This document shows positions 1-64,000 of a DNA stretch of 64,000 nt, one piece after another; position 1 is the first letter of the stretch, and every line of letters starts with the position of its first letter. The notes below the pieces were generated by a model. The model did no database searches, was not told the DNA's origin, and saw nothing but the letters and a program-made list of their open reading frames with translations. Source of the DNA: a virus. The position numbers were made by a program, and so were the translations under genes. The stretch is from positions 57,825 through 121,824 of IMG/VR virus record IMGVR_UViG_3300035666_000004; one strand, 5' to 3'.

Positions 1-864
1 AGTTTGGAATGCATCAACGATTTCAGTTAACGAATCAAGAGCTGTTGGATCAATGTTAGAGAGAACATTGTCGATTTGGCTTTGTAAGCTAGCGTCAGCA
101 GCAATACGTGCAGATTGTTCTGCAGTATCAGCAGCAATTCTTGCAGACTCTTCAGCAGAAACAGCAGCAACACGAGCAGAAGCTTCAGCAGATACAGCGG
201 CTTGTCTAGATGATACTTCAGCAGCTAGATCGCTAGTAAGTTGAGCATCAGCAGCAATACGAGCAGAAGCTTCAGCAGATACAGCAGCTTGACGTGAAGT
301 TAATTCAGCAGCGTCAGCAGCAATTCTTGCAGACTCTTCAGCAGCAACAGCAGCAACACGAGCAGATTGCTCAGTAGCTACAGCAGCAGTAAGAACATCA
401 TCAGCAGCAATACGTGCTGATTGTTCAGCAGCAACAGCAGCAGCACGAGCAGTTTGCTCAGCAGCTAAATCGCTAGCAAGTTGTGCGTCAGCAGCAATAC
501 GTGCTGATTGTTCAGCAGCAACAGCAGCAATACGAGCAGATTGTTCAGTAGCTAAATCGGCTTGAACGCCAGAAATTGCAGTTTGGAAAGCAGCAGCTTG
601 CGAATTTAATGCAGCATCAATACCAGCTAAGTGAGATGCAATAACATTTGCATCACTAGCAGTATAGTTAACTCCTTGAGTTAAACTACCTACTGTATAA
701 TTAAATACAGCTGAATCAATAAGCGTTTTCCATTGACCGCCAGTTCTAATCTTGAAACTATTTGACGTAGTATCAAAATATAACTGTCCGTCAACAGCTT
801 TCGCTGGTGGGTTAGTTAAACCGCGGAGTTGTATACCGCCGGAAACTTTTAATAAATTTGACAT
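1..864 (-). CDS. Tail fibre protein with alanine-rich coiled-coil stalk (C-terminus beyond window)
   Basis: The reading frame is open for all 288 codons from the ATG at 864 to the window edge, so the gene is partial. Residues about 15-45 hold a fibre N-terminal motif (DGQLYFDTTSNSFKI, then GGQWK). From about residue 100 the chain is a long Ala-rich stalk of units such as EQSARIAADA spaced 11 or 18 residues apart. Such 11-residue (hendecad) spacing is known from right-handed coiled coils. The last visible part (LDSLTEIVDAFQ) resembles the stalk-to-head junction common in phage fibres. A late-promoter motif lies 52 bases upstream and an A/G-rich ribosome site (AAAAGGAAAAACC) precedes the start. 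It is probably a trimeric fibre; the receptor-binding head is not in view. Confidence 0.85.
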   Translation of the reverse strand, partial: MSNLLKVSGGIQLRGLTNPPAKAVDGQLYFDTTSNSFKIRTGGQWKTLIDSAVFNYTVGSLTQGVNYTASDANVIASHLAGIDAALNSQAAAFQTAISGVQADLATEQSARIAAVAAEQSARIAADAQLASDLAAEQTARAAAVAAEQSARIAADDVLTAAVATEQSARVAAVAAEESARIAADAAELTSRQAAVSAEASARIAADAQLTSDLAAEVSSRQAAVSAEASARVAAVSAEESARIAADTAEQSARIAADASLQSQIDNVLSNIDPTALDSLTEIVDAFQT

Positions 865-916
865 GGTTTTTCCTTTTTTTTTAAGGGGTTTGGTGTATAG
901 AAACTATACACGTAAA

Positions 917-924
917 AGATTAGG
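917..924 (-). promoter_or_regulatory. Late promoter core motif, copy 1
   Basis: CCTAATCT on the minus strand, followed by TTTACG, 52 bases upstream of the fibre gene starting at 864. It is one of eleven copies, all in front of minus-strand structural genes. The role as a late promoter is inferred from position and conservation. Confidence 0.6.
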
Positions 925-968
925 CTTTGGCCCAATTGTTAGGATTACCTCCAAACTATAGGCCAAAG
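925..968 (-). terminator. Inverted repeat, possible weak terminator
   Basis: CTTTGGCC at 925-932 and GGCCAAAG at 961-968 are perfect 8-base complements around a 28-base loop. The repeat lies about 30 bases after the stop of the fibre gene at 998-3187 and touches late motif copy 1. There is no strong run of T after it, so termination is only a possibility. Confidence 0.3.
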
Positions 969-997
969 TATTGATTTTATTATATTTTTTATGGGTA

Positions 998-3187
998 TTA
1001 TGGTTCCATTAACCAACGACGTATGAATATCTTCATGGTAGCGTCATAAGTAGAGTCTGTTGACACATATTGAATTGATACTGTAGAACCGTCATTAATA
1101 ATATTAAAAATGACGCCGGTATCGTTAGTTTCAACATAGTCATCCCAGATTTCTGCTACTGTTTCATTAGAAGCAATTAACATTTCTCCGGTTCTCATGT
1201 CTGGACCTCGACGAATACCGTAATCCACAACTACGTTAGTGTATTCTGCTGCTGCATAAGTAATAATAGTAACTGGATCTGATTGATTGTCTAAAAGAGT
1301 AATCGTATCTGATAAAGACATTAATTGAAGACCATTTAGATTAATGGCATTATTAACTCCATCCCATTTAAAATGAGAATTTGAAGACAATTGACCAGAG
1401 CCATTGAATTGAACTTCGCCCTGATTACCAGCAGCACCTAAAGTAGGGCTATAGTAAGATGAATAATTAGGCATTCCGCTTGGACCGCCATCAGCATCAG
1501 ACCATCTTTGAGCAAAGTATTTCATTATACCATCTGAACCAGTATCAGTTGTAGAATAGTATAAAGTTATAATGCCGGTATCAATTTCAGCATAAAAACT
1601 AACGCCAGTAACTTCAGTAGATGAATTATGTTGGGCAACATTGGCAGTTGTTCCGTCTGAAGTTATAGTCAGTTGACCGGCCTCTTTACCAGTTCCTCTA
1701 ATAATTGAATAAGAAAGAATAAAGTTTTCTGAACCAGCAACACTTACGGAGAAAATAATTCCATCTGTATTATTAACAATTTCTGTTGTTTTAACAGATG
1801 TTTGTTCCCAAAAATCTACAGATGTGTCATCAAAATAACGAACAACATCATTAAAAGCAAAGATTGATCCATTGTACATACCGATCTGATTACCAAAAAT
1901 GTCGCCTTTTTGTATGTATATTTGATCACCTTTAGTTGGATTAACTGAATCATTGAAAACACTTTGTATTTCAAAAGAAATAGAGGTTCCAACACCACTT
2001 ATTTTATAAACGCCTGGATCAAAATTCAAATTTGGGAATAGTATTAAATCGCCATTCACCATCGCGACATTATCAACAGTATAAGTTGTTCCAGTTGGTA
2101 TAGCCATTGACAATGGGTCATTTGCAGTTATTTGAATCAATCCACCGCTTGTAGTAGAAGATGAACCTCCTGCTGCAGCATTTTGTACAATATCATTTTG
2201 TATAATATTAATAATAGTGCCGCCATCATTGAAAACAAATACTTGTCCTAAGTTAATACCAGTTGGATAGTTTGCTTTAACAGCAGTTGTTATGCCAGTA
2301 GCGTCTGTATCAGCTGAAACTACTAAAAGTTTTCCATCTATTTCATTAAATGAATTAACAGAATTTGCCGCTAAAGTTACAGAATACCATCGTCCGTAGC
2401 CTGGCGCCACAGTAATTAATGGAGACATAAAGTTATCGCCAAGCGGAGTAACTCCATCTTCTTTATAGATTTGGCCAGTAAAGAAATTGATTACTGCTCC
2501 ACTGAAATTTAAAAATTTATTTTGGAAAGCCATTCCAAATTCAGTACCATCAATTGATAACTTGTTTACAGCAGTAACGTCTACTAAAGTAGAAGCATCC
2601 CTTGCTATTAATCTTAATTGTCCAGATGAATCTGTTTCAGAAGAAGCACCAATTGCAGCTAGTATTTCTCTGGAAGTTCCTTCGATTGTTTTAGATTGGC
2701 CTTCAAATAATACCATTGACCCGACATGGAACTCATTACCGCTTTTAAGAGCAACAATAAGAACATCTCTGTCTTGTGGCAATGTAGAAGTTTGTGCAAC
2801 GGTAACTGGCAATATAGAACTTACACCAGTTCTGTCTAAAGTTACATAAGCACAATATCCATCGGCTAGACCAGCAATTGTTTGTGCAGAAATCGTATTT
2901 GAAGCCAATGGCCTACCGGGCAATTGTATAAAAGCATCGTCTGATATAGTTAATTCGTCAACACCAGCAATCCACACTCCGCCTTGAACAAGTTTTGCGT
3001 TCTTGTCTTGGAATGCCTCAGTTTGTGATACAGATAGATCTTCCCAAATAGGAAAAATGTCTGTACAAATTCTTAGTCTATTAAGATCAGTATTAAAATA
3101 AATTTCTCCAACTTTTCCAGTTAATGGATCAGCATTAAGTCGAGGATATAATCTAATAAATTCAAAATTTTTGGTTGGATTTGACAT
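998..3187 (-). CDS. Tail fibre / receptor-binding protein with two copies of a C-terminal beta domain
   Basis: A 729-aa protein whose N-terminus (GKVGEIYFNTDLNRLRI) resembles the start of the neighbouring fibre gene, so both may attach to the same site on the baseplate. The middle is Ser/Thr/Gly/Asn-rich beta-type sequence typical of fibres. Two regions, roughly residues 495-595 and 650-729, follow the same pattern: Y-x-I-x-RG, then G-x-L-x-I, then TGV-x-F, then STD and MK, ending in RW. The 215-aa gene at 6687-7334 has a third version. It is a virion surface protein, probably host-binding; the exact receptor and fold are not known. Confidence 0.75.
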   Translation of the reverse strand: MSNPTKNFEFIRLYPRLNADPLTGKVGEIYFNTDLNRLRICTDIFPIWEDLSVSQTEAFQDKNAKLVQGGVWIAGVDELTISDDAFIQLPGRPLASNTISAQTIAGLADGYCAYVTLDRTGVSSILPVTVAQTSTLPQDRDVLIVALKSGNEFHVGSMVLFEGQSKTIEGTSREILAAIGASSETDSSGQLRLIARDASTLVDVTAVNKLSIDGTEFGMAFQNKFLNFSGAVINFFTGQIYKEDGVTPLGDNFMSPLITVAPGYGRWYSVTLAANSVNSFNEIDGKLLVVSADTDATGITTAVKANYPTGINLGQVFVFNDGGTIINIIQNDIVQNAAAGGSSSTTSGGLIQITANDPLSMAIPTGTTYTVDNVAMVNGDLILFPNLNFDPGVYKISGVGTSISFEIQSVFNDSVNPTKGDQIYIQKGDIFGNQIGMYNGSIFAFNDVVRYFDDTSVDFWEQTSVKTTEIVNNTDGIIFSVSVAGSENFILSYSIIRGTGKEAGQLTITSDGTTANVAQHNSSTEVTGVSFYAEIDTGIITLYYSTTDTGSDGIMKYFAQRWSDADGGPSGMPNYSSYYSPTLGAAGNQGEVQFNGSGQLSSNSHFKWDGVNNAINLNGLQLMSLSDTITLLDNQSDPVTIITYAAAEYTNVVVDYGIRRGPDMRTGEMLIASNETVAEIWDDYVETNDTGVIFNIINDGSTVSIQYVSTDSTYDATMKIFIRRWLMEP

Positions 3188-3198
3188 AATATTATCCT

Positions 3199-3876
3199 TT
3201 ATATTTTAACTATCCACTTTTGGACTAAGTATGGTTGCATGTTATTGTGTTTGTTTACTGCTGATGCAGGTGTAGAATTGGCCAAATCCCCAGTCAGTGT
3301 GTGAGAATGGGCACCGCTTATACTGCTTGCTCCGGCATCAGCCTGGCCGCTAGGTGTTGAATAGAAATAATATCCATAATCTGTAGCGCCACTAAAATAC
3401 CATGACATATCTGTTTTATAAGATGGATTTAATGAAGTTATATCATTTGATTGTTCTACCGAAAACGTAATAGGGTCAGTGTCTTTCATAAACATATAAT
3501 GCTTATGTTCACCTGCGTAATCTAAAGTAATAGTGCTTGTATTGTGAGAATGAGTTGGATTTCCAATTTCATCAGCAGTTAATTGATGCTTCTCGGCACC
3601 ATTAAAACTTCCGAGAATTCTGGTTACAGAACCAGACACTGGGTCAGTGTAAGTACCAGCACCAATTACTGTTCTTCCAATCATGTTAGGAAGATTTGCA
3701 CCAAATATACTATATAATAGTGGGTATTGAGCCTGTGTAATCGCAGACCCATCTAATTCTAACCAACCAGATGGAATGGTAGCCATGGACCATACTTTAA
3801 TAGTTCCAGATGGCTCTAAACCTTCGCCTTTTTTTATTGAATGATTATTTGTGGTTAATCCTGATCTTTTTGCCAT
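3199..3876 (-). CDS. Tail collar-domain adhesin, paralog 3 of 3
   Basis: A 225-aa protein of the phage tail collar type. The N-terminal part has the hallmark GTIKVWSMATIPSGWLELDG, then YPLLYSIFG and a PN-x-IGR-x-x-xGAGTYTDPVSGSVTR segment. The C-terminus HNNMQPYLVQKWIVKI is the conserved collar ending. The variable centre (residues about 95-200) has His-containing SHSHNTS and AHSHTLTG strands, as in trimeric fibre tips that bind metal. It is the last of three tandem paralogs separated by 1-2 bases. It differs from them mainly in the central region, which suggests alternative receptor-binding tips. No ring of sequence hints at an enzyme. Confidence 0.85.
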   Translation of the reverse strand: MAKRSGLTTNNHSIKKGEGLEPSGTIKVWSMATIPSGWLELDGSAITQAQYPLLYSIFGANLPNMIGRTVIGAGTYTDPVSGSVTRILGSFNGAEKHQLTADEIGNPTHSHNTSTITLDYAGEHKHYMFMKDTDPITFSVEQSNDITSLNPSYKTDMSWYFSGATDYGYYFYSTPSGQADAGASSISGAHSHTLTGDLANSTPASAVNKHNNMQPYLVQKWIVKI

Positions 3877-3877
3877 A

Positions 3878-4615
3878 TTACACCTTTATAATCCATTTTT
3901 GTACTATATATGGCTGCATATTATTATGCGCAGTTGCTAATTCAGATATGCTTGTAAAAGATAAATCAGTATTAGGACCTGTGTGCGTATGTTGACCAGA
4001 ACTATTATATCCAGAGCCAACAGCATACGATGTTTGTATTCTTGATGGCTCAAGTCCAGTATAAATACCAAGAACTGATGAAAAAGAAACTTTTGAAGCA
4101 GCGCCACCAAAAACCATACCGCCCATTAATGAATATGCAACATTGCCATAATTTGGAACTGTGTGAAATTCAATTATTCCAGTTCCAAAATATTTTGACA
4201 TTGTATAGTGTGTATGATTTCCTGCCGATACTGAAAGCACAGACCCTCTTGCATGCGAATGGGCAACTTCTCCTGATTCTGCATTTAATACTTTGTGCTT
4301 TTCAGCGCCATTTGAAGTTCCTAAAAATCTAATGACTGAACCAGACACTGGGTCAGTGTAAGTACCAGAACCAATTGGAACTCTCCCTGCCAAATTGGGA
4401 AGATTAAAATGTGAACTGTCTGCAGATCCGTAAATTGTACCTAAAATAGAAAACAGTCTAGCGTAATCAGTTCGAGATAAAGATGATCCATCTAATTCTA
4501 ACCAACCAGATGGAATAGTAGCTCCGCCCCAACAAATTACTGTTCCTGTAGTAACTGCACCGTCTGTTATTTGTATTGATTGAGTTGTTGTATTTAATCC
4601 AAGTCTTGCTGCCAT
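3878..4615 (-). CDS. Tail collar-domain adhesin, paralog 2 of 3
   Basis: 245 aa. It shares with both neighbours the N-terminal ARxGLNxxxxS motif, the collar signature (GTVICWGGATIPSGWLELDG, YARLFSILGTIYG, FNLPNLAGRVPIG), the GTYTDPVSGSV-x-R-x-LG-x-SNGAEKH block and the ending HNNMQPYIVQKWIIKV. The central His-rich segment (SHARGSV, GNHTHY, GQHTHTG) differs from the paralogs and is the likely exposed binding tip. The start is the ATG at 4615, 2 bases from the upstream stop. It probably forms trimers at the end of a fibre or on the baseplate; that is inference from the collar family. Confidence 0.85.
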   Translation of the reverse strand: MAARLGLNTTTQSIQITDGAVTTGTVICWGGATIPSGWLELDGSSLSRTDYARLFSILGTIYGSADSSHFNLPNLAGRVPIGSGTYTDPVSGSVIRFLGTSNGAEKHKVLNAESGEVAHSHARGSVLSVSAGNHTHYTMSKYFGTGIIEFHTVPNYGNVAYSLMGGMVFGGAASKVSFSSVLGIYTGLEPSRIQTSYAVGSGYNSSGQHTHTGPNTDLSFTSISELATAHNNMQPYIVQKWIIKV

Positions 4616-4616
4616 A

Positions 4617-5303
4617 TTAAACCTTCACTATCCATCTTTGAACTAAATATGGTTGCATATTGTTATGTGAATTTGCTGCATTGGCAGCAGCTGAAGACAT
4701 AACGCCCCCCGAAGTCACATGATAATGATTACCAGAAGTTGAGCTAGCCCCTCTATCTGCGGCAGATTCGTGTCCTCTTATTGAATAAGCAAACCATGCA
4801 CCAAAATCACTGTAATGTAAAGCTAATGGCAGATTTTCATTTGGATACACGGCTGGGTCTACATTCGTCTGAGATGTGCTATGGTACACTCCATAATGTT
4901 GATGGCTATTTGATGAAACAGAATTTACATTTATGTTGTGTTTGTGTTGAACCAATGCACTTTCTGCTGAAAGCAATAAATGTTTTTCAGCACCATTCGA
5001 TGCACCTAATACTCTAGTTACAGAACCAGATACTGGATCAGTATAAGTACCAGCACCAACTGGAACTCTGCCAACCAAATTTGGAATACCAAAAGTTGTT
5101 GAACCGTCACCAGCTCCATAAGTTGTACCGTATATACCAAAAAGATTTGGATACAAAGTCCTTGAAACTGGTATACCATTACACTCTATCCACCCAGGAG
5201 GATAGACATTTGAAGACCACGGCTTTACAGTCCCTGGCTTTTCGTAACCAAGGTGGCCTTGCATTGTAGAGTTATTTATATTTAAACCTGATCTTGCTGC
5301 CAT
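4617..5303 (-). CDS. Tail collar-domain adhesin, paralog 1 of 3
   Basis: 228 aa. Collar signature at about residues 22-45 (GTVKPWSSNVYPPGWIECNG), then YPNLFGIYGTTYGAGDGS, FGIPNLVGRVPVGAGTY and the shared TDPVSGSVTRVLG block. It ends HNNMQPYLVQRWIVKV. The centre contains HKHN, HQHYG and NHYH strands. It overlaps the stop of the preceding beta-helix gene by one base (TAATG), so the two are translated together. Its sequence is closest in the framework to the two following genes and free in the centre, the pattern expected of duplicated receptor-binding proteins. Confidence 0.85.
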   Translation of the reverse strand: MAARSGLNINNSTMQGHLGYEKPGTVKPWSSNVYPPGWIECNGIPVSRTLYPNLFGIYGTTYGAGDGSTTFGIPNLVGRVPVGAGTYTDPVSGSVTRVLGASNGAEKHLLLSAESALVQHKHNINVNSVSSNSHQHYGVYHSTSQTNVDPAVYPNENLPLALHYSDFGAWFAYSIRGHESAADRGASSTSGNHYHVTSGGVMSSAAANAANSHNNMQPYLVQRWIVKV

Positions 5304-6457
5304 TATGTGTCTTCACAATCCAAATCTGCGTTGTTAGAACCAACATAGTTTATACCAATTTTATTAGTAGAAACTACGTCATTAAAAGCGCAATCATTTA
5401 TTCTATTATTCGATCCGTTAACTAATGCACCGACAGTTGATGTATTATTAGTTGAATTAGTTAAGTTAATACGGCAATCTCTAATTCTGCAATAGTTTCC
5501 GGTTACAAGAACTGTATAGCTATTGTGCCCAGCTAATGTCTCAATGTTTAAACCGTCTAAAATACATCTGTTACCTAATTCAATATATCCGCCAGATGCA
5601 ATTTTAATAGCGCCAGAATCAACTGAGCTTGAAAGTTTGTCCATTCCTCGACCTAAAATTTTAATGCCATTAGTTAAAGTAACGCCAGAAGATATGGTAA
5701 AAGTTTTCGTTATAAGAATAATTCCGCCACCCAAAGCAGTTAAGTCTGTGATAGCTTGTTGTAATTCTGTTTGATTAGAAGCAAATTTTTCTGGATAAGC
5801 AGTTGCGCCAGAAACTAAAACTGCTCCCAATTGAGAAGTAGTTCCTGCTGGCCACATGATACCATGCGGAACAAATAACAAGTCGTTACCGCGTCTTAAG
5901 GCCAATGGAATACTAAATATTGAAGACGAACCAGTAGTAGTTATTTCAAGTTTTGGCATTGCAGTAGACATAGGTTGCTTAACAACTCTAAATCCAGTGC
6001 TAGTTGAACCGCCGTTAATTCCGTTTTCAAGATTGAAAGAACTTCCTTGGTCAACTAACAATGCAGAATCTAATTCTAGATAAACTAATTCGCCGTCAGC
6101 GATATCAATGTATTCAAAAGTTGTAAGCGTGTTTGTAGCTCCACCTTGAAGTCTTAATACCATAGAGCTATTTACAGAACCTTCAGTTGCTAATATTTCC
6201 ATGCTCATAGAATTAACAAGAGTGTTGGCATCGAAACGAAGCTGTGTTCCAGTCCAAGTGATTTGACCACCTTCAGAATGAAGTATGTAATTAGTTTTTC
6301 TAGACAATTCAGCGATTGCTTTAAAAGTATTTTCTAAAGTAACTAAAGCGTTTTCCTGCTCATCAGAGTTAGCTAAAAAAGGAATTTGTCTGTCGATTGC
6401 TATTTCTGATAATTTAGTATTGCCTTGATTTTTGGGCTGATTAGAATCGTAACTCAT
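5303..6457 (-). CDS. Tail protein with right-handed beta-helix (pectate-lyase-like) C-terminus
   Basis: 384 aa. Residues about 1-235 are a phage-type N-terminal region of unknown fold. From about residue 236 a stretch with short beta repeats begins: LQQAITDLTALGGGIILI, then GVTLTNGIKILGRG, then AIKIASGGYIELGNRCILDGLNI, YCRIRDCRI and NNRINDCAF. This is the pattern of the pectate-lyase-3 type beta-helix seen in tailspikes, where it often carries glycan-degrading or glycan-binding sites. The helix is short and the protein ends abruptly at NNADLDCEDT with its stop overlapping the next start, so it may be a truncated tailspike. No catalytic site can be assigned. Confidence 0.7.
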   Translation of the reverse strand: MSYDSNQPKNQGNTKLSEIAIDRQIPFLANSDEQENALVTLENTFKAIAELSRKTNYILHSEGGQITWTGTQLRFDANTLVNSMSMEILATEGSVNSSMVLRLQGGATNTLTTFEYIDIADGELVYLELDSALLVDQGSSFNLENGINGGSTSTGFRVVKQPMSTAMPKLEITTTGSSSIFSIPLALRRGNDLLFVPHGIMWPAGTTSQLGAVLVSGATAYPEKFASNQTELQQAITDLTALGGGIILITKTFTISSGVTLTNGIKILGRGMDKLSSSVDSGAIKIASGGYIELGNRCILDGLNIETLAGHNSYTVLVTGNYCRIRDCRINLTNSTNNTSTVGALVNGSNNRINDCAFNDVVSTNKIGINYVGSNNADLDCEDT

Positions 6458-6687
6458 TATTCCCCCCTAAGAAATTTGGAGATATCAATATTTGCAGCAG
6501 TGACTGTTTCGATAGCGTTAGCATTGGCTGGTTCAAATGTAGTAGTCAATATGTCCACTGGAAAAATTATATTCCCAGGGATACTTCGTAAAGCCTCAAG
6601 CTCTCTAATTCTAGCATCTTTAAGTTCTAAAAGCTTGGTAAGCTCAACAACTTGCTCTCGTAGTAATTGTTCAATTGGACTGCTCAT
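6457..6687 (-). CDS. Small coiled-coil protein of the fibre operon
   Basis: 76 aa. Residues 4-32 form a strong helical heptad segment (IEQLLREQVVELTKLLELKD); the remainder has a short Pro-containing link and no recognisable domain. Both ends overlap neighbours as TAATG, so it is translated with the genes around it. A trimerising linker or fibre chaperone would fit this position, but that is a guess from size and context. Confidence 0.6.
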   Translation of the reverse strand: MSSPIEQLLREQVVELTKLLELKDARIRELEALRSIPGNIIFPVDILTTTFEPANANAIETVTAANIDISKFLRGE

Positions 6688-7334
6688 TAGAATCCTTTTA
6701 AAACATATTTAAGAGTGAGTGGAACCCCTTCTAGATCAGAAGTATATTTTAATTTAACGCTTCCAGATTCCATAACAATAGAGAGCCAAGCGCTTACATC
6801 GTTACCGATTTCTGTAAAGGAATGATCATAAGCAACGGAGCTAAAGCCGTCATTTAATATGTTGAAATCGCCTTTTCTTTTACGGCCATTACCAGTAGTT
6901 CTTTGTAATGTGTATTCGATATTTGCAAATGGTTTAGATGAACCAACGAAAACCAAAGCATCTGCTAACGTAGCTTGGCCATCTACTAAGGTGATTGTTA
7001 ACGGAACTTCGCCGACGCCAGTCCAAATGTTAGCAGCTCTTTGATAAATAGTTGAAGAAGACCCTTGAATAACAATAGCTACATCGCCATCTTTTGTTCC
7101 GGTATATAATACTTCCCAACTGTTTGGGTTAGTATCGGGCTGTAGACCTACGTTTGAATTTACTTTGGAACGGTACATCTTTCCAGAGTATTCTAAGCAA
7201 TTATATTGTGAGTAAGTAGTTGAAACATCCCAGTAATCTACTAGGTTGTTTGAAGAAAATACAATAGCAGCGTTCGCGTTATCGGTTAAAGAACCTCGAC
7301 CTAAAGCTAATGAGTCTATTTTTTGTAATGCCAC
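6687..7334 (-). CDS. Short tail fibre / adhesin with CBM-like and fibre beta domain
   Basis: 215 aa. Residues about 33-75 (YWDVSTTYSQYNCLEYSGKM, then PDTNPNSWEVL) match the aromatic pattern of small carbohydrate-binding modules of the chitin-binding type: Trp/Tyr spacing followed by PD-x-NP-x-x-W. The C-terminal 100 residues repeat the Y-x-L-x-R ... KLKYTSD ... LKY pattern found twice in the fibre gene at 998-3187. It is the first gene of the fibre operon, 71 bases downstream of a late motif, with the ribosome site GAGAGGAG before the ATG. It is likely a surface adhesin; the sugar specificity cannot be read. Confidence 0.7.
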   Translation of the reverse strand: MALQKIDSLALGRGSLTDNANAAIVFSSNNLVDYWDVSTTYSQYNCLEYSGKMYRSKVNSNVGLQPDTNPNSWEVLYTGTKDGDVAIVIQGSSSTIYQRAANIWTGVGEVPLTITLVDGQATLADALVFVGSSKPFANIEYTLQRTTGNGRKRKGDFNILNDGFSSVAYDHSFTEIGNDVSAWLSIVMESGSVKLKYTSDLEGVPLTLKYVLKGF

Positions 7335-7405
7335 TTTACTCCTCTCTTTGGGACCATCTGGGCCAAAAGACCAACAAGCATTTCTGATTGCAGGAATTAT
7401 CTATA

Positions 7406-7413
7406 AGATTAGG
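7406..7413 (-). promoter_or_regulatory. Late promoter core motif, copy 2
   Basis: CCTAATCT followed by TATAGAT on the minus strand, 71 bases upstream of the fibre operon start at 7334. The six bases after the core are identical to copy 3 (upstream of 18422). Confidence 0.65.
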
Positions 7414-7460
7414 TTAAACTGCTATATATTACAATATATTAGGGTATATGGCATTTCAGG

Positions 7461-7489
7461 TTGATTTTATTCAAGTTTTGTGGTAATAT
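7461..7489 (+). promoter_or_regulatory. Sigma70-like promoter of the small-gene array
   Basis: TTGATT (7461-7466), 17-base spacer, TAATAT (7484-7489) with an upstream TGTGG that makes an extended -10 (TGG-TAATAT). It lies 68 bases before the first gene of the array and is the only good promoter seen at its head. Confidence 0.6.
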
Positions 7490-7557
7490 TATTAGGTGGT
7501 GCCGCATACAAAGTTGCTCAAACAATTTGTGCGGAATTGCATTAACATCATTAAGTT

Positions 7558-7749
7558 ATGGAAATAATTATGGAATTATATAAGCTTTTAGTTGTTAGAA
7601 ATAGAGAAAAGAAGGTTATTGCCGAAAACTTGAGCAAAGAAGAGGTGTCTGTAGCAAAGACAGATTGGGCAACTATTTATAATAACGACGTTTATTTCGA
7701 TCCAGTTCCAGTGTTATTGGTTGAAGTGCAGCGTGAGGGTGAAGAATGA
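7558..7749 (+). CDS. Small protein of unknown function heading the array
   Basis: 63 aa, not recognised. It does not have the M-K-K-R start of the following genes. The sequence is a mixed alpha/beta pattern (ELYKLLVVRNREKKVIA, then YFDPVPVLLVEVQ). A second in-frame ATG at 7570 (MELYK) is an equally possible start; neither has a strong ribosome site. Its stop overlaps the start of the first tetrad-family gene as ATGA, so it is the promoter-proximal member of the array operon. Confidence 0.6.
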   Translation: MEIIMELYKLLVVRNREKKVIAENLSKEEVSVAKTDWATIYNNDVYFDPVPVLLVEVQREGEE

Positions 7750-7946
7750 GGAAACGCGAGCAGGCAGAAGTACATAACGCCTTGTTCTATCAAGTAAGGT
7801 ACATTCTAGATGTAATTCAAGAACCTGAAGAAGTTACAGAATATACTATTATGGATATCTTGTTAGATAATCGACTCAGACCTGTTGATGTTGCTGAGTT
7901 GCAAAAGCAAGTAAGATATTTTATTGCGAATCGGAATATAAGGTAA
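7746..7946 (+). CDS. Tetrad-family small protein, array member 1
   Basis: 66 aa, starting MRKREQ. Tetrads are irregular here; the end LQKQVRYFIANRNIR carries the family C-terminal pattern. The start overlaps the preceding stop as ATGA. Function unknown. Confidence 0.75.
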   Translation: MRKREQAEVHNALFYQVRYILDVIQEPEEVTEYTIMDILLDNRLRPVDVAELQKQVRYFIANRNIR

Positions 7947-7950
7947 ATAT

Positions 7951-8148
7951 ATGGTCAAAAGAAGGCAGCTAAGTGATTTTCTTAAAAAGTATCTCTACAA
8001 TAAGCTTTATAGCCAGTCTATGATCACAACTGAATACGTTTGGGACAAAGTATGGTACAGCACTAGACCTGATCTCTACCTATTGCTTCATGTTAATATC
8101 GAAATAGAAATTACTAAACACATAAGACAAATTAAGGCCACTAAATGA
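7951..8148 (+). CDS. Tetrad-family small protein, array member 2
   Basis: 65 aa, starting MVKRRQL. Residues 4-19 read as four clean tetrads (RRQL, SDFL, KKYL, YNKL); the middle is aromatic and out of register; the end is ITKHIRQIK. It starts 4 bases after the preceding stop. Function unknown. Confidence 0.75.
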   Translation: MVKRRQLSDFLKKYLYNKLYSQSMITTEYVWDKVWYSTRPDLYLLLHVNIEIEITKHIRQIKATK

Positions 8149-8336
8149 GGAAAAGAGACCAGATTGATGATTCTAAATTTTTTTGGCGATTAGTTGACCG
8201 CACCTTATCTTGGCGCATAGACGATGAACTTGGGGCATATCTTAGATGGCAATTTCGCGACAATTTAGATGATAACCTTTACTATCACTTGTATAGACAC
8301 ATAAGCGATTTCTTAAGGCAAGAGGAATTAAAATGA
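8145..8336 (+). CDS. Tetrad-family small protein, array member 3
   Basis: 63 aa, MRKRDQI start. The second half (residues 34-57) reads RWQF, RDNL, DDNL, YYHL, YRHI, SDFL, shifted by two residues relative to the N-terminal register. ATGA overlap with the gene before. Function unknown. Confidence 0.8.
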   Translation: MRKRDQIDDSKFFWRLVDRTLSWRIDDELGAYLRWQFRDNLDDNLYYHLYRHISDFLRQEELK

Positions 8337-8512
8337 GAAGAAGAAATTCAATTGATGCATACCATAGACTATTGCTCTCTCTTGCTAAGAATTCAGGTAA
8401 AGTCGTAAAAGATGACTATTTTAACAGACTTATGGATATAGTTCGCGAAGGGGCTAACCAAGAAATGAAAATTAAGCTCTATGCCTATTTAAAAGATGTG
8501 AGGTCAAAATGA
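8333..8512 (+). CDS. Tetrad-family small protein, array member 4
   Basis: 59 aa (MRRRNSIDAYHRLLL...). The N-terminus keeps three basic residues and I7, but Q6 is replaced by Ser. The tetrad register is weak. The end LYAYLKDVRSK is family-like. ATGA overlaps at both ends fix the start and stop. Function unknown. Confidence 0.75.
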   Translation: MRRRNSIDAYHRLLLSLAKNSGKVVKDDYFNRLMDIVREGANQEMKIKLYAYLKDVRSK

Positions 8513-8691
8513 AGAAACATATTCACATGGACGACATGTTTTATATAAAAATGCATACAGCCATAAAGTCTAGATTAGATGATAGTTTGTACGATAGATT
8601 GTATTTTATATTTTTAGACGACAAGATGAATTGCATTAGGCGTGAATTGAGAAGACATATAGCAAATTCTCTCGTAAGATGGCACAGATGA
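8509..8691 (+). CDS. Tetrad-family small protein, array member 5
   Basis: 60 aa with a deviant start (MKKHIHM, His for Arg4). Residues 4-55 nevertheless keep hydrophobics at every fourth position with one exception (units such as KSRL, DDSL, YDRL, RREL, RRHI). ATGA overlaps on both sides. Function unknown. Confidence 0.75.
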   Translation: MKKHIHMDDMFYIKMHTAIKSRLDDSLYDRLYFIFLDDKMNCIRRELRRHIANSLVRWHR

Positions 8692-8867
8692 GAAAACGAG
8701 AATTTATTGAAAAAAATTTTCATGAAAAAATCTATGAAAAATACCACGATCAACTTGATGCAAATTTGCATTTTAAATTACACCAAAAAATATACCACGA
8801 ACTACGTGAAGACATTTATTGGGAATTATATAAACAAGTTAGGAACATAGTAGCTAATTGGAGCTAA
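8688..8867 (+). CDS. Tetrad-family small protein, array member 6
   Basis: 59 aa, starting MRKREFI. I chose the ATG at 8688, which overlaps the previous stop, over an in-frame ATG at 8679. Residues 4-55 are thirteen unbroken xxx-hydrophobic units (for example HDQL, DANL, HFKL, HQKI, YHEL). Function unknown. Confidence 0.8.
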   Translation: MRKREFIEKNFHEKIYEKYHDQLDANLHFKLHQKIYHELREDIYWELYKQVRNIVANWS

Positions 8868-8868
8868 T

Positions 8869-9054
8869 GTGAAGAAACGTAAGCAATTAGATAAATTCTT
8901 TTTCAGAACACGAATGAGGTTGAATAAAGACATACCATTTCGTTTATATTCTAGTGGCCGCGTAAATCATTATATTGATTCATCTTTGACAAACAATTCT
9001 GTATGTAGCGGTATTATATTGTTAATTAAATCAGAAATCGAGGGCGAAGAATGA
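8869..9054 (+). CDS. Tetrad-family small protein, array member 7
   Basis: 61 aa, GTG start (MKKRKQL) one base after the previous stop; the ATG one base earlier would read straight into TGA. The tetrad register breaks after residue 11. The C-terminus is acidic (KSEIEGEE), which also supplies an A/G-rich site for the next start. Function unknown. Confidence 0.75.
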   Translation: MKKRKQLDKFFFRTRMRLNKDIPFRLYSSGRVNHYIDSSLTNNSVCSGIILLIKSEIEGEE

Positions 9055-9263
9055 GGAAGAGGGAGAGGGCCAACCTTCAGGTTAGAAGGTTAGTAGATTA
9101 CATACCATGCGATATACTTACGGCTGGGTTAACAAGCAGAATCAGCTTTAAAGCCGCTGATATGTATGATATACTTAAAGTGGGTATTATTAATAGGCTT
9201 ATACATTGCATACAAGACTATGATTCAAAAAAGGCATCAAATGAGGCGAAGAGAAATACTTAA
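9051..9263 (+). CDS. Tetrad-family small protein, array member 8
   Basis: 70 aa, MRKRERA start with ATGA overlap. Hydrophobics at residues 7, 11, 15, 23, 27, 31, 47 and 51 keep the register, with small or polar residues at others. Its last 23 bases overlap member 9 in another frame. Function unknown. Confidence 0.7.
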   Translation: MRKRERANLQVRRLVDYIPCDILTAGLTSRISFKAADMYDILKVGIINRLIHCIQDYDSKKASNEAKRNT

Positions 9264-9450
9264 CCAGCAGTTTTATATTTGGAACGAAAGCCAATGGATT
9301 GATAAGCTTTGGTATCAACTTGGAAGCGAGAGAACTAAGGTATTGATACCATTTATTAAAAACCATATTGGTGTTGAACTTAAAGAACAGATATATGGAC
9401 AGCTTAAGTGTAATTTGAGATTACATGTAAGAAATACTGAAGGGATTTAA
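9241..9450 (+). CDS. Tetrad-family small protein, array member 9
   Basis: 69 aa. The start is taken at the ATG giving MRRREIL; it lies inside the tail of member 8. Residues 4-63 are mostly in register (WYQL, TKVL, KNHI, GVEL, KEQI, YGQL, KCNL, RLHV). It ends LRLHVRNTEGI, a clear form of the C-terminal motif. Function unknown. Confidence 0.75.
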   Translation: MRRREILNQQFYIWNESQWIDKLWYQLGSERTKVLIPFIKNHIGVELKEQIYGQLKCNLRLHVRNTEGI

Positions 9451-9451
9451 G

Positions 9452-9631
9452 ATGATAAAAAGAATTCCTATTTCTAGTGAAAAGATTAGCGATAAGCTTT
9501 TTGATATGGTGTATAGTCAACCTTATTATGGAATGCGAAAGCGTATTCGTAATCAACTTAGTGTTAAGCTCAGTAACCAATTATATCAGGAATTGATTTT
9601 GCCTATTGCCTATCAAAAGAGGGTTAATTAA
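9452..9631 (+). CDS. Tetrad-family small protein, array member 10 (RIP variant)
   Basis: 59 aa. The start MIKRIPI resembles member 13 (MVKRIPL), so the two form a subgroup. Units RKRI, RNQL, SVKL, SNQL, YQEL occupy residues 29-48, shifted by one from the usual register. Its last codons and the intergenic bases belong to a 33-bp direct repeat. Function unknown. Confidence 0.75.
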   Translation: MIKRIPISSEKISDKLFDMVYSQPYYGMRKRIRNQLSVKLSNQLYQELILPIAYQKRVN

Positions 9632-9649
9632 TATGAAAAAGCGAAAACA
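9617..9649 (+). repeat. 33-bp direct repeat, left copy
   Basis: Perfectly identical to 9867-9899, 250 bases away. Each copy spans the last codons of one gene (ending KRVN), the stop, and the first six codons of the next (MKKRKQ). The two copies bracket exactly one gene cassette. Confidence 0.9.
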
Positions 9650-9881
9650 GTTGGAGAATCAGTTCGGGTATCAGTTGGGGTATGAGTCGGTGAATCAGTT
9701 GGTGAATCAGTTGAGGTATCAGTTGGTGTATCAGTTGGTGTATCAGTTGGTGTATCAGTTGGAGAATCAGTTGGTGAATCAGTTGGAGAATCAGTTGAGG
9801 TATCAGTTGAGGTATCAGTTGAGGGATCAGTTGGTGAATCAGTTGAGAAAAACTGAAACTGTTTACAAGAGGGTTAATTAA
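9633..9881 (+). CDS. Tetrad-family protein made of 16 near-identical four-residue repeats, array member 11
   Basis: 82 aa. After MKKRKQLE the protein is sixteen tetrads (residues 9-72) of the type YQLV, YQLR, NQLV, NQLE, DQLV, then KTETVYKRVN. The DNA is a 12-bp tandem repeat with few differences, so this gene is a recently expanded version of the repeat that other members show in diverged form. The ATG at 9633 gives the family start; an upstream in-frame ATG at 9606 lies in the previous gene and is rejected. It could bind a repetitive partner or act as an expandable decoy, but there is no direct evidence for either. Confidence 0.85.
   Translation: MKKRKQLENQFGYQLGYESVNQLVNQLRYQLVYQLVYQLVYQLENQLVNQLENQLRYQLRYQLRDQLVNQLRKTETVYKRVN
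9657..9848 (+). repeat. Sixteen tandem 12-bp coding repeats
   Basis: Consensus TATCAGTTGGTG with variants starting AATCAG or GATCAG and ending GAG, AGG or GGG. The unit is a multiple of three, so gain or loss of units keeps the frame and changes the protein by four residues. Confidence 0.95.
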
Positions 9882-9899
9882 TATGAAAAAGCGAAAACA
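9867..9899 (+). repeat. 33-bp direct repeat, right copy
   Basis: Identical to 9617-9649. Recombination between the copies would delete or duplicate the gene at 9633-9881 while leaving both junction reading frames intact. Confidence 0.9.
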
Positions 9900-10065
9900 A
9901 ATTGCAGACATATCATTTAATGTTTTCAGAGAAGCATTTATTACACAGATTTATAAAAAAAGTGACTTAAAGTATAATTGCATAATTGATGAGCAACTGA
10001 CCTCTAAATTAGTAAATCAGACTCTTGGATATCAAATACGATACTTGATTATAGGTTTGTTCTAA
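9883..10065 (+). CDS. Tetrad-family small protein, array member 12
   Basis: 60 aa. MKKRKQI start identical in DNA to member 11 because of the 33-bp repeat, but the body is unrelated to the YQLV repeats. Units RKQI, FNVF, REAF, ITQI, NCII, DEQL, TSKL are in register. The C-terminus is hydrophobic (IRYLIIGLF). Function unknown. Confidence 0.75.
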   Translation: MKKRKQIADISFNVFREAFITQIYKKSDLKYNCIIDEQLTSKLVNQTLGYQIRYLIIGLF

Positions 10066-10245
10066 ATGGTTAAAAGAATCCCACTCAAAGACGGATTATA
10101 TGTTAAAATAGACAGTGCTTTTAACTGCCAGTTAGAGTACAAAGTCTATACGCTGCTTCGTGAAAAGCTTTTCGTTGTTCTTTGGGACGAAATTAGGGAT
10201 CAACTTGAAAGAAATGTCAGAATATCTTTAAAAAACAGGGCATAA
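10066..10245 (+). CDS. Tetrad-family small protein, array member 13 (RIP variant)
   Basis: 59 aa (MVKRIPLKDGLYVKI...), not separated from the previous stop. Residues 4-55 are thirteen tetrads without exception, including NCQL, EYKV, REKL, WDEI, RDQL, ERNV. Same N-terminal subgroup as member 10. Function unknown. Confidence 0.8.
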   Translation: MVKRIPLKDGLYVKIDSAFNCQLEYKVYTLLREKLFVVLWDEIRDQLERNVRISLKNRA

Positions 10246-10246
10246 G

Positions 10247-10420
10247 ATGAGGAAAAGAGAGCAGATTGATAACATTTTATTTGTTCAATTTACAGATGTG
10301 CTTAAAGACTCATTTGGGGACAATGTAAGCATGCCATTTTTTTATAAGATAATGCTGGCATTACAAGGGGAATTAGTTGGCGAACTTTATAGACAATTAG
10401 AATCACAGGTGTTGAGATGA
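10247..10420 (+). CDS. Tetrad-family small protein, array member 14
   Basis: 57 aa, MRKREQIDNI start, one base after the previous stop. Residues 4-55 are thirteen perfect tetrads (FVQF, TDVL, KDSF, QGEL, VGEL, YRQL and so on). The first ten residues are nearly the same as member 26, evidence for copying between distant positions in the array. Function unknown. Confidence 0.85.
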   Translation: MRKREQIDNILFVQFTDVLKDSFGDNVSMPFFYKIMLALQGELVGELYRQLESQVLR

Positions 10421-10614
10421 AGAAACGAGAACAACTGATAACTAACTTATATTTTAAATTTTATAAGAAATATAACGATTTGCCAAATGAGGAAACTTTT
10501 GATATAATCAACGGAGAACTTGGCGATAAGTTAAATAGACAGATTTGGTATCCTGTTCGTGGGGAGTTATTCGATCAACTTTATTGTCATACTATTAAGA
10601 AAGAAGCGAAATGA
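10417..10614 (+). CDS. Tetrad-family small protein, array member 15
   Basis: 65 aa, MKKREQL start, ATGA overlap. In register from residue 4 to 59 with two exceptions (NDLP, NEET); later units are NGEL, GDKL, NRQI, WYPV, RGEL, FDQL. Function unknown. Confidence 0.8.
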   Translation: MKKREQLITNLYFKFYKKYNDLPNEETFDIINGELGDKLNRQIWYPVRGELFDQLYCHTIKKEAK

Positions 10615-10820
10615 AAAAACGAGTTCAAATACCTGGGCATCTTGGTGACAAATTGTGGGAACAACTGGCTTACACCATGAGCGGTCAATTAAGATTCAAG
10701 CTTAAAATGGTTTTAGCAAACTCTAGTTTAGTTGATGAATATGACACTGCTGCGGCGCATTGCCACCTTAGAAAAAATGTTTATTGCCACCTTAGATTTA
10801 ACAGTGGGATTAGAAAATGA
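10611..10820 (+). CDS. Tetrad-family small protein, array member 16
   Basis: 69 aa. The start MKKRVQIP is shared with the gene at 46707, about 36 kb away. Eight clean tetrads (RVQI, PGHL, GDKL, WEQL, AYTM, SGQL, RFKL, KMVL), then a tail with a duplicated CHLR-type motif (AHCHLRKNVYCHLRF). ATGA overlap. Function unknown. Confidence 0.8.
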   Translation: MKKRVQIPGHLGDKLWEQLAYTMSGQLRFKLKMVLANSSLVDEYDTAAAHCHLRKNVYCHLRFNSGIRK

Positions 10821-10987
10821 GACAACGCGATCAAATATATAGACATTTTTCTTCGCATTTAGATTATGAACTAAAGTGTTTGTATAGAAATCAATTTGAT
10901 GAGTGGTTGTTTTATCATATTGGGCGAAACATAGGAAATACTGTCAAGTATGATCTTATTAATTTGCAGGAATTGTTGGGAAAATGA
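10817..10987 (+). CDS. Tetrad-family small protein, array member 17
   Basis: 56 aa, the shortest member. MRQRDQI start with ATGA overlap. Units RDQI, YRHF, SSHL, DYEL, RNQF, DEWL, FYHI, GRNI, GNTV, KYDL are in register. Function unknown. Confidence 0.75.
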   Translation: MRQRDQIYRHFSSHLDYELKCLYRNQFDEWLFYHIGRNIGNTVKYDLINLQELLGK

Positions 10988-11175
10988 GAAAGCGCGAAGA
11001 AATAAGTGTTATAAACAGCATAGACCAGATTTCTAGAAACAAAATGCTTATTCAAGTAGGTACGCCTGTACGTAATCAGATTGTTAGCAGATTGCGCGAC
11101 AATCTTTTAAATGAACTATTAGACCAACTGTATATGCATACGGCTTATTACCTCAATGAGAGGGTGACAAAATGA
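10984..11175 (+). CDS. Tetrad-family small protein, array member 18
   Basis: 63 aa, MRKREEI start. After a two-residue shift, residues 18-57 read RNKM, LIQV, GTPV, RNQI, VSRL, RDNL, LNEL, LDQL and on. ATGA overlaps on both sides. Function unknown. Confidence 0.8.
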   Translation: MRKREEISVINSIDQISRNKMLIQVGTPVRNQIVSRLRDNLLNELLDQLYMHTAYYLNERVTK

Positions 11176-11369
11176 AAAAAAGGATTGAGATTGATTCCAT
11201 GGTTTTTGATAAGATTCAGGAGCATCTTTTTAATTTTTATTTCGATAAGAGAATTGATCGGTCGCTATACAAGAAATTCTTAGATGATCTTGAGGAATCT
11301 GACGCAAACAATTCCGTCAATCTTATAATGTCGGCAGTAATTTGGCGCATTGAAAGGGAAACACTATGA
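11172..11369 (+). CDS. Tetrad-family small protein, array member 19
   Basis: 65 aa, MKKRIEI start. Five N-terminal tetrads (RIEI, DSMV, FDKI, QEHL, FNFY), then a one-residue shift and DRSL, YKKF, LDDL. The end is IWRIERETL. ATGA overlaps. Function unknown. Confidence 0.75.
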   Translation: MKKRIEIDSMVFDKIQEHLFNFYFDKRIDRSLYKKFLDDLEESDANNSVNLIMSAVIWRIERETL

Positions 11370-11563
11370 AAAAACGTGATCAAATTAACTATCAACTTTA
11401 TGAGCTATACTTTGAATTTAATAAACTGTATCCAAAGTTATCATCAACAAATGATTATTACGTAATTAATACTGCAACAAGAACAGCACTTTATGATATG
11501 TTTTACGGTGAAATTAGATGGCATCTTAAAGGTTTTGTGAGAGATTTTAAGGGTTTGTCATGA
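11366..11563 (+). CDS. Tetrad-family small protein, array member 20
   Basis: 65 aa, MKKRDQINYQL start. The N-terminal tetrads are followed by a Tyr-rich spacer and a second run near the C-terminus (LYDMF, YGEI, RWHL, KGFV). ATGA overlaps. Function unknown. Confidence 0.8.
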   Translation: MKKRDQINYQLYELYFEFNKLYPKLSSTNDYYVINTATRTALYDMFYGEIRWHLKGFVRDFKGLS

Positions 11564-11754
11564 TAAAGCGTAAGCAGATTAACGACAAAGTACATAGTAG
11601 ACTACTCAAAGTGTGCTTTTCTAAATTAAAATTACCCAACAATGTTTACTTCGCAATTCATGACAGGCTTACTGAAAAACTATATGAAATTAGTTGGGGG
11701 CAGATTAGAAGCAAGGTTTACGACGAAATACATATGATAAGTAAAGTGAATTAA
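11560..11754 (+). CDS. Tetrad-family small protein, array member 21
   Basis: 64 aa, MIKRKQI start. Units RKQI, NDKV, HSRL, LKVC, FSKL, a break at a Pro-Asn pair, then HDRL, TEKL, WGQI, RSKV, YDEI in a new register. Function unknown. Confidence 0.8.
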   Translation: MIKRKQINDKVHSRLLKVCFSKLKLPNNVYFAIHDRLTEKLYEISWGQIRSKVYDEIHMISKVN

Positions 11755-11755
11755 A

Positions 11756-11947
11756 ATGACTAAAAGATATCAATTAACAGACAGATTATATACCAGCGTA
11801 CTAAGAGTATACATGCCGTCCTCTTCTTGGGTATATGACATGCTGCTTGATGAAATTTATAATCCCATTTATTTACAACTTAGGGATCAACTTAGAGAAC
11901 ACGTTCGCAACAGTATCGAATCGTTAAAGCAAAGTGAACTAAAATGA
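11756..11947 (+). CDS. Tetrad-family small protein, array member 22
   Basis: 63 aa, MTKRYQL start, one base after the previous stop. Units RYQL, TDRL, YTSV, a short Ser-rich break, then YDML, LDEI, YNPI, YLQL, RDQL, REHV, RNSI. Function unknown. Confidence 0.8.
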   Translation: MTKRYQLTDRLYTSVLRVYMPSSSWVYDMLLDEIYNPIYLQLRDQLREHVRNSIESLKQSELK

Positions 11948-12141
11948 TTAAAAGAGAGCAGATCGACAGCCAGATAGATATTATATTATATGCATACGTT
12001 GATGAACAAATTTATTATCAATTGGATAAGCTTTTTGAAAATTTCTTGAGAGAAGAGCTTGATGACCAATTATATACGGAGCTTGATATAAATCTTCGTC
12101 TTGAGCTGTACAGATATCTAAATAATGGGGTATTAAGATGA
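11944..12141 (+). CDS. Tetrad-family small protein, array member 23
   Basis: 65 aa, MIKREQIDSQI start. Fifteen tetrads in one register from residue 4 to 63 (DEQI, YYQL, REEL, DDQL, YTEL, DINL, RLEL, YRYL). One of the most regular members. ATGA overlaps. Function unknown. Confidence 0.85.
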   Translation: MIKREQIDSQIDIILYAYVDEQIYYQLDKLFENFLREELDDQLYTELDINLRLELYRYLNNGVLR

Positions 12142-12323
12142 AGAAGAGAGAATGTTTAGAGATGAAATTAGGTGATAAACTAGCTTTCAAATATTATAAT
12201 GAGTTACAAGATGGCCAACACCATTTAATATACGCTCATGTAAAAAAAACTCTCGTGAAAGAGGTTCACCAAAATGTTAGAACTCAGCTAAGTGCCTATC
12301 TGAGAGCAGAGGTACCAAAGTGA
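12138..12323 (+). CDS. Tetrad-family small protein, array member 24
   Basis: 61 aa, MKKRECL start. Fourteen tetrads with one exception (QDGQ); units include EMKL, GDKL, YNEL, VKEV, HQNV, RTQL, SAYL, RAEV. ATGA overlap in front. Function unknown. Confidence 0.8.
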   Translation: MKKRECLEMKLGDKLAFKYYNELQDGQHHLIYAHVKKTLVKEVHQNVRTQLSAYLRAEVPK

Positions 12324-12541
12324 TAAAACGCGAGCAGATTGATAGTCATATATATACTTTTATCTATGATGATTTATACAATCAGCTATATGGTCAAATT
12401 AGCGTCACGTGCGGTAAATGGACATTTGACTATGTTTACAGTAGTTTAACTTTGCAGTATTATAACTTATCATCAGATGGCCAGTACAGCTCTTTGGTAA
12501 ACATCGTTTTAACTGATCTAGAGAAAAAGGTGTTGAAATGA
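12320..12541 (+). CDS. Tetrad-family small protein, array member 25
   Basis: 73 aa, GTG start (MIKREQIDSHI) overlapping the previous stop. The N-terminus is almost that of member 23. Units YTFI, YDDL, YNQL, YGQI lead into a more polar middle, then YSSL, VNIV, LTDL, EKKV. Function unknown. Confidence 0.8.
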   Translation: MIKREQIDSHIYTFIYDDLYNQLYGQISVTCGKWTFDYVYSSLTLQYYNLSSDGQYSSLVNIVLTDLEKKVLK

Positions 12542-12717
12542 GAAAAAGAGAGCAGATTGACAACACATTGGATGACAATATAAGAGACATTTTGAATGTC
12601 AGCTTGGGCTCTAACTTTAGAAATCAAATGTTTTCACGTATTTATAGAAATGTTAGCGCAAGGGCTGATCTGCTACATTTTATATATTACTATATAAGTA
12701 CACAAAAGGTTAAATAA
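12538..12717 (+). CDS. Tetrad-family small protein, array member 26
   Basis: 59 aa, MRKREQIDNT start closely matching member 14. Nine tetrads in register (DDNI, RDIL, NVSL, GSNF, RNQM, FSRI, YRNV), then an aromatic C-terminal stretch. Its TAA overlaps the next ATG by one base. Function unknown. Confidence 0.8.
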   Translation: MRKREQIDNTLDDNIRDILNVSLGSNFRNQMFSRIYRNVSARADLLHFIYYYISTQKVK

Positions 12718-12917
12718 TGAGGAAAAGAGTACAGATAGACAGACAAATTAATGAGAATCTCAGAGACCCTTTTTACGTAAAGCTTAGTAATCAATTTAAT
12801 TATTATGCTTACAATGACATTAGGTCTAACCTATACCCAGAACTTTTCTTGATTGTATACGATCAATTATATAATAATATATATTATGTCATGAGAGAAT
12901 TGGTAGTGTCAAAATGA
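12717..12917 (+). CDS. Tetrad-family small protein, array member 27
   Basis: 66 aa, MRKRVQI start. Residues 4-63 are fifteen tetrads without a break (DRQI, NENL, RDPF, YVKL, SNQF, RSNL, YPEL, YDQL, YNNI). Function unknown. Confidence 0.85.
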   Translation: MRKRVQIDRQINENLRDPFYVKLSNQFNYYAYNDIRSNLYPELFLIVYDQLYNNIYYVMRELVVSK

Positions 12918-13159
12918 AAAAGCGAGATCGGTTACTAGATAACACAATGAGTCGGTTAATAGATCTTTTAGAAGACAGGCTTGAGAATAAGATAGTGGAT
13001 TATTTGGGTTGTCAGTTAGATGATAAGTTATATTATGAGTTTAGAAGTGAGTTAAGAATTAAGTTTTATGATCGGTTAGTAGATCAAATGAATAATCAAC
13101 TAAGACATCATTTAAGGACGCAAGTATATGGAGTCGAGAGAAAACATAGAAATATTTGA
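12914..13159 (+). CDS. Tetrad-family protein with 17 in-register tetrads, array member 28
   Basis: 81 aa, MKKRDRL start, ATGA overlap. Residues 4-71 are seventeen consecutive units with a hydrophobic fourth residue in all but LDNT: MSRL, IDLL, EDRL, ENKI, VDYL, GCQL, DDKL, YYEF, RSEL, RIKF, YDRL and so on, ending with a basic tail. Unlike member 11 the units are all different, so the four-residue spacing is kept by selection rather than by recent repeat expansion. Its last 32 bases overlap member 29. Function unknown. Confidence 0.85.
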   Translation: MKKRDRLLDNTMSRLIDLLEDRLENKIVDYLGCQLDDKLYYEFRSELRIKFYDRLVDQMNNQLRHHLRTQVYGVERKHRNI

Positions 13160-13307
13160 TTATACTCGTATAATAATGAGATCGTCATATTTTTCTTCTA
13201 ACAAAATTATATTTGAAACAGATCAAAAGCTCATGTGTATGCTAATTCCATTTTTTCTAGAAATGAGGCAGCAAATCAGGGAGCATATTACGGGCAATTG
13301 CAAATGA
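13128..13307 (+). CDS. Divergent tetrad-family small protein, array member 29
   Basis: 59 aa (MESRENIEIFDYTRI...). The N-terminus lacks the first Lys pair but keeps R-x-N-I at residues 4-7. The C-terminal part FFLEMRQQIREHI matches the family pattern. The length (59 aa) and the ATGA junction with member 30 support it as a real gene, although it overlaps member 28 by 32 bases. Confidence 0.6.
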   Translation: MESRENIEIFDYTRIIMRSSYFSSNKIIFETDQKLMCMLIPFFLEMRQQIREHITGNCK

Positions 13308-13483
13308 AGAAACGTAAACAGATTTTCTTGAAGGAATATAACCGCGTATTTACTAAAATGGGTATGCCACTTCCGTCTTCAGTTGAAGAGGCGGTAGAAA
13401 CTCAGTTAAAAGATAAGCTTAGGGATGAATTGTTACACCAACTTAGGCTTCACGTTAAAACCCATTTAATGGAAATGAAATGA
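13304..13483 (+). CDS. Tetrad-family small protein, array member 30
   Basis: 59 aa. The ATG at 13304 (MKKRKQI) overlaps the previous stop; an in-frame ATG 69 bases upstream is rejected. Thirteen tetrads with one exception (FLKE): ETQL, KDKL, RDEL, LHQL, RLHV, KTHL at the end. Function unknown. Confidence 0.8.
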   Translation: MKKRKQIFLKEYNRVFTKMGMPLPSSVEEAVETQLKDKLRDELLHQLRLHVKTHLMEMK

Positions 13484-13674
13484 TTAAAAGAAAAATGATA
13501 CAATACAATTTTAAGACTTTGTTCCACGATTGCCTGTATTCTCAACTTGAGCCAATATTGTATCATAGGCTAAGAGACAGCTTAAACCATAAGCTTCAGC
13601 ACTATACGCATAACCCACTTAAGATAGAGCTTTACTATCACATGAATGAAAAGAAAAGCTCCAATTCTAATTAA
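13480..13674 (+). CDS. Tetrad-family small protein, array member 31 (last)
   Basis: 64 aa, MIKRKMI start. Thirteen tetrads with one exception (QYNF, KTLF, HDCL, YSQL, EPIL, YHRL, RDSL, NHKL, KIEL). Its TAA overlaps the TAA of the minus-strand baseplate gene (TTAA shared). No terminator hairpin is visible between them. Function unknown. Confidence 0.8.
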   Translation: MIKRKMIQYNFKTLFHDCLYSQLEPILYHRLRDSLNHKLQHYTHNPLKIELYYHMNEKKSSNSN

Positions 13675-16600
13675 GCAACACCAACTGGTTGATATTCAAC
13701 AGAAATTGCCCATTGAATAGTCGCACCACTAGTACCATAAACAACCGCAACAACATCATTACCTGAAAGAGCAAATGTAATTGCATAGTCGCTACCATCG
13801 CCATCATATCCATTGATGTTTGAGATAGGGCTTCCAGCAGCTTGAGCCGTTCCACCTGATCTGTAGAAAGTTCCCTCTAAAGCAAATGAACTAACACCGA
13901 GTGGGCCATCGCTTCTTCTAGCAACTGCATTAACTTTAATTCTATAAGAATAGTTATCAGATAAAGTAACTTCAGATCCGCTAATGATTGTACCAGTAGC
14001 TCCAACAACAACTTGCGCAGCAGTTTTTCTAGTTACCGCTGAGTCTGGATGAGATGAATGAGTTTTAAGTTTCTCTACACCAGTCCAAACTTCTTTTGGT
14101 TTATTGTTTTCTCTACCGATTACAAAGCTTTGGTCTGTAGATTCATTGAATATTCCACCAAGCGCACTTGTTCCGCCAGCGATTGCAATTGAACCTCTGT
14201 TAATGAAACTTGTTTCGCCACCGTTTACGTTTGAAGCAGTTATATTAACCGGTCTTCCTGGGGAAGTTTGAATATCAGCGCCAGTATTATAAGCCGCTTG
14301 TAAACTGATGTCAGCAGATTTAGCTGCTAATACAGATCCATAAGAAGCCATGGCTCTGAAACGGAGTCTAGTATTAGGTGGTAAAGTACGCTTAAGTCTG
14401 ATCTTAGCTTTTGGGCCACCAAACGTTTCAACGTAATCGTAACCAGCTTCTCTGATTCCATCATTAACAATAACTAAAAGCTCTTCGCCAGTTAAGCTCA
14501 ACTCAGTTGTTTGTTTATAAACTGAATGTGCTCCGTAAGTACCGATACCGCCAGCAGAAAGAACTTCTGTACGTTTATTCGGTGGAAGAACTAATTCTGT
14601 TCCAGTATCACCAAGTGGTGCTGGATCTCCATAAAGTGATACGCCAGCAAAAGGACCATCACCTGGGTTATTCACGGTTCCTACCATATTGCCGTTTTGG
14701 TAAATGCTTGTACCATCAGCAAAGGTACCATTAACTATGTTAATGACAATTGAATTACTACCTTGTAGACCGCCCGGCATAACGATAGAAGCAGATTCTA
14801 TTGTTTCAGTTACATCGGCACTTCCGTGAAGAACCCAGGCTAGGGAGGTGGGACTTTCGATTGAACCTTGGTAGATGTAACTGCCTGAGCGTATAATATC
14901 TCCGCCAAAATTTGGCGTAAAATCCATTTTTTGTATATAGACAGACTCATCGTATACTGGTCTCTTAAGAGCAGTATTGATGCTCCCAACATTCCTGTCC
15001 TGTTTTCTATGTGCCAAAGTCAAATTGTCTTGGTCTTCAATGTGCTGATTAACTTGGTAATAAGCCAAAGTATCACTAACACTTAAAGCTGAAATATTTT
15101 GATCAACTATAACTGTAATAGACGACAATGGGAATTTAACTGTGTAATAATGGTGATTTCCACTTAAGTCAATAAACTCAAGCTTATCACCAGTTTGATA
15201 ACCTAAAAGGTTTGAAGCACTCAAAGTAATCATTTGAGTTTTAGCGTCTAATGCTATAACCTCAACTTGAGATTTATAGATGTAAGATCCGCTAGCATCT
15301 GCAATACTGTAGTTTGGATTAACTGCAGATTCAGTCATCGCACCAGTGTAAACTAAGTGGTTTGAACCTTGGTTATCGTTAACCTGTCTTACTTCACCTG
15401 GCTCCATCTCTAAAGATCTGAAGTAAACTTTAGCAGAATTATTGTTATCTCTACGTAATGCAAACCAGTAGATATCTGAAGAGTTTTCAACTAGATAATG
15501 CTTAGTAACAAAAACGTCAGAGTAAACACCTTTAGTATAAACCATAGCGCCAGTGTTAGCTGGTCTGTGTACTGTGCTAGGTGCTTGGCCATCGTTTCCG
15601 ACTAAGATCATAGATGATGTTGAGATGCTGCCAATTTTTAACCAATGAGAATCTTCTTCATTAGCAAACTTAACAAAGTCTCCTACTTCTAATAGATTAC
15701 CGCTGATATCTAAGAAGTTACCAGCAATTGTAGCACTTCCGCCCAATGTACTGTAAACAACACCATTAGAGATTGGTTGATTTCTTTCTAACTTAACAAA
15801 AGCAACTTCGCCATCTTCCAAGAAAGCTGTGCCAGTTACGCCACTTGTGTTAAACTTGTTAGCTTCAGGTGAAGATCCAGTAGTATCTACTGTAGCAGTT
15901 TGTGGAATAGTGATAGCTAAATCACCGACAACAGACTTAACAACCATGTCACCAGTCCATTGAACCGGACCTGCGTATGGATTATTGTCGAAATTTAAGA
16001 ATACATTTTGGATACCAGTGTTAGTGAAATCAGTTCCGCTTGGGATCTCAGTAGTGCTAGTTAATTTAAATGATGTAGCATCAATGTAAGTTAACGTAAC
16101 TAGCTTATATGCTTTAATAAAAGGAGATAAATTTGAATCGCCATGAATAACAACTGTAGTTGATGGGTTAGAAACTAAACCATGATCAACAGTAGTAGTT
16201 ACTTTAACTTCAGTAGCAGAAAGCTTTTGGATAGAAACAATTCTATTTGGATTAGCTACAGTAGTTTCAGCAACAACTGTATCAAAACAGATATCACCAC
16301 TAGCACTGAATAATTCAGGTAATGCGCTATCTTGTCCAACTGTGTATTGAGCTTTATCGCCAGCGATACAGAAAATTGCTTGATTAGTTGTATTGTAAGT
16401 ATTTGAAATAGCGCCAGTAACAGTTGTAATAACTTTGTGGAAAGCTATCTCAGCGTAACCGCCAGTATTAATTTGTGTAATTGCTGGATATCCTAGATCA
16501 ACTGTGATATCTTCACTTACCCCAATGCTTTCAATAGTTTTAATACCGCTAGCTTCTCTATTAGGAGCGCCGATAACTACTAAGTCAGATAATAAAACAA

Positions 16601-18422
16601 CTTGTTTAGCAATAAAGCTAGTGCCAGATGGTAAGGCAACTATAGTAGATGAGATAAATAAAGTATTTGTAGCAACATTAATATCTAAGATGTAAGCATA
16701 ACCGCCAGTGATGTTTGCATCAGTAATTTTCATACCGTTTTCAAATGAAGAGATATTACCAGAAGTTACTGCTATATAGTTAGCGCCACCAACAAAAACA
16801 GTTGTACCTGTAACTGGAGCTTTAAACGTATTTCTTGGAATAGTTAAAACAGCAAAGCCAGGGGTTGCATCCATAGTAGCATTTGTGATTTCTAACGGTG
16901 AAGTAAATGGATGTCTAACTGTTTGATCAGTTAAATCAACGCCATTGGTACCGCTTACAGTTGCTACACCGCTTTGTTGTTTATTAACAGCATAAGTTAA
17001 AACATTGCCTTGGATCTTTAAAATTCTGTGTGTTCCAGTAGCTGAATCATCTGCTGCAGAAATGCCAGAAACTTTAATGAATTGACCAGGCGCGAAGTTG
17101 GCGATGTTAGAAACATTGATACTAATTAAAGAAAACGAAAAATCTGATACAGAGTTAGTTACGTTCTCATAACTCCAGCTATTGATATTACCAGCAGTAG
17201 TGCTAGATGATTTTCTTTGTAAAGTACCAAGTCTAGCTGTGTTATGTGGCTCATCAATTAAAAGCCAGCTAGCAGAAGATGGTCTAAACTTGCGTCTGAA
17301 TCTTAAGCTCTCTGAATAAACAAAACCAGCAGAAGTCAATGAGTTAATTAAGGTGCTGTTATTATTAAATGAAGTAACTGTAGCTTTAACACCAGAAGTA
17401 GCACCCTCAACATACGCATCACCAGATAAAACAGTTGAATCAGTGAATGATGACTGATAGTTACCATCAGTTGGAGTAGTAGTCTCTAAAACTAAGTTGT
17501 AAGAAATAGCGCCAGAACCAGTTAAAACTGATCCAACAGAATCCCACCAAACGCTATTAATAGTTGGTGAACCAGAACCTGCAACAGAGTTTGTATACCA
17601 GTAGTTTGACCCAGTTATCTCTTTTAATCGGGTCATGATGCTATCCATCCAATCCTTAAGATTTTTGATAGCAAAATCACCGTAGTCAAAAGCTTGAACG
17701 TCTTTACCAGGAGTTACAGAAACTGGATTAGCTCCAACAACGTCTGAAGTCCATTCTTTTCTTCCATCTAATGTTTGGGTATTTGTTAAGTTGCCCCAGT
17801 TGAAAGAATTAGCTGGATCTGGGTTAGCTCCACCAGAACCTAAACGAAATAAGTTTTGAGTTGCTTTTGTAATAGAAGAAACTTTACCGTTAACATCAGT
17901 ATAAACTATGTATAGAGGTAAATAAGTACTGAAACCAATTGGAGAAATAATATAACGGTATTCTAATACTTTACCGATAGCTGTGCTTCTTTGGTATTCT
18001 AATTTTTGAGATGCAGACCATCCGCTCATTGCGTCGATAGTCGAAGTATCTGTAACGCGTCTGTAATCCAAAGAGACATAGTTCGCAACACCTGATTGGA
18101 ATGAACCGATAACTTTATTATTGCTTGAATCTAAGATATCGTTTGCAGTTCCAGCAGGTACGGTCAAGATTGTTCCAGATTCAGATGCAGTTGAATGTAA
18201 GATTGCTGAATCAGAAACTTCTATTTCAAGGTTAGTTGCAGCAATTGCATTTTGAGGAATTTTTATTCTGAATCCTCTGATAAGATAAGGTTTATTTAAA
18301 CCAGTTACCATACCTCGGATAAAAGAATCAAAATCATATGCAACCGAAGACTCGATGCTCTTTACATGAGAAACATCTAATCTTGCACCACTAAAAAAAT
18401 TTAGTCTACGTTTTACGCTCAC
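13671..18422 (-). CDS. Very large baseplate / fibre-network structural protein
   Basis: 1583 aa with a GTG start (MSVKRRLNFFSGARLDVSHV). The N-terminal SGARLDVSH-type opening is seen in large phage baseplate-to-fibre connector proteins. The body is a long series of Ser/Thr/Val/Gly beta segments without transmembrane or catalytic motifs. The last 120 residues (YSYRIKVNAVARRSDG, then IQWAISVEYQPVGVA) look like a beta-sandwich tip domain. It is preceded by a late motif 29 bases upstream and follows the tube-like gene, a position typical for a peripheral baseplate protein. It meets the small-gene array tail to tail. Precise homology to a named baseplate protein could not be fixed. Confidence 0.7.
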   Translation of the reverse strand: MSVKRRLNFFSGARLDVSHVKSIESSVAYDFDSFIRGMVTGLNKPYLIRGFRIKIPQNAIAATNLEIEVSDSAILHSTASESGTILTVPAGTANDILDSSNNKVIGSFQSGVANYVSLDYRRVTDTSTIDAMSGWSASQKLEYQRSTAIGKVLEYRYIISPIGFSTYLPLYIVYTDVNGKVSSITKATQNLFRLGSGGANPDPANSFNWGNLTNTQTLDGRKEWTSDVVGANPVSVTPGKDVQAFDYGDFAIKNLKDWMDSIMTRLKEITGSNYWYTNSVAGSGSPTINSVWWDSVGSVLTGSGAISYNLVLETTTPTDGNYQSSFTDSTVLSGDAYVEGATSGVKATVTSFNNNSTLINSLTSAGFVYSESLRFRRKFRPSSASWLLIDEPHNTARLGTLQRKSSSTTAGNINSWSYENVTNSVSDFSFSLISINVSNIANFAPGQFIKVSGISAADDSATGTHRILKIQGNVLTYAVNKQQSGVATVSGTNGVDLTDQTVRHPFTSPLEITNATMDATPGFAVLTIPRNTFKAPVTGTTVFVGGANYIAVTSGNISSFENGMKITDANITGGYAYILDINVATNTLFISSTIVALPSGTSFIAKQVVLLSDLVVIGAPNREASGIKTIESIGVSEDITVDLGYPAITQINTGGYAEIAFHKVITTVTGAISNTYNTTNQAIFCIAGDKAQYTVGQDSALPELFSASGDICFDTVVAETTVANPNRIVSIQKLSATEVKVTTTVDHGLVSNPSTTVVIHGDSNLSPFIKAYKLVTLTYIDATSFKLTSTTEIPSGTDFTNTGIQNVFLNFDNNPYAGPVQWTGDMVVKSVVGDLAITIPQTATVDTTGSSPEANKFNTSGVTGTAFLEDGEVAFVKLERNQPISNGVVYSTLGGSATIAGNFLDISGNLLEVGDFVKFANEEDSHWLKIGSISTSSMILVGNDGQAPSTVHRPANTGAMVYTKGVYSDVFVTKHYLVENSSDIYWFALRRDNNNSAKVYFRSLEMEPGEVRQVNDNQGSNHLVYTGAMTESAVNPNYSIADASGSYIYKSQVEVIALDAKTQMITLSASNLLGYQTGDKLEFIDLSGNHHYYTVKFPLSSITVIVDQNISALSVSDTLAYYQVNQHIEDQDNLTLAHRKQDRNVGSINTALKRPVYDESVYIQKMDFTPNFGGDIIRSGSYIYQGSIESPTSLAWVLHGSADVTETIESASIVMPGGLQGSNSIVINIVNGTFADGTSIYQNGNMVGTVNNPGDGPFAGVSLYGDPAPLGDTGTELVLPPNKRTEVLSAGGIGTYGAHSVYKQTTELSLTGEELLVIVNDGIREAGYDYVETFGGPKAKIRLKRTLPPNTRLRFRAMASYGSVLAAKSADISLQAAYNTGADIQTSPGRPVNITASNVNGGETSFINRGSIAIAGGTSALGGIFNESTDQSFVIGRENNKPKEVWTGVEKLKTHSSHPDSAVTRKTAAQVVVGATGTIISGSEVTLSDNYSYRIKVNAVARRSDGPLGVSSFALEGTFYRSGGTAQAAGSPISNINGYDGDGSDYAITFALSGNDVVAVVYGTSGATIQWAISVEYQPVGVA

Positions 18423-18451
18423 GGCAATACCTCGAATTTTATGTATCTATA

Positions 18452-18459
18452 AGATTAGG
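18452..18459 (-). promoter_or_regulatory. Late promoter core motif, copy 3
   Basis: CCTAATCT followed by TATAGATACAT, immediately after the TAG stop of the gene at 18460 and 29 bases upstream of the GTG start at 18422. Confidence 0.65.
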
Positions 18460-18948
18460 CTAAATTGCAAATCCAGGAGTGGCGTACATACCGTCAAACT
18501 GTAGCGCAACCTCAACTAATCCTTTGGCAGAAACCCCAAGAGTATATGAGCCAATTTTACAATAATCAGCCGAAAGTACTAGGTTTTGGGTAGATCTGTC
18601 GTATATTCTAATGTGCATGTATTTAGATAAAGCAGCAATGTTATTGCTCTGTTTTCCGCCCTCAACATCATTAGATGATGGGCCAGATTTTTGTCTGTGG
18701 GGAACTAGCCCCATGCTTTCAACTGTCGAGCCTTTTGGTAAGAATATAGTCATTGACCCTTTAACAAAAGATGCAGCCGCACCTTGAGCTATTTCAGTAG
18801 GTAAAACTGAGTCAACTCCATAAGTTACCTTCTGACCATTTACAACAGAGAAGTTCAAATTCTTAACGAATCCAATAGTTTTTTCATCGCCTGATTCATA
18901 GGCCACGCGCATAACTAGCGACGCGCCAGTATGTGTTTTCGGTGTCAT
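18460..18948 (-). CDS. Tail-tube-like baseplate protein
   Basis: 162 aa. Sequence such as TGASLVMRVAYESGDEKTIG, KGSMTIFLPKG and YCKIGSYTLGVSAKGLVEVA suggests the beta-barrel of contractile tail tubes. Many myoviruses carry a tube paralog in the baseplate that nucleates tube growth, and this gene lies among baseplate genes far from the main tube gene at 51393. The assignment is by fold-like pattern and position only. The start overlaps the stop of the preceding small gene as ATGA. Confidence 0.5.
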   Translation of the reverse strand: MTPKTHTGASLVMRVAYESGDEKTIGFVKNLNFSVVNGQKVTYGVDSVLPTEIAQGAAASFVKGSMTIFLPKGSTVESMGLVPHRQKSGPSSNDVEGGKQSNNIAALSKYMHIRIYDRSTQNLVLSADYCKIGSYTLGVSAKGLVEVALQFDGMYATPGFAI

Positions 18949-19193
18949 GCGTTACCTCCAAAATTAACGTAAGGTGGAATAGTACCAAAATCTATTCCAA
19001 ACTTGCTTTTGCTTAAGTTTGCGATAATCTTAAGCTTTTCCCGTGAACGCGATAACGCATCTTTAATATCATCAATGTTTCCTGCGTATGGACCTAAGTC
19101 TTCTAAATCACTAAGCTCTTCAGCAAGGTTGATGTACTTATAAAGCTCAGCCTCATATAAAGATCTAATAGTGTATTCATCAGAAGACATCAT
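18945..19193 (-). CDS. Small helical baseplate-operon protein
   Basis: 82 aa, mostly helical and acidic N-terminal half (YTIRSLYEAELYKYINLAEE, then LSDLEDLGPYAG), then IIANLSKSKFG. Not recognised. It overlaps both neighbours as ATGA, so its product is made in step with the baseplate proteins; an assembly factor or small wedge subunit is possible. Confidence 0.6.
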   Translation of the reverse strand: MMSSDEYTIRSLYEAELYKYINLAEELSDLEDLGPYAGNIDDIKDALSRSREKLKIIANLSKSKFGIDFGTIPPYVNFGGNA

Positions 19194-21415
19194 TCAGGAC
19201 CCCACACCCATAGAGCATCGCTAACCTTTGTATCAGTACTAACAAGAGATTCGCCTGCGTTACCTAGACCAACATCGCCAGGATAAATAATAATAACTTC
19301 TAATTTAATACCTAAAGCCGTGATTTGTATAATTAAATCGTTGGCAAAAATTCTTCCACCACTTGTTCCTGTGATATACGGAGCATAATCTGACCCGTCC
19401 ATTTCTGGCTCATAAGCAATAATGTCAGATAGAAGCGTTATGTCTGTACCAACTTCTTGTGTATATTTAAAAGAATAAGACGAATCCATAACTAAGGTAC
19501 TAACAGCAGATTCAACTAAAGGAGTTGATGTCCCAGAATTTTCATAAAAAGTACCAGATACTGGATTAGTGAAAGTATAGATATTAGCAGATGGAACTGA
19601 TTCAACCGTCCAAGAATTATTGAAATTAGTTGTGCCAGCTATTAGCACGTCTTGGCCAACAACAGCGCCATGTGAACTAGCAGTTGTAACAGTTACAGTA
19701 TTTCCAACCTGAGATATAGAGCTTATTGTTACAGCAGCAACACCAGAAGCAGTTTGAGCTGCGATGTATTTAACTGGGCTCTCTTCATTGTCTTGGTTTA
19801 ATGAAAACAATAAGTTACCTTGCTCATTAGGCAAAACACCTTCAATTAAAAGCGTGTTTCTTTTCTCCCCAGCTAAAACCTTTTCTCTTAACTTAACCAT
19901 TGTAGACGTCAAAGTAAACTTGTTTTCAGAGTTTACAATATAAGGTCCTAGGAACGAATTTGCTGTATCGTCTGTGGCCACAACTGTTTGAATTCCAATA
20001 ATCTTATCAGTTAGTTGCATTCCATTGATAACGCCATAAGGAAGATTGTGATTAGTTTTAGTAATAATAGTTACGTAACCATTTTCTCTAGTGATCGTCT
20101 CTATGTCTATTACATTAGAATCCCAAGTAAGTGTTCCATTAGTAGATGAAACATCGTAACCATTTGTTTGATACCTAACAGTATTATAAGAAACAACGTG
20201 AACCTTTTCTGAATCAACTGTAGCTGACCCGAAAGATCCGTTTAATTCACTATCACCATATTTTAAATGTAAGTGAGCTGCACCAATCAAGTTTCTTTCA
20301 ACCACATTTGTGGTAGCCGGCATGTAAACTTTTAATAAAGAATCCTGTGGCTCCCATGCTAACGAATATCTCATCTGAGAATAAGGAGTCGCTTTCTTAG
20401 GTAAGAAAAACTTCAAATCATCATAAGAGCTTTGCGTAAGAGTAATTGTATAAGTTTTAGACGGAGTGTTAATCGGTGCCGGCAAGTTGGGTGTGCTTGA
20501 TGCTAGTGGAGAGTTGCCTTCCATAGAAAACTCAAAATACCCAGCACTATATGAAATAGTGTTAGCCGGCGGAACAACTGCCGTAATAGTGTAAGTACCA
20601 ACGAAACCAGCAGTTTCAAACTGTGGTCCATATAATAACAATGTGTCGCCAACTAATACTTTATCTAAAAGTGGGGCAGAGCCAGAAACCCAGCGGAAGC
20701 GATGAGTTGAACCGACGTTTCTAGTTATTTCCCAAACAGTGTCATTATAAGTTAAAACGGTTGCTCTCATTGTTGGAAATTCTAATTTAGATTGGATCTT
20801 GCCGCCAAGAACTTTAATATAAGAAAAAGGACCTTTTGCCCCACCGTATATCTCAACATATTGTAATTGTGTATCTTGGTCAGTGTAAACTTGAGCAAAT
20901 CCATTAGAGCCATTTTGTCTGATGAATCGTGTAATGATATCGGCCACTTCACCTGGGGTAGCATTCTGAATATTTTCAAACTCATCACCGATCAAGGTAA
21001 GAGTTAGCGCTTCACCGTTTTCTAGTTCAAATATTAAATCATCACCAGCTTCAAATGAATAAGAGCCTGGGACACCGGATGTTACATGCGCTCTGACTGC
21101 CTCATTCCCATAGAACGTGGTCAGAATATTATGGATTGATTCTATAACCTGTTTAGATTGATTAATAGATATACCCAATTGTCTGTATGCTACATCCGAC
21201 ATCCCAAGTTCTTGTGGTCTAACTATTCCAATTTCTGAAAACTGTTTGTCCAAGTAGATATCTTCTGCCGTTGATTTATATAATTGATTGTTTACCGAAA
21301 CGGATAAATCATCTTGCTTTTGTAACTGGTCTGCAATAGCTTGCAGTAGGGCCTCTGAGTTGGGCCCTGTTATCCAATTACTTATGTATTGTCTAAGTTG
21401 AGTTAATTTATCCAT
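19190..21415 (-). CDS. Baseplate wedge-type structural protein
   Basis: 741 aa. The first 100 residues are helical (LRQYISNWITGPNSEALLQA, then ADQLQKQDDLSVSVNNQLY). The rest is beta-rich with repeated VTVT and TYTITA strands (for example at about residues 270-280 and 560-600). The position directly downstream of the gpJ-like gene, where a gpI/gp7-like wedge protein often lies, supports a baseplate role, but I cannot assign a family. A late-like motif (CCTTAATCT, one base longer than the others) ends 9 bases before the ATG, so the mRNA leader would be very short. Confidence 0.6.
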   Translation of the reverse strand: MDKLTQLRQYISNWITGPNSEALLQAIADQLQKQDDLSVSVNNQLYKSTAEDIYLDKQFSEIGIVRPQELGMSDVAYRQLGISINQSKQVIESIHNILTTFYGNEAVRAHVTSGVPGSYSFEAGDDLIFELENGEALTLTLIGDEFENIQNATPGEVADIITRFIRQNGSNGFAQVYTDQDTQLQYVEIYGGAKGPFSYIKVLGGKIQSKLEFPTMRATVLTYNDTVWEITRNVGSTHRFRWVSGSAPLLDKVLVGDTLLLYGPQFETAGFVGTYTITAVVPPANTISYSAGYFEFSMEGNSPLASSTPNLPAPINTPSKTYTITLTQSSYDDLKFFLPKKATPYSQMRYSLAWEPQDSLLKVYMPATTNVVERNLIGAAHLHLKYGDSELNGSFGSATVDSEKVHVVSYNTVRYQTNGYDVSSTNGTLTWDSNVIDIETITRENGYVTIITKTNHNLPYGVINGMQLTDKIIGIQTVVATDDTANSFLGPYIVNSENKFTLTSTMVKLREKVLAGEKRNTLLIEGVLPNEQGNLLFSLNQDNEESPVKYIAAQTASGVAAVTISSISQVGNTVTVTTASSHGAVVGQDVLIAGTTNFNNSWTVESVPSANIYTFTNPVSGTFYENSGTSTPLVESAVSTLVMDSSYSFKYTQEVGTDITLLSDIIAYEPEMDGSDYAPYITGTSGGRIFANDLIIQITALGIKLEVIIIYPGDVGLGNAGESLVSTDTKVSDALWVWGPE

Positions 21416-21424
21416 ATACCTAAA

Positions 21425-21433
21425 AGATTAAGG
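21425..21433 (-). promoter_or_regulatory. Late promoter core motif, copy 4 (one-base insertion)
   Basis: CCTTAATCT then TTTAGG, directly after the TAA of the gene at 21434 and only 9 bases before the start at 21415. AGG in the downstream half may double as ribosome site. Confidence 0.5.
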
Positions 21434-24400
21434 TTAATTTAATGCCGAAATACTAATATCACTAGTATCTAAAACAAAAGCTCTTTCATTTGGAGCAACT
21501 GTAATTAAATCATTAGATGAATCATAAATCGGATAAGTCACAGCAACCGAAACAACCCCTGGGATTGAACCACAAGCGGCTATCATGCTAGAAATACTTA
21601 CTGACTCACCAACGTCTAAAGAATTGACATACCCAGCTACTGCAGCTTTACACCTGTCTCTGATCTCACCGAATGGAACGCCTGATTTAACTCTAACCAC
21701 AAAATCAGCAGTAATTCGTCTAAGAATCGCCTCTTTAATGCCTATTGAAGTACCTGCAGCTCTAACGCCTGGGTAATTAGTTGTATCAGTTGGATCTCCG
21801 TAAATGATTCTGTTTAATTCTTGGATCAAACCTTTATAACTTTGATATCCATCAATACCGTAAGCTGCAGAAGTAGTGAAACCAAGCTTACCTTTAACAG
21901 AGATTCCAGCGCCTAATGAGTTAGATATTTTAGTGATTAAATTAGGAGAATCAACAATGATGTTATACAATTGAGAATTAGCTGGGCCCAATGCCATTAT
22001 GTTTTTCCACAAAGAAGTTGGATCTTTTTCTTCTACGTTAAACTGAGAATAGTCTCCGCCTAAAGTCAAAGAAGAAACGGCGGTTGGAATTGCAGTTGTA
22101 TAAAGTCTAGTCGCTGTTGGGAATGATGTAGTAGTAGAATCATCTAAAACAGTATATCTTCCAATGTTTTGCGTACCAAAGTTATCAGTAGTAATAACTA
22201 CAGTGTCGCCTGGCATAACAGAATCATAAGAATAAAATTGTATGTTGTTAGCATTTCCTAAAAAGAAAGTCTCTTCAACTGCATTTGAATGTTTAATCCA
22301 GAATGAGTTACCAAATGTTCTAACAACTTGGAATATACCTTGGTTAGCTTGGTTGAATTCTCTACGTTCCCAACTGTTTGGATTGATATCAGGTTGTTGT
22401 CCGTTGTTAGCCAATATAGCATAATAACGAATTCCTAAATAGTTTACATAACTTCCGATTGGATAGAAAGTAGACACAGACCAATCAGTTGCTTGGATGT
22501 TTTTAAATCTTACCCAGTCGCCCTCAGTGATTCCGCCAGCAGTTATGTTGAACAAGCCGTCAACAGGGATAATCGCTAAGAAATCCCCATGCTTTTCAGT
22601 TTTAAGCAAAGTAAGGTCAGTTGCCGCAACAGTTTTAGGAGTTTGGAATATACCAGAACCAGCAGTTATCTCAACGCCATTAGTGTATAATTTAATAGTG
22701 GTAGTATTATCGAAGTTTAATACTTTGTTTTGTCTAACGGTATTATATACGTTAATCCATTGGTTAGGCAATAAACCTTGGCGAGTTTCGTATGGAACTT
22801 TGAGTAAACCAAGTTTATAGTTAAGTTCAGTCGCGCCTGATTGTACGGCTAAGTCAGTTGAGTTAGCAGTTCCGCCAGTAATTTGAACAGACCCATTGCC
22901 ACCAAACGTTTTAGTTGAAAGCTGCATATCTCTGCCATATCTTGATTGAGCAATGTTACCGGTATTAGAAAATCCAGTAACTATTAGCTTGTTCCAGAAT
23001 CTATTTAAATGGTCATTAGTAACAGCGACTAACTTGAGGTTTTCGCCTATTTCAGGTGCATATGACCAAGATTTTTTCATAGCAAACATTGGGATTGCTG
23101 GACCTGAGCTTAAGTTACTGATTAGTACGCTGTTTTCGCCATCAACCATAGTTCTAAGTGGTAAAGACCCAGTAGCAGTAACAGTAACCGCATGAGACGA
23201 AGTGGCCACAGATACGATAGGTAAGCATATTTCAGCAAAGTATCTACCAGTTGAAACATCATAAAAAGAATCTAAAACTACATAAGTACTAGCTAAAATA
23301 GCAACGTCATTTGGCTCACCGATTGTGCCAGATAGTTTAATGAAAGATCCAGCCAATATCTCACTAGTAGATTTTAAATAAGCTTTTCTAGAGTTAGCGT
23401 AGAAGTTCATTCCGTCAACACTAATGTTGATATAGTTACTTGCAAGACCAAGATCTTGTGTAGATATACTAATAACAGCAGATGAATTGCCAATAGAGGT
23501 TGCAACTAACTTATCAGAAAGATTGCTAGAAATGTAATCTACTACTTCTTGAGCTGTGGTTGTTACGCTAAAGAATTGTAAGTTATTGCCAGCATTTCCG
23601 CCTAAAGATCTAGCCATTGAAGCAGTCGCACTTTGGAAGTAAATGTTTCCAGAACTAATTGGAGAGCTAGCTCCAGCAACTGAGTATTCAATTTGAGTAG
23701 GAGTTGGTATACCACTAATTGTAAATAAACCGTCATAACTTCCACCAGCGCCAGTAACTAAGATTAGATTACCTGCAGTAAAGCCATGTGGTGTACTTGT
23801 ATTTAACGTAACAGTTCCAGCAATATGTGTGCCATATTGTATAGGGCTGCTAGGAACTGCAGTTGGAGTATTAATAGTAAAAGTGTTTGAACTTAAAACA
23901 GTAACAATACTAGTTTCATTAAATGGATACGTTGAACCATAACTTGCGTCAGTGTTCCAAATACCAATTCTTTGGCCAGTTGTTAAGTTGTGGCTAGCTG
24001 AAGTCGTGCAAAGAGTTGTTGCCCCAGTATTTAAGAAACCCAATAAAGGAGTATCGTCATTTTCGTAAGCGCCAGTTGGCATTTGAACTGTAAAAGAAGT
24101 AGCCGTTACGTTTGAGATTCTACCAGTTATACCTTTGTTTACAGACAAGAAATCTGAATTAGCAGAGATTGTAACGATGTCGCCCAAAAGAACGCTTGAG
24201 CCAGTAACGCTGAAATCTGGTTGAGTTCCAGATCTATAAGTAAATGTAATTGAGTCTTTTCCACCAGTAGTTGTTTTACTTACGCTGAATGAAGTAGTAT
24301 AATCCCAATTAGGAGTTCTGATGTCACCCACAGGTAGAGTAATTTTGATGTCAGATAATTCTGATGTATCAAAGCTGTGGCTTAGTTCAGTTTGAGAAGA

Positions 24401-27400
24401 TCCGTCTGGGTAGACGAAACCAACTCTTACTTTATTTCCTTGGGGTCCATAATCAATGTTTTTAATTGAAATAGAATAAGTTCCATTAGTTAGAACTGTT
24501 CTAGCTTGTCTGTGTACTTTGAAGTTACTGAAATCAAAATCATAGAATGAAGCTGGGTCATTCATAGCTAAAGAAGACTCAGCATCGCTTGCAGAGAAGT
24601 CTGCAGTTGATGGAGTTGAATGATTTGAAACTGTCAATAATCTTGACACAGGTAATGCATAAGTCTTTGTAGACAGGTCACTATCAACGATAACGCCAAC
24701 AGTATCTTTTGAATCAAACATGTAAGGTTTTCTCAAAAAGAATCTATCGTCTTGCTGCATTAAAGATTCGCCAGATCTCATGTATTGCGGTACTTTAAAA
24801 CTAGCTAAGCCGCCAACATAATTAGTCATGAATGATCTTCTTGATTTGTTAGAATCAATTATATCAGATGGAGAAGATATGTTACCGTTTTTATTTAGTA
24901 TCTCAATGAAGTCGCCGTCAAAAGATTTAACTACATTAGGGTCTGGAAATGCAAAAGTGCTATCAGATAGTGCAGAGCCTAAAGTTCCGTAAGTAAATGA
25001 AGGTACGTTAACTTCGCCATCAGTTGTAGCTACGAATCCGAAATGTGATTGACTATTAGCCATAGCTAGATCTTTAGTTAAACCCAAAGCTCCACCGTTA
25101 GCATCTGCAGCAACTAAGTATAATTCACCGTCATTAGCTAGCGTTTTAGTTGATAGTCTAACGCGAGTTCCGATTACGTCTGTTTGAACGCCAACTAATT
25201 GATTAGATACTTCTGTCAAGAAATTAGACAAACTACCAGCAGTGAAGTTAAGCTCTTGCACCGGTGCGTCAGATCTTACTATCAATATTCTATCGCTAGA
25301 TACAGTAGTAAAGCCTGGAGTTCTAACAGTTGTGCCGTCGTCTACAGTTATTGAACCTGTAGCAGTTGATTCAATTCTCCAAAAACCTTGGTTGTTTATT
25401 AATGCTGATGGGTCTGTATCGTTTGCCCATACAACTAACCAATCGCCTTTTTTAGCTAATTCAAATCCTTCAGGTACGGCAGAAGGGGATTGGCCATCAA
25501 TTGTTAGTTTAGTTCCAGTTTTAGAGAAAGTAATCAAAGTATCAGTTTTGAGTCCATTTACTATAGATTCAACCGAACCGTCAGCTATTAACCAAAGTTT
25601 ACCTGCAGCCGCTGGTCCAGTATATAATTGAGAAGTAATTAAATTCCCACGGGTATATTGAGATCCAACTGTGACTTTATCGCCAGCAACTAAAGTAGTA
25701 GTTAAAGATAGTTGACCAGTTTGTTTGTTTAAAGTATAATCAGATGATTTACCTGTTTTAGATAAAGTGGCAGAAGTAGAGAATAATTTCCCTATGATAG
25801 TTCCGCCAGTAATAGCAATTGACGCAGAGTTAGAAAATCCACGAGCTGATTTGAATACAAGCACATCGCCAACAACAGATGTTAAAACGCCAGGCATTAA
25901 GTTATTACATACTTGAGCCCACACGTCAATAGAAGTGCTTGATGAAACTGTTTGAGAGATGTCGATTGCTTGGAATGCCTCAAGTGTAAACGTAGTAGTC
26001 ACTGCAGGTGTACCGTCAACTTGGTAAGTTAATGTATCTCCAGCAGTAATTGATGGTTGCCATAAGCTTTTTGATAAACTAGAAACCTCAGCTTCGTATC
26101 CATCTTGATATAAAGGCAAGTCGTTTTTGTATAGTCTTAGTGTAGTTGTTTCATTTAAAGGGAATTGTAGAATATCATTAGCATTCTCACCAGAGATCGG
26201 TGTTTTGATCTTGATATTATTAGAGAAACGATCTTTGGGGTAAATAACTACATTAGCTCCACCACCAAAAGTTGAGCATAAGAAATTAAGGTTGTAATTA
26301 CCGTTGATAGATGCAGCAATCTCTGCCGCTGTACCAGAACTAAGTACTTTGAAATCAGTAGCTTTAAATTGGTGTTGAGTTTCAACGCCATCAATCTCTA
26401 CTGCTAGAAATGATAAGTCATTTACGTAAAATGGTGAGATCGCAGCACTTTTTAATCTAGCTTGAGCAATTGGCTTTTGTCTTAGTTGGAGTTCTTTCTC
26501 TCCACCCACAGCTTGATCTACTACAGTTTCAAATGGTGAACCAACAAAGTTTGGCTCATATCCGCTACCATCATCAAATACTAATTCGCTTGAGTTATCT
26601 GGGTATCTAACTATAGATGAAGATTTAACTTTCTTAAGTTCGTCTTTAGCTGTAACGCCGATTGACGCGTACTGAATAGCTACTTCGATACCCTTAGCTT
26701 TAGCCTGCTCATACTTTTTAATTCTATCTCTGATAACATCGTCATAGTCTGCATCAGATCCATTTGAAAAAGCTGAATCATTATAAGATACTGCATTAAA
26801 AGATAAGCCGAGAACTTCTTTAAGCGCACCGCGAGCAATGTTACCCAAAGTGCCAGGACTTGAACACTTGACTGGAACGTTTGAGATGGATGTTTCACCG
26901 TCTAAAATAGTTGCAGCAGAAGTCGTAATAAAGCCGACCGCAGATACAGATGCACCTTGTGCTGTTTGTAAAGTTGTGTTAGCTTGAATGTATCTATTTC
27001 CACCTTGAGCAAAAACTATTGATTCACCGATATTGTGATATCTAGTAGTCGGTGAAGTTCCAGCCAAAGTAATTGACCAATAAGCTCCACCAGCTTCTGG
27101 AGTTACAGCAGTGTAAGTCAATGGGCCTTCTACATTATTAGTTTGTCTTCCAATATAGATTTGTCCACCAGTTGAAGAGAACTTAGATGCGTCAGCAACA
27201 TATATCTTAACTGAACCAGCAACAGGAGCTGGTTGGCCAGGGTAGATAGAAGTAGAGATTTTAGTAAAGGTTGTATCAGTAATAGTGACGCGACCAGTTG
27301 CCGGCATAGCAGAAAGTATTGGTACGTTTCTATCTAAGGCCAATCTTTGCAAGCTTTCGCCTGTGGCTCTATCAACTGAATTAGAGTCGATCATTGTGAT

Positions 27401-27565
27401 AATATCAGCACTAGATTTAAATAAATTTTGTGCAATAGCTTCAATAAATTGCATCAAAACAGAATTATCTGTGATGTCAATGTCTTTACGAACTCTAGCT
27501 CTAACAGAATCTAGAATTTCACCAGCAATTTGCTCTTTCGACCTTAATTCAGGAAGTTTTGGCAT
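21434..27565 (-). CDS. Giant baseplate J-like (gp6/gp47-type) wedge protein
   Basis: 2043 aa, far longer than the roughly 300-650 aa usual for the family. The N-terminus (EILDSVRARVRKDIDITDNS, then TGESLQRLALDRNVP) and the C-terminal 150 residues (EAILRRITADFVVRVKSGVP, then YVNSLDVGESVSISSMIAAC) match the baseplate J protein family, which forms the wedge ring of contractile tails. Between them lie about 1700 residues of beta-rich insertions. One insertion (about residues 1720-1770) has YPIGSYVNYLGIRYYAI and PDINPNSW, a carbohydrate-binding-module pattern also found in the fibre gene at 6687. The insertions may form a decorated, glycan-binding baseplate periphery; that is inference. Confidence 0.8.
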   Translation of the reverse strand: MPKLPELRSKEQIAGEILDSVRARVRKDIDITDNSVLMQFIEAIAQNLFKSSADIITMIDSNSVDRATGESLQRLALDRNVPILSAMPATGRVTITDTTFTKISTSIYPGQPAPVAGSVKIYVADASKFSSTGGQIYIGRQTNNVEGPLTYTAVTPEAGGAYWSITLAGTSPTTRYHNIGESIVFAQGGNRYIQANTTLQTAQGASVSAVGFITTSAATILDGETSISNVPVKCSSPGTLGNIARGALKEVLGLSFNAVSYNDSAFSNGSDADYDDVIRDRIKKYEQAKAKGIEVAIQYASIGVTAKDELKKVKSSSIVRYPDNSSELVFDDGSGYEPNFVGSPFETVVDQAVGGEKELQLRQKPIAQARLKSAAISPFYVNDLSFLAVEIDGVETQHQFKATDFKVLSSGTAAEIAASINGNYNLNFLCSTFGGGANVVIYPKDRFSNNIKIKTPISGENANDILQFPLNETTTLRLYKNDLPLYQDGYEAEVSSLSKSLWQPSITAGDTLTYQVDGTPAVTTTFTLEAFQAIDISQTVSSSTSIDVWAQVCNNLMPGVLTSVVGDVLVFKSARGFSNSASIAITGGTIIGKLFSTSATLSKTGKSSDYTLNKQTGQLSLTTTLVAGDKVTVGSQYTRGNLITSQLYTGPAAAGKLWLIADGSVESIVNGLKTDTLITFSKTGTKLTIDGQSPSAVPEGFELAKKGDWLVVWANDTDPSALINNQGFWRIESTATGSITVDDGTTVRTPGFTTVSSDRILIVRSDAPVQELNFTAGSLSNFLTEVSNQLVGVQTDVIGTRVRLSTKTLANDGELYLVAADANGGALGLTKDLAMANSQSHFGFVATTDGEVNVPSFTYGTLGSALSDSTFAFPDPNVVKSFDGDFIEILNKNGNISSPSDIIDSNKSRRSFMTNYVGGLASFKVPQYMRSGESLMQQDDRFFLRKPYMFDSKDTVGVIVDSDLSTKTYALPVSRLLTVSNHSTPSTADFSASDAESSLAMNDPASFYDFDFSNFKVHRQARTVLTNGTYSISIKNIDYGPQGNKVRVGFVYPDGSSQTELSHSFDTSELSDIKITLPVGDIRTPNWDYTTSFSVSKTTTGGKDSITFTYRSGTQPDFSVTGSSVLLGDIVTISANSDFLSVNKGITGRISNVTATSFTVQMPTGAYENDDTPLLGFLNTGATTLCTTSASHNLTTGQRIGIWNTDASYGSTYPFNETSIVTVLSSNTFTINTPTAVPSSPIQYGTHIAGTVTLNTSTPHGFTAGNLILVTGAGGSYDGLFTISGIPTPTQIEYSVAGASSPISSGNIYFQSATASMARSLGGNAGNNLQFFSVTTTAQEVVDYISSNLSDKLVATSIGNSSAVISISTQDLGLASNYINISVDGMNFYANSRKAYLKSTSEILAGSFIKLSGTIGEPNDVAILASTYVVLDSFYDVSTGRYFAEICLPIVSVATSSHAVTVTATGSLPLRTMVDGENSVLISNLSSGPAIPMFAMKKSWSYAPEIGENLKLVAVTNDHLNRFWNKLIVTGFSNTGNIAQSRYGRDMQLSTKTFGGNGSVQITGGTANSTDLAVQSGATELNYKLGLLKVPYETRQGLLPNQWINVYNTVRQNKVLNFDNTTTIKLYTNGVEITAGSGIFQTPKTVAATDLTLLKTEKHGDFLAIIPVDGLFNITAGGITEGDWVRFKNIQATDWSVSTFYPIGSYVNYLGIRYYAILANNGQQPDINPNSWERREFNQANQGIFQVVRTFGNSFWIKHSNAVEETFFLGNANNIQFYSYDSVMPGDTVVITTDNFGTQNIGRYTVLDDSTTTSFPTATRLYTTAIPTAVSSLTLGGDYSQFNVEEKDPTSLWKNIMALGPANSQLYNIIVDSPNLITKISNSLGAGISVKGKLGFTTSAAYGIDGYQSYKGLIQELNRIIYGDPTDTTNYPGVRAAGTSIGIKEAILRRITADFVVRVKSGVPFGEIRDRCKAAVAGYVNSLDVGESVSISSMIAACGSIPGVVSVAVTYPIYDSSNDLITVAPNERAFVLDTSDISISALN

Positions 27566-27594
27566 GATAACCTCTAATTGTCTTTATAGATGTA

Positions 27595-27602
27595 AGATTA
27601 GG
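27595..27602 (-). promoter_or_regulatory. Late promoter core motif, copy 5
   Basis: CCTAATCT followed by TACATCTATAAAG, directly after the TAA stop of the gene at 27603 and 29 bases before the ATG at 27565. Confidence 0.65.
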
Positions 27603-30131
27603 TTATCTAGGAATTTCTGCGCCTATAGGAAGCGATATGCTAGTATCAGAGATTTCTACCAATAATTTAATATCAATAGAGGTTCCTTTAAGCTGGACCT
27701 CTCCGCCAGAAACACCTGCAAATCTTGGATCATTGGCAAATGACTGCTCTAACGATCTCATAACCTCTTTAACATCTATTTCAGAGTTTGGCTGACCAAC
27801 TTGTACCGGATTACCAAACCCTGGATCTTGTAGTAAAGTATTTGTATTCGTTTTAATTTTCATCAATGCTGCTTGGATTAAATTGGTCATACCGTAAGCA
27901 AGTTTAACGTCACCTGCACTAGAGAATACCATATCACCATTTTGATCTAGTAAAAAGTCAACCTTAGCCATTCTAGCAATACCAGTTAAATCAGACACTT
28001 CTGGGCTTGTTTTAAGCATTGAAGTGAAGTTAGGTGGAATTAGAGATGGGATAGCTATAAGCATACTTGAATTAATAGTATCCGGAGCGTAGACTTTTAT
28101 CTTAGCATTTTGTGATACTTTATATATACTTAGTAGTGTTTGGCCCGGCTCAAATGTCAAAAGAGTAGATATAGCATTAACTACGTCTATTGATTTAATT
28201 TTTCTCACCGTCGCTCTTTCGTTATCAGAAGAGATTTCAACAGTTTGCCCTACATAGAATCCAAACGGAGAAGCTACTGATAATGTGTCTCCACCAACTG
28301 AAGAAGTTACAGTTACATACGTACCTTCTTCATCTACATAAGGAGCCTTTAAAGCATTTAATGCAGCTAGTTCAACCCAACGCTCAGATGAACCAAGATA
28401 CTTCATTGCGACTTGCTCTAATGTTCCGTTTAATGGAAAAGGAACTAGGAATCTTGATTGACTGTTTTGTTCAAATCTAATGCCACTTGAAACAGCATAG
28501 TCAGAATAGAATTTAAAGTAATCATCTTGAGTTGTTTCAGTGTCATCCATTACAGCTATGATGGAGTCCATTGCACTTATTGCATTATTTAATTCATTCA
28601 ATAAGTTAATATCATCAGTTGTCAACTTTTTATACGTTTTAGTAACAGAGCCATATCCTTTAGATAAGTTATAACTAGATGAACCGCCACCGAATGATTC
28701 AGAGATAGATCTAGAAAAATCTTCTACCATTTTACGCTTAGCGATCATATCAGCAGATGTTAAAGAATCAATTGATGCATCTATTAAATCTAATGCCTCT
28801 TGTTCGTTTGGTGATAGAGTCAATGATTCCATTGGAATTTTATCTAATATCTCTGGGTGCTTAACAGCATTATCTAAGAACGCATCAAATGGGTCTGAAC
28901 TATCGCCCGGTTTTGTGTAGTCATCCGGTTGGCCATCGTTTAACTTACTGTTAGTTGTAGCAGTAGTTATGTCATTAGATGCTGACGTTCTATCAATAGT
29001 TATAATAACGTCTTGATTAACAGACCAAGAATTGCTGAAATATTGTCTTAGTGGCTCTCTTAAATCTTGTTTAATAAAAGTAGAATTCCAAACGTAATCG
29101 CCAACTGTTTTAGTTGCAGATCCAAGTTCCCTAGCAAATGCAGTAGCTTGACCCATTGGAGTTACTAAAGAATCATGTATGTCAGATCTAATACCAGATA
29201 ATACCCCATGCACTCCAGCCACAGTATCTCTAGCTCTTCTTAAAGCTACAAGGGCTGCTGACATTTTGTTAGTTACTGGTTTTGATGGAGCTTTTGGTAT
29301 AGATACTTTGCCAATAGATTTGACATTTGGGTACCTTTTATAAGCTATTAGATTAATGTTGTAGCTATACTCATTAGTTCCAGCACTTTTATTAATAGAA
29401 TAACTATTTAATGAACAAGCGTAATACTCATTGTCTTTGTTCATTAAAAACACTAGTCTCCAACCTTTATTGGCAGCTAATTTTTTGCCGGCCAAATAAT
29501 AATCAAAGAATCTGGTCATATCGTGGATAGTTTGGTATCCAGTTAATAGGCCAGCATCACTTGAATAATTAAGTGGGGCATTGAATGCAGCATCAGCACC
29601 AAAAGCAACCTTAACAGCATTAAGAGCTGCGTTTGCTTGGTTTTGAAGATTGTCAATAGATTTGATAGTATTTTTAAATGCAAACTTAAGAATATCACTA
29701 GTTCCGGCATTATTAGCAGCAGAATTTGGAGCAGTTGGGTGTATAGTCCCAGATGTCCCAGCTATAGATATTTGTCTGAAAGGAGCACCGTTTGCTGTGC
29801 TGTATATTCCCTTCATTGTTGCTTCTAATGTCTCAGTTGAAGGTACGCTCTTTTGAATAGCTTGTGGTGGAATTGGAAAAGTATATACAGCTATAACACC
29901 TTTAGACTTATCAACTATTTGGAATTCATAAGAAAGAGACTTATTGAAGTTAGTATTGTTAAGTTTAGAGAATCGGAAGAATGTATCAGACGACATAACA
30001 GTAGATGAATCTACCGTAGACAATCCACTAATTGCACTATTTGGTTTTTTACCCTGCAAAGACGCAGCAGTACTGCTAAGTGTTTTCTTAGCTAAATCCC
30101 CAGCTTTGCCTAATAAGTTATTGGTACTCAA
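27603..30131 (-). CDS. Baseplate protein with LysM-like module and gp25-like C-terminal domain
   Basis: 842 aa from a TTG start at 30131 that overlaps the preceding stop as TTGA, matching the ATGA junctions of its neighbours; GGGAG lies upstream. An upstream in-frame ATG at 30209 would extend far into the previous gene. The N-terminal third resembles baseplate-hub proteins (LSYEFQIVDKSKGVIAVYTF). About residues 560-595 form a LysM-like unit (TLEQVAMKYLGSSERWVELA). The last 117 residues (GDVKLAYGMTNLIQAALMKI, then GNPVQVGQPN) match the gp25/W-type wedge domain. Fusing a LysM adaptor to gp25 joins two proteins that are usually separate and adjacent in contractile baseplates. Confidence 0.75.
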   Translation of the reverse strand: MSTNNLLGKAGDLAKKTLSSTAASLQGKKPNSAISGLSTVDSSTVMSSDTFFRFSKLNNTNFNKSLSYEFQIVDKSKGVIAVYTFPIPPQAIQKSVPSTETLEATMKGIYSTANGAPFRQISIAGTSGTIHPTAPNSAANNAGTSDILKFAFKNTIKSIDNLQNQANAALNAVKVAFGADAAFNAPLNYSSDAGLLTGYQTIHDMTRFFDYYLAGKKLAANKGWRLVFLMNKDNEYYACSLNSYSINKSAGTNEYSYNINLIAYKRYPNVKSIGKVSIPKAPSKPVTNKMSAALVALRRARDTVAGVHGVLSGIRSDIHDSLVTPMGQATAFARELGSATKTVGDYVWNSTFIKQDLREPLRQYFSNSWSVNQDVIITIDRTSASNDITTATTNSKLNDGQPDDYTKPGDSSDPFDAFLDNAVKHPEILDKIPMESLTLSPNEQEALDLIDASIDSLTSADMIAKRKMVEDFSRSISESFGGGSSSYNLSKGYGSVTKTYKKLTTDDINLLNELNNAISAMDSIIAVMDDTETTQDDYFKFYSDYAVSSGIRFEQNSQSRFLVPFPLNGTLEQVAMKYLGSSERWVELAALNALKAPYVDEEGTYVTVTSSVGGDTLSVASPFGFYVGQTVEISSDNERATVRKIKSIDVVNAISTLLTFEPGQTLLSIYKVSQNAKIKVYAPDTINSSMLIAIPSLIPPNFTSMLKTSPEVSDLTGIARMAKVDFLLDQNGDMVFSSAGDVKLAYGMTNLIQAALMKIKTNTNTLLQDPGFGNPVQVGQPNSEIDVKEVMRSLEQSFANDPRFAGVSGGEVQLKGTSIDIKLLVEISDTSISLPIGAEIPR

Positions 30132-30859
30132 ATTGCAACTCCCGTTCCTGTGCCAACTGCCGGCAATCCACACACTTGCGCTCCTGCTGGAGGAACTAGT
30201 GGTATACATACACCGATTATTGTTACGTTAGCTTTCGCGCTTGACATAACACCATCAGCGTAACCTTTAGCTATCGCATTACAAAAATCTGGCCAGAACT
30301 CACCTTTAAGATTAGGTGAAAAGCTTTGAATACTTGTGCCAACTAAATCTGGCATAATTCCAGTGAATTTATGGTTTAAAAGTGGGTCAACTTGGCCTGA
30401 TCCTGAATATATAATAGTATGAGTGGAATTCAACGTCCAAGCTACAGCAAAGTGTTCTTTCACAGCTTTTGCTATACCATCAGAAATTGCTTTCAAATAT
30501 TCCCCAGAGTTTTTTGGTTTAGGTGGCCAGCTATCGTGCATAGTCCCACCGTACTTACTAACAATAGCATCTCTAGCAGAATTGTATATATTCTTGCTGA
30601 TAAGATTTTGATCTACTATTATCCCAGATCCAGTCCCAACTCCTGGCGGAACTAACGGAGCTGAAGTAAATCCGTTATCTGAAGTTGTGAAAGACAATGA
30701 CGTAGTTGATGCTGCTATGCCCCGTCCAATTGATTGACACATTTGTGTAAAGTATATTGGATTTTCTTGGGCCATTGGGTCATATCCACTAATTTTTGTC
30801 ATATTAGTTCTGATATTGGTTTGAATCATGTTACTAAAAACGTCTGGAATGATTGCCAT
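30128..30859 (-). CDS. Baseplate-operon protein with two Pro-Gly-rich motifs
   Basis: 243 aa, not recognised. Two similar segments stand out: APLVPPGVGTGSGIIV at about residues 67-82 and IPLVPPAGAQVCGLPAVGTG near the C-terminus; such PLVPP-G-GTG strings occur in small structural proteins of some phage tails. The middle has helices (YLKAISDGIAKAVKEHF). It lies between the spike and the LysM-gp25 gene and is overlapped at both ends (TTGA, TAATG), so its product is probably part of, or needed for, the baseplate hub. Confidence 0.6.
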   Translation of the reverse strand: MAIIPDVFSNMIQTNIRTNMTKISGYDPMAQENPIYFTQMCQSIGRGIAASTTSLSFTTSDNGFTSAPLVPPGVGTGSGIIVDQNLISKNIYNSARDAIVSKYGGTMHDSWPPKPKNSGEYLKAISDGIAKAVKEHFAVAWTLNSTHTIIYSGSGQVDPLLNHKFTGIMPDLVGTSIQSFSPNLKGEFWPDFCNAIAKGYADGVMSSAKANVTIIGVCIPLVPPAGAQVCGLPAVGTGTGVAI

Positions 30860-31575
30860 TAAAATGGGCCTCCAGCTTTTACGTTTCTAACACCAATTGA
30901 CGGCTGACCAGTGATATTATCTACTAGCGGCATAGTCTTAGTAGTTAACACTTCGCCCATATCGCCATTTAAGTTTATCTCTTTTGCAGTAATTGTTGCA
31001 TTATTTGAAGCAGTTACATCTACATTTTTACAGTTTAAAGTAACATCTCCGGCCACTGTAACCGACATAGCATTCTTAATATTAATCTTTAAATCTTTGG
31101 CATCTATTGTAATAGTATTACTTGCTTTATCTAAAACTATTTTTTCGCCAACAGAATCATTTAACTCTATGGTATTTTTAGTTAATTTAAAACTAGGTCC
31201 AGAATCAGATGTGACAGAATAATTGCCGTCTTTGTCTATATATCTAACAATGCTATTAAATCTATTGCGCCAATGTTTTCCTAAGCTAGCATTTTGACTA
31301 GCTGGATAATGCCTGGTACCGCCTTGAATAATTCCAAGTGAAGTATCTCCGCGTGGAAACATAACCATAACCTTAGCGCCAACTTCTAATACTATATCCT
31401 CGAAATCATCATTTGTTCCGAATACATCGCCACGTATACAGCGACAAGGTAATTGAGCATATTCATCCGCTGTGATAAGAACTTGGTATTGGTACTGATA
31501 GCCAGATGAGTTGATCTTATCTTTTGGCGCATAAACATTTGTTATTGTTCCGAAATAATATCCGTTAAGTTTCAT
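30859..31575 (-). CDS. Baseplate central spike (gp5/gpV-like puncturing tip)
   Basis: 238 aa. Residues 1-110 look like the OB-fold of gpV/gp5 spikes: GTITNVYAPKDKINSSGYQY, then LEVGAKVMVMFPRGDTSLGI. Residues about 110-238 are short valine/asparagine beta repeats (KLTKNTIELND, then SNTITIDAKDLKINIKN, then DVTLNCKNVDVTASNNATIT), the pattern of the triple-stranded beta-helix needle. No lysozyme domain is present. The product would sit under the hub and pierce the outer envelope. TAATG and ATGA overlaps link it to its neighbours. Confidence 0.85.
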   Translation of the reverse strand: MKLNGYYFGTITNVYAPKDKINSSGYQYQYQVLITADEYAQLPCRCIRGDVFGTNDDFEDIVLEVGAKVMVMFPRGDTSLGIIQGGTRHYPASQNASLGKHWRNRFNSIVRYIDKDGNYSVTSDSGPSFKLTKNTIELNDSVGEKIVLDKASNTITIDAKDLKINIKNAMSVTVAGDVTLNCKNVDVTASNNATITAKEINLNGDMGEVLTTKTMPLVDNITGQPSIGVRNVKAGGPF

Positions 31576-33650
31576 AACTCACCTTCATCATCTCTGTTCT
31601 TACGTGCGCCCGTGTACTGTATATCAGTAAATCCTGGTAAATTATTTTGATCAATCATAGAGTTAGTAGTTTCAAAATCTATATTGCCAGTTGGGTATTG
31701 TGGAATTCCGCTAACTGAGGACGCTATCATTCCATTTGAAACTTGACAAACTGTTCTAAACATTTTTCTTCCTGAAGCATCCAAAGATCCTGTGTGAGAA
31801 ACTGCGTCAATATGGAATAGGACTCCCCTTACTTGGAGATTATCTCCTTCACAGATTGGCTCTTGAATTCCTTGCAATGACACAGATCCGAAATGTTTTA
31901 GGTGTCCATTAAATAGCCAGTCAGCTCTTTGTCTAGCTAATATATCAACTATGGTTCCGAAGTCATCAGACGCAACGTCGTAATTAGTCTCAGTAATATC
32001 AGCTCTTAATCCGTGACGTTTAATGTCCCCATCATCAGATACATAGTTCGGTTTTAGGAACTGAACTCTTTTCATTGTTTCAGGGCTAACAGCTCCGCCT
32101 GATATTTCAGCAGCTCTATTTCTTCCCCAAACTTGAACAAAGTTAATTCTATTAGATTCGCTTGATGCTGTATCAATACTTAAAAGGACAGATTCGTCAA
32201 TTATCCAACGCGGCAATTCTCCGAACATTGTTCTTTCAGCTAGATCTGGAGCAACCTTTGCTATCTTTTCATAAGTTTTAGCCATATCAGAAGTGTTCGG
32301 AACCTTGTTCTCTTTCTCTTTTGCTATCTTATCTTTGATTTGATCAGCAATGCTTTTCTTTTTTGGAGATCCAGCTTTCTTTTCTTGTAACACTGGAGCC
32401 TTTTTTAATAGATATGGAAATAGCCCGGTGCTTAATGGTTTCTCTCTAACTATTAAATGAGGTCTTATTTGTCCTTGTCTATTGCACCTTAATACAGTGT
32501 ACATTTCGTTTACAACTGGATTTAAGAATTGGGAATATATATTCCAAAATGAGTTATTGTCCCAAATAGGTGGCATTAAAAATGGGACATACCCTTTGCA
32601 GCGAGTTTTACTTCTATGGAAAACACCTTCAGCAGATGATTCTGGAGTAAAGTCTGGGGAGAATTGTTCCCAAGTATTTTTACCTGTATTTTTATATTTT
32701 TGTAAGCCCAAGTTTAAATTGTATAATTGCCACAATTTGCTAGCCTTTGGCGCATGGAAAATGTTAGCTACGCTATCGGGTATTCCAATAGCATCAGAGA
32801 AAACCCCTTTTGCTCCCGGTATAACATTGTTGGCTAAGTTTGAACTTGTATCAACACCCATTGTTATAATAAACAATAATCCAATGATCGCCTCTGGAGA
32901 TGTATCCCCAGTTATTCCACTTCCGCTTGGGTTTGCTCTATAGAAATTCAGGAACGCTTTACTTAAGTTGGTTAAAGCTGCGTCCATGCCATTTGTTACG
33001 CCTTTTTGTGGAATGCTTGCTTTTTGGCCAGGATTTAATGAATCTCCTAGTTTTTCCAATTCATTTTGTAAAAAGGATTGGGCAGCTAGATTAGAATCTC
33101 TTGAATTAAGACCGCTGATAACATCTTGCGCTACGAAACTATAATAAACACTTGAGCTTAATTCTAAAAAGGATTGACACGAAACTGTTTGATTTATAGA
33201 TCTTTGTCCACTTGAAGAAATAGAGTCAGAATTCTGTACACTTAAAACTCTTCCAAAGAACTTAAGTCCAGATCTCCAATCATTTAAAGATACTTTGCCT
33301 TTACCGAAAAGAGCGTCAACTATACCGTCAATATGATTTTGTTGATCAGACATCCACACAAAAACGTAATCACCTGGGGCAACTGCGTGTGGGTACCATA
33401 TATCACCCGGTTTCATTGTTAATGAGCAAGTTTTGGCAAATGATGATTTGGAATTATTGATAGAAACAGATACGCAATCATTTTCTACTACCATTAGTGG
33501 TTTTTCTGCGAATGGCTTTTCATTACCTGAATACATAAAGCCTGGAGTTTTAAATCTTACAAACGCAACGCACCATGAAGGGTTTCTGCTTTCAAAGAAA
33601 TCCCCCTCACTGTCTTTTGTTGCTGTTAAAAGGTAAGATGGTGCCGTCAT
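31572..33650 (-). CDS. Baseplate hub protein (gp27/gpD-like)
   Basis: 692 aa. The N-terminal region (GDYVFVWMSDQQ, then GLKFFGRVLSVQNSDSISSS) has the strand order of hub tube domains, where a solvent-exposed strand ends in FGRV-type sequence. The C-terminal region (ADWLFNGHLKHFGSVSLQGI, then GDNLQVRGVLFHIDAVSH) resembles the late-control D family. A Lys-rich insertion lies at about residues 430-460 (KKAPVLQEKKAGSPKKKS). It sits between the tape measure and the spike genes, the expected place for a hub protein. The TAATG overlap with the tape measure stop suggests coupled synthesis. Confidence 0.7.
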   Translation of the reverse strand: MTAPSYLLTATKDSEGDFFESRNPSWCVAFVRFKTPGFMYSGNEKPFAEKPLMVVENDCVSVSINNSKSSFAKTCSLTMKPGDIWYPHAVAPGDYVFVWMSDQQNHIDGIVDALFGKGKVSLNDWRSGLKFFGRVLSVQNSDSISSSGQRSINQTVSCQSFLELSSSVYYSFVAQDVISGLNSRDSNLAAQSFLQNELEKLGDSLNPGQKASIPQKGVTNGMDAALTNLSKAFLNFYRANPSGSGITGDTSPEAIIGLLFIITMGVDTSSNLANNVIPGAKGVFSDAIGIPDSVANIFHAPKASKLWQLYNLNLGLQKYKNTGKNTWEQFSPDFTPESSAEGVFHRSKTRCKGYVPFLMPPIWDNNSFWNIYSQFLNPVVNEMYTVLRCNRQGQIRPHLIVREKPLSTGLFPYLLKKAPVLQEKKAGSPKKKSIADQIKDKIAKEKENKVPNTSDMAKTYEKIAKVAPDLAERTMFGELPRWIIDESVLLSIDTASSESNRINFVQVWGRNRAAEISGGAVSPETMKRVQFLKPNYVSDDGDIKRHGLRADITETNYDVASDDFGTIVDILARQRADWLFNGHLKHFGSVSLQGIQEPICEGDNLQVRGVLFHIDAVSHTGSLDASGRKMFRTVCQVSNGMIASSVSGIPQYPTGNIDFETTNSMIDQNNLPGFTDIQYTGARKNRDDEGEL

Positions 33651-35887
33651 TATCTATTCTTTTGTGGTCCGGTTACGACCTGTGGCGGAGCATTACTTGT
33701 CCCAACTGGACCTTTTGCCCCTAGTTTTTGTATTTCATCTATTGTATTTTGGTATCCTTTTATAACAGCTCTTGTTATAGCGTCGGATACCTGAGCGCCT
33801 GTTTTATTTAACATATTTTGCATTGCAGTATCTGCGCCTGCTTCAACTCCAGCTCTTCCTCTATCTGTAATATCAGCACCAGAAACAGCGGCAACTTCCA
33901 CTGGCTTAGAACCTTCTGGAGGAGTGAATGAAGCTTTAGCTACATCGAAGAATCCGCCTCCGCCTTTTGTATTATCAAAAGCTTTAAGAGATCCTGTCAT
34001 GTATAAAGTTGATACGTCTTTTCCGGTCGCTCTATTTAATCTCTCTAATTCAGGTGCGCCAACACTGCTTGCAAATGCAGTTTTAGCTATATCTAAACTT
34101 GAGCCCAAAGCAGCGGCAACTTCTTTAGGCGACATTTTGCCGCCCAAATATTTAGAAATTGCTTCATGTGTGCTTGATGCAGTTAAATCCATTTTAGAGA
34201 ACGTTTCCACAGCAAAGGCATTTGTTATGCCCATTGATGCAAGTTTTTGAATCATGATAGTATTGATTCCGCCGCCGCCGATCCCCATTCTTTGTTGCAA
34301 TGCTTCAAAATTTGTTATGCCTTGGAATGTTTTTTCAACTCCCGGCAACATAGGGTTAACTGCAGATACTGCGCCGGCAACTGCTCCGCCAACTGTCAAT
34401 TCGCTTTCGCCCAAACCACGTTGGCCAGCGCGAGCGGCTATGTAATCATTCATGGCACTTCTAGCCGGTTGATCTAAAACAGAAGTTAATCCAGATATAG
34501 CACCAAGTGTATTATACCCAGCTTGTGCAGCAGGTAAACTGATTCTATTTAAAGCTGCATTTCTTAATTGTGCCTGTTGAGTTGCGGCACTAAATCCATA
34601 AGCTGCATTTGCGAATGAAAATGATGCAATCTCAGCTTCTCTTCCCATTGGATTAATACCTTGTGCAACCATTGCATTTAAAATTGGATTAGCTCTTGTC
34701 ATACTAACGCCCTGTCTACTGATTAAAGCAGACAAAGTATCAGTTGCAGCCACTCCCAAAAGCCTTTGGATTTTTTCTAAATCAGCATCACGAGTCATTC
34801 TGTTTGAACCAGCTTCTCGTCCAGCAAGTCCATATAATTCTAAATCTCTAGATCTATATTCGCCACGAGTTTCAGCTTCAATTTGTTCTCTAGTTTTTTC
34901 TGTAGCACGACCAGCAAAAAAACCGCCAGCGCCACCAATTAAACCACCGAGCAATGTTCCAACTGGACCGCCCATAAATGTACCAGCAACAGCTCCAGCC
35001 CCTGCGCCTTGTAAAGCTCTGGCCCAGGCAGTTTGTAATCTTGTTTTTGAGCTAACCATATTTGAATATGCTGGGTCATTGGTAATATTTGCTTCTAATC
35101 CAACACCTGATTCTTGTAAAAGTAAGGCAGTTGGGTCGCCTTGCATAGCACCCTGAGCAGCGCCAAGTCTCAGACGTCTTTGCGCTAAGTATGCATCAGT
35201 CCCCATAGTATAATCTTGTCTGATGCTTCCTTCATTGTATAAGCCCCAAGCTCTTTCAGCTCCAACATAAGCTCCACCAACTCCAGCCAATAATCTAGGA
35301 CCATATTGCATTAATGCGCCACGAGTAGCGTATTCGCCTAAACCAACAGACGACATTGATGAATATAATCTTTCGTTTATTGGGCTAGCAACTCTAATTT
35401 GTTGCTCAAGTTGTTGTTTTTGTTGTGCAATTGCTACAGCAGATGCTTGTGTAGCGGCAAGTTCTTTTTGTCTTAGAGCTTCCCCAGCTTGAAAATCAGA
35501 TTCAGACATAGACGCTTTTTTAGCTCTAAACTTTTCTAATTCCGCCTCATTATCTTTTAATTTTCTTAAAATTTCGTCTGATTGCTGCTCGAAGTGTTTG
35601 ACTTCAATTTTAGCAGCATCAATTATTCCTTTATAGCTTTTTCCTAGGAATTCATTCGATTTACGGGTTAGTTCATCAAAAGCATTAGTTATTCCACCTA
35701 GACCGCTTTGAGATTTTGTCAAAGATTCTAATGCTTTAGTGATTGATTGCATTTTTTTGTCAATACCATCAAATGATGTACCGCCAGCATTACCCAAGCT
35801 ATTTAGGCGCGACTCAGCCTCTTTTAACAATGTATTCACATTGTCTAAGCCTTCGATTCCTGCTGAAAATGTTAACTTGGCAGCCAC
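33650..35887 (-). CDS. Tail tape measure protein
   Basis: 745 aa, GTG start. The first 180 residues are coiled coil (LDNVNTLLKEAESRLNSLGN, QQKQQLEQQI), followed by Gly/Ala-rich hydrophobic stretches (GPRLLAGVGGAYVG; GTFMGGPVGTLLGGLIGG at about residue 300) typical of tape measures that insert into the host membrane during DNA entry. At about 0.15 nm per residue this length would suit a tail of roughly 110 nm; that relation is general knowledge. It follows the two chaperone-like genes, as in most tail operons, and has a late motif 35 bases upstream. Confidence 0.75.
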   Translation of the reverse strand: MAAKLTFSAGIEGLDNVNTLLKEAESRLNSLGNAGGTSFDGIDKKMQSITKALESLTKSQSGLGGITNAFDELTRKSNEFLGKSYKGIIDAAKIEVKHFEQQSDEILRKLKDNEAELEKFRAKKASMSESDFQAGEALRQKELAATQASAVAIAQQKQQLEQQIRVASPINERLYSSMSSVGLGEYATRGALMQYGPRLLAGVGGAYVGAERAWGLYNEGSIRQDYTMGTDAYLAQRRLRLGAAQGAMQGDPTALLLQESGVGLEANITNDPAYSNMVSSKTRLQTAWARALQGAGAGAVAGTFMGGPVGTLLGGLIGGAGGFFAGRATEKTREQIEAETRGEYRSRDLELYGLAGREAGSNRMTRDADLEKIQRLLGVAATDTLSALISRQGVSMTRANPILNAMVAQGINPMGREAEIASFSFANAAYGFSAATQQAQLRNAALNRISLPAAQAGYNTLGAISGLTSVLDQPARSAMNDYIAARAGQRGLGESELTVGGAVAGAVSAVNPMLPGVEKTFQGITNFEALQQRMGIGGGGINTIMIQKLASMGITNAFAVETFSKMDLTASSTHEAISKYLGGKMSPKEVAAALGSSLDIAKTAFASSVGAPELERLNRATGKDVSTLYMTGSLKAFDNTKGGGGFFDVAKASFTPPEGSKPVEVAAVSGADITDRGRAGVEAGADTAMQNMLNKTGAQVSDAITRAVIKGYQNTIDEIQKLGAKGPVGTSNAPPQVVTGPQKNR

Positions 35888-35922
35888 GGTTTAACCTCTT
35901 TTAATTGTATCTTGTATATATA

Positions 35923-35930
35923 AGATTAGG
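35923..35930 (-). promoter_or_regulatory. Late promoter core motif, copy 6
   Basis: CCTAATCT followed by TATATATACAAG, directly after the TGA of the chaperone-like gene at 35931 and 35 bases before the tape measure GTG. Confidence 0.65.
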
Positions 35931-36347
35931 TCAAAATTCATCAGAATCTTGAAATTCTTCAAAAGGTATTTCTTCATTAACTTCAACTACTTGGTTTTTA
36001 TCAAACTCTTTATCTATATTGGCCAATTCTTGTTTATACCATTCGTCATCTTCAAGGTAAACTTGTTCAGCCTCTTCGTCAAGAACAGAGCCTCTAACTG
36101 CATCTTCGATAACTTCTTCAAAGATCTTCTTCTCTTCTTCTGAACCGTTTGCTAGTTTATAAAACTGTTCTTCATAATAATTTTGCAGGACAAACTCATA
36201 CGGATAATCTAATACCGTTTTTAACGGGGTGCTAAATTCTCTGCTAAACCAGCGGCAAATGCTTCTATACCAACTATCAAAAGTTGGATTTTTAGTGTCA
36301 GCAATTGCCGTGTTTTTAATAACTAGGAGTTCGTCCTGAGTAATCAT
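35931..36347 (-). CDS. Second tail assembly chaperone-like protein
   Basis: 138 aa, strongly acidic C-terminal half (VLDEEAEQVYLEDDEWYKQE, NEEIPFEEFQDSDEF). The N-terminal half contains FDSWYRSICRWFSREFSTPL. Its place between the first chaperone-like gene and the tape measure is the classical site of the frameshifted G-T extension. The frame is -1 relative to the upstream gene and stays open across the junction. I call a separate ATG start at 36347, 2 bases after the upstream TAG, but a fusion product made by frameshifting is possible. Confidence 0.55.
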   Translation of the reverse strand: MITQDELLVIKNTAIADTKNPTFDSWYRSICRWFSREFSTPLKTVLDYPYEFVLQNYYEEQFYKLANGSEEEKKIFEEVIEDAVRGSVLDEEAEQVYLEDDEWYKQELANIDKEFDKNQVVEVNEEIPFEEFQDSDEF

Positions 36348-36349
36348 TA

Positions 36350-36727
36350 CTAGCCTTTTGCAAGTTGCTCTAAAGCTTTTTTGGCTTTATCTTTTAATTC
36401 TTCTTTGCGTTTTTTCTCTTCTTTTAAACATGCTTCAAAAAGAAGTGGGATAAGATTTTCATCTACTAAATCTAATCCGCTATTTGAATTTGTCCACCAA
36501 GCTGGGGCTTCGAGGATTCTGACAGACAATTCAGCAATCATGTAAGCTTCACCTTGTAAAGCTGGCGGAGCAGCTTGGGAATCATTGCCCAATACAAAGC
36601 GACGTTTTTCGTCAGAAACAAACTGATCTCTTCTGCTTAGTAAAGTTTTTACTTTGAATTTGCCTTCAAAAATGCTTCCTGTTTCAGATCCAACTTCACT
36701 AAAATTAATGATACCAACTTCTTCCAT
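36350..36727 (-). CDS. Tail assembly chaperone-like protein
   Basis: 125 aa. The pattern GKFKVKTLLSRRDQFVSDEK, RRFVLG, AYMIAELSVRILEAPAWW, GLDLVDENLIP and a Lys/Glu-rich helical tail is that of phage tail assembly chaperones which coat the tape measure before tube polymerisation. It is the first gene of the minus-strand baseplate block, with GGAGG before its ATG and a sigma70-like extended -10 instead of a late motif. No CCTAATCT lies upstream. Confidence 0.65.
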   Translation of the reverse strand: MEEVGIINFSEVGSETGSIFEGKFKVKTLLSRRDQFVSDEKRRFVLGNDSQAAPPALQGEAYMIAELSVRILEAPAWWTNSNSGLDLVDENLIPLLFEACLKEEKKRKEELKDKAKKALEQLAKG

Positions 36728-36745
36728 TTAAACCTCCGGTAATAT

Positions 36746-36757
36746 AATATACCACAT
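36746..36757 (-). promoter_or_regulatory. Extended -10 promoter, leftward
   Basis: TGTGGTATATT on the minus strand (TATATT at 36751-36746), about 20 bases before the ATG at 36727. The same extended -10 occurs 50 bases away in the other direction, making a divergent pair. Confidence 0.45.
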
Positions 36758-36793
36758 TATTTAGTTTGAATTTAATTTAGTTTCAATTTAATT

Positions 36794-36805
36794 TTGTGGT
36801 ATATT
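36794..36805 (+). promoter_or_regulatory. Extended -10 promoter, rightward
   Basis: TTGTGGTATATT with TATATT at 36800-36805; no clear -35. It is followed by AAAGGAGAATAT and the ATG at 36827. Confidence 0.5.
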
Positions 36806-36826
36806 TGTTTAATTAAAGGAGAATAT

Positions 36827-37291
36827 ATGTCTGATAGTTTACCTTCAGCTAAGCAAGAGATGTACCACGTAATCATGTTAACTCCCGATCAGCAATATTC
36901 TTTAAAGTTACTAATGCAAAATCTTTTTTGCCACTTTTTAACAGATGCCATTAAAAAAGTCTACGATAATAATGATGAGTCTACAGCAGTACATAATACC
37001 CACATGTCTATTCTTTATTTTAAAAAATTTAATGATTTAAATGACTTATTGGCTACAGAAGATCAAGTTAGGACAGCTGACTCTAAAATATTAACTATAC
37101 AGCCAAGTATGATGAAATCAATCGTTAAAGCAGTTGAAGGCTATGATAAAGATAATTGTTATTTAAATAACGATGATTTGAGATGGGTTGAGATACATAT
37201 CAAAGATTTAACCCAAAAAGTTCAAGAATCTTACCAATTTACATATAGCATGTCTGAGATACAAACTGAAAAGAAACGTTCTGGAATTTAG
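36827..37291 (+). CDS. Unknown 154-aa protein, first gene of exonuclease island
   Basis: MSDSLPSAKQEMYHV... The start follows AAAGGAG at proper distance; an upstream in-frame ATG overlaps the promoter and is rejected. The protein is helical with no membrane segment (LKLLMQNLFCHFLTDAIKKV, then LRWVEIHIKDLTQKVQESYQ). No family recognised. It heads the rightward island that ends with the exonuclease gene. Confidence 0.65.
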   Translation: MSDSLPSAKQEMYHVIMLTPDQQYSLKLLMQNLFCHFLTDAIKKVYDNNDESTAVHNTHMSILYFKKFNDLNDLLATEDQVRTADSKILTIQPSMMKSIVKAVEGYDKDNCYLNNDDLRWVEIHIKDLTQKVQESYQFTYSMSEIQTEKKRSGI

Positions 37292-37320
37292 TTGACTTTT
37301 GCATTAAAGCAAGGTATAAT
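37292..37320 (+). promoter_or_regulatory. Strong sigma70-like promoter
   Basis: TTGACT (37292-37297), 17-base spacer, TATAAT (37315-37320): the closest match to the consensus in the window. AGGAGG and the ATG at 37340 follow at once, so the leader is short. Confidence 0.75.
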
Positions 37321-37339
37321 TATATTGTCAGGAGGTTAC

Positions 37340-37627
37340 ATGTACTCAAGAGAATTTAGATTAACATTTGAGGCTGATTGTTTCGGCGATTATGTTAAAA
37401 AATTTTATGTTGATGGTTATGTTAACAGAAAAAGAGGCAAAGTGACAATTACAGATGTATATTTAACAGATAAAGAGACCGGTGTAGAGTTTGCTGGAAA
37501 ATTGGAACAACAAGATGCTGAGAAATTAGCCAACGAATTAGAGAACTTAAAGGATATGGCTGACGACTTAGACTTTTGGCACGATGATTCTTTTGACGAA
37601 TATGATGAAGACATGGGTGATTTATGA
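37340..37627 (+). CDS. Unknown acidic 95-aa protein
   Basis: Starts at MYSREFRLTFEAD after a good AGGAGG. A beta-rich N-terminal half (YVKKFYVDGYVNRKRGKVTI) is followed by a helix (DAEKLANELENLKDMADDLD) and a very acidic tail. Not recognised; the acidic tail could mimic DNA, but nothing else supports that. Its stop overlaps the next start as ATGA. Confidence 0.7.
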   Translation: MYSREFRLTFEADCFGDYVKKFYVDGYVNRKRGKVTITDVYLTDKETGVEFAGKLEQQDAEKLANELENLKDMADDLDFWHDDSFDEYDEDMGDL

Positions 37628-37818
37628 TTAATTTAATCGGTTTTGTGGTTTTATTATTTATGGCGTATGTTGTTAGTTCTATTTTGTTTTTACGAAAAGA
37701 ATTAAGCGATTTAGATCTTTTAACACAACAAAGGGTAAGACACCTTAGAAAGCAAGTTGCTGAATTAAAACTTAAAAATTTAAAAGGTTCTAAGCTAGAG
37801 AACGATATCGAGGTTTAA
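37624..37818 (+). CDS. Small membrane-anchored coiled-coil protein
   Basis: 64 aa. One transmembrane segment at residues 2-23 (INLIGFVVLLFMAYVVSSIL) then a basic helix with heptads (LDLLTQQRVRHLRKQVAELK). Not recognised. Translationally coupled to the gene before it (ATGA) and 1 base from the gene after it. Confidence 0.65.
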   Translation: MINLIGFVVLLFMAYVVSSILFLRKELSDLDLLTQQRVRHLRKQVAELKLKNLKGSKLENDIEV

Positions 37819-37819
37819 G

Positions 37820-38008
37820 ATGACTAAGCGCGAATTGTCCGCATCTGTTTACATATTGGTTACTTTTATTATATGCTATTTTGCTTATGGTGTTTATCAG
37901 ACAAAACAACAAATTTCTCAAGCTTGTGAAGATCAGTGCTACCCGGCGGATGTTAAAGACGCAGATATGCAATATTGTAAATGTTTTTACAAAAAAGCTG
38001 GGATGTAA
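37820..38008 (+). CDS. Small membrane or exported protein with tetrad-family-like N-terminus
   Basis: 62 aa. It begins MTKRELS, close to the M-x-K-R start of the tetrad family, but then has a transmembrane or signal segment (VYILVTFIICYFAYGVY) and a Cys-rich tail with four cysteines (C34, C38, C49, C51 by my count). The tail would be outside the inner membrane if the segment is an anchor. It lies directly before two true tetrad genes. Function unknown. Confidence 0.6.
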   Translation: MTKRELSASVYILVTFIICYFAYGVYQTKQQISQACEDQCYPADVKDADMQYCKCFYKKAGM

Positions 38009-38181
38009 TGGTTAAAAGAGAGCGCATTAGTCTTGGTCTTAATGGTAAAATAAGTTTAGTAATCGGCGATCAAGTCGGATACGATCTATTAAATCATTTG
38101 TACACGAAGCTCTATAAAGATTTAAACTATAGTATTGCAATTAAACTACGTTCATACTTATACGAGAAACCCCAAAAATGA
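38008..38181 (+). CDS. Tetrad-family small protein next to the exonuclease, first copy
   Basis: 57 aa. The ATG at 38008 (MVKRERI) overlaps the preceding TAA; an in-frame ATG at 37981 is rejected. Residues 4-51 are twelve unbroken tetrads (NGKI, SLVI, GDQV, GYDL, LNHL, YTKL, YKDL). Function unknown. Confidence 0.8.
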   Translation: MVKRERISLGLNGKISLVIGDQVGYDLLNHLYTKLYKDLNYSIAIKLRSYLYEKPQK

Positions 38182-38375
38182 ATAAGAGAGATCAACACAC
38201 CATTTCATTTGATTATGAGCTGAGGACAGTATTTCATAATTATTTTTCAACACAAATGCATGGCGATCTTACAAGAGATGTGTGGATGGAAATTTGGGAA
38301 AAACTCGCCTACCAACTAAAAGATAATATGAAAGATAAAGTTAAAGACGTAATTAAGGACAGAATTTCAAAATGA
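38178..38375 (+). CDS. Tetrad-family small protein next to the exonuclease, second copy
   Basis: 65 aa, MNKRDQH start. After an unusual His at residue 7, fourteen tetrads stay in register to residue 63 (DYEL, RTVF, WMEI, WEKL, AYQL, KDNM, KDKV). Its TGA overlaps the exonuclease ATG, so the exonuclease is translated from the end of this gene. Confidence 0.8.
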   Translation: MNKRDQHTISFDYELRTVFHNYFSTQMHGDLTRDVWMEIWEKLAYQLKDNMKDKVKDVIKDRISK

Positions 38376-39262
38376 AAAAGTTTTATGTATTTGATGTTTC
38401 AAATCTATTCTATCGTGGTATCTATGGATCTCAATTAACAACGTCTGAAGGTCGTCCTGTACAGGGATTGCACGGATTCATCCAAATTTCTCAAGGGATT
38501 ATAAAAGATCACAAGCCGGATTATATGCTATTTGCATTAGAGGGCGGCAACCAGCTCAGAAAAAGCATCGACCCGAACTATAAAGCAAACAGACCTCCAC
38601 TTGAGGAAGATATCAAATGGCAAAAAGATTTATTACCTGAACTAATATCTGCTATGGGATATCCAAGTTGGTCTAGCCGTGGGTTTGAGGCTGATGATGT
38701 AATTAATGCTATGGTTAAATTAGGACAAAAGCAAAATCTTGAAGTTGTTATAGTAAGCAGCGATAAAGATTTTAATTGTTTATTGGGCGAAAATGTTTCT
38801 ATGTATAATTTAGGTGCTGATAAATATGTCACGAGTCAATCCGTCTTAGAGAAGTACGGCATAACTACAAATCAATTCCAAGATTATCTGGCAATTGTTG
38901 GCGATACGGCAGATAATATCAAAGGCGTATCTGGAGTTGGACCAAAAGGAGCCGCCCAAGCTCTTCAGTCATTTGGTACATTAGAAAATATATATAACAA
39001 CATAGGAGCCCTAAAGCCTAGCCTAGCTAAGAAATTTTCTAATTCAATAGAAGACGTTAAATTGGCTAGGAGGCTAGTAGCATTGCATTGGCCATCGGAC
39101 ATACCTGAAGACTTAGACGTAACGCAATTTGCGTACGGTGAAGTAAATGCCGATAAGCTTAAACCATTGCTTAGAATGTTAGAATTCAGAGACTTTGAAA
39201 AAATATTTTTTGGCGCACAAATTCTTATCCTAAACGGTATAGAATTTGGAACAAGAAAGTGA
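38372..39262 (+). CDS. 5'-3' exonuclease / flap endonuclease
   Basis: 296 aa of the FEN/5'-nuclease family, which removes RNA primers or flaps or degrades DNA from 5' ends. Acidic metal ligands are visible: D8 (FDVSN), E106-A-D108-D109, D131 and D133 (SSDKD), D178 and D181 (VGDTADN). The helix-hairpin-helix (GVSGVGPKGAAQ) follows at residues 185-196. The usual Asp in the second block is replaced by Glu57 (ALEGG), while YKANR is kept. Length equals free-standing phage enzymes such as T5 D15. ATGA overlap couples it to a tetrad-family gene. A role in replication or host DNA breakdown is likely. Confidence 0.9.
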   Translation: MKKFYVFDVSNLFYRGIYGSQLTTSEGRPVQGLHGFIQISQGIIKDHKPDYMLFALEGGNQLRKSIDPNYKANRPPLEEDIKWQKDLLPELISAMGYPSWSSRGFEADDVINAMVKLGQKQNLEVVIVSSDKDFNCLLGENVSMYNLGADKYVTSQSVLEKYGITTNQFQDYLAIVGDTADNIKGVSGVGPKGAAQALQSFGTLENIYNNIGALKPSLAKKFSNSIEDVKLARRLVALHWPSDIPEDLDVTQFAYGEVNADKLKPLLRMLEFRDFEKIFFGAQILILNGIEFGTRK

Positions 39263-39290
39263 TTGAAAATTATTAATTATCTGTTACAAT
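39263..39290 (+). promoter_or_regulatory. Sigma70-like promoter
   Basis: TTGAAA (39263-39268), 16-base spacer, TACAAT (39285-39290), then GGAGG and the ATG at 39312. It starts right after the exonuclease stop. Confidence 0.6.
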
Positions 39291-39311
39291 GACAACTGTG
39301 GAGGAACTAAA

Positions 39312-39686
39312 ATGAGACAAGTGTTAATAGAAAAAAATGAATTGATCAATGAGATAAGTGGGTCTAAAATTAAATTTGAGGTAAACGATATTGAAATCTT
39401 GCCGTTTTCGATTGATAAACACGGCGTGATGGTTAGATTTCCTTTTTCTGTCAAATCATTGTCTGGTGGAAAATTAGATTTAGACTTCTCGTTACCAAAA
39501 GATCTTGTTTCTAAAGGTGTTTGCCTAATGGGTGCTTATTGGGAAAATAATGAGATAACTGCATATTTAACAAGCACCTTAGATAAGGTTGAAGTTGAAA
39601 AGAATGACGTGTTTCTAATCGCCACTCTAATTGAAGTAGTTTATTTTAGACAGATCTCTAAGGAAGTGTCTGAGATACGGGAATAG
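39312..39686 (+). CDS. Unknown 124-aa protein
   Basis: An alpha/beta protein with several amphipathic strands (IKFEVNDIEILPFSIDKHGV, MVRFPFSVKSLSGGKLDLDF, FLIATLIEVVYFRQI). No family recognised. It has its own promoter and ribosome site and ends 8 bases from the stop of the converging membrane-protein gene, with no obvious terminator hairpin between. Confidence 0.7.
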   Translation: MRQVLIEKNELINEISGSKIKFEVNDIEILPFSIDKHGVMVRFPFSVKSLSGGKLDLDFSLPKDLVSKGVCLMGAYWENNEITAYLTSTLDKVEVEKNDVFLIATLIEVVYFRQISKEVSEIRE

Positions 39687-39694
39687 TATTTTAA

Positions 39695-40090
39695 TTATTT
39701 TAGTGCTTGTACAATACCAAGAACAGTCGCGATTGCACCGACTAGCCAAATAATGGCTTTTATGCTTATAGAGACCATGCTTACATGGTCTTCAATTGGC
39801 TCCATTCTCTCTTCTAAGAGAGCAGTTCTCTTCATGTGTTCTCTTAAGTTTTCTTCTTGCTTATCTAATAAAACATTATTTTTTGCTAAAGTTGTGTTAA
39901 TGTCCTGCAAAGATCTGCTGATATCTGTGATCTCTCTAGCCATCTCAGAATCTGCATCAAAGTGGGCCTCAAGAAGGGTCGTTTGTTTTACGACAGAATT
40001 TGAAATCTCACGTAATTCATCGTGAAACTGATTTTGCATGTCAGTTTGTTTTTGATCTAGAAGTTCTATGCTTCTTCTTACGTCATCCAT
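39695..40090 (-). CDS. Coiled-coil protein with C-terminal transmembrane anchor
   Basis: 131 aa. Residues about 1-100 form a long heptad-bearing helix (IELLDQKQTDMQNQFHDELR, LREHMKRTALLEERMEPIED); residues about 110-130 are one membrane span (SIKAIIWLVGAIATVLGIVQ). This layout resembles XhlA-type lysis accessory proteins. Together with the next gene it may be a lysis or membrane module, but no endolysin is nearby, so the role stays open. A late motif precedes it. Confidence 0.6.
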   Translation of the reverse strand: MDDVRRSIELLDQKQTDMQNQFHDELREISNSVVKQTTLLEAHFDADSEMAREITDISRSLQDINTTLAKNNVLLDKQEENLREHMKRTALLEERMEPIEDHVSMVSISIKAIIWLVGAIATVLGIVQALK

Positions 40091-40131
40091 TTCAATTACC
40101 TTTACTAAAACCCTAATACCTTACAATAAGT

Positions 40132-40139
40132 AGATTAGG
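40132..40139 (-). promoter_or_regulatory. Late promoter core motif, copy 7
   Basis: CCTAATCT in which TAA is the stop codon of the gene at 40135; 41 bases upstream of the ATG at 40090. Followed by ACTTATTG rather than the TATA-type extension. Confidence 0.55.
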
Positions 40140-40455
40140 TATTAATATTATCGTTTTCAGAGGTATTTTTCTCTTTTTCTTCTTTATTTGTACCTTCTAT
40201 GCGGTTACTGCCATTAATCCACGTTCTTCCGAAGTGTAACCCAGCGGAAGCATAGAAGAATTGTAGGGCCTGATTTACGTCTATTTTAAGGTCTAGGCCG
40301 TATTTTCCCACAATACCAATAATTACTAGCAAACTGCTTATAACAACTAAAGTTAGGCTTTCGCTTGCCCTACCCTCATCCCTAACCATTGGAATTGGAA
40401 TTCCCTTAGAATTCATATTATTTATTATTTGTAACCATTTATCTTTTAATTTCAT
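40135..40455 (-). CDS. Holin-like or virion membrane protein
   Basis: 106 aa. A predicted membrane span (LTLVVISSLLVIIGIVGKYG) is followed by a second, weaker hydrophobic helix (ALQFFYASAGLHFGR) and a highly charged C-terminal tail (KEEKEKNTSENDN). Two-span proteins with the PIPMVRD ... SLTLVVIS arrangement occur in phages and are often listed as putative holins. I see no direct proof of pore function. Confidence 0.5.
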   Translation of the reverse strand: MKLKDKWLQIINNMNSKGIPIPMVRDEGRASESLTLVVISSLLVIIGIVGKYGLDLKIDVNQALQFFYASAGLHFGRTWINGSNRIEGTNKEEKEKNTSENDNINT

Positions 40456-40467
40456 TTTAATTATCCT

Positions 40468-42639
40468 TTAATATATCTCTCGCCATTGTAATCCAGCTGA
40501 TATATTTGTGGCTTTTGTATCAATATTTTTAACAATTATGACATAAACTTCCGAGTTAGTAGAATCAAAATTTTGCACTATATAGTTCTTTTTAGCCGAA
40601 CTTGGAATTACTGCATTTGAATCGCTTCCAGCCTTACTTCCGCCTTGTGACGCAGATGCTGCAAACCCAACGCTTAGTATGTCTGCATTTGTATATCCAG
40701 TCGCATTAGCTAGATATTCAACGCCACTTTCAGAGTTAGTACTGGTCCACACTCCAGCTCCACCTGTTAAGTTAGACGCATTTTGTAATTTTGCTATAGA
40801 AAATTGAACGTTACCAGAATCAGTGAAAACTGTAACTTGTCCTAGTCTAGCTAACATACGATTTAAATATGTTTTATAATTATTTTTCAATCTAATTGCT
40901 AATATTGGTAAAGTTTGACCTGTGCCCAAAAGTCTTGGTGTGGGACTTGCAAGCGCCCAATCAATTCCAGCCTCAACATATCCGCCTTCACTAACAACTG
41001 TACTACAAATTTGATCCATATATGCACCAGTTGTAACTCCGGTGTTAAATATTTCGCAGCGAACTGGCAAATTTGGATTACTCATATAAACTGTAGTAAG
41101 ATTATTTTCGCCATCAAAATGATGCGCCTCAATATATTTACCCTCATGAGAAAACCCAACCCTGACTCTTCCCACGCCAAGCCATTGAAAATCTATAAAA
41201 AGCAACTGAGTTTTTGTAATATCTAAGTTTAAAGAACTAATTCCAGTTCCATCGCACTTGTCAACATTCCAATTTAACTGAGAAACTCTATTTTCATTGA
41301 CGGCACCATTAATATAGCTTCTTAAGACAATATTTAAGGTTCCGTTTCCGGTTTGTTCAAAGTAAATTCCATTATTATCATCAAACAGCCCAGTTCTTTT
41401 TGTCACCCCTGAAGTACTTGAATAAAAATTAAAGGATGACATTATTAGCTGGCTTTTTCCTGGCATATAATGATGATAGCATTTGGTCTGGTGTATCGCC
41501 TTACTATTAACATCACTGCTGGTAGTCAATCTCGCGCATGCTTTATTTGATTGAAATGAAATAGTTCCACCATTTAATGTATAGTCTATGAAATTTGGGT
41601 CTATTCCGTAGAGATGTTTATAGTCTCCAAGGGTATACGGCTCGCTCACTCTTTGTCTTGCAAAAGCATCTAGTGTGCCGACCCCAGGAGTTGTAAAAAC
41701 AGATCCGGATACTACCCACGGATTTGTTCCTTGATTTGCAGTAACTGTTCCGTTTACAGTTTGAGTTGCCGGGAAATTACCAACATCAACTGTTCCGTTT
41801 ACAGTTTGAGTTGCCGGGAAATTACCAACATCAACTGTTCCGTTTACAGTTTGAGTTGCCGGGAAATTACCAACATCAACTGTTCCGTTTACTGTTTGTG
41901 TAGCTGGGAAATTACCAACATCAACTGTTCCGTTTACTGTTTGTGTAGCTGGGAAATTACCAACATCAACTGTTCCGTTTACTGTTTGTGTAGCTGGGAA
42001 ATTACCAACATCAACTGTTCCGTTTACTGTTTGTGTAGCTGGGAAATTACCAACATCAATGGAAGAGTTTAAAAAATATACGTCTAACCCAATATCAGTT
42101 CCAACAGTATGCGATGTTAAAAAATTGGTTCCGTCTCCAAGACGAACAGAATCATTTGTATGTGTAAGATCAACGTCTAGGCTAACTTCTGGCTTAATTG
42201 TAATATTTGCATCAACAGCAAGTCTATTAACTCCATTTTCATCTGCTACAAATTCTGCATACTGACCATATTTATCTACGAGGATTGATCTTTTTGCATT
42301 TATTGGATCTTCTGCATGACTAGCTCTTTCAAAAATCTCCATTCCCATCGGATTTCTTTGTTGTTCCCAAGCAGTTAAGGTTCCGCCGGAGTACGAAGTA
42401 GGATTGGAAAATGTGGCCATGTCTTTTCCAACTGGACCGACTTGAATCTGAGTGTCAGAGATAACTCTCTTAATTTCAAGCTCTAGTTGTTCTAAGCCTG
42501 TTTTATTTAAATATACCAATTGTTTAGGATGTAATAATCCTTGAGTATCTGGTACTGTAATTATATGATTTGAAACTTGAATCGGATTGGCTAAAAATGT
42601 AGGCCACCGTCTATCAAACGACGAAGTTAACTTGCTCAT
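40468..42639 (-). CDS. Tail fibre-like structural protein with seven identical 15-residue repeats
   Basis: About 723 aa. I use the ATG at 42639 (MSKLTSSFDRRW), because the longer frame would need a TTG. Residues about 195-300 are seven tandem copies of a 15-residue unit (DVGNFPATQTVNGTV), a beta-repeat also seen in other phage tail proteins. The C-terminal 400 residues form a beta-rich, concanavalin-like or fibre head region (RTGLFDDNNGIYFEQTGNG, VRVGFSHEGKYIEAHHFDGE). A late motif lies 76 bases upstream. It is likely a virion adhesin or head/tail decoration protein outside the main fibre cluster. Confidence 0.7.
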   Translation of the reverse strand: MSKLTSSFDRRWPTFLANPIQVSNHIITVPDTQGLLHPKQLVYLNKTGLEQLELEIKRVISDTQIQVGPVGKDMATFSNPTSYSGGTLTAWEQQRNPMGMEIFERASHAEDPINAKRSILVDKYGQYAEFVADENGVNRLAVDANITIKPEVSLDVDLTHTNDSVRLGDGTNFLTSHTVGTDIGLDVYFLNSSIDVGNFPATQTVNGTVDVGNFPATQTVNGTVDVGNFPATQTVNGTVDVGNFPATQTVNGTVDVGNFPATQTVNGTVDVGNFPATQTVNGTVDVGNFPATQTVNGTVTANQGTNPWVVSGSVFTTPGVGTLDAFARQRVSEPYTLGDYKHLYGIDPNFIDYTLNGGTISFQSNKACARLTTSSDVNSKAIHQTKCYHHYMPGKSQLIMSSFNFYSSTSGVTKRTGLFDDNNGIYFEQTGNGTLNIVLRSYINGAVNENRVSQLNWNVDKCDGTGISSLNLDITKTQLLFIDFQWLGVGRVRVGFSHEGKYIEAHHFDGENNLTTVYMSNPNLPVRCEIFNTGVTTGAYMDQICSTVVSEGGYVEAGIDWALASPTPRLLGTGQTLPILAIRLKNNYKTYLNRMLARLGQVTVFTDSGNVQFSIAKLQNASNLTGGAGVWTSTNSESGVEYLANATGYTNADILSVGFAASASQGGSKAGSDSNAVIPSSAKKNYIVQNFDSTNSEVYVIIVKNIDTKATNISAGLQWREIY
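41746..42060 (-). repeat. Seven tandem 45-bp coding repeats in two sequence classes
   Basis: Units 41746-41880 (three copies) share ACAGTTTGAGTTGCCGGG; units 41881-42060 (four copies) share ACTGTTTGTGTAGCTGGG (plus-strand spelling). The two classes differ at silent sites but encode the same peptide, showing two separate rounds of unit duplication. Confidence 0.95.
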
Positions 42640-42715
42640 AATAAAATTTCCCCAACCCAATGAAATTATTCATTTATGCCCCACGGCATTACTAAACCAA
42701 TGTCTAGCTAATTAA

Positions 42716-42723
42716 AGATTAGG
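42716..42723 (-). promoter_or_regulatory. Late promoter core motif, copy 8
   Basis: CCTAATCT followed by TTAATTAGC, 76 bases upstream of the ATG at 42639 and 40 bases after the stop of the last tetrad gene of this strand. Confidence 0.6.
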
Positions 42724-42763
42724 GTACTATTATTTTTTAATTTTAATTAATGTAATTAATGAT

Positions 42764-42961
42764 TTAAATGCGTTTTGAAGTCTGAATATATCTTTGCGCC
42801 TGTTCTTTGGTTTCTTTATATAAAACATCAAATAACATACTGCCGAGATTTGAATATGATTTTGAATAAATACTATAGGATGGCATGTTGCAATATTTTG
42901 AATACAGCCTGCTTCTGAAACTAGTAAGGTGTGCGCTCCCCAATGCTTCTCGTTTTTCCAT
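42764..42961 (-). CDS. Tetrad-family small protein, minus-strand copy 3
   Basis: 65 aa, MEKREAL start. In register at residues 7, 15, 19, 23, 31, 39, 43, 47 and 59 but serine-rich and less regular (RSRL, YSKY, YSNL, GSML, FDVL). Last gene of the AAA+/VWA operon. Function unknown. Confidence 0.7.
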   Translation of the reverse strand: MEKREALGSAHLTSFRSRLYSKYCNMPSYSIYSKSYSNLGSMLFDVLYKETKEQAQRYIQTSKRI

Positions 42962-42962
42962 C

Positions 42963-43154
42963 TTATTTGCCTATTTTTTCTTCATATAATTGTTGGTGAG
43001 TTTGATCTCTTAATTCGTACCAGAGCGTGATGTCTTTTAATTGCTCCCAAATTTGGGCATACATTTGATCTGATATTGTGGAATGGAGCCACATATACAG
43101 TTCGTCCCTAAATCTCTCTCTTAGTTTATCCCGAAACTGCTCTCTTTTTCTCAT
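42963..43154 (-). CDS. Tetrad-family small protein, minus-strand copy 2
   Basis: 63 aa, MRKREQF start. Nine tetrads (RDKL, RERF, RDEL, YMWL, HSTI, SDQM, YAQI, WEQL), then a shift and YELRDQTHQQLY. Gap of one base to the next gene. Function unknown. Confidence 0.8.
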   Translation of the reverse strand: MRKREQFRDKLRERFRDELYMWLHSTISDQMYAQIWEQLKDITLWYELRDQTHQQLYEEKIGK

Positions 43155-43346
43155 TTATGTATTTTTCTTTTGGGTTTCGTGACAGATTTGTTCACATATT
43201 TGATCAATCAATTCTGCATTGATTTCATATATTTCTTCCCAAGTCCCTTCTAAAACATTATCAATAACGTCACCATATACGTTTCTATCAATCATTTCAT
43301 ATAAATGATCTTTGATTTTTCTATATATCTGATGACGTTTTTTCAT
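43155..43346 (-). CDS. Tetrad-family small protein, minus-strand copy 1
   Basis: 63 aa, MKKRHQI start at 43346; a longer in-frame start at 43403 lies inside the VWA gene and is rejected. Units RHQI, YRKI, KDHL, YEMI, DRNV, YGDV, IDNV, WEEI keep the register. It begins 7 bases after the VWA stop, so it is co-transcribed with the AAA+/VWA pair. Function unknown. Confidence 0.8.
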   Translation of the reverse strand: MKKRHQIYRKIKDHLYEMIDRNVYGDVIDNVLEGTWEEIYEINAELIDQICEQICHETQKKNT

Positions 43347-43353
43347 TGTATGC

Positions 43354-44460
43354 CTACAATCTGATAACTTTGCCGAAATCGCCTGGTGGATTTTGTGACC
43401 CAACTCCTACCCAAATAAAGGGAATGCCTGGATTTGTCGGCGTGTCTGCGCAATCAAAATCACCGAAATATATAATAGCGTCACATTTTCTTTTTACGCA
43501 TTCGTCAATTGCTGGTTGATATGCAGTTCCACCGCTACCAAATCTTTTTGTTAATACACCAGGTTTAGCTTTTCCACCTTTAATTACATCAACTTTTTGC
43601 ACTTCAGAATCTGCGTGGACTAAGTAAGTGATCGTAGTATTTTTTGCTATAGATGATATTTCATTTAAGAATGATGAGTAAGCTTCGTCCGAGATTGACC
43701 CTGACGAATCAGTACATACACCAAGTATTAAATTTCTTTTCTTTTTCTTGCCTGGTTGATCTAGCTCAAATCTTCTGTGAGTTTTAAGGCGTGTGCTTTT
43801 AGTTTGGACGTCCCTAGCCGATGAAACAAAGTTTCTTAAGAGCTGCTTCCAGCTAATTGTCGCTGGTTTATTTAAATTACCAATGATAGACTCTAATCCA
43901 TTCGGAACAAGCCCACCAGATGCCTTTATGGCTTGATTAACCTTGTCTTTAATAATCACTCTATCTAAATCGCCTTTTTCGCTTTCGTTCATTTCATCAT
44001 GATCGCTCATCCACGATGCTACTTCTTGCTTATCTGCTACTTCTGCCATTTCTTTGTAATAGTATTCCCAAGACTCTTTTGGCAAAAGTTTCTTCTTACA
44101 CATTTCTTCTGCCCACGCAAGCGTAATGCAATCTGATGGTAAATCAGAAATGTGTTGGTTAATAGCGCAATCTTTTGCTATGTTTGTTAATTGATGATTA
44201 AGGATATCTCCAGCCCTATTGCCGATATGATCTAAAACCGCGTGTAAAACTTCGTGTTTTAACACAGCAATCTGTTGAGCATCGGTTAATGTTGCAAACC
44301 AGTCTGGATTTACTTTAAAGTAAAGCTCTTTGTTCTTAATACCTACGCAAGCTCTTTCAATTTTTGGATCATCATAAACGACTCTAGAGCCTAAAATAAA
44401 ATTAGCATAGAATCGTTCGGTATTAATTAACGTAAAAATTGGCTTTTCTAGTAAACCCAT
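43354..44460 (-). CDS. Metallopeptidase-like / VWA-domain protein
   Basis: 368 aa of the kind with an N-terminal zincin-like segment and C-terminal VWA-like domain. H69-E70-V-L-H73 (KHEVLHAVLDH) is an HExxH zinc site. The VWA part has the metal-ion adhesion motif DSSGS at about residue 250, GGTAYQP at about 311 and GDFDCAD at about 335. Such proteins commonly pair with MoxR-type AAA+ ATPases in bacteria and phages and are thought to act as chaperone or insertion partners. The AAA+ gene lies 24 bases upstream, in agreement. The substrate in this phage is unknown. Confidence 0.85.
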   Translation of the reverse strand: MGLLEKPIFTLINTERFYANFILGSRVVYDDPKIERACVGIKNKELYFKVNPDWFATLTDAQQIAVLKHEVLHAVLDHIGNRAGDILNHQLTNIAKDCAINQHISDLPSDCITLAWAEEMCKKKLLPKESWEYYYKEMAEVADKQEVASWMSDHDEMNESEKGDLDRVIIKDKVNQAIKASGGLVPNGLESIIGNLNKPATISWKQLLRNFVSSARDVQTKSTRLKTHRRFELDQPGKKKKRNLILGVCTDSSGSISDEAYSSFLNEISSIAKNTTITYLVHADSEVQKVDVIKGGKAKPGVLTKRFGSGGTAYQPAIDECVKRKCDAIIYFGDFDCADTPTNPGIPFIWVGVGSQNPPGDFGKVIRL

Positions 44461-44483
44461 GGAAATCTCCTATTATAATAATA

Positions 44484-45542
44484 TTATGCTTTTTCAAACT
44501 GAGCTGCGTATTCGGGGTCATTTAAGAGATCATTTTTTCCATGGAAATTGCCAAGTTTTCCTAATCCGACAAAGGCTTTCATAGCTAACTCAATTGGGAT
44601 ATCTAGTAGAAATTGCTTTAGATTATCAATAGACATATCTGCTGAAAGGAGGTGAGGGTTGCTCTCTAGTTTAGCAAATAATTCATCAATTGGCTGATTA
44701 AGAACATCCATGCGAACATTGCTAGCACTTGCCGTGATATCTAATACTTTATTTCTAGCAATTTTTTTGTAGTTTTTAAGAATGTCATTAAGGCTTAATC
44801 CTGTTTCTTGCTTAGCTTTGTGTGTTAATCTAGCCGCTGCTGCAACCGGCCCTACAATACCTGAATATAATTCATATCTTAGACTATCATCTAATCCTTC
44901 TTCTAAATCAAGGGCGCCAACGCTTTCAAGCCAAGCTCTAGGGTCTCTTGTAACCATTGACATATCAAGTCTTCCGCCTTCTTTTGCAGTAAGATTTAAC
45001 ATCTCAGGTTGTTCACGAATAAAAGAAGCAAGGCTAAATAATCCTCTGCTTTCTGCATAAACTAACCATTCTTCAGTTGTAGGAGTGAAATCAATATGAC
45101 AGAAACGAGATAGCCAAGCTGAGTCGCTTGTATCTGTTGTAGTGAATCTTTCTGATTGGTAGTTTCCAGCAGCAGCGATACGCCAACCCGGAGGTAATTT
45201 GTGTGTATGAATAGTTCCATTTTGCACAAAAGAATACATTGCTTGAATTACATCAGTCGGCGCTCTATTTAATTCATCTAAAAAGATAATTCCTTCACCC
45301 TCAGTAGGAAACCATTTAGGTTTTGCATGATAAACTTCGCCGTTTTCGCCTTTAACTAAGAGGCCAACTAAATCGCCCACATCTTGAGTAGCCGTGTGTA
45401 AAACTCTTAATTGTAAGTTGTTCTTTACGCAATACTGATTCCAAAACTGTGTCTTTCCAACACCTTGACTGCCCCAAAAGAATGGAACAATTCGGTTTTT
45501 TAATAGAAAAGGAATAGCTTTGTTGATTTCAGAAATATTCAT
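44484..45542 (-). CDS. MoxR-type AAA+ ATPase
   Basis: 352 aa from the ATG at 45542 (MNISEINKAIPF), 6 bases after GGAGG; a start at 45566 would overlap the promoter -10. Walker A GSQGVGKT at residues 24-31, Walker B IIFLDE at 85-90, sensor-1 region AAAGN at about 123-127 and an arginine in WLSRF that may serve as the finger. Members of this group form hexamers that remodel a partner, usually the VWA protein encoded next door. It is led by a good sigma70-like promoter, so it is probably an early function. Confidence 0.85.
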   Translation of the reverse strand: MNISEINKAIPFLLKNRIVPFFWGSQGVGKTQFWNQYCVKNNLQLRVLHTATQDVGDLVGLLVKGENGEVYHAKPKWFPTEGEGIIFLDELNRAPTDVIQAMYSFVQNGTIHTHKLPPGWRIAAAGNYQSERFTTTDTSDSAWLSRFCHIDFTPTTEEWLVYAESRGLFSLASFIREQPEMLNLTAKEGGRLDMSMVTRDPRAWLESVGALDLEEGLDDSLRYELYSGIVGPVAAAARLTHKAKQETGLSLNDILKNYKKIARNKVLDITASASNVRMDVLNQPIDELFAKLESNPHLLSADMSIDNLKQFLLDIPIELAMKAFVGLGKLGNFHGKNDLLNDPEYAAQFEKA

Positions 45543-45561
45543 CTGGACCTCCGTTTCAATT

Positions 45562-45590
45562 ATCATAACATTTTATTTTCGGTACGTCAA
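45562..45590 (-). promoter_or_regulatory. Sigma70-like promoter of the AAA+/VWA operon
   Basis: On the minus strand TTGACG (45590-45585), 17-base spacer, TATGAT (45567-45562). The ATG at 45542 follows after GGAGG. Confidence 0.7.
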
Positions 45591-45604
45591 CCTAAAAAAA
45601 CTTA

Positions 45605-45632
45605 TTGCAAATTGTTTTATTTGTGCTACATT
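45605..45632 (+). promoter_or_regulatory. Sigma70-like promoter, rightward island 3
   Basis: TTGCAA (45605-45610), 16-base spacer, TACATT (45627-45632); AAAAAGGAGC precedes the ATG at 45666. It is divergent from the AAA+ promoter. Confidence 0.55.
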
Positions 45633-45665
45633 TAATATGTACCATTTAACAAAAAGGAGCATAAA

Positions 45666-46292
45666 ATGGATAACAAAATTACTGAACTTACCCCAGAACA
45701 AGAAGCGTTATTTCCAGCTTATTTGGAAAAATTCAGAAATATCGGCCTATCAACTACTCCAACAAATAGACAAAAGGCTGAAGAGGCTTTAACAAAAGCT
45801 TATGCTTATTTATCTAAAACTGATCCTAATTTATGCGTTCCAAATCCAGAAATCATCTGGGCAGAAAGCCCAATGGCAGGCGCAGTTCTTGCTGCTCAAC
45901 ACGCTAAAGGCGATCTTAACGTAACAGATTCAGAAGTGCAAGATCAAGCTTGGCGAGCTTCTTATGGTTCATTCGAGGCATACTGGGTGAGTACTTATTC
46001 ATTTATCTGCAATGAGCTTCCAGTAGAAAAAGACGAGCTTATCGACATCGTTATGGAAATCATCAATGAGTGCGGCGTGTACTGGACATATAAAGATTTG
46101 GTTATCCTTACTCCAAAGCCAACTTTTATCGGAATGAAAGACGGAAAATTACACAACTCTAAAGGGCTAGCTTTAGCATATCCAGATGGAAACGGAATCT
46201 ATGCTGTAAATGGTTCTAGAAAAAACTCTTTAATTGAAGCTACGTTAGAACAAAGAGCTAACAGCTTAATTGGTTCAACTTCAGAAGATTAA
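45666..46292 (+). CDS. DUF6745-like protein
   Basis: 208 aa. The C-terminal part (KLHNSKGLALAYPDGNGIYA, then VNGS) resembles the ending of DUF6745-type proteins found in actinobacteria and some phages, where a His-containing LH-x-x-x-GPA-x-x-YPDG-x-x-x-Y-x-x-x-G block is typical. The centre has NPEIIWAESPMAGA. The function of that family is not known to me. It has its own promoter and ribosome site and precedes a second cluster of tetrad-family genes. Confidence 0.6.
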   Translation: MDNKITELTPEQEALFPAYLEKFRNIGLSTTPTNRQKAEEALTKAYAYLSKTDPNLCVPNPEIIWAESPMAGAVLAAQHAKGDLNVTDSEVQDQAWRASYGSFEAYWVSTYSFICNELPVEKDELIDIVMEIINECGVYWTYKDLVILTPKPTFIGMKDGKLHNSKGLALAYPDGNGIYAVNGSRKNSLIEATLEQRANSLIGSTSED

Positions 46293-46315
46293 AATAAACA
46301 CGTATGAGGGTCGCC

Positions 46316-46507
46316 ATGAGGCAAAGAGATCAGATAAATAGAATAAGCAACAAGTATTTTGATCATATTGACGGCGACCTTTATAATGAAAATTTTCATT
46401 TAATATCAGATTATCTCCAATACATTTTATACATTGAGCGCTCACCAGTCGATAACATTGTTGACGAGCTATCCACATATATTGAGACTATGAATTTGGG
46501 GAATTGA
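46316..46507 (+). CDS. Tetrad-family small protein, second cluster, member 1
   Basis: 63 aa. I use the ATG at 46316 (MRQRDQI), with GAGGG 8 bases before it, rather than the one at 46304. Units are partly in register (RDQI, NKYF), then shift (SDYL, QYIL, NIVDEL, STYI). Function unknown. Confidence 0.75.
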   Translation: MRQRDQINRISNKYFDHIDGDLYNENFHLISDYLQYILYIERSPVDNIVDELSTYIETMNLGN

Positions 46508-46512
46508 TTTAA

Positions 46513-46710
46513 ATGAAAAAACGCAAGCAGATAGACGGAATCCTTTTTACGATTATTGAAAACAATCTTTACCATCAGGTATACTACGATGTCAATTCAA
46601 AAAATCGAGAAAAGATCTATACAGGAATTTACGAACTGCTTATGGATGAACTAAATGTTAAGTTAATAAATATTATTAACGATTTTATTAAATCGAGAAG
46701 AGCATCATGA
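46513..46710 (+). CDS. Tetrad-family small protein, second cluster, member 2
   Basis: 65 aa, MKKRKQI start. Fourteen tetrads with one exception (NSKN): ENNL, YHQV, YYDV, REKI, YTGI, MDEL, NVKL, NDFI. Function unknown. Confidence 0.8.
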   Translation: MKKRKQIDGILFTIIENNLYHQVYYDVNSKNREKIYTGIYELLMDELNVKLINIINDFIKSRRAS

Positions 46711-46904
46711 AAAAAAGGGTTCAGATACCTGATTTTTTAAATGAAAACATATGCGATCATCTTAGATATAGCATATATGTTCAAGTTGATGATACTATTT
46801 GGCGTGTAATACTATCTGAACTATATATAAAACTTCATGATAAGCTTAACAATACGTTAATTAATGAAACCTGGGATTATATTAAAATGGGGCCAAAAAT
46901 ATGA
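46707..46904 (+). CDS. Tetrad-family small protein, second cluster, member 3
   Basis: 65 aa. MKKRVQIP start shared with array member 16. Residues 4-59 hold fourteen tetrads with one exception (INET): PDFL, NENI, CDHL, RYSI, YVQV, LSEL, HDKL, NNTL. ATGA overlaps both sides. Function unknown. Confidence 0.85.
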   Translation: MKKRVQIPDFLNENICDHLRYSIYVQVDDTIWRVILSELYIKLHDKLNNTLINETWDYIKMGPKI

Positions 46905-47107
46905 AAAAGCGCATCCAATTTAATGATCCTCTATATAATATATTCTATCCTAAAATTAGAGATAGAGTTAGGCTTGAAATAAAATATAAAACTTTTGAAA
47001 AGATAAGCAAGAGACTCACTGGTGAGCTTAATTCGCAATTCTGGGGCCAAATTGGATATCAGATTGGTAAATACATCGAGGATAGGAGTTCAAGTGAGAA
47101 GGCGTGA
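46901..47107 (+). CDS. Tetrad-family small protein, second cluster, member 4
   Basis: 68 aa, MKKRIQF start. Fourteen tetrads with one exception (KYKT): NDPL, YPKI, RDRV, RLEI, SKRL, TGEL, NSQF, WGQI, GYQI, GKYI. The last 14 bases overlap the next gene. Function unknown. Confidence 0.8.
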   Translation: MKKRIQFNDPLYNIFYPKIRDRVRLEIKYKTFEKISKRLTGELNSQFWGQIGYQIGKYIEDRSSSEKA

Positions 47108-47276
47108 GCAGATTACTGATCAGCTTAGGGATAATGTTTGGGAATCTTTAAACGGGCAGCTCCAATATCAAATTGAACCAGATATCTATAATAGGCTGCA
47201 TGACGTTCTGTGCGAAGAAAAGAGATACAGACTCATAAGCCAATTATATTTATATTTAAGGACTAGGGTTAACTAA
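47094..47276 (+). CDS. Tetrad-family small protein, second cluster, member 5
   Basis: 60 aa from a GTG start (MRRREQI) inside the end of the preceding gene, with AGGAG upstream. Fourteen tetrads with one exception (CEEK): TDQL, RDNV, WESL, NGQL, QYQI, YNRL, ISQL, RTRV. Function unknown. Confidence 0.8.
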   Translation: MRRREQITDQLRDNVWESLNGQLQYQIEPDIYNRLHDVLCEEKRYRLISQLYLYLRTRVN

Positions 47277-47480
47277 ATGAGGAAACGAGAACAAATCACT
47301 AGTCAATTTTCATATCAACTTTGGGATAGACTTAGAGATGACATATACGTGCAACTGTATTCCTCATTTAATGAGGACATACACAATAAACTCAGGGACA
47401 ATCTTTGGCTTGAGCTGCAAATATTATTGTACGATAGAACGTATAGCTATTTGCAAAACTATATAGGCAAGAAGCAATGA
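47277..47480 (+). CDS. Tetrad-family small protein, second cluster, member 6
   Basis: 67 aa, MRKREQI start. Residues 4-63 are fifteen tetrads with one exception (YDRT): SYQL, WDRL, RDDI, YVQL, HNKL, RDNL, WLEL. Among the clearest examples that the N-terminal REQI is itself the first unit. Function unknown. Confidence 0.85.
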   Translation: MRKREQITSQFSYQLWDRLRDDIYVQLYSSFNEDIHNKLRDNLWLELQILLYDRTYSYLQNYIGKKQ

Positions 47481-47653
47481 AGAAGAATAAAATTATAGAA
47501 TTTAAATTAAGAGTTAGATTAAAAGAACAAATCACAAAATCTTGTGGTTCAGATTGTATCAGCACGTCAAGAAAAAAGCTAAGAGAATTATCATCTTACG
47601 ACTTATATAAAGCGGCTGTTGGAGAAATTGTCTCTGCTTCTGTGTCAAAATAA
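47477..47653 (+). CDS. Tetrad-family-like small protein, second cluster, member 7
   Basis: 58 aa with a changed start (MKKNKII). Residues 7, 11, 15, 19, 23, 27, 35, 43 and 51 are still non-polar (EFKL, RVRL, KEQI, RKKL, SYDL, VGEI). It has two cysteines. ATGA overlap with the gene before; a new promoter follows. Function unknown. Confidence 0.65.
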   Translation: MKKNKIIEFKLRVRLKEQITKSCGSDCISTSRKKLRELSSYDLYKAAVGEIVSASVSK

Positions 47654-47672
47654 ATATTTTTTAATATTTTTC

Positions 47673-47701
47673 TTGCTTTTAATATCAGATATTGGTAATC
47701 T
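47673..47701 (+). promoter_or_regulatory. Sigma70-like promoter with extended -10
   Basis: TTGCTT (47673-47678), 17-base spacer, TAATCT (47696-47701) with TTGG before it. GGAGG and the ATG at 47720 follow. Confidence 0.55.
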
Positions 47702-47719
47702 AGGTTTATTGGAGGCGTT

Positions 47720-48109
47720 ATGAAATTCAAAGCCGGAGATAGATTTATAGTTAAGGCAAGCGAGTCTGATTTAGGAGCCACTGGAAAAATAACTGGAATT
47801 GGGTTTAATTCTATACGCCAATCTGACGAATATAGATATGTTTGGGACCAGCAATTCGGCGGTTCTACTGGGAGCTGTGATACAGAAGTTGGGGATTCTA
47901 TGTGGGACATTATTGCGGCAGATATCCACACACATACATACACACATGTTTACACAATTCCTGAAGACAATTATACAATTTCAGTTGGAAACATCGTTTG
48001 GAACAATCCTACTTCCAACTCTACAAATTGTTCCCACGAATATAAAATGTATAATGGATTTACTGAAAGTTATGAATTTTGCATTAAATGCGATAAAAGA
48101 AAGATCTAG
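47720..48109 (+). CDS. Unknown 129-aa protein with possible zinc site
   Basis: The N-terminal part is a small beta domain (FKAGDRFIVKASESDLGATG, KITGIG). A His-rich patch (DIHTHTYTHVYT) lies in the middle. The C-terminus has C-S-H-E-Y ... C-I-K-C-D, which could bind zinc. No family recognised. It is the first gene of its own promoter unit and is followed by a tetrad gene. Confidence 0.65.
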   Translation: MKFKAGDRFIVKASESDLGATGKITGIGFNSIRQSDEYRYVWDQQFGGSTGSCDTEVGDSMWDIIAADIHTHTYTHVYTIPEDNYTISVGNIVWNNPTSNSTNCSHEYKMYNGFTESYEFCIKCDKRKI

Positions 48110-48113
48110 TAAT

Positions 48114-48332
48114 ATGAGGAAAAGAGAGCAGCCTAATAATTTGTTTTTTAACCAACTTGTCATAAAGCTTAGGGATCAAGCTGAAAACCAACTTTGTGAT
48201 AATTTAAGTTATCAACTACATGATAATCTTAAGCTTTACAAGATTTGTGAACAGTTTCGCAATACAGCTCTTAATATTATTCGTACACAATCATTAAATG
48301 ATATTGATAATAAATTAAAAAGAAAGGTTTAA
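48114..48332 (+). CDS. Tetrad-family small protein
   Basis: 72 aa, MRKREQP start (Pro for Ile at residue 7) at 48114; the longer in-frame reading from 47799 overlaps the previous gene and is rejected. Units FNQL, VIKL, ENQL, CDNL, SYQL, HDNL are in register. Function unknown. Confidence 0.75.
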   Translation: MRKREQPNNLFFNQLVIKLRDQAENQLCDNLSYQLHDNLKLYKICEQFRNTALNIIRTQSLNDIDNKLKRKV

Positions 48333-48333
48333 C

Positions 48334-48681
48334 ATGGAAAATCTATATCTAGACAAAGAGGCTTTTCTTGAAGATGAATATGTGTCTGAGGTTGTAATCA
48401 TTGACACGTTACCTGGCGGATTTAACCAGAGATCTGAATTATTGCCTGAGCCAATTGAAATTTTGAAATTTGAGAAAGTTAGCAGCAAGTTATCTTTGGA
48501 AAGAAAAGTAAGACTATCTGCAAATTATATTACTGCAGAGGAGGGTCTTAAAATGATCCAAAAAAGTGAGAGACTACACGCCAAATCTAATAGAAAATGT
48601 ACTTCTTGTGGAGGATACGTCCCAAAAGAAAATTTTAGTAGATGCAATACTTGCGTTAAATTAAAAAATGTGGTAGACTAA
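48334..48681 (+). CDS. Small protein with C-terminal zinc ribbon
   Basis: 115 aa. The C-terminal C-T-S-C-G ... R-C-N-T-C (residues about 89-107) is a CxxC...CxxC zinc ribbon, often found in nucleic-acid-binding or regulatory proteins. The N-terminal 75 residues are acidic and unrecognised. It starts one base after the tetrad gene before it, in the same transcript. Confidence 0.65.
   Translation: MENLYLDKEAFLEDEYVSEVVIIDTLPGGFNQRSELLPEPIEILKFEKVSSKLSLERKVRLSANYITAEEGLKMIQKSERLHAKSNRKCTSCGGYVPKENFSRCNTCVKLKNVVD
48651..48679 (+). promoter_or_regulatory. Sigma70-like promoter with extended -10
   Basis: TTGCGT (48651-48656), 17-base spacer, TAGACT (48674-48679) preceded by TGTGG. It lies in the 3' end of the zinc-ribbon gene and serves the next tetrad gene. 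Confidence 0.5.
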
Positions 48682-48703
48682 TTAGATAAAATAGGTAGTT
48701 AAT

Positions 48704-48925
48704 ATGAAGAAACGTAAGCAAATATCAGATCATATAAGTAATGATTTAAAGTTTGAGCTTTTTGATAGGCTTGAAGAGCAGGTTGATGGTGAACTTTTTG
48801 ATCAAATTGATGAGGAACTTTTTGAGTACGTTACAGGTGGAAGCTACATTGACATAGATGTAAACTTAATAAAAGAACAGTTGTTTTCTCATATTGAAAA
48901 TATAAATGGCCGAAAGGTTGGTTAA
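48704..48925 (+). CDS. Tetrad-family small protein, acidic
   Basis: 73 aa, MKKRKQI start. Ten tetrads in a row (SDHI, SNDL, KFEL, FDRL, EEQV, DGEL, FDQI, DEEL, FEYV), then a glycine break and YIDI, DVNL. More acidic than other members. Function unknown. Confidence 0.8.
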   Translation: MKKRKQISDHISNDLKFELFDRLEEQVDGELFDQIDEELFEYVTGGSYIDIDVNLIKEQLFSHIENINGRKVG

Positions 48926-48926
48926 A

Positions 48927-49133
48927 ATGAAAAAACGAGAAGGAATGAAGATTTTGCCGAAAGATCAAATTAGTCCTGAAGTTTGGGATAGAATCGTTAG
49001 CCAGCTTGAGAATCGTCTTAACGGCCAAAATAAAGCCATAGAGGCGCCAAAAAAAGAAGGCTTTGTAAGATTTCTTAAATATAAGACATACTTTAATGCA
49101 ATTAAAAATCTATTTAATAAGAAGGGCGGTTAA
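48927..49133 (+). CDS. Tetrad-family-like small protein
   Basis: 68 aa from the ATG at 48927 (MKKREGM), one base after the previous stop. Six units are in register (KDQI, SPEV, WDRI, VSQL, ENRL), followed by an unrelated Lys-rich tail (GFVRFLKYKTYFNAIKNLF). It may be a family start joined to another C-terminus. Function unknown. Confidence 0.7.
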   Translation: MKKREGMKILPKDQISPEVWDRIVSQLENRLNGQNKAIEAPKKEGFVRFLKYKTYFNAIKNLFNKKGG

Positions 49134-49134
49134 G

Positions 49135-49377
49135 ATGTCTAAGTTGTTTAAGGCTGCTATGAATCTTGTGTGGTACAATGTTAAGACGGAACAAATTGTG
49201 ACCGGACCTTGCCTTACTAATGATTTAAATGTAACATTTCTTGAGGTTGAGCAAGGGCAATACATTTCCGCAAGGCACTTTAATAAAGAAGACTGGGAAC
49301 TTATTGGGGATTTGGATTCATCTTTATCTGAATCATCAACTCAACAAGCTTTAAAATTACGCAATTATATGAGGTAA
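49135..49377 (+). CDS. Unknown 80-aa protein
   Basis: I use the ATG at 49135 (MSKLFKAAMNLVWYN); an in-frame ATG at 49096 is within the previous gene. The chain has a short beta domain (VWYNVKTEQIVTGPC) and an acidic helical end. No family recognised. Close packing with its neighbours suggests the same transcript. Confidence 0.65.
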   Translation: MSKLFKAAMNLVWYNVKTEQIVTGPCLTNDLNVTFLEVEQGQYISARHFNKEDWELIGDLDSSLSESSTQQALKLRNYMR

Positions 49378-49379
49378 TT

Positions 49380-49574
49380 ATGTTTGAGATTATCGGCGCC
49401 CTAATAATAGCTTGCAATAACTTACAGGCAGTTAATGTTGTGGGTAAGGACGCATCTGTATTTTTAGCTATGAAAAAAGCTGAATGTTCTGAAAGAGTTA
49501 TAAACTGTATGTATAGCGAGCTTGTTATTGATAAGAAATTAATTATTAAATGTTCTAAAGAAGTTAAACTATAG
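49380..49574 (+). CDS. Unknown small Cys-containing, possibly exported protein
   Basis: 64 aa. The first 15 residues are hydrophobic (MFEIIGALIIACNNL) with a Cys that could end a lipoprotein-like or signal segment, followed by paired cysteines (KKAECSERVINCMYSEL). The same pairing is seen in the gene at 50318, suggesting related small secreted proteins. Function unknown. Confidence 0.55.
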   Translation: MFEIIGALIIACNNLQAVNVVGKDASVFLAMKKAECSERVINCMYSELVIDKKLIIKCSKEVKL

Positions 49575-49583
49575 GAGTCATAA

Positions 49584-49802
49584 ATGATTACAATAGGCGA
49601 ATCAGAACTAGCACAGATTAGACGACTATCATTGAATACGTTTCAAAAAAATTCCAATTTTCCTAAAGAGAGCAAAGATTTGCAATTGTTTTTATTATTA
49701 AGTGGCCTAGAAGAATTTTTAACTTCTAAGGGAATTGAGCCAAACTTTGAGGTATGTTATACTAAAGAGGGCTCTGAGTACCAATCTCCGGTGGAGGAAT
49801 AA
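49584..49802 (+). CDS. Unknown 72-aa protein
   Basis: Soluble helical protein (ESELAQIRRLSLNTFQKNS, LFLLLSGLEEFLTSKG), with ATAGGAG before the ATG. Not recognised. Its last codons contain a promoter-like sequence, and its stop overlaps the next start by one base. Confidence 0.65.
   Translation: MITIGESELAQIRRLSLNTFQKNSNFPKESKDLQLFLLLSGLEEFLTSKGIEPNFEVCYTKEGSEYQSPVEE
49735..49763 (+). promoter_or_regulatory. Internal sigma70-like promoter
   Basis: TTGAGC (49735-49740), 17-base spacer, TATACT (49758-49763), inside the 3' end of the 72-aa gene and 38 bases before the membrane mini-protein start. Confidence 0.45.
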
Positions 49803-49921
49803 TGATGAAAGAATTAAAAGATTTTGTAATATCTTTAATGAAAATTCTTGGTATAGCATTTTATGCTGTGTATTTTGTTATTGTACTTTACCTAGTTTTA
49901 GCTAGTTTTGGTGCAGTATGA
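49802..49921 (+). CDS. Membrane mini-protein, 39 aa
   Basis: MMKELKDFVISLMKILGIAF... with one long hydrophobic span (about residues 15-37) and a short charged N-terminus. GGTGGAGGA precedes the ATG, and its TGA overlaps the next ATG (ATGA), which supports translation despite the small size. Function unknown. Confidence 0.65.
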   Translation: MMKELKDFVISLMKILGIAFYAVYFVIVLYLVLASFGAV

Positions 49922-50307
49922 AGACTAAAGTTAAAATCGAATATTTTGCAGGGGATGTAACTAAAATTATTGGCGAACAATGTAACCACATGTCTGATTA
50001 TGACAAGTTACAAAGCCAAGAAATAAAAGCGGTTATTAGGAATTATGTCACTAGAAATGCTATTGATTTAGTTCTTAAGGGTGTATCAAAGCGCCCAAAA
50101 GCTCCACAATCGTTTTTAAATAATTATAATTCGCATAATTTATATACTGTCTCAAAATCTCACATTGAAAAAAGACTTATTGACAGATTGAACGTCATTC
50201 TGTTATGCTATTATCAGATGCTTATGTATGATGGAATTGATGTAGAGACCTTTTTGGCCCTATGTGATAGTTATGTAGACCATCATATTTTTGAAATTGA
50301 TTTATAG
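49918..50307 (+). CDS. Unknown 129-aa protein
   Basis: MKTKVKIEYFAGDVTKII..., mainly helical, with a polar middle (SKRPKAPQSFLNNYNSHNLY) and an amphipathic C-terminal half (IEKRLIDRLNVILLCYYQML). No motif recognised. Coupled to the membrane mini-protein before it. Confidence 0.65.
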   Translation: MKTKVKIEYFAGDVTKIIGEQCNHMSDYDKLQSQEIKAVIRNYVTRNAIDLVLKGVSKRPKAPQSFLNNYNSHNLYTVSKSHIEKRLIDRLNVILLCYYQMLMYDGIDVETFLALCDSYVDHHIFEIDL

Positions 50308-50317
50308 GAGGTTTACA

Positions 50318-50524
50318 ATGGTTAGCTTAGATATATTAGCACAAATGATTATGGTTGTTTGTATGTATAAAGCTCCTGGAATTCCTGCTTATGATAAGCT
50401 TAATTGTGGAGAATATGTTACTAATTGTACGATTGGTCCTGGATATGACAAAATGAATGAAGCAGAAGTTATGGATAGAGTTGTAAGATGCAGCGAGAAA
50501 GCTTTAGATAAAGGCGCTAAATAA
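50318..50524 (+). CDS. Small Cys-containing, possibly exported protein
   Basis: 68 aa from the ATG at 50318, 6 bases after TAGGAGG; an earlier in-frame ATG overlaps the previous gene. Hydrophobic start (LDILAQMIMVVCMY), then Cys pairs in NCGEYVTNCTIG and RCSEKAL. It looks like a short secreted or anchored protein, similar in layout to the one at 49380. Function unknown. Confidence 0.6.
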   Translation: MVSLDILAQMIMVVCMYKAPGIPAYDKLNCGEYVTNCTIGPGYDKMNEAEVMDRVVRCSEKALDKGAK

Positions 50525-50536
50525 TTTAAAGGAGCC

Positions 50537-50755
50537 ATGATGAGTAAATTAAAGGTTGATCTTAAAGAGTTAGAGAGAGCCGTTTCTTACTTAAAGAAGA
50601 AGCACGATCCAAGTGTTTTAGAACTAGAAATTACTATTGAAGGCAGATTGCTTGTTAGAAGCACTAACTTTGAAGCAGATCTTTTAACTGTCACTCTTTT
50701 CGAGGAGTCTACTAACAAGATGGCAGAAGTTACTTTAACGGAGAGATTACCATGA
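50537..50755 (+). CDS. Unknown 72-aa protein
   Basis: MMSKLKVDLKELERAVSYLKK..., a helix followed by a beta meander (VLELEITIEGRLLVRSTNFE). The ribosome site AAAGGAG is good; a second ATG one codon in is equally possible. Stop overlaps the next gene as ATGA. Function unknown. Confidence 0.7.
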   Translation: MMSKLKVDLKELERAVSYLKKKHDPSVLELEITIEGRLLVRSTNFEADLLTVTLFEESTNKMAEVTLTERLP

Positions 50756-50880
50756 GAAATATTAGAATCGCTGCATGTCTATTGTGGATGTTGGCTGGAG
50801 TTATGTCAAATTCTACGCCTGGTTATATTTCAGCTTTTGCATCCGTATTGTTTTTATATGCTTTAATTAAAGGACATTAG
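50752..50880 (+). CDS. Membrane mini-protein, 42 aa
   Basis: MRNIRIAACLLWMLAGVMSN... Two hydrophobic segments (residues 5-18 and 23-38) make a hairpin-like membrane protein. ATGA overlap with the preceding gene supports the start. Function unknown. Confidence 0.6.
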   Translation: MRNIRIAACLLWMLAGVMSNSTPGYISAFASVLFLYALIKGH

Positions 50881-50895
50881 AACCTTGGAGGTTTT

Positions 50896-51090
50896 ATGGA
50901 GAACGTATTATTTTTAGCAATCGGAGTAATTATCGGACACGTTTTTGGATATGCGCGTGGACTTGAAAAAGCCAAATCAACATTAATTAAATCTCTAAAT
51001 AGACGTGGATATGTTAATAATAAAATAGAAGAGACTGAAGTTGCTCATAAAGCAATGAAAGAAGCAGTCAGACTTTATATTGCTGAGTAG
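50896..51090 (+). CDS. Small membrane-anchored protein, 64 aa
   Basis: An N-terminal membrane span (VLFLAIGVIIGHVFGYA) is followed by a basic helix (LEKAKSTLIKSLNRRG) and an acidic/basic C-terminal helix. TTGGAGG precedes the ATG. No family recognised. Confidence 0.65.
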   Translation: MENVLFLAIGVIIGHVFGYARGLEKAKSTLIKSLNRRGYVNNKIEETEVAHKAMKEAVRLYIAE

Positions 51091-51093
51091 GAC

Positions 51094-51342
51094 ATGAGAG
51101 CTAGAGATCAGATTGGTCACTTCACAAGTAGCCAGTATATTCATTTTTTAAAACAAATAAATAAATCAAATTGTTTTGGCACAGTGAGTGTTGCATCTGT
51201 GTTTGTTGGCCATCGAACAATCCAAGTTAAAGCTGGAAGTTTTATATTAGACAAGCTTTCCACTATCGCTGATGAATGCCCAAGTCTAAGACATCATATA
51301 ATGGACCACATAATAGAAAATTCTTACGGAAACTGCAAATAA
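51094..51342 (+). CDS. Distant tetrad-family-like protein, last gene of island 3
   Basis: 82 aa. It starts MRARDQI, one residue off the family start. A later stretch HRTI, QVKA, GSFI, LDKL fits the same four-residue register, but the middle (CFGTVSVASVFVG) is different. Membership is uncertain. A bidirectional terminator follows immediately. Confidence 0.6.
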   Translation: MRARDQIGHFTSSQYIHFLKQINKSNCFGTVSVASVFVGHRTIQVKAGSFILDKLSTIADECPSLRHHIMDHIIENSYGNCK

Positions 51343-51367
51343 AAAAGGGCTCAATCGAGCCCTTTTT
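51342..51367. terminator. Bidirectional intrinsic terminator
   Basis: AAAAAGGGCTC, loop AATC, GAGCCCTTTTT: a GC-rich hairpin with A-run and T-run on both sides, between the end of the plus-strand island (51342) and the stop of the tail tube gene (51393). It can stop transcripts from both directions. Confidence 0.85.
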
Positions 51368-51392
51368 AATTCTTAACTTTTAATGTAAAAAA

Positions 51393-51896
51393 TTAGATAC
51401 CGTCTGTAATTTTAGCTGCAGTAGCAGACTCATCATCTCCGCCGCCAGCGATTCCAGTTTCATCTTCGCCTTTAAGTGCTACGATTTCAATTCTGATATC
51501 AGAAACACCTCTAGAAGCTACTCCAGATGACCATGAAGTTACTTTACAACCTACAGCTCTAAAGATAACTTTGTTATTGTTTGCTCTATCTAAAACTTCT
51601 ACTGTGAAATCCTCTTCTTCTAAAAGATCTTTAAGTAAAGTTGCATTAGCTACAGCGTATGGTCCAGCGTCTACTACTCTGTATCCAGATAAAGATAAAG
51701 AGACAGCTTCTTGGCTTGTTCCAACGATTTCTGCTGGAGAGTATCTACCCAATACAAATAAAGGCTCTTTTGCTTGTCTGATAGACCAAGAGCAGTTGCT
51801 GAATAATCCAACTGTGTGGGAAGAAGGCTTTCCGCCTACATTTTTAGTGATTTGAATTTTGGCCCGTGCGCCGACCAATGTTTTTGCTTTTGCCAT
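51393..51896 (-). CDS. Tail tube protein
   Basis: 167 aa. VGARAKIQITKNVGGKPSSH, GLFSNCSWSIRQA, FVLGRYSPAEIVGTSQEAVS and VIFRAVGCKVTSWSSGV form the beta-strand series of contractile-tail tube subunits; the LGR-x-SPAEI segment is characteristic. It lies directly after the sheath gene (12 bases), as in most myoviruses. The tube guides DNA into the cell after sheath contraction. Co-transcribed with the sheath from the motif at 54667. Confidence 0.85.
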   Translation of the reverse strand: MAKAKTLVGARAKIQITKNVGGKPSSHTVGLFSNCSWSIRQAKEPLFVLGRYSPAEIVGTSQEAVSLSLSGYRVVDAGPYAVANATLLKDLLEEEDFTVEVLDRANNNKVIFRAVGCKVTSWSSGVASRGVSDIRIEIVALKGEDETGIAGGGDDESATAAKITDGI

Positions 51897-51908
51897 AAAT
51901 ACTCCCTA

Positions 51909-54644
51909 TTAAGCTGTTTGTTCTACTTGAGAAATGGTCATTGAGATTGGAACGAAGTAAATTAAACCAGCGAGTTTGATCTCTACGCTGACTTCACATA
52001 CAGGTCCAGTGATTTTAACTGTAGCGTTTTTATAACCCTTAGTTGCATCATCTGATTGAGCAATCCATTTAAGTCTCAAGAAGTTAAACATTTCAGTGTC
52101 TAAGATACTTAAAGCAGCCGCTGCAGAGATATCAGCTACAGATTTACCAACTACTAAGCGATCAAAACGGTCGATTAGAGTAAGTACGATTAAATCTGAG
52201 ATATAAACAGCTTGCATGCTATTGTAAACGAAATTGTTATCAGCAGAATATGTGCTTTGATCAGATACCCATCTGAATCCGCCAGTTGGAACTTTTTCCA
52301 TGAACAACAATCCAGCTTTTAATGCATCTTCTCTATCACCTTGAAGAGAAGTGTCGAAATCGCCAGAAGTCATAGAAATTCCGCTTACAGAAGCGAATTT
52401 TTTAACGATACCTTTGTATCCTGCAGCAGCCTGCATTCCAGCAGCTGTGATCGCAGACATCCAAGGTTGGTATAAAGTAGATCCGATTTTAGCGTTTTGG
52501 AAGCAGAGGTACATTCTGTATGAAGAAAGTTCTCCAGACATCTCTTTAACGTTTGCATAAGTATCAATTACAGATGCAAAACCTTGTCTATTCTTTTTAG
52601 CTTTAATTTGGCTCATTTTATTAACGTGAGCTTTAAGGTAAGCATTGATAGAAGAGATAGTATAAGTAGAAGAGCTTTCAGTTTCTTCAGCCGCGATATC
52701 TGCAGTAGCATCTTGTGAGAATAATGGAACGATAAAGTTAGTATCCAATTTTTCACATGCATCAATTGCAGTAACAACGATTGCTGAAGTTGTTCCAGCT
52801 TTAGTTCCATCAGATAAGAATTGGAAAGAAGCAGTAGCTTCAGGCAATCCAGCAGCAAGAACTTCAAAAGAAGCATAAGCGCTACCGTTCATTGTTTCAG
52901 AGAAATCAGAAGCATCTTTTTTAAGTCTAGCATTGTTTGCAATACCAGAAGCTCCATAAGTTCCCATATCTAATTTAGAAGGAGCAACAGAACTGTACTT
53001 AGCAGAAACAACTGAAGCTGTCCAGTTAGTTTGTGAGTTAACAAAATCAGCTAAATCAGTTAATGTTTTATATTGTTTATAAGTAGCTGAGAATACCATT
53101 GTAGAAGCTACATAGAAATCAACACTTTCTGTTCCAACATCAACTGTTGCATCTTCTTCAGAGCAACCGATAGTTATAACAATGTCACCACCAGCTTGGA
53201 GGATTTCAGAGTTAGTTCCTTGAGTGATTGTCATTTGATTTTTGTATTCAGCAGCAGACACTAATTGTTTATAGCTTAGACCTGCATCTGTTCCAGCGTC
53301 TGTTTTGAAGATTTCGCTAGTTGAGCTTTCAATTGCCAATGTTTTTCCCAATCCAGACATAACTGGAGCAAGAACTACTAGAGGTTCCGTGCCAGAGCTA
53401 TATGCTGCAGAAGCAGGAACTGAAGCAATTGAAGATCCTTCAGAAAGTCTAGAAGCAGTAATTGATGTAGCAGTTGCAGCAGTGATTTGATAGAAACCAG
53501 CGGCTACTGTTCCAAAAGTAGCAGCAACTTTCATGATGTCGCCGATACTTGGAGTAACATTTAAATTAGCTGGTGCGTCGATTTTTACGCTTGATCCAGT
53601 GTTAATAGATACTGTATAAGTACCGAAAACATCTTGAACAGCTTGTCTTTCGTCGCCAGTCATATTTTTAATTTCGATTTTAGAATAGAACACAAGGTCA
53701 CGTTTATCAACAGACACTGATCCAGAAGCAGATGTTAAAGCTGCTGCAGAGTAAACTTTTTTCAAAGTTACTGTAGCTGAAGAAGAAGTGTTTGTAGCTG
53801 CTGTAACGATGTACGTTCCAACGTTTTCTTGAGAAGATCCAGCAATCGCTGAATTTTGAGCAGCAGAGTAATCACCATTTGCAGGGATTACAGCTACGTC
53901 TCCAACGCTTGGAATAGTTGTCCACAATTTAGTAGCTTGTAAAGTTACTAAAAGAGTACTTGCGTCAAGTGCAGATGCAGAGAATGTAGATGTAGTTGGC
54001 AATAAGATTTTTTCTTGTCCACCAGTTGCCAATACGCCTTCTGCGATATTTTCTAATGCTGCAACTAATGCATCTGGAGCCATTTTAGGAGTAACAGTGT
54101 GAGACATTTTTGCTCCACCGTTAATTCTTAAATCAACATAATTTGTGTCAGATAAAGTTGGAGTATAGCAAATTTCTCCAGTTGTAGGTGCAGTTTCTGC
54201 TCTAGCAACATCTGATTTTTGTTTAATTAAGTTTCCGTCAGTTCCTTCTTTTTTAGCTAAAACATTAGCATAAGTAGGAGTGTCTTTAACTTTTTGAGTC
54301 ATCGTAGCGGCTGCTTTAGTTGACATATTAGTTTTAATAATTCTTACCGCACCAACAGAACCTAAAATGTTAGGGTCATTTGCAGCAGAAACTAATTGTT
54401 TAAAAGCATCAACGATGTGACCACTTTTATATTTAGACTGTACTTTGCTGTACTGGTCTGGAGTGAATATATTTGCTGTAAGATCTGATTCATCTAAGAA
54501 TCCTGGACCGGCATCAGCTTCACCAATAAGTGTAACTACTCCAGCAGAAGCGATTGCACCCTGGCCACCTTGAACAGATACTGAAACTACTGCACCTGGT
54601 TCAATTAATGTAATTCCATCTTGGGTCGTAAATTTTTGACTCAT
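51909..54644 (-). CDS. Tail sheath protein
   Basis: 911 aa, longer than the usual 380-660. The N-terminal opening (TLIEPGAVVSVSVQGGQGAI, VVTLIGEADAGPG) and the C-terminal domain (ILDTEMFNFLRLKWIAQSDD, YKNATVKITGP, ISMTISQVEQ) are those of contractile sheaths. The C-terminal part makes the inner ring contacts that drive contraction. A long Ser/Thr/Ala-rich insertion (about residues 200-620) probably forms extra domains on the outside of the sheath. AAGGAG precedes the ATG, and a late motif lies 22 bases upstream. Confidence 0.9.
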   Translation of the reverse strand: MSQKFTTQDGITLIEPGAVVSVSVQGGQGAIASAGVVTLIGEADAGPGFLDESDLTANIFTPDQYSKVQSKYKSGHIVDAFKQLVSAANDPNILGSVGAVRIIKTNMSTKAAATMTQKVKDTPTYANVLAKKEGTDGNLIKQKSDVARAETAPTTGEICYTPTLSDTNYVDLRINGGAKMSHTVTPKMAPDALVAALENIAEGVLATGGQEKILLPTTSTFSASALDASTLLVTLQATKLWTTIPSVGDVAVIPANGDYSAAQNSAIAGSSQENVGTYIVTAATNTSSSATVTLKKVYSAAALTSASGSVSVDKRDLVFYSKIEIKNMTGDERQAVQDVFGTYTVSINTGSSVKIDAPANLNVTPSIGDIMKVAATFGTVAAGFYQITAATATSITASRLSEGSSIASVPASAAYSSGTEPLVVLAPVMSGLGKTLAIESSTSEIFKTDAGTDAGLSYKQLVSAAEYKNQMTITQGTNSEILQAGGDIVITIGCSEEDATVDVGTESVDFYVASTMVFSATYKQYKTLTDLADFVNSQTNWTASVVSAKYSSVAPSKLDMGTYGASGIANNARLKKDASDFSETMNGSAYASFEVLAAGLPEATASFQFLSDGTKAGTTSAIVVTAIDACEKLDTNFIVPLFSQDATADIAAEETESSSTYTISSINAYLKAHVNKMSQIKAKKNRQGFASVIDTYANVKEMSGELSSYRMYLCFQNAKIGSTLYQPWMSAITAAGMQAAAGYKGIVKKFASVSGISMTSGDFDTSLQGDREDALKAGLLFMEKVPTGGFRWVSDQSTYSADNNFVYNSMQAVYISDLIVLTLIDRFDRLVVGKSVADISAAAALSILDTEMFNFLRLKWIAQSDDATKGYKNATVKITGPVCEVSVEIKLAGLIYFVPISMTISQVEQTA

Positions 54645-54666
54645 TTTTATCTCCTTAACAATAAAA

Positions 54667-54674
54667 AGATTAGG
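54667..54674 (-). promoter_or_regulatory. Late promoter core motif, copy 9
   Basis: CCTAATCT followed by TTTTATTGTTAAGGAG, directly after the TAG of the small gene at 54675 and 22 bases before the sheath ATG. Confidence 0.65.
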
Positions 54675-54926
54675 CTAAACGTTATAGCCAAAATCTCTTA
54701 AACCAGCTTTGAAATCTCTAGAATCTGTGATTCCTTTAGCTTCAAAATGTTTCTTGATTGATTCTTTTAATTCAGCTTTAAAACCATATTTACTAGCAGT
54801 TACAATCCACCATGCATCAAAAGAAACAGGTATATGGATTTCTTCTTTTTTAGCTGGTGTTTCTGCTTGAGCTTGATCTTGGCCAACTACTTGAAATGAT
54901 TTTTTATTTTCTTTTCTTTTAGCCAT
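54675..54926 (-). CDS. Small protein upstream of the sheath
   Basis: 83 aa. A basic, Gln/Ala-rich N-terminus (AKRKENKKSFQVVGQDQAQA) is followed by a compact C-terminal half (VSFDAWWIVTASKYGFKAEL, KESIKKHFEAKGI). Not recognised. The position just before the sheath suggests a virion or assembly role. AAGGA precedes the ATG. Confidence 0.6.
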   Translation of the reverse strand: MAKRKENKKSFQVVGQDQAQAETPAKKEEIHIPVSFDAWWIVTASKYGFKAELKESIKKHFEAKGITDSRDFKAGLRDFGYNV

Positions 54927-54928
54927 TT

Positions 54929-56659
54929 TTAGTCCTTTTTAAACTTTGGTTGCCAAGGTTTCTTAAGATCTTCCATAATTTCAGCTTTTGTCATTTTGTA
55001 TGAACAAGATTCTTCGCTTTTTTCTTCTTTTTTCATCTCAGATTTAGGAAGATTCGGTTTAGGCATTGCTTTTTGTTCAGCAATTACTTTATGATGTTCC
55101 TCTTTTGCTTCATTGATGTGTTTATTTCCTAATTTATTTGCCAATTCTCCAGTAACAAGACCACGAGGAGCTTCATTGTGATATACTTTAGTTTTATTAT
55201 ACGATGTTCCTAAAGTAGCTCTACTTCCAGCAGAGCTTCGGCCTTTATCAGTTGAATAATAGTATCCTTCTTTATCTACAGAAGGTTTATGAATACCTTT
55301 TTGGTGTTCAAGATTGCCAGAACTTTCTTTTAATCCAGCCTTTTCCATCTCTTCTTTTTCTTTTTCTTCATGCTCTTTAGATTCTTTAGCCTCATGTTCT
55401 TTAGACTCATCTTCTTCAGATTCATCTTTTTCTTCTTTCATTACAGTAGGTGCAGGTTTTAATTGCATAGTAGCTGTAGGCTTAGGAATTTTAGGCTTTG
55501 GAATACTAGGAGCTGTAGGCTTAGGCATTCCCATTGGAATAGATGTTGCCTTCATCAATTCTTCAAATTGCTCTGGATTTTCTTGAGCAATTTTAAGTAA
55601 TTCTTTAGCTAATTCCAATGCTGATTTATCCGCTTTTTTCATTTCTTTCTCCATTGATTCTTCTGACTTAGGGAGGTTTGGCTTAGGCATAGCTTTTAAT
55701 TCTTTGAGTTTAGAAACATGATGGCCTTTTGCCGCTTGAATATTTTTGCTTCTTACGGCAGATCCTGCATAAGATCTACCAGTGTGATCGAGTAGATGTT
55801 TTCCTGCTTTAGGGATTTCTTTAGTAGTGGCATCTGATACAGGTTTATGAACACCCTTCATATCAACATTTGGATGAGCTGCACCTTTTTCCATCTCTTC
55901 TTTTTTCATTTCAGATTTAGGAAGGTTTGGCTTAGGCATAGCTTTTAATTCTTTGAGTTTAGAAACATGGATTTCTTTTGCAACTTTTGGAGACCTTTCA
56001 TACTCGTCAAAAGTAGACGGATCGTGAGCCTCTCTTGTTTTAATTCCTGCATAAGAAATTCCGTGTTGTGTTTTTCCATTTTTAATATATTGAGTGCTAT
56101 AGCTTGGTTGATGTACGCCTTTTTCTTCTTTAGCCATTTCTGACTTAGGAAGGTTTGGCTTAGGCATTTGTTTTAAATCGTACATTACTTTTTTATGCGA
56201 TTTAACAGACTGATCTTTTGGCAAATCAGAATATGCACTTGGAGATCGGTGAATACCCTTATCTCTTTGTGGCCACATTTCTTCATTTCTTTTTTGGCGA
56301 GCAGAAACTTTTTGTTTTGAGGTCTTGCCTTCGTCAATGCGAGCTTTTTCCATTGCTTCTTCTTTGCCAGCTTCTTCATTTTCTGGAGAGCGCAATTCAG
56401 CTTCATCTTGCAATGTTCTTAAATGCTCAAACATTTTCTTTTGTTTTTCAGGAGTATCTAAGATAGACAAAGCGTGTTTAATACTTTCGTCTTCTTCTAC
56501 AATATCATGAGCTTTATCTTCAGGAGAATTTGGAGAGTGAGGCATATCATCTTTAACCATTAGAGGTGCTGCAACATCTGAAGGAATGTTCTTTTTAGCT
56601 GTTTCTTTAACAGCTTTTAAAAGTTCTTTTGCTTTTTCTAATGCCGATTTTTCGCTCAT
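54929..56659 (-). CDS. Highly charged repeat protein with four KG[IV]H ... MPKPNLPKSE units
   Basis: 576 aa, no recognised domain. Four copies of MPKPNLPKSE alternate with four KG-[IV]-H-[KRQ] blocks that continue into G-x-[SR]-YAG or GRSSAGS-like segments. Two segments, KSALEKAKELLKAVKETAKK at the start and KSALELAKELLKIAQ in the middle, are near-copies of each other. The rest is Lys/Glu-rich and likely unstructured. It lies between the sheath and the multidomain proteins and has a late motif, so it is probably a virion or assembly protein. The repeats may be docking or processing sites. Confidence 0.7.
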   Translation of the reverse strand: MSEKSALEKAKELLKAVKETAKKNIPSDVAAPLMVKDDMPHSPNSPEDKAHDIVEEDESIKHALSILDTPEKQKKMFEHLRTLQDEAELRSPENEEAGKEEAMEKARIDEGKTSKQKVSARQKRNEEMWPQRDKGIHRSPSAYSDLPKDQSVKSHKKVMYDLKQMPKPNLPKSEMAKEEKGVHQPSYSTQYIKNGKTQHGISYAGIKTREAHDPSTFDEYERSPKVAKEIHVSKLKELKAMPKPNLPKSEMKKEEMEKGAAHPNVDMKGVHKPVSDATTKEIPKAGKHLLDHTGRSYAGSAVRSKNIQAAKGHHVSKLKELKAMPKPNLPKSEESMEKEMKKADKSALELAKELLKIAQENPEQFEELMKATSIPMGMPKPTAPSIPKPKIPKPTATMQLKPAPTVMKEEKDESEEDESKEHEAKESKEHEEKEKEEMEKAGLKESSGNLEHQKGIHKPSVDKEGYYYSTDKGRSSAGSRATLGTSYNKTKVYHNEAPRGLVTGELANKLGNKHINEAKEEHHKVIAEQKAMPKPNLPKSEMKKEEKSEESCSYKMTKAEIMEDLKKPWQPKFKKD

Positions 56660-56693
56660 ACAATCCTCTAAGTAATTAAAATACCCAACCTTT

Positions 56694-56701
56694 AGATTAG
56701 G
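56694..56701 (-). promoter_or_regulatory. Late promoter core motif, copy 10
   Basis: CCTAATCT followed by AAAGGTTGGG, 34 bases upstream of the ATG at 56659 and 9 bases after the stop of the double-zincin gene. Confidence 0.6.
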
Positions 56702-56710
56702 TTAGATATT

Positions 56711-59700
56711 TTAATCCTTCTTCTTAACCGAAAGCTTCTTAATATCATTAAAGCTTAATTTGTTAGTTTTAGGAGCAAAAATGGCATCTAGTCTAGCCTT
56801 TTGCTCTTTTATGTCTGCAGCCTTAAACCGACCTTTATTTCTTCTGTGTTCTGCCTTAATGTCTTGGTAGTTTAAAGCGCTTGGAGCTTGCGGAGTTTTA
56901 AGATGTTCTGGTACCTCTTGTCCCTTAGCGTCATAAAAAGCCTTTAGATCAGCTTGGCGCTGAGTTTCTTTGGCTTGTTTTCTTTTATTCATCATATCTC
57001 TAAATGCAGAATTTGGCTTAAGAATTTCGTTTTTCATAACATTTTCTCCTAAATTGGTCTTGGTTGACCAGGAAGTTGTGTTAGAATCTCGCCCGTCGGC
57101 ATTATATATTCCGTTAGAATCCAATTCGATCCCCGAAACTTTACTATCTTCTGCAGAGGTATCTTGTTTTTCAGCCTCTTTTTTAGATAAGCTCTCTCCT
57201 GCTTGGAGAATGTGCTTGTATAATCGTCTAAATACATTAGTACTAGTTCCAAAAGCTGTTCTTCGTTCATTCTTTTCAACATTTCCACTTGAAACTCCCT
57301 TAAACGATATTTTTATCGGTGGCAGTCCTTGGTTTTTACCTTGGCTATGAGAATGTCTTGTAATGGTTAAAACGTCTGGATTACTAGAATCTAGTGTAAC
57401 ACCGTCTTGACCAGAAAGCAAGGATTTTATGTGTCTCGCACGAAGTTTTTGTACACCATTTTCTTCAGTTGGAATAAAGTGTCTATTTGGATCTTTTTTA
57501 ATTGAATTTATAATACCTCTAAAAAGGGCTTGGTGGCGCTTAGGTAGGGTATTTGCAAAATGATCTATCCTATTAGTATTATTTAGGATTTCATCGTCTT
57601 TATCTGCTTTTTGTTTATCAGAATGCCACATTGTTACACCATTTGGATGTTTTGCAGCAATCCAAGGTTGTTCGGGGTGTTTTTCCCCTATAGCTCTAGG
57701 TATGGCTTTTTCTAAAGTGTACGACTCTGGGTCATTGATAATGAAAATTATTTCAGATTTATTTATAAGTTTTTTGAAATATTTATTAGCAGCTCTTGCC
57801 CTTGCATTAATTTTAGAATCAATTGACGTGCCTTTAACCCACGTATTTTTATTTGGGTCAAATGCAAGTTCTCCAGAATCAATCATGTCAGTTCTTTCTT
57901 TCATCTCTGGAGAAAGTAATTTTCCTGATTTAAGCTGATCTACCAACTGACCTTTTTTGTCTTCATATCTTACTGCAGCCGGCTGATCTTCTGTTCCTAT
58001 GACTATTCTTTTAGGTTCATTTTCTTTAACTTTTACATTGGTTGTAAGTGGTGGCAATCCCATTCTTCTTCTTAATGGATTTTCTACTGCACGTGCTTGA
58101 ACTTCACTTGGGTGTTTAAAAGACGCCGTTGGTCCTCCACCCATTTTAACAGATTCTCCAACTTCTTTATCCATCACAGTTTGATGTTGATGAGGAGTTC
58201 TTCCTTCTGGCATCTGTTCTAAGTGACCAAACTCATGGGTAATTGCGCCAGGATTCCATTGAGATTCTAAATTTCCGCCTCTCCAATCTGGCTTGTCTGT
58301 ACCCTCAATAGAGCCAACTTTTCTTTCACCTGTTTTTTGATTTATTTTACCTTTTGACGGAACAATATCTTTTTTATATCTTAGTTGCGAAAATTTCTTT
58401 TGTTGTTCGATTTGTTTTTGGCCAAATTTAGATTTAGGATTTGGATTCCCTTGAGTGCCAAAAAGTTTCTTTCTTTGTGCTTTAATATTTTTAGAAGTTT
58501 TCTCTAAATCCTCTGATTTATTTAAAAGATCTTTGAAGTATGATTCTGATTTGCCAAATTTATCAGCAGCCACTTTGAGATTTTCAGAATTAGGTATCCA
58601 ATTGCCGAAAGCCTCTGGGGTCAGATTTTGCGCATATTCGTAAGATTTTTGATGACCTTGTTTTAAGTTTTTAATGTGCTTATCATAGTGATCATTTGGA
58701 TTATCTCTAATTGTTCTGGTAAGATAATTTTTAAAGCTTTTTCTTTTTTCAGCATTTACTAGCAAGTCTCTTGCGTGTGTAAGTAGCTCCTGGTTAAAAG
58801 ATCCTCTATTTCTTTTATACCCTCTGTTTTCAACCCAGTCAGATAAAGTTTTAAGGGTGTCTGGGCTATACTGATTCAATAAATCTTTTACGACTTTTCC
58901 GTAAACATGAGAACCGTATTTTCTTTCAACTTGTCCTAATAAACCATGTAAGGCTTCGTGCTCTATTGTAGAGTCTACGGCTTGACCTCTAGCCTTAATT
59001 TGTTCTGGGGACAAATCTTTTGTCTCAACCTTCTTTTTTGATGGTTTTCTAGGTGCTGTTGGCATCTTTGGTCGTTTAGCAATGTGGTTATAGTACTCAG
59101 TAGAGCCAGGCGCGTAGTTACTTACTTCTTTACGCCATTTATCGTAATCATCAAAAGATTTTGTTTTAGCTTCTTGGTATTTATCCGCGTTGTCTTTTAT
59201 TTTTTGAGAGTACTCTTCGTCTGGAGCTTCGTATTTACTTCTAGCTTTTCCTGCAAGTGCGCCAGAGATATCGCGAGTATCTAAGGAATAATTTAATCCT
59301 AAAGTATCTCTACCAAGCCGTCTTGCTGGTGCGCCAGAAAGTCTTTTCATTTCTTTTGTTCTATTTTCTGGCTTTAGCTTTATACCTTTTTTATTTTCAA
59401 AATCTTTAATCTGTTGATCTGCTATTTTTCTTCCAAACAATTTAACTTGTTGGGGTTCTTCTAAAAGTTGCACATTTTGATCTGGTCTTGTGTCTAATCC
59501 CATTTTAGGAAAGGTAATCCTTGGTCTAGACATTTTTTCTAGGTTATTAGACTTATTTAAAATAGCTTTTTCTAATTTCTTTTTGAAATATTTTTTAGAT
59601 TCGATAGCTTTTAACTTCTTGTAATAATTAGGATCTTCTAAGAGATGATCTCTAGCTATTTCTGAGGCAACTTGTTTGTTTTCGGTATGCTCTTTTTCAT

Positions 59701-59788
59701 GGGTAGCTCCTTCGTCCAATTTCTCTTGGTCAAAGTCTTTTTTAGGAATATTGTCTGCTGCCCCACCGGGAAGTATGTCTTTAGTCAT
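56711..59788 (-). CDS. Large multidomain protein with two zincin-type HExxH motifs
   Basis: 1025 aa. Two putative zinc metallopeptidase motifs: H277-E-A-L-H281 (TIEHEALHGLL) and H518-E-F-G-H522 (AITHEFGHLEQ). The regions are separated by recurring linkers of the type YFKK-L-x-x-KS (residues about 67-80, 417-424 and near 685). A C-terminal part (ITRHSHSQGKNQGLPPIKI) is unrecognised. Such arrangements of peptidase domains in one phage protein are known from polyvalent proteins thought to be delivered with phage DNA. The start lies only 7 bases after a late motif and has no ribosome site. Confidence 0.7.
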   Translation of the reverse strand: MTKDILPGGAADNIPKKDFDQEKLDEGATHEKEHTENKQVASEIARDHLLEDPNYYKKLKAIESKKYFKKKLEKAILNKSNNLEKMSRPRITFPKMGLDTRPDQNVQLLEEPQQVKLFGRKIADQQIKDFENKKGIKLKPENRTKEMKRLSGAPARRLGRDTLGLNYSLDTRDISGALAGKARSKYEAPDEEYSQKIKDNADKYQEAKTKSFDDYDKWRKEVSNYAPGSTEYYNHIAKRPKMPTAPRKPSKKKVETKDLSPEQIKARGQAVDSTIEHEALHGLLGQVERKYGSHVYGKVVKDLLNQYSPDTLKTLSDWVENRGYKRNRGSFNQELLTHARDLLVNAEKRKSFKNYLTRTIRDNPNDHYDKHIKNLKQGHQKSYEYAQNLTPEAFGNWIPNSENLKVAADKFGKSESYFKDLLNKSEDLEKTSKNIKAQRKKLFGTQGNPNPKSKFGQKQIEQQKKFSQLRYKKDIVPSKGKINQKTGERKVGSIEGTDKPDWRGGNLESQWNPGAITHEFGHLEQMPEGRTPHQHQTVMDKEVGESVKMGGGPTASFKHPSEVQARAVENPLRRRMGLPPLTTNVKVKENEPKRIVIGTEDQPAAVRYEDKKGQLVDQLKSGKLLSPEMKERTDMIDSGELAFDPNKNTWVKGTSIDSKINARARAANKYFKKLINKSEIIFIINDPESYTLEKAIPRAIGEKHPEQPWIAAKHPNGVTMWHSDKQKADKDDEILNNTNRIDHFANTLPKRHQALFRGIINSIKKDPNRHFIPTEENGVQKLRARHIKSLLSGQDGVTLDSSNPDVLTITRHSHSQGKNQGLPPIKISFKGVSSGNVEKNERRTAFGTSTNVFRRLYKHILQAGESLSKKEAEKQDTSAEDSKVSGIELDSNGIYNADGRDSNTTSWSTKTNLGENVMKNEILKPNSAFRDMMNKRKQAKETQRQADLKAFYDAKGQEVPEHLKTPQAPSALNYQDIKAEHRRNKGRFKAADIKEQKARLDAIFAPKTNKLSFNDIKKLSVKKKD

Positions 59789-59795
59789 ATTAATT

Positions 59796-59803
59796 AGATT
59801 AGG
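59796..59803 (-). promoter_or_regulatory. Late promoter core motif, copy 11
   Basis: CCTAATCT followed by AATTAATATG, so the ATG at 59788 begins 7 bases after the core. If this is a promoter, the mRNA would be nearly leaderless. Confidence 0.5.
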
Positions 59804-59847
59804 TAGTTGTAATGTTTATAGTTTCTTTATATTCTATACCATAAAAA

Positions 59848-60774
59848 TTAATACGTTTTAATAACTTTATGGCCATTTTTAAGTTCAGCCGGATGAAATT
59901 TTAAATTAACATCTTTTGCTGAAAAAGAAGGTCCTAATTTAGAGAATTGGTCCCACATTTCTTTATCAACAGAGATGTGCGGCAGGAAGTGTGAGAACTT
60001 AGGTCCCATATCTTTTGCGTGTTCTCTAATTTGGTGAATTCTATTTGGTAATCCATAAACCAATAGTACATGGTGTGTTGCGCCATCTAATCCTTGTAAC
60101 TTGTGTGGCATTAAGGTTATTTTGCTTGTGTCTATTGGCTTATGCAAATTATGATCATTTAAAATATTGTGAACTTGGTTTATATCGGCATTATTTCCAA
60201 ATGCTTTAACTGTCATGTGAATTGGATAGTTATTTTCTTGCCTAACAGATTTATTACCAAATGACACCGGATGGAAGAGAATGGTTGAATTGCTTATATC
60301 GGCAGGTTTAACGCTTTTTAATAGTAATTCATTGAATTCTGGATGTTCATGCAATTGTTTTGCTTTTTTTTCAAATTCTGCTTTTTTTATTTTAGCCATT
60401 CGACCTTCATTAAAGGCTTTTGCATCAGGAGTTTGGTCGGGCGACGGTATGTAATCCTTGCCAGACAATTTCATTGCTGCGTTTACTAAAGAGGTTCCAT
60501 GACCCTGCCTTCTGTGGTCTTCATGAACTTCTATGTTAATTGGCATAATTCCTGCTTTTTTATGAGTCACAGCAAGGAAGCCAATTTTGTTATTATTTTT
60601 ATGAATTTTAACAATAAAATCATTTTGTTTTGGATCAAACTTTTTTGCTCCAAGCATAAACGGTTCTACAGTTATTTTTGTTTTTGATTTTTCAGATTTA
60701 GCGATTTCTTCGTTTATTTTTAAATCTTTTAATTCGTTAATGTATTCTTGGGTATGTCTTTTAAAATTTCTCAT
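59848..60774 (-). CDS. GNAT acetyltransferase / 2H phosphoesterase fusion
   Basis: 308 aa from the ATG at 60774, which overlaps the preceding stop as ATGA (a GTG three codons earlier is the alternative). Residues about 50-120 carry the acetyl-CoA loop of GNAT enzymes (HRRQGHGTSLVNAA at 87-100). Residues about 182-308 carry two H-x-[ST] motifs, HMT at 186-188 and HIS at 266-268, in the setting (PIHMTVKAF, LPHISVDKE) of 2H phosphoesterases, which act on cyclic phosphates, RNA ends or cyclic nucleotide signals. I know of no named family with this fusion, so its target in the cell is open. Both active motifs appear intact. Confidence 0.7.
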   Translation of the reverse strand: MRNFKRHTQEYINELKDLKINEEIAKSEKSKTKITVEPFMLGAKKFDPKQNDFIVKIHKNNNKIGFLAVTHKKAGIMPINIEVHEDHRRQGHGTSLVNAAMKLSGKDYIPSPDQTPDAKAFNEGRMAKIKKAEFEKKAKQLHEHPEFNELLLKSVKPADISNSTILFHPVSFGNKSVRQENNYPIHMTVKAFGNNADINQVHNILNDHNLHKPIDTSKITLMPHKLQGLDGATHHVLLVYGLPNRIHQIREHAKDMGPKFSHFLPHISVDKEMWDQFSKLGPSFSAKDVNLKFHPAELKNGHKVIKTY

Positions 60775-63230
60775 TGGTGCCACTTTCCGTTGATAATTTC
60801 ATTTGGCATAAGCCCAGCTTTTTGTTCTGCGTAAATTGTATTTGCTGGATTTGCTTTGTTATGTGCAGCATTTTTACCATAATTTACAACACTGTTTTGG
60901 CCCATTGTTTCTGAAGCCAAAGCTTTTTGAGCCAATGGAGAAAACATTTCTTTATGTGCCAAGTAGCTCGTGTGTTCACCCTTTGGACCAAACGTGCTAT
61001 TAGTTAACCCATGGCCAAAAGCATCGTGGACAATTCTAAAGACATCGTTAGCTAGCATTGGCCTATTTTCGTGCATAAATTGAGTTTGCTGTAACAATGG
61101 GTGGTTTTTGCTTTGCTCATTAGATCCATATCCTTGTTCTGTAGGATAATACCATAGATGATTGTTGACATGCAGATCATGTAGCATGTCCTTTGAGGTT
61201 TTGTATGGATTTTCTTGATTGGGTTGCATTTTAGAAATTTTAAGCCCATTATTAATTAAATGATTAAACTGCTTTCCAGTCTCATTAATTAGAGCGCCGT
61301 ACGCTGCTTTAACGTCTGGATGTTCTGGATTATGTGGCATTGCTTCGTACGCCGCAGCTATTTTAGATCCATGTTCTGGATTTAAACTTACATTATAATT
61401 ATGGCTTAATTTCATTCCGTTTAAGTTGGCATAATCTTCTGCCACATTTTTAATATGACTACTTGTTTTAATCAAATTAGATTTAATTAATTTTTTGAAA
61501 TAACTTTTAACTTTCTTTTCCATTGGATAACCAACATCTAAAGAAAACCTTACCATTTTCCCATTTGGAAGTTTTATTTCTGAATAGTTATCATTTAGGT
61601 GAGACCCTATGACATGGCCAGACCCACCTTCTGGTGGATTATAATCAGCATGCTTAGTAGTATGTTCTTTGTGGCTTCCAGACGTAGATTGTATATGAGC
61701 TTTTTGTTTATATTTATCTGCCAATTCAGACGCATCTTTTGTTGATAAGTTGTGTACCATTACACTTGGCTCGGCATCTGTTCCAAACCATTTTCCACCG
61801 ACTGGCGTATAACTATAACCCTTTTGATTTAGTTCATTTAAAAGATTGTTATGGTTTTGTTGCGACTGCTCAGGAGTCATTGTATTTGTATGGCCAGTTA
61901 ATAAAGAGAAATTGCCATTTTTAAGATATTTATCTACATCTTGTTCGTTTTGAAATGGACTAATTTCGGTTTTTTTTAATTCAGATTTTAAAACTTGCTC
62001 TTCATGTACTGGATGTGTATGATATAATTGTACCACTTGCGTTTCTGGTCTCATCGACCATTTTACGCCATTATATCCATTCTGCTTTAAAAGTCCATGA
62101 AATAAATCCTCGTTCCATGCACCTTGATTGCTTTGTAAAACTTGTTGAGCGTAATTATTTGGATCTTTGTCATAATCATATACGTTTTCTGGCATCTTAA
62201 CAGTATATTTAGATTTAGCATTTTGTGTGACTAAATCCTCTGGTTTTGAATCTTGGGTATAAAAAAATGATGATTTATTCTCTGGAACGCCTCTTTTGTA
62301 TTGAGCGCCCTTGACACCAGATCCCATTTTAAGTGGGTCTATTTGTTTTAGACCACTCTGTGAGCTATAATGAATTAAATTCGGATTATTCTGATTATGA
62401 GACGAGTCCTTAGCTAATGATTTTAAGGATTTGTATCCTTTTTCTGAAGCTGCTAATTTTTCTGTCTTATTGGTGGTTTTAAGGCCCTGACTTGCAGCCT
62501 TTTTAATATCGCTATCAGAATGTTTTTCCCAATAGCTGGCGTGTTGCCAAAGGTCCCATTTACCGCCATGGCCAACTTTATTAAATTCTTTTTCTCCAAC
62601 ATCATCATGTTTAACTTTGATTTTGTGCTTTGTCTTATCTTCAGTTTTTGTCGCCGTTACAACCCCAGTCTTTGGAATACTTCCAGGTAGTGCGGATTTC
62701 TCTTTTACTTTATCGCCTGCTTTAAATGGATGAGGAGTTTTTACTTTTTTTTCTTCTGATTTAGTAATTGTAGGAGGCAGAGAATGCTCTTCTTCTTTTG
62801 GACCTTCTACAGAACCATCTGGGTCTGGTGGTCTAGAGCCACTTTTTTGCCAATCAATAAGTATATTATTGGTAGGAAACTTCATTGAATCGTGGTTATT
62901 TGGGTCTAGAAATTTATGCGACACAAATTCTTGATCTGGATCTTTTGATGCGTCAAACTTATAATCTTTTGGGCAAATTCCGTGAAAAAGAGTTACGTAA
63001 GAGTCGCCGTATTCGCCCTCATGAACCTTATCAAGTTTAATGCCAGACAGTCCTGCCTCTTCTTCAAGTTCTCTATGTGCCGCTTCTAGTGGAGTCTCTC
63101 CGTCATTAGAATGGCCACCTGGCAAAGTCCAAGTAGATTCTTTTCTATCTAGACCGTGCATATAAAGATTTGGAGCATCTGGGTGCTGTAAAGCTATAAC
63201 TGAGACTTTTTTATGATATTGATCACTCAT
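60771..63230 (-). CDS. Polyvalent protein: Nudix hydrolase, ADP-ribosyltransferase-like and further domains
   Basis: 819 aa. Residues 38-61 form a complete Nudix box (G39 ... E45 ... R53-E54-L-E-E57-E58-x-G60). About residues 280-400 (LIHYSSQSGLKQIDPLKMGS, then KSSFFYTQ) look like the ART-type domain of phage polyvalent proteins. About residues 440-550 (NFSLLTGHTNTMTPEQSQQN, then EPSVMVHNL) resemble DUF3293-type sequence. The last 200 residues contain FRIVHDAFGHGL and ASETMGQNSVVNYG, a conserved phage block of unknown function. A YFKKLIKS linker separates domains, as in the double-zincin protein. The order and size suggest a virion-delivered effector set. ATGA overlap at both ends. Confidence 0.65.
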   Translation of the reverse strand: MSDQYHKKVSVIALQHPDAPNLYMHGLDRKESTWTLPGGHSNDGETPLEAAHRELEEEAGLSGIKLDKVHEGEYGDSYVTLFHGICPKDYKFDASKDPDQEFVSHKFLDPNNHDSMKFPTNNILIDWQKSGSRPPDPDGSVEGPKEEEHSLPPTITKSEEKKVKTPHPFKAGDKVKEKSALPGSIPKTGVVTATKTEDKTKHKIKVKHDDVGEKEFNKVGHGGKWDLWQHASYWEKHSDSDIKKAASQGLKTTNKTEKLAASEKGYKSLKSLAKDSSHNQNNPNLIHYSSQSGLKQIDPLKMGSGVKGAQYKRGVPENKSSFFYTQDSKPEDLVTQNAKSKYTVKMPENVYDYDKDPNNYAQQVLQSNQGAWNEDLFHGLLKQNGYNGVKWSMRPETQVVQLYHTHPVHEEQVLKSELKKTEISPFQNEQDVDKYLKNGNFSLLTGHTNTMTPEQSQQNHNNLLNELNQKGYSYTPVGGKWFGTDAEPSVMVHNLSTKDASELADKYKQKAHIQSTSGSHKEHTTKHADYNPPEGGSGHVIGSHLNDNYSEIKLPNGKMVRFSLDVGYPMEKKVKSYFKKLIKSNLIKTSSHIKNVAEDYANLNGMKLSHNYNVSLNPEHGSKIAAAYEAMPHNPEHPDVKAAYGALINETGKQFNHLINNGLKISKMQPNQENPYKTSKDMLHDLHVNNHLWYYPTEQGYGSNEQSKNHPLLQQTQFMHENRPMLANDVFRIVHDAFGHGLTNSTFGPKGEHTSYLAHKEMFSPLAQKALASETMGQNSVVNYGKNAAHNKANPANTIYAEQKAGLMPNEIINGKWHQ

Positions 63231-63772
63231 ATCTTGCTACCCTTTGATAAATTATCCTTAGAAGATAGAATTTGTAAATTCCACGGAACGTGTAATCCAC
63301 ATCCTATATGATCACCATTTTCGTTTTTAAGAGTGAGTGGATATATATGGTCAACATGAAAAACAGTATCAGATTTACTTAATTCATTGGCAGTTTTATA
63401 ATACCCTTTAATATGTTTTTTTTGAACTTTATTTAGCCATATAGGGGTGGCTATTTTAAATCTTTTCTTTCTTATTCTAACATCTACTCGGAACTGTCCT
63501 CTTCTTGAGGCGTTTGCCTTTTCTCTTTGTTTCTTAGCCCACTCTGGATTTTTTTCTTTATACAGCCTATTGTTTTTTAAAATACTATTATAATTTTTTT
63601 CTCTGTATAATTTAGAAAAAGCTTTTCTTATTTCTATAGATTTCTCTCTATTCTTAATAACCCATTTTAGTCTAGAAATATTTCTATTTTCTGCAAAGCA
63701 TGCGTCACAGAACATTTTGTGTGTTCCTTTAGACTTTGAAAATTTAAAACATTTATTACACAGTATAGTCAT
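63227..63772 (-). CDS. HNH endonuclease
   Basis: 181 aa. An N-terminal zinc finger (C5, C8, C22, C25) is followed by a basic DNA-binding stretch (RRGQFRVDVRIRKKRFKI). The HNH core is VFHVDHIYPLTLKNE, then GLHVPWNLQILSSKDNLSKG. Such enzymes cut DNA and are often mobile homing nucleases or packaging helpers; the context (inside a structural block, overlapping the next start) does not separate these. Two bases separate its ATG from the preceding stop. Confidence 0.85.
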   Translation of the reverse strand: MTILCNKCFKFSKSKGTHKMFCDACFAENRNISRLKWVIKNREKSIEIRKAFSKLYREKNYNSILKNNRLYKEKNPEWAKKQREKANASRRGQFRVDVRIRKKRFKIATPIWLNKVQKKHIKGYYKTANELSKSDTVFHVDHIYPLTLKNENGDHIGCGLHVPWNLQILSSKDNLSKGSKI

Positions 63773-63774
63773 AT

Positions 63775-64000
63775 CTAATCTTTTTCTGTTTTCCAGCCTT
63801 GTTTTTGAGCAAGGCTTTGGTATGCTTCTGGTGTTCTAGGTCCATCAATTATTTTTACGCCGCCAGTAACTTTTCCTAGTTTAGGAGCAGCATATCTAAT
63901 AAATGTGGCTTCAACTACACATTCAAGTTGGGCCATACAAGTAAAAATTAATTCAATACCATCAAATGACGGATTAACATCAACCGAACCTACAGAAAAA
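63775..64000 (-). CDS. Partial gene at right edge (C-terminal 74 residues)
   Basis: The frame is open to the window edge and ends TEKD-stop 2 bases before the HNH start. The visible part (SFDGIELIFTCMAQLECVVE, then TGGVKIIDGPRTPEAYQSLA) is an alpha/beta sequence that I do not recognise. It lies upstream in the same transcript as the HNH gene; function unknown. Confidence 0.7.
   Translation of the reverse strand, partial: FSVGSVDVNPSFDGIELIFTCMAQLECVVEATFIRYAAPKLGKVTGGVKIIDGPRTPEAYQSLAQKQGWKTEKD

Follow-up and report, generated by a model that had tools for sequence, protein, structure and literature searches.

A tandem array of 31 small genes in a phage genome probably represents a DUF6745 system in split form, made up of a core protein and interchangeable helical repeat peptides. 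The array lies in a stretch of 64,000 nucleotides (nt) that we analyzed as a whole (here, the window) and that covers positions 57,825 to 121,824 of the IMG/VR record IMGVR_UViG_3300035666_000004.

The array occupies positions 7746 to 13674 on the plus strand, where 31 consecutive tandem open reading frames (ORFs) of 56 to 82 amino acids (aa), starting with M-x-K-R-x-Q-[IL], cover 99.8% of the interval. For this count, the longest-ORF starts at 8679, 9166, 9606, and 13235 were shifted to the motif starts at 8688, 9241, 9633, and 13304. Two of the genes have a GTG start codon. Neighboring genes overlap by 4 nt at 19 of the 30 junctions (ATGA, once GTGA), and the spacing at the other 11 lies between +4 and −32 nt. 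A promoter and terminator scan of positions 7300 to 13760 gave chance-level counts (34 vs. 31.1 and 3 vs. 2.2, respectively). When each ORF was scored with a leave-one-out HMM (E ≤ 1e-3), 28 of the 31 were accepted, the best being 12717–12917 (E = 1e-14). The three that failed individually are 8333–8512, 9051–9263, and 13128–13307; the last has lost the motif and overlaps its upstream neighbor by 32 nt (E = 0.16). None of 240 shuffled copies passed the full family HMM. Together, the ORF layout and the HMMs confirm the tandem array of small paralogs described in the first-pass annotation.

The family extends past this array and comprises approximately 40 small genes in this phage. Across the 158-kb phage contig, the leave-one-out HMMs kept 42 of 48 candidates, one of them beyond the window. 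Within the window, two further members lie at 38008–38375 on the plus strand (leave-one-out E = 6.9e-7 and 3.8e-6), three at 42764–43346 on the minus strand (E = 7.6e-4, 5.4e-13, and 5.4e-9), and two scattered ones at 48114–48332 and 48704–48925 on the plus strand (E = 1.7e-6 and 3.1e-10). Six more, recognized by HMM, form a second array at 46316–47480 on the plus strand. The ORF at 48927–49133 is a doubtful member (leave-one-out E = 0.13).

The absence of a described family, also stated in the first pass, holds for the members that were scanned: none of the 10 candidates (out of 48) run against Pfam and PHROGs had a family match (best Pfam E = 6.9e-4, below the cut-off), none of the four run against NCBIfam had one over the cut-off, and the single candidate run through PADLOC gave no significant match. 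Weak matches of array members to Integrase_H2C2, Trigger_C, and similar models were rejected, as their scores fell under the cut-offs. A tblastn search of the phage collection with the regular repeat member returned no matches. A DNA pattern for the N-terminus matched 27 stretches in viral contigs; among these, the motif scan found an array only in two other contigs of the same phage, which are identical to the window contig over 65.7 and 69.1 kb and are thus no independent evidence.

The protein bodies were initially described as differing strongly. By identity they do, but they have a strict four-residue period in common: they are degenerate tetrapeptide repeats in which every fourth residue is hydrophobic. 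The periodicity of the window family reaches z = 18.1, 14.0, and 13.2 at lags 4, 8, and 12, as opposed to −2.7, 1.3, and 0.9 in 40 control ORFs. In a regular-repeat member at 9633–9881 (plus strand), 15 in-frame QL units are each encoded by CAGTTG, and the two x codons are variable. Structure prediction for the second-array member 47277–47480 gave a single 65-residue alpha helix (pLDDT 92.5), which in the model bears a hydrophobic stripe.

The N-terminal motif is conserved at the protein level and not at the DNA level. Over 46 starts, Arg4 is encoded by AGA (19), CGA (9), CGT (7), CGC (6), and AGG (3), and Gln6 by CAG (18) and CAA (11). Arrays of other phages have different N-termini (MNFNNPLxNKLHTQL, MKSTREQLYxQL, MKQSLNNSV, and MTLKDSVYNSV), and for this reason we do not read a universal targeting tag in M-K-K-R-x-Q-I. 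It looks like the helix start and first repeat unit of this particular phage. The idea of a fixed N-terminal signal on unrelated bodies is not supported: the bodies are degenerate tetrapeptide repeats that resemble those of other phages. Nor did the analysis lend support to virion packaging or a coat function. What survives of it is the notion of interchangeable partners, which is plausible for diverse small proteins.

To assess the resemblance, we took 11 array proteins belonging to four other phages and built a profile, which matched 29 of the 48 window candidates at E ≤ 0.01 but none of the 2,086 control ORFs or 960 shuffles. Aligned with hhalign, the window family matched the other phages' arrays at 97.3% (E = 2e-11). 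The arrays of other viruses contain regular xQLx, xQVx, or xSVx repeats. The framework hexamer varies from phage to phage; thus, a common DNA-level signal in the repeats was rejected. Absence from related phages, which the first pass had regarded as evidence against the family, was seen in part: the family is missing from a relative with 56% sheath identity, while other phages have similar arrays. A relative with 32% sheath identity contains a fused DUF6745-repeat gene, and one contig (L146) has repeat ORFs, their frame uncertain, yet no DUF6745. Taken together, the array proteins are very likely a split-off repeat family.

The DUF6745 (PF20530) gene of the window is located at 45666–46292 on the plus strand and encodes a core protein of 208 aa (Pfam E = 5.3e-8, 32.8 bits, cut-off 27). 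A gap of 23 nt separates it from the second array downstream, and the main array sits 32 kb away. The alignment shows that this core has no internal repeat insert and lacks a C-terminal part that its relatives have. A companion gene of approximately 110 aa near DUF6745 was matched at E ≤ 0.01 in 34 of 35 viral loci, using a model to which four of them contributed; the phage contig containing the window had no match among its ORFs. Because it is short, lacks the C-terminal part, and has no companion gene detected, the window core could be decaying. The DUF6745 structure model, which is of moderate quality, had no Foldseek match in the PDB at E ≤ 0.001 (best VIA-align Z 4.6), and in a monomer model of a fused protein the repeat stretch was of low confidence.

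The survey of DUF6745 covered 35 viral loci, which were grouped into 29 clusters, and arrays were counted within 7 kb of the DUF6745 gene. An unfused gene accompanied by at least two nearby repeat ORFs was found in 17 clusters (16 without L200), repeats inside the DUF6745 protein in 6 (7 with L233, judged by eye), and neither in 6, some of which have short flanks. No cluster had both a fused insert and an array (Fisher p = 0.0019 / 0.0011). The fused and split forms are mutually exclusive in the clusters surveyed. Two of the 29 clusters (L203 and L224) were initially located via their repeats, so the sample is not entirely blind to them. Controls contained 2 repeat ORFs among 3,853 (585 kb), one of which is a fused DUF6745 protein in a relative. 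According to the alignment, the repeat insert occupies one place in the core, and this site corresponds to a short linker in split cores. Overall, repeat flavor follows the DUF6745 core tree, with 8 changes compared to a shuffled mean of 13.4 (0 of 200 shuffles as low), which could be plain coinheritance. Taken singly, the QV flavor clusters weakly (45 of 500 shuffles as low) and the NL flavor is unclustered (4 changes, 500 of 500 shuffles as low). One scan of genome contigs yielded one DUF6745 relative, on a cyanobacterial MAG contig.

Between near-identical phages, the arrays turn over rapidly by 12-bp units and whole genes. One array gene differs by 60 bp (5 units) between phages L216 and L217. 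At 6 differences in DUF6745 between L209 and L210, 2 repeat ORFs were detected in the former and 8 in the latter. Two array genes that could be paired between L209 and L210 show dN values of 0.17 and 0.24; dS is also high, and a comparable divergence (dN 0.18) occurs in 1 of the other 11 shared ORFs. The dN/dS values of these two genes, 1.00 and 0.67 and thus not above 1, do not show strong positive selection. In young arrays, framework codons are near-uniform and most variation falls in the x codons. Pairs of units that are one step apart comprise 41 synonymous and 293 nonsynonymous cases, at an expected synonymous share of 0.30 to 0.42; this excess reached p < 0.05 in just 7 of 14 sets, and the pairs are not independent.

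We propose the following mechanism. In phages and some cyanobacteria, the fused DUF6745 proteins consist of an N-terminal domain, variable four-residue repeats that are probably helical, and a C-terminal domain. In this phage and many others, the core gene has no repeat stretch, and the repeats are instead produced as many separate peptides of 60 to 80 aa from tandem overlapping genes. These peptides probably dock on the core at the insert position, so that dozens of variable helices could be paired with one core. New versions arise as 12-bp units and entire genes are gained and lost; the framework residues are retained, and the other two positions of the unit vary. The likeliest use would be the binding of variable intracellular targets, such as host defense or host regulatory proteins. 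We lean slightly toward the peptides being the physical partner of DUF6745; helical recognition and the timing of expression in the split model we infer. A role in counter-defense or another arms race is a tentative suggestion. Equally tentative is a wider reading in which DUF6745 would serve phages, and in its fused form some cyanobacteria, as the holder of hypervariable helices for recognition, with a detachable, evolvable counter-defense repertoire of up to approximately 40 separate peptides in some phages; if true, host targets that change would be recognized in a combinatorial way through repeats.

Among other explanations, a structural role is improbable, though less so than the rest: repeat helices would oligomerize into bundles or filaments as building blocks, and DUF6745 would cap or nucleate them. 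The predicted lone long helix with its hydrophobic stripe, the high copy number of array genes, and the framework positions kept amid variable ones would suit such a role, but some 40 versions are needless for one building block, and a single repeat stretch is seen per fused protein. Moreover, a period of 4.0 residues drifts around an alpha helix, so that a long ordinary coiled coil is a poor fit. Somewhat less probable still is a mostly neutral or selfish 12-bp satellite, in which slippage expands in-frame repeats and genes are duplicated, with products of little effect. It would account for the 12-bp units, the 60-bp difference and shifting gene number between near-identical phages, the almost uniform framework codons inside each young array, and an ortholog dN/dS of about 1. 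Against it, the aged window array keeps its protein pattern (z of 18) although start-motif codons have drifted, start/stop overlaps are retained, variation between units is mainly nonsynonymous, and arrays are tied to DUF6745 proteins without repeats.

We find it unlikely that a conserved N-terminus acts as a docking or packaging signal for unrelated cargo bodies, such as virion-packaged effectors. In favor of this, the window phage conserves M-x-K-R-x-Q-[IL] at the protein level, but the bodies have the period-4 pattern in common, arrays of other phages begin differently, and the link to virion genes is by position alone, one relative (G003) having other genes there. Most improbable by far is a diversity-generating retroelement writing the variable x codons. 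Such elements resemble the arrays in having variable codons within a fixed framework, and variation here does fall mostly in x codons between near-identical framework codons. In contrast to them, the arrays vary in unit and gene number, and we know of no diversity-generating retroelement that varies unit number; a reverse transcriptase (PF00078) was matched in 0 of 17 searched records, some of which are fragments.

The split system links an odd array in one phage to a type of phage locus that is widespread and of which we found no report. Searches of the paper library used here gave no paper on DUF6745 or on six repeat motifs, nothing or unrelated papers on phage tandem small paralogs and tetrapeptide repeats, and no relevant title on the paralogs of Microcystis phage LMM01. 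Should the peptides prove to be exchangeable binding parts of a single scaffold, viruses would have a new way to hold and vary recognition modules. The closest known proteins are the fused DUF6745 proteins of Mycobacterium phage prophiGD102-1 (gp38), Caudoviricetes cta39025, and some cyanobacterial chromosomes, which combine a similar x-[QSN]-[LV]-x repeat with the same core domain; they have one repeat stretch per protein, whereas the window phage has approximately 40 separate genes and a repeat-less core. The isolated phage LMM01 also contains a run of 21 small same-strand hypothetical ORFs (MAP_137 to MAP_157), approximately 13 kb from a repeat-less DUF6745 gene (MAP_174). Its array differs in sequence (MKIIN...GPAxFYYRL...EDN), with no tetrapeptide repeat visible by eye, and the best-matching places in seven records from relatives cover 47 to 51% of it. 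Separately, relative G003 encodes small MKRSEM...WEPE proteins whose start resembles that of the array proteins.

On the plus strand of the window, taken from positions 57825-121824 of a 121,824-bp IMG/VR contig, 31 head-to-tail ORFs of 56 to 82 aa lie at 7746-13674. They fill 99.8% of this interval, with 4-nt overlaps at 19 of 30 junctions; four longest-ORF starts were shifted inward to the start motif M-x-K-R-x-Q-[IL] (8688, 9241, 9633, and 13304). Leave-one-out profile searches retained 28 of the 31 ORFs and none of 240 residue-shuffled copies. The start motif is a protein-level signal, with five codons used for Arg4 and two for Gln6. Thus, the ORF layout and the profiles bore out the tandem array of 31 small paralogs described in the first-pass annotation, and codon usage bore out its conserved N-terminal start. 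Two other IMG/VR contigs also represent this phage, being identical to the window's contig across 65.7 and 69.1 kb; one, of 157,572 bp, has near-identical ends of 194 bp. The three contigs are not independent evidence. An HMM search of the long contig revealed further family members at 38008-38375, 42764-43346 (minus strand), 48114-48332, and 48704-48925, a second array of six genes at 46316-47480, and one member outside the window (E 2.7e-10), whose sequence was absent from the training set. Leave-one-out across the whole phage accepted 42 of 48 candidates; the ORFs at 8333, 9051, 13128, 47477, 48927, and 51094 failed on their own.

The start had been described as fixed and the bodies as strongly different. 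The former holds, but the bodies share a four-residue period. Member 9633-9881 is a plain x-Q-L-x tandem repeat, in which CAGTTG encodes all 15 QL units. After removal of this gene and of residues 1-7, the remaining 46 candidates in the window (including the six weak ones) still had hydrophobic residues spaced four apart (lags 4, 8, and 12: z 18.1, 14.0, and 13.2); the corresponding values for the first 40 phage ORFs of >180 aa were -2.7, 1.3, and 0.9. AlphaFold2 modelled 47277-47477 as a single 65-residue helix (pLDDT 92.5), which is weak evidence on its true state. A profile of 11 proteins from regular arrays of four other phages matched 17, 29, and 36 of the 48 candidates at E 0.001, 0.01, and 0.1, compared to none of the 2,086 control ORFs at any threshold and 0, 0, and 2 of 960 shuffles. 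Profile-profile comparison gave 97.3% (E 2e-11). Judged by sequence, common descent with these arrays is likely but not proved, since repeats of the same period can converge. The shared genomic tie to DUF6745 (PF20530) is a stronger argument than profile similarity.

This tie is seen in gp38 of Mycobacterium phage prophiGD102-1, the sole match from the phage collection, which belongs to DUF6745 and has a long run of x-Q-L-x units in its interior. In actinobacteria, DUF6745 proteins may bear x-Q-V-x repeats; the checked copy, from a Mycobacterium prophage, has x-Q-L-x. The window phage has its own DUF6745 gene at 45666-46292 (E 5.3e-8, above the Pfam threshold). It lacks repeats, and the second array begins 23 nt downstream. 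The matches listed in a repeat-DNA pattern scan of viral contigs included two further arrays (loci L075 and L128) and one protein with internal repeats (L173), all three with DUF6745, together with the window phage and many out-of-frame or unrelated repeats. No DUF6745 was found in L146, whose repeat ORFs are of uncertain frame. A PDB search with the DUF6745 model gave no lead. A cyanobacterial ORF (L257:271-2037) joins leucine-rich repeats to DUF6745, a further case of this core bearing repeats of a recognition type.

A DUF6745 alignment search yielded 35 viral loci, which formed 29 clusters at 90% identity. Repeats were called when 5 of 7 consecutive units had [QSN][LIVMF] in register, and loci were classed as split when the fetched flanks (up to 7 kb, some short) held at least two same-strand repeat ORFs. 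Repeats were within the DUF6745 protein (fused) in 6 clusters and in separate ORFs in 17; 6 clusters had neither and none had both (Fisher p 0.0019). Visual inspection placed L233, with xSAV repeats, among the fused forms and left L200 in doubt, where one of the two repeat ORFs overlaps the DUF6745 gene in another frame; the counts are then 7, 16, and 6 (p 0.0011). Per-locus ORF counts include overlapping frames (L218 has 18 by the criterion and 11 genes by reading), and the L203 and L224 clusters were first met via repeats, the remaining ones via DUF6745. The 44 control loci, with 3,853 ORFs in 584,948 bases, contained two ORFs that passed; one is the start of a fused DUF6745 gene cut off by a contig end in G005, a relative with 32% sheath identity. 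This contig breaks within the x-Q-L-x repeats (L019:1-461), a reason why fused genes may be under-counted in assemblies. As G005 has the fused and the window phage the split form, both occur within the latter's own lineage; cta39025 is fused too. DUF6745 was also detected in 11 of 146 sampled genomes from the phylum of a cyanobacterial MAG, with up to seven matches. Repeats were called at 3 of 16 such loci with a script-recognized protein (L239, L242, and L255); others, such as L262, are periodic by eye and fall short of the criterion. In the alignment, the repeat insert sits at a single place in the core.

The nearest relative found, G003 (56% sheath identity), keeps the 215-aa and 1,583-aa proteins flanking the main array (43% and 45% identity), here separated by 5.8 kb of different genes, and an HMM search detected no array-family member in it. 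The array site is a variable place between the tail-fibre and baseplate operons, as named in an earlier reading. Absence from all related phages had been proposed as grounds for dismissing the family: G003 indeed lacks it, but G005 has the fused DUF6745-repeat gene. Multi-copy small proteins in G003 (79861-80088, 80954-81163, and 96934-98515) and in the 157,572-bp contig (107284-107719), mostly starting with MKRSEM[IV] and ending near WEPED, are another N-terminally conserved small paralog family of this lineage. A tail-fibre-like protein at 40468-42660 (minus strand) carries tandem 15-residue repeats (VGNFPATQTVNGTVD); its copy in the 157,572-bp contig is 15 aa shorter (one 45-bp unit), the contigs being otherwise near-identical.

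Close pairs of loci revealed how arrays differ. L216 and L217 are 99.2% alike across 8.7 kb, and their sole long difference is 60 bp, or five units, within one array gene. L209 and L210 have 6 differences in DUF6745 and 2 versus 8 detected repeat ORFs. Two of their array genes could be paired (dN 0.17 and 0.24; dS 0.17 and 0.35; dN/dS 1.00 and 0.67); of the 11 further ORFs (≥100 aa) common to the two loci, 10 had dN ≤0.027 and one had 0.18. In young arrays, the framework codons hardly vary (CAA 80/80 and TTA 79/80 in L203, TCT 128/129 in L218, and, least fixed, GTT 37/43 in L219) and variation lies in the two x codons. One-step pairs of distinct units from 14 sets comprised 41 synonymous and 293 nonsynonymous changes (expected synonymous, 30-42%), with p <0.05 in 7 sets, these values being only a guide because pairs share units. 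Read together, these comparisons show fast turnover through unit and gene copy number, with variation favoured at the x positions. The window array seems old: its codons are mixed, and the protein pattern is kept.

A tree was built from 23 core proteins, leaving out the short one of the window. On it, repeat flavour, assigned by eye, required 8 changes compared to a shuffled mean of 13.4 (as low in 0 of 200), with clear clustering of SV and QL, weak clustering of QV, and none of NL. The fused/split state required 3. Linked inheritance alone could produce the agreement between flavour and core. Mutually exclusive fused and split forms are a classical sign of parts working together. From this exclusion and the single insertion place, we infer that the small helices would dock on the DUF6745 core and provide alternative binding faces. 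Structural oligomers formed by the helices are possible, as is neutral satellite growth; counter-defence would best suit binding peptides that a phage carries as a hypervariable set. A literature search found no paper naming DUF6745 or any of six repeat motifs, and searches for phage tetrapeptide repeats or tandem small paralogs returned no paper or only unrelated ones.

A conserved gene of ~110 aa (HGE...SETTGNHH...RH...VRD) lies near DUF6745 at 34 of 35 viral loci (L204:221-559, L075:2721-3065, L209:7693-8025, and 31 more) and at 11 of 25 cyanobacterial ones. It has no Pfam match and is probably an operon partner of DUF6745; a search of the window phage did not detect it. In Microcystis phage LMM01, the neighbours of DUF6745 are genes for replication and repair, suggesting that it acts early and inside the cell. 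LMM01 also has a run of 21 small same-strand ORFs (L236:36752-41397, MAP_137-MAP_157; MKIIN...GPAxFYYRL...EDN), all annotated as hypothetical; the best matching places in relatives span about half of it. The family differs from that of the window array, but the arrangement is alike, in an isolated, annotated phage that also has DUF6745.
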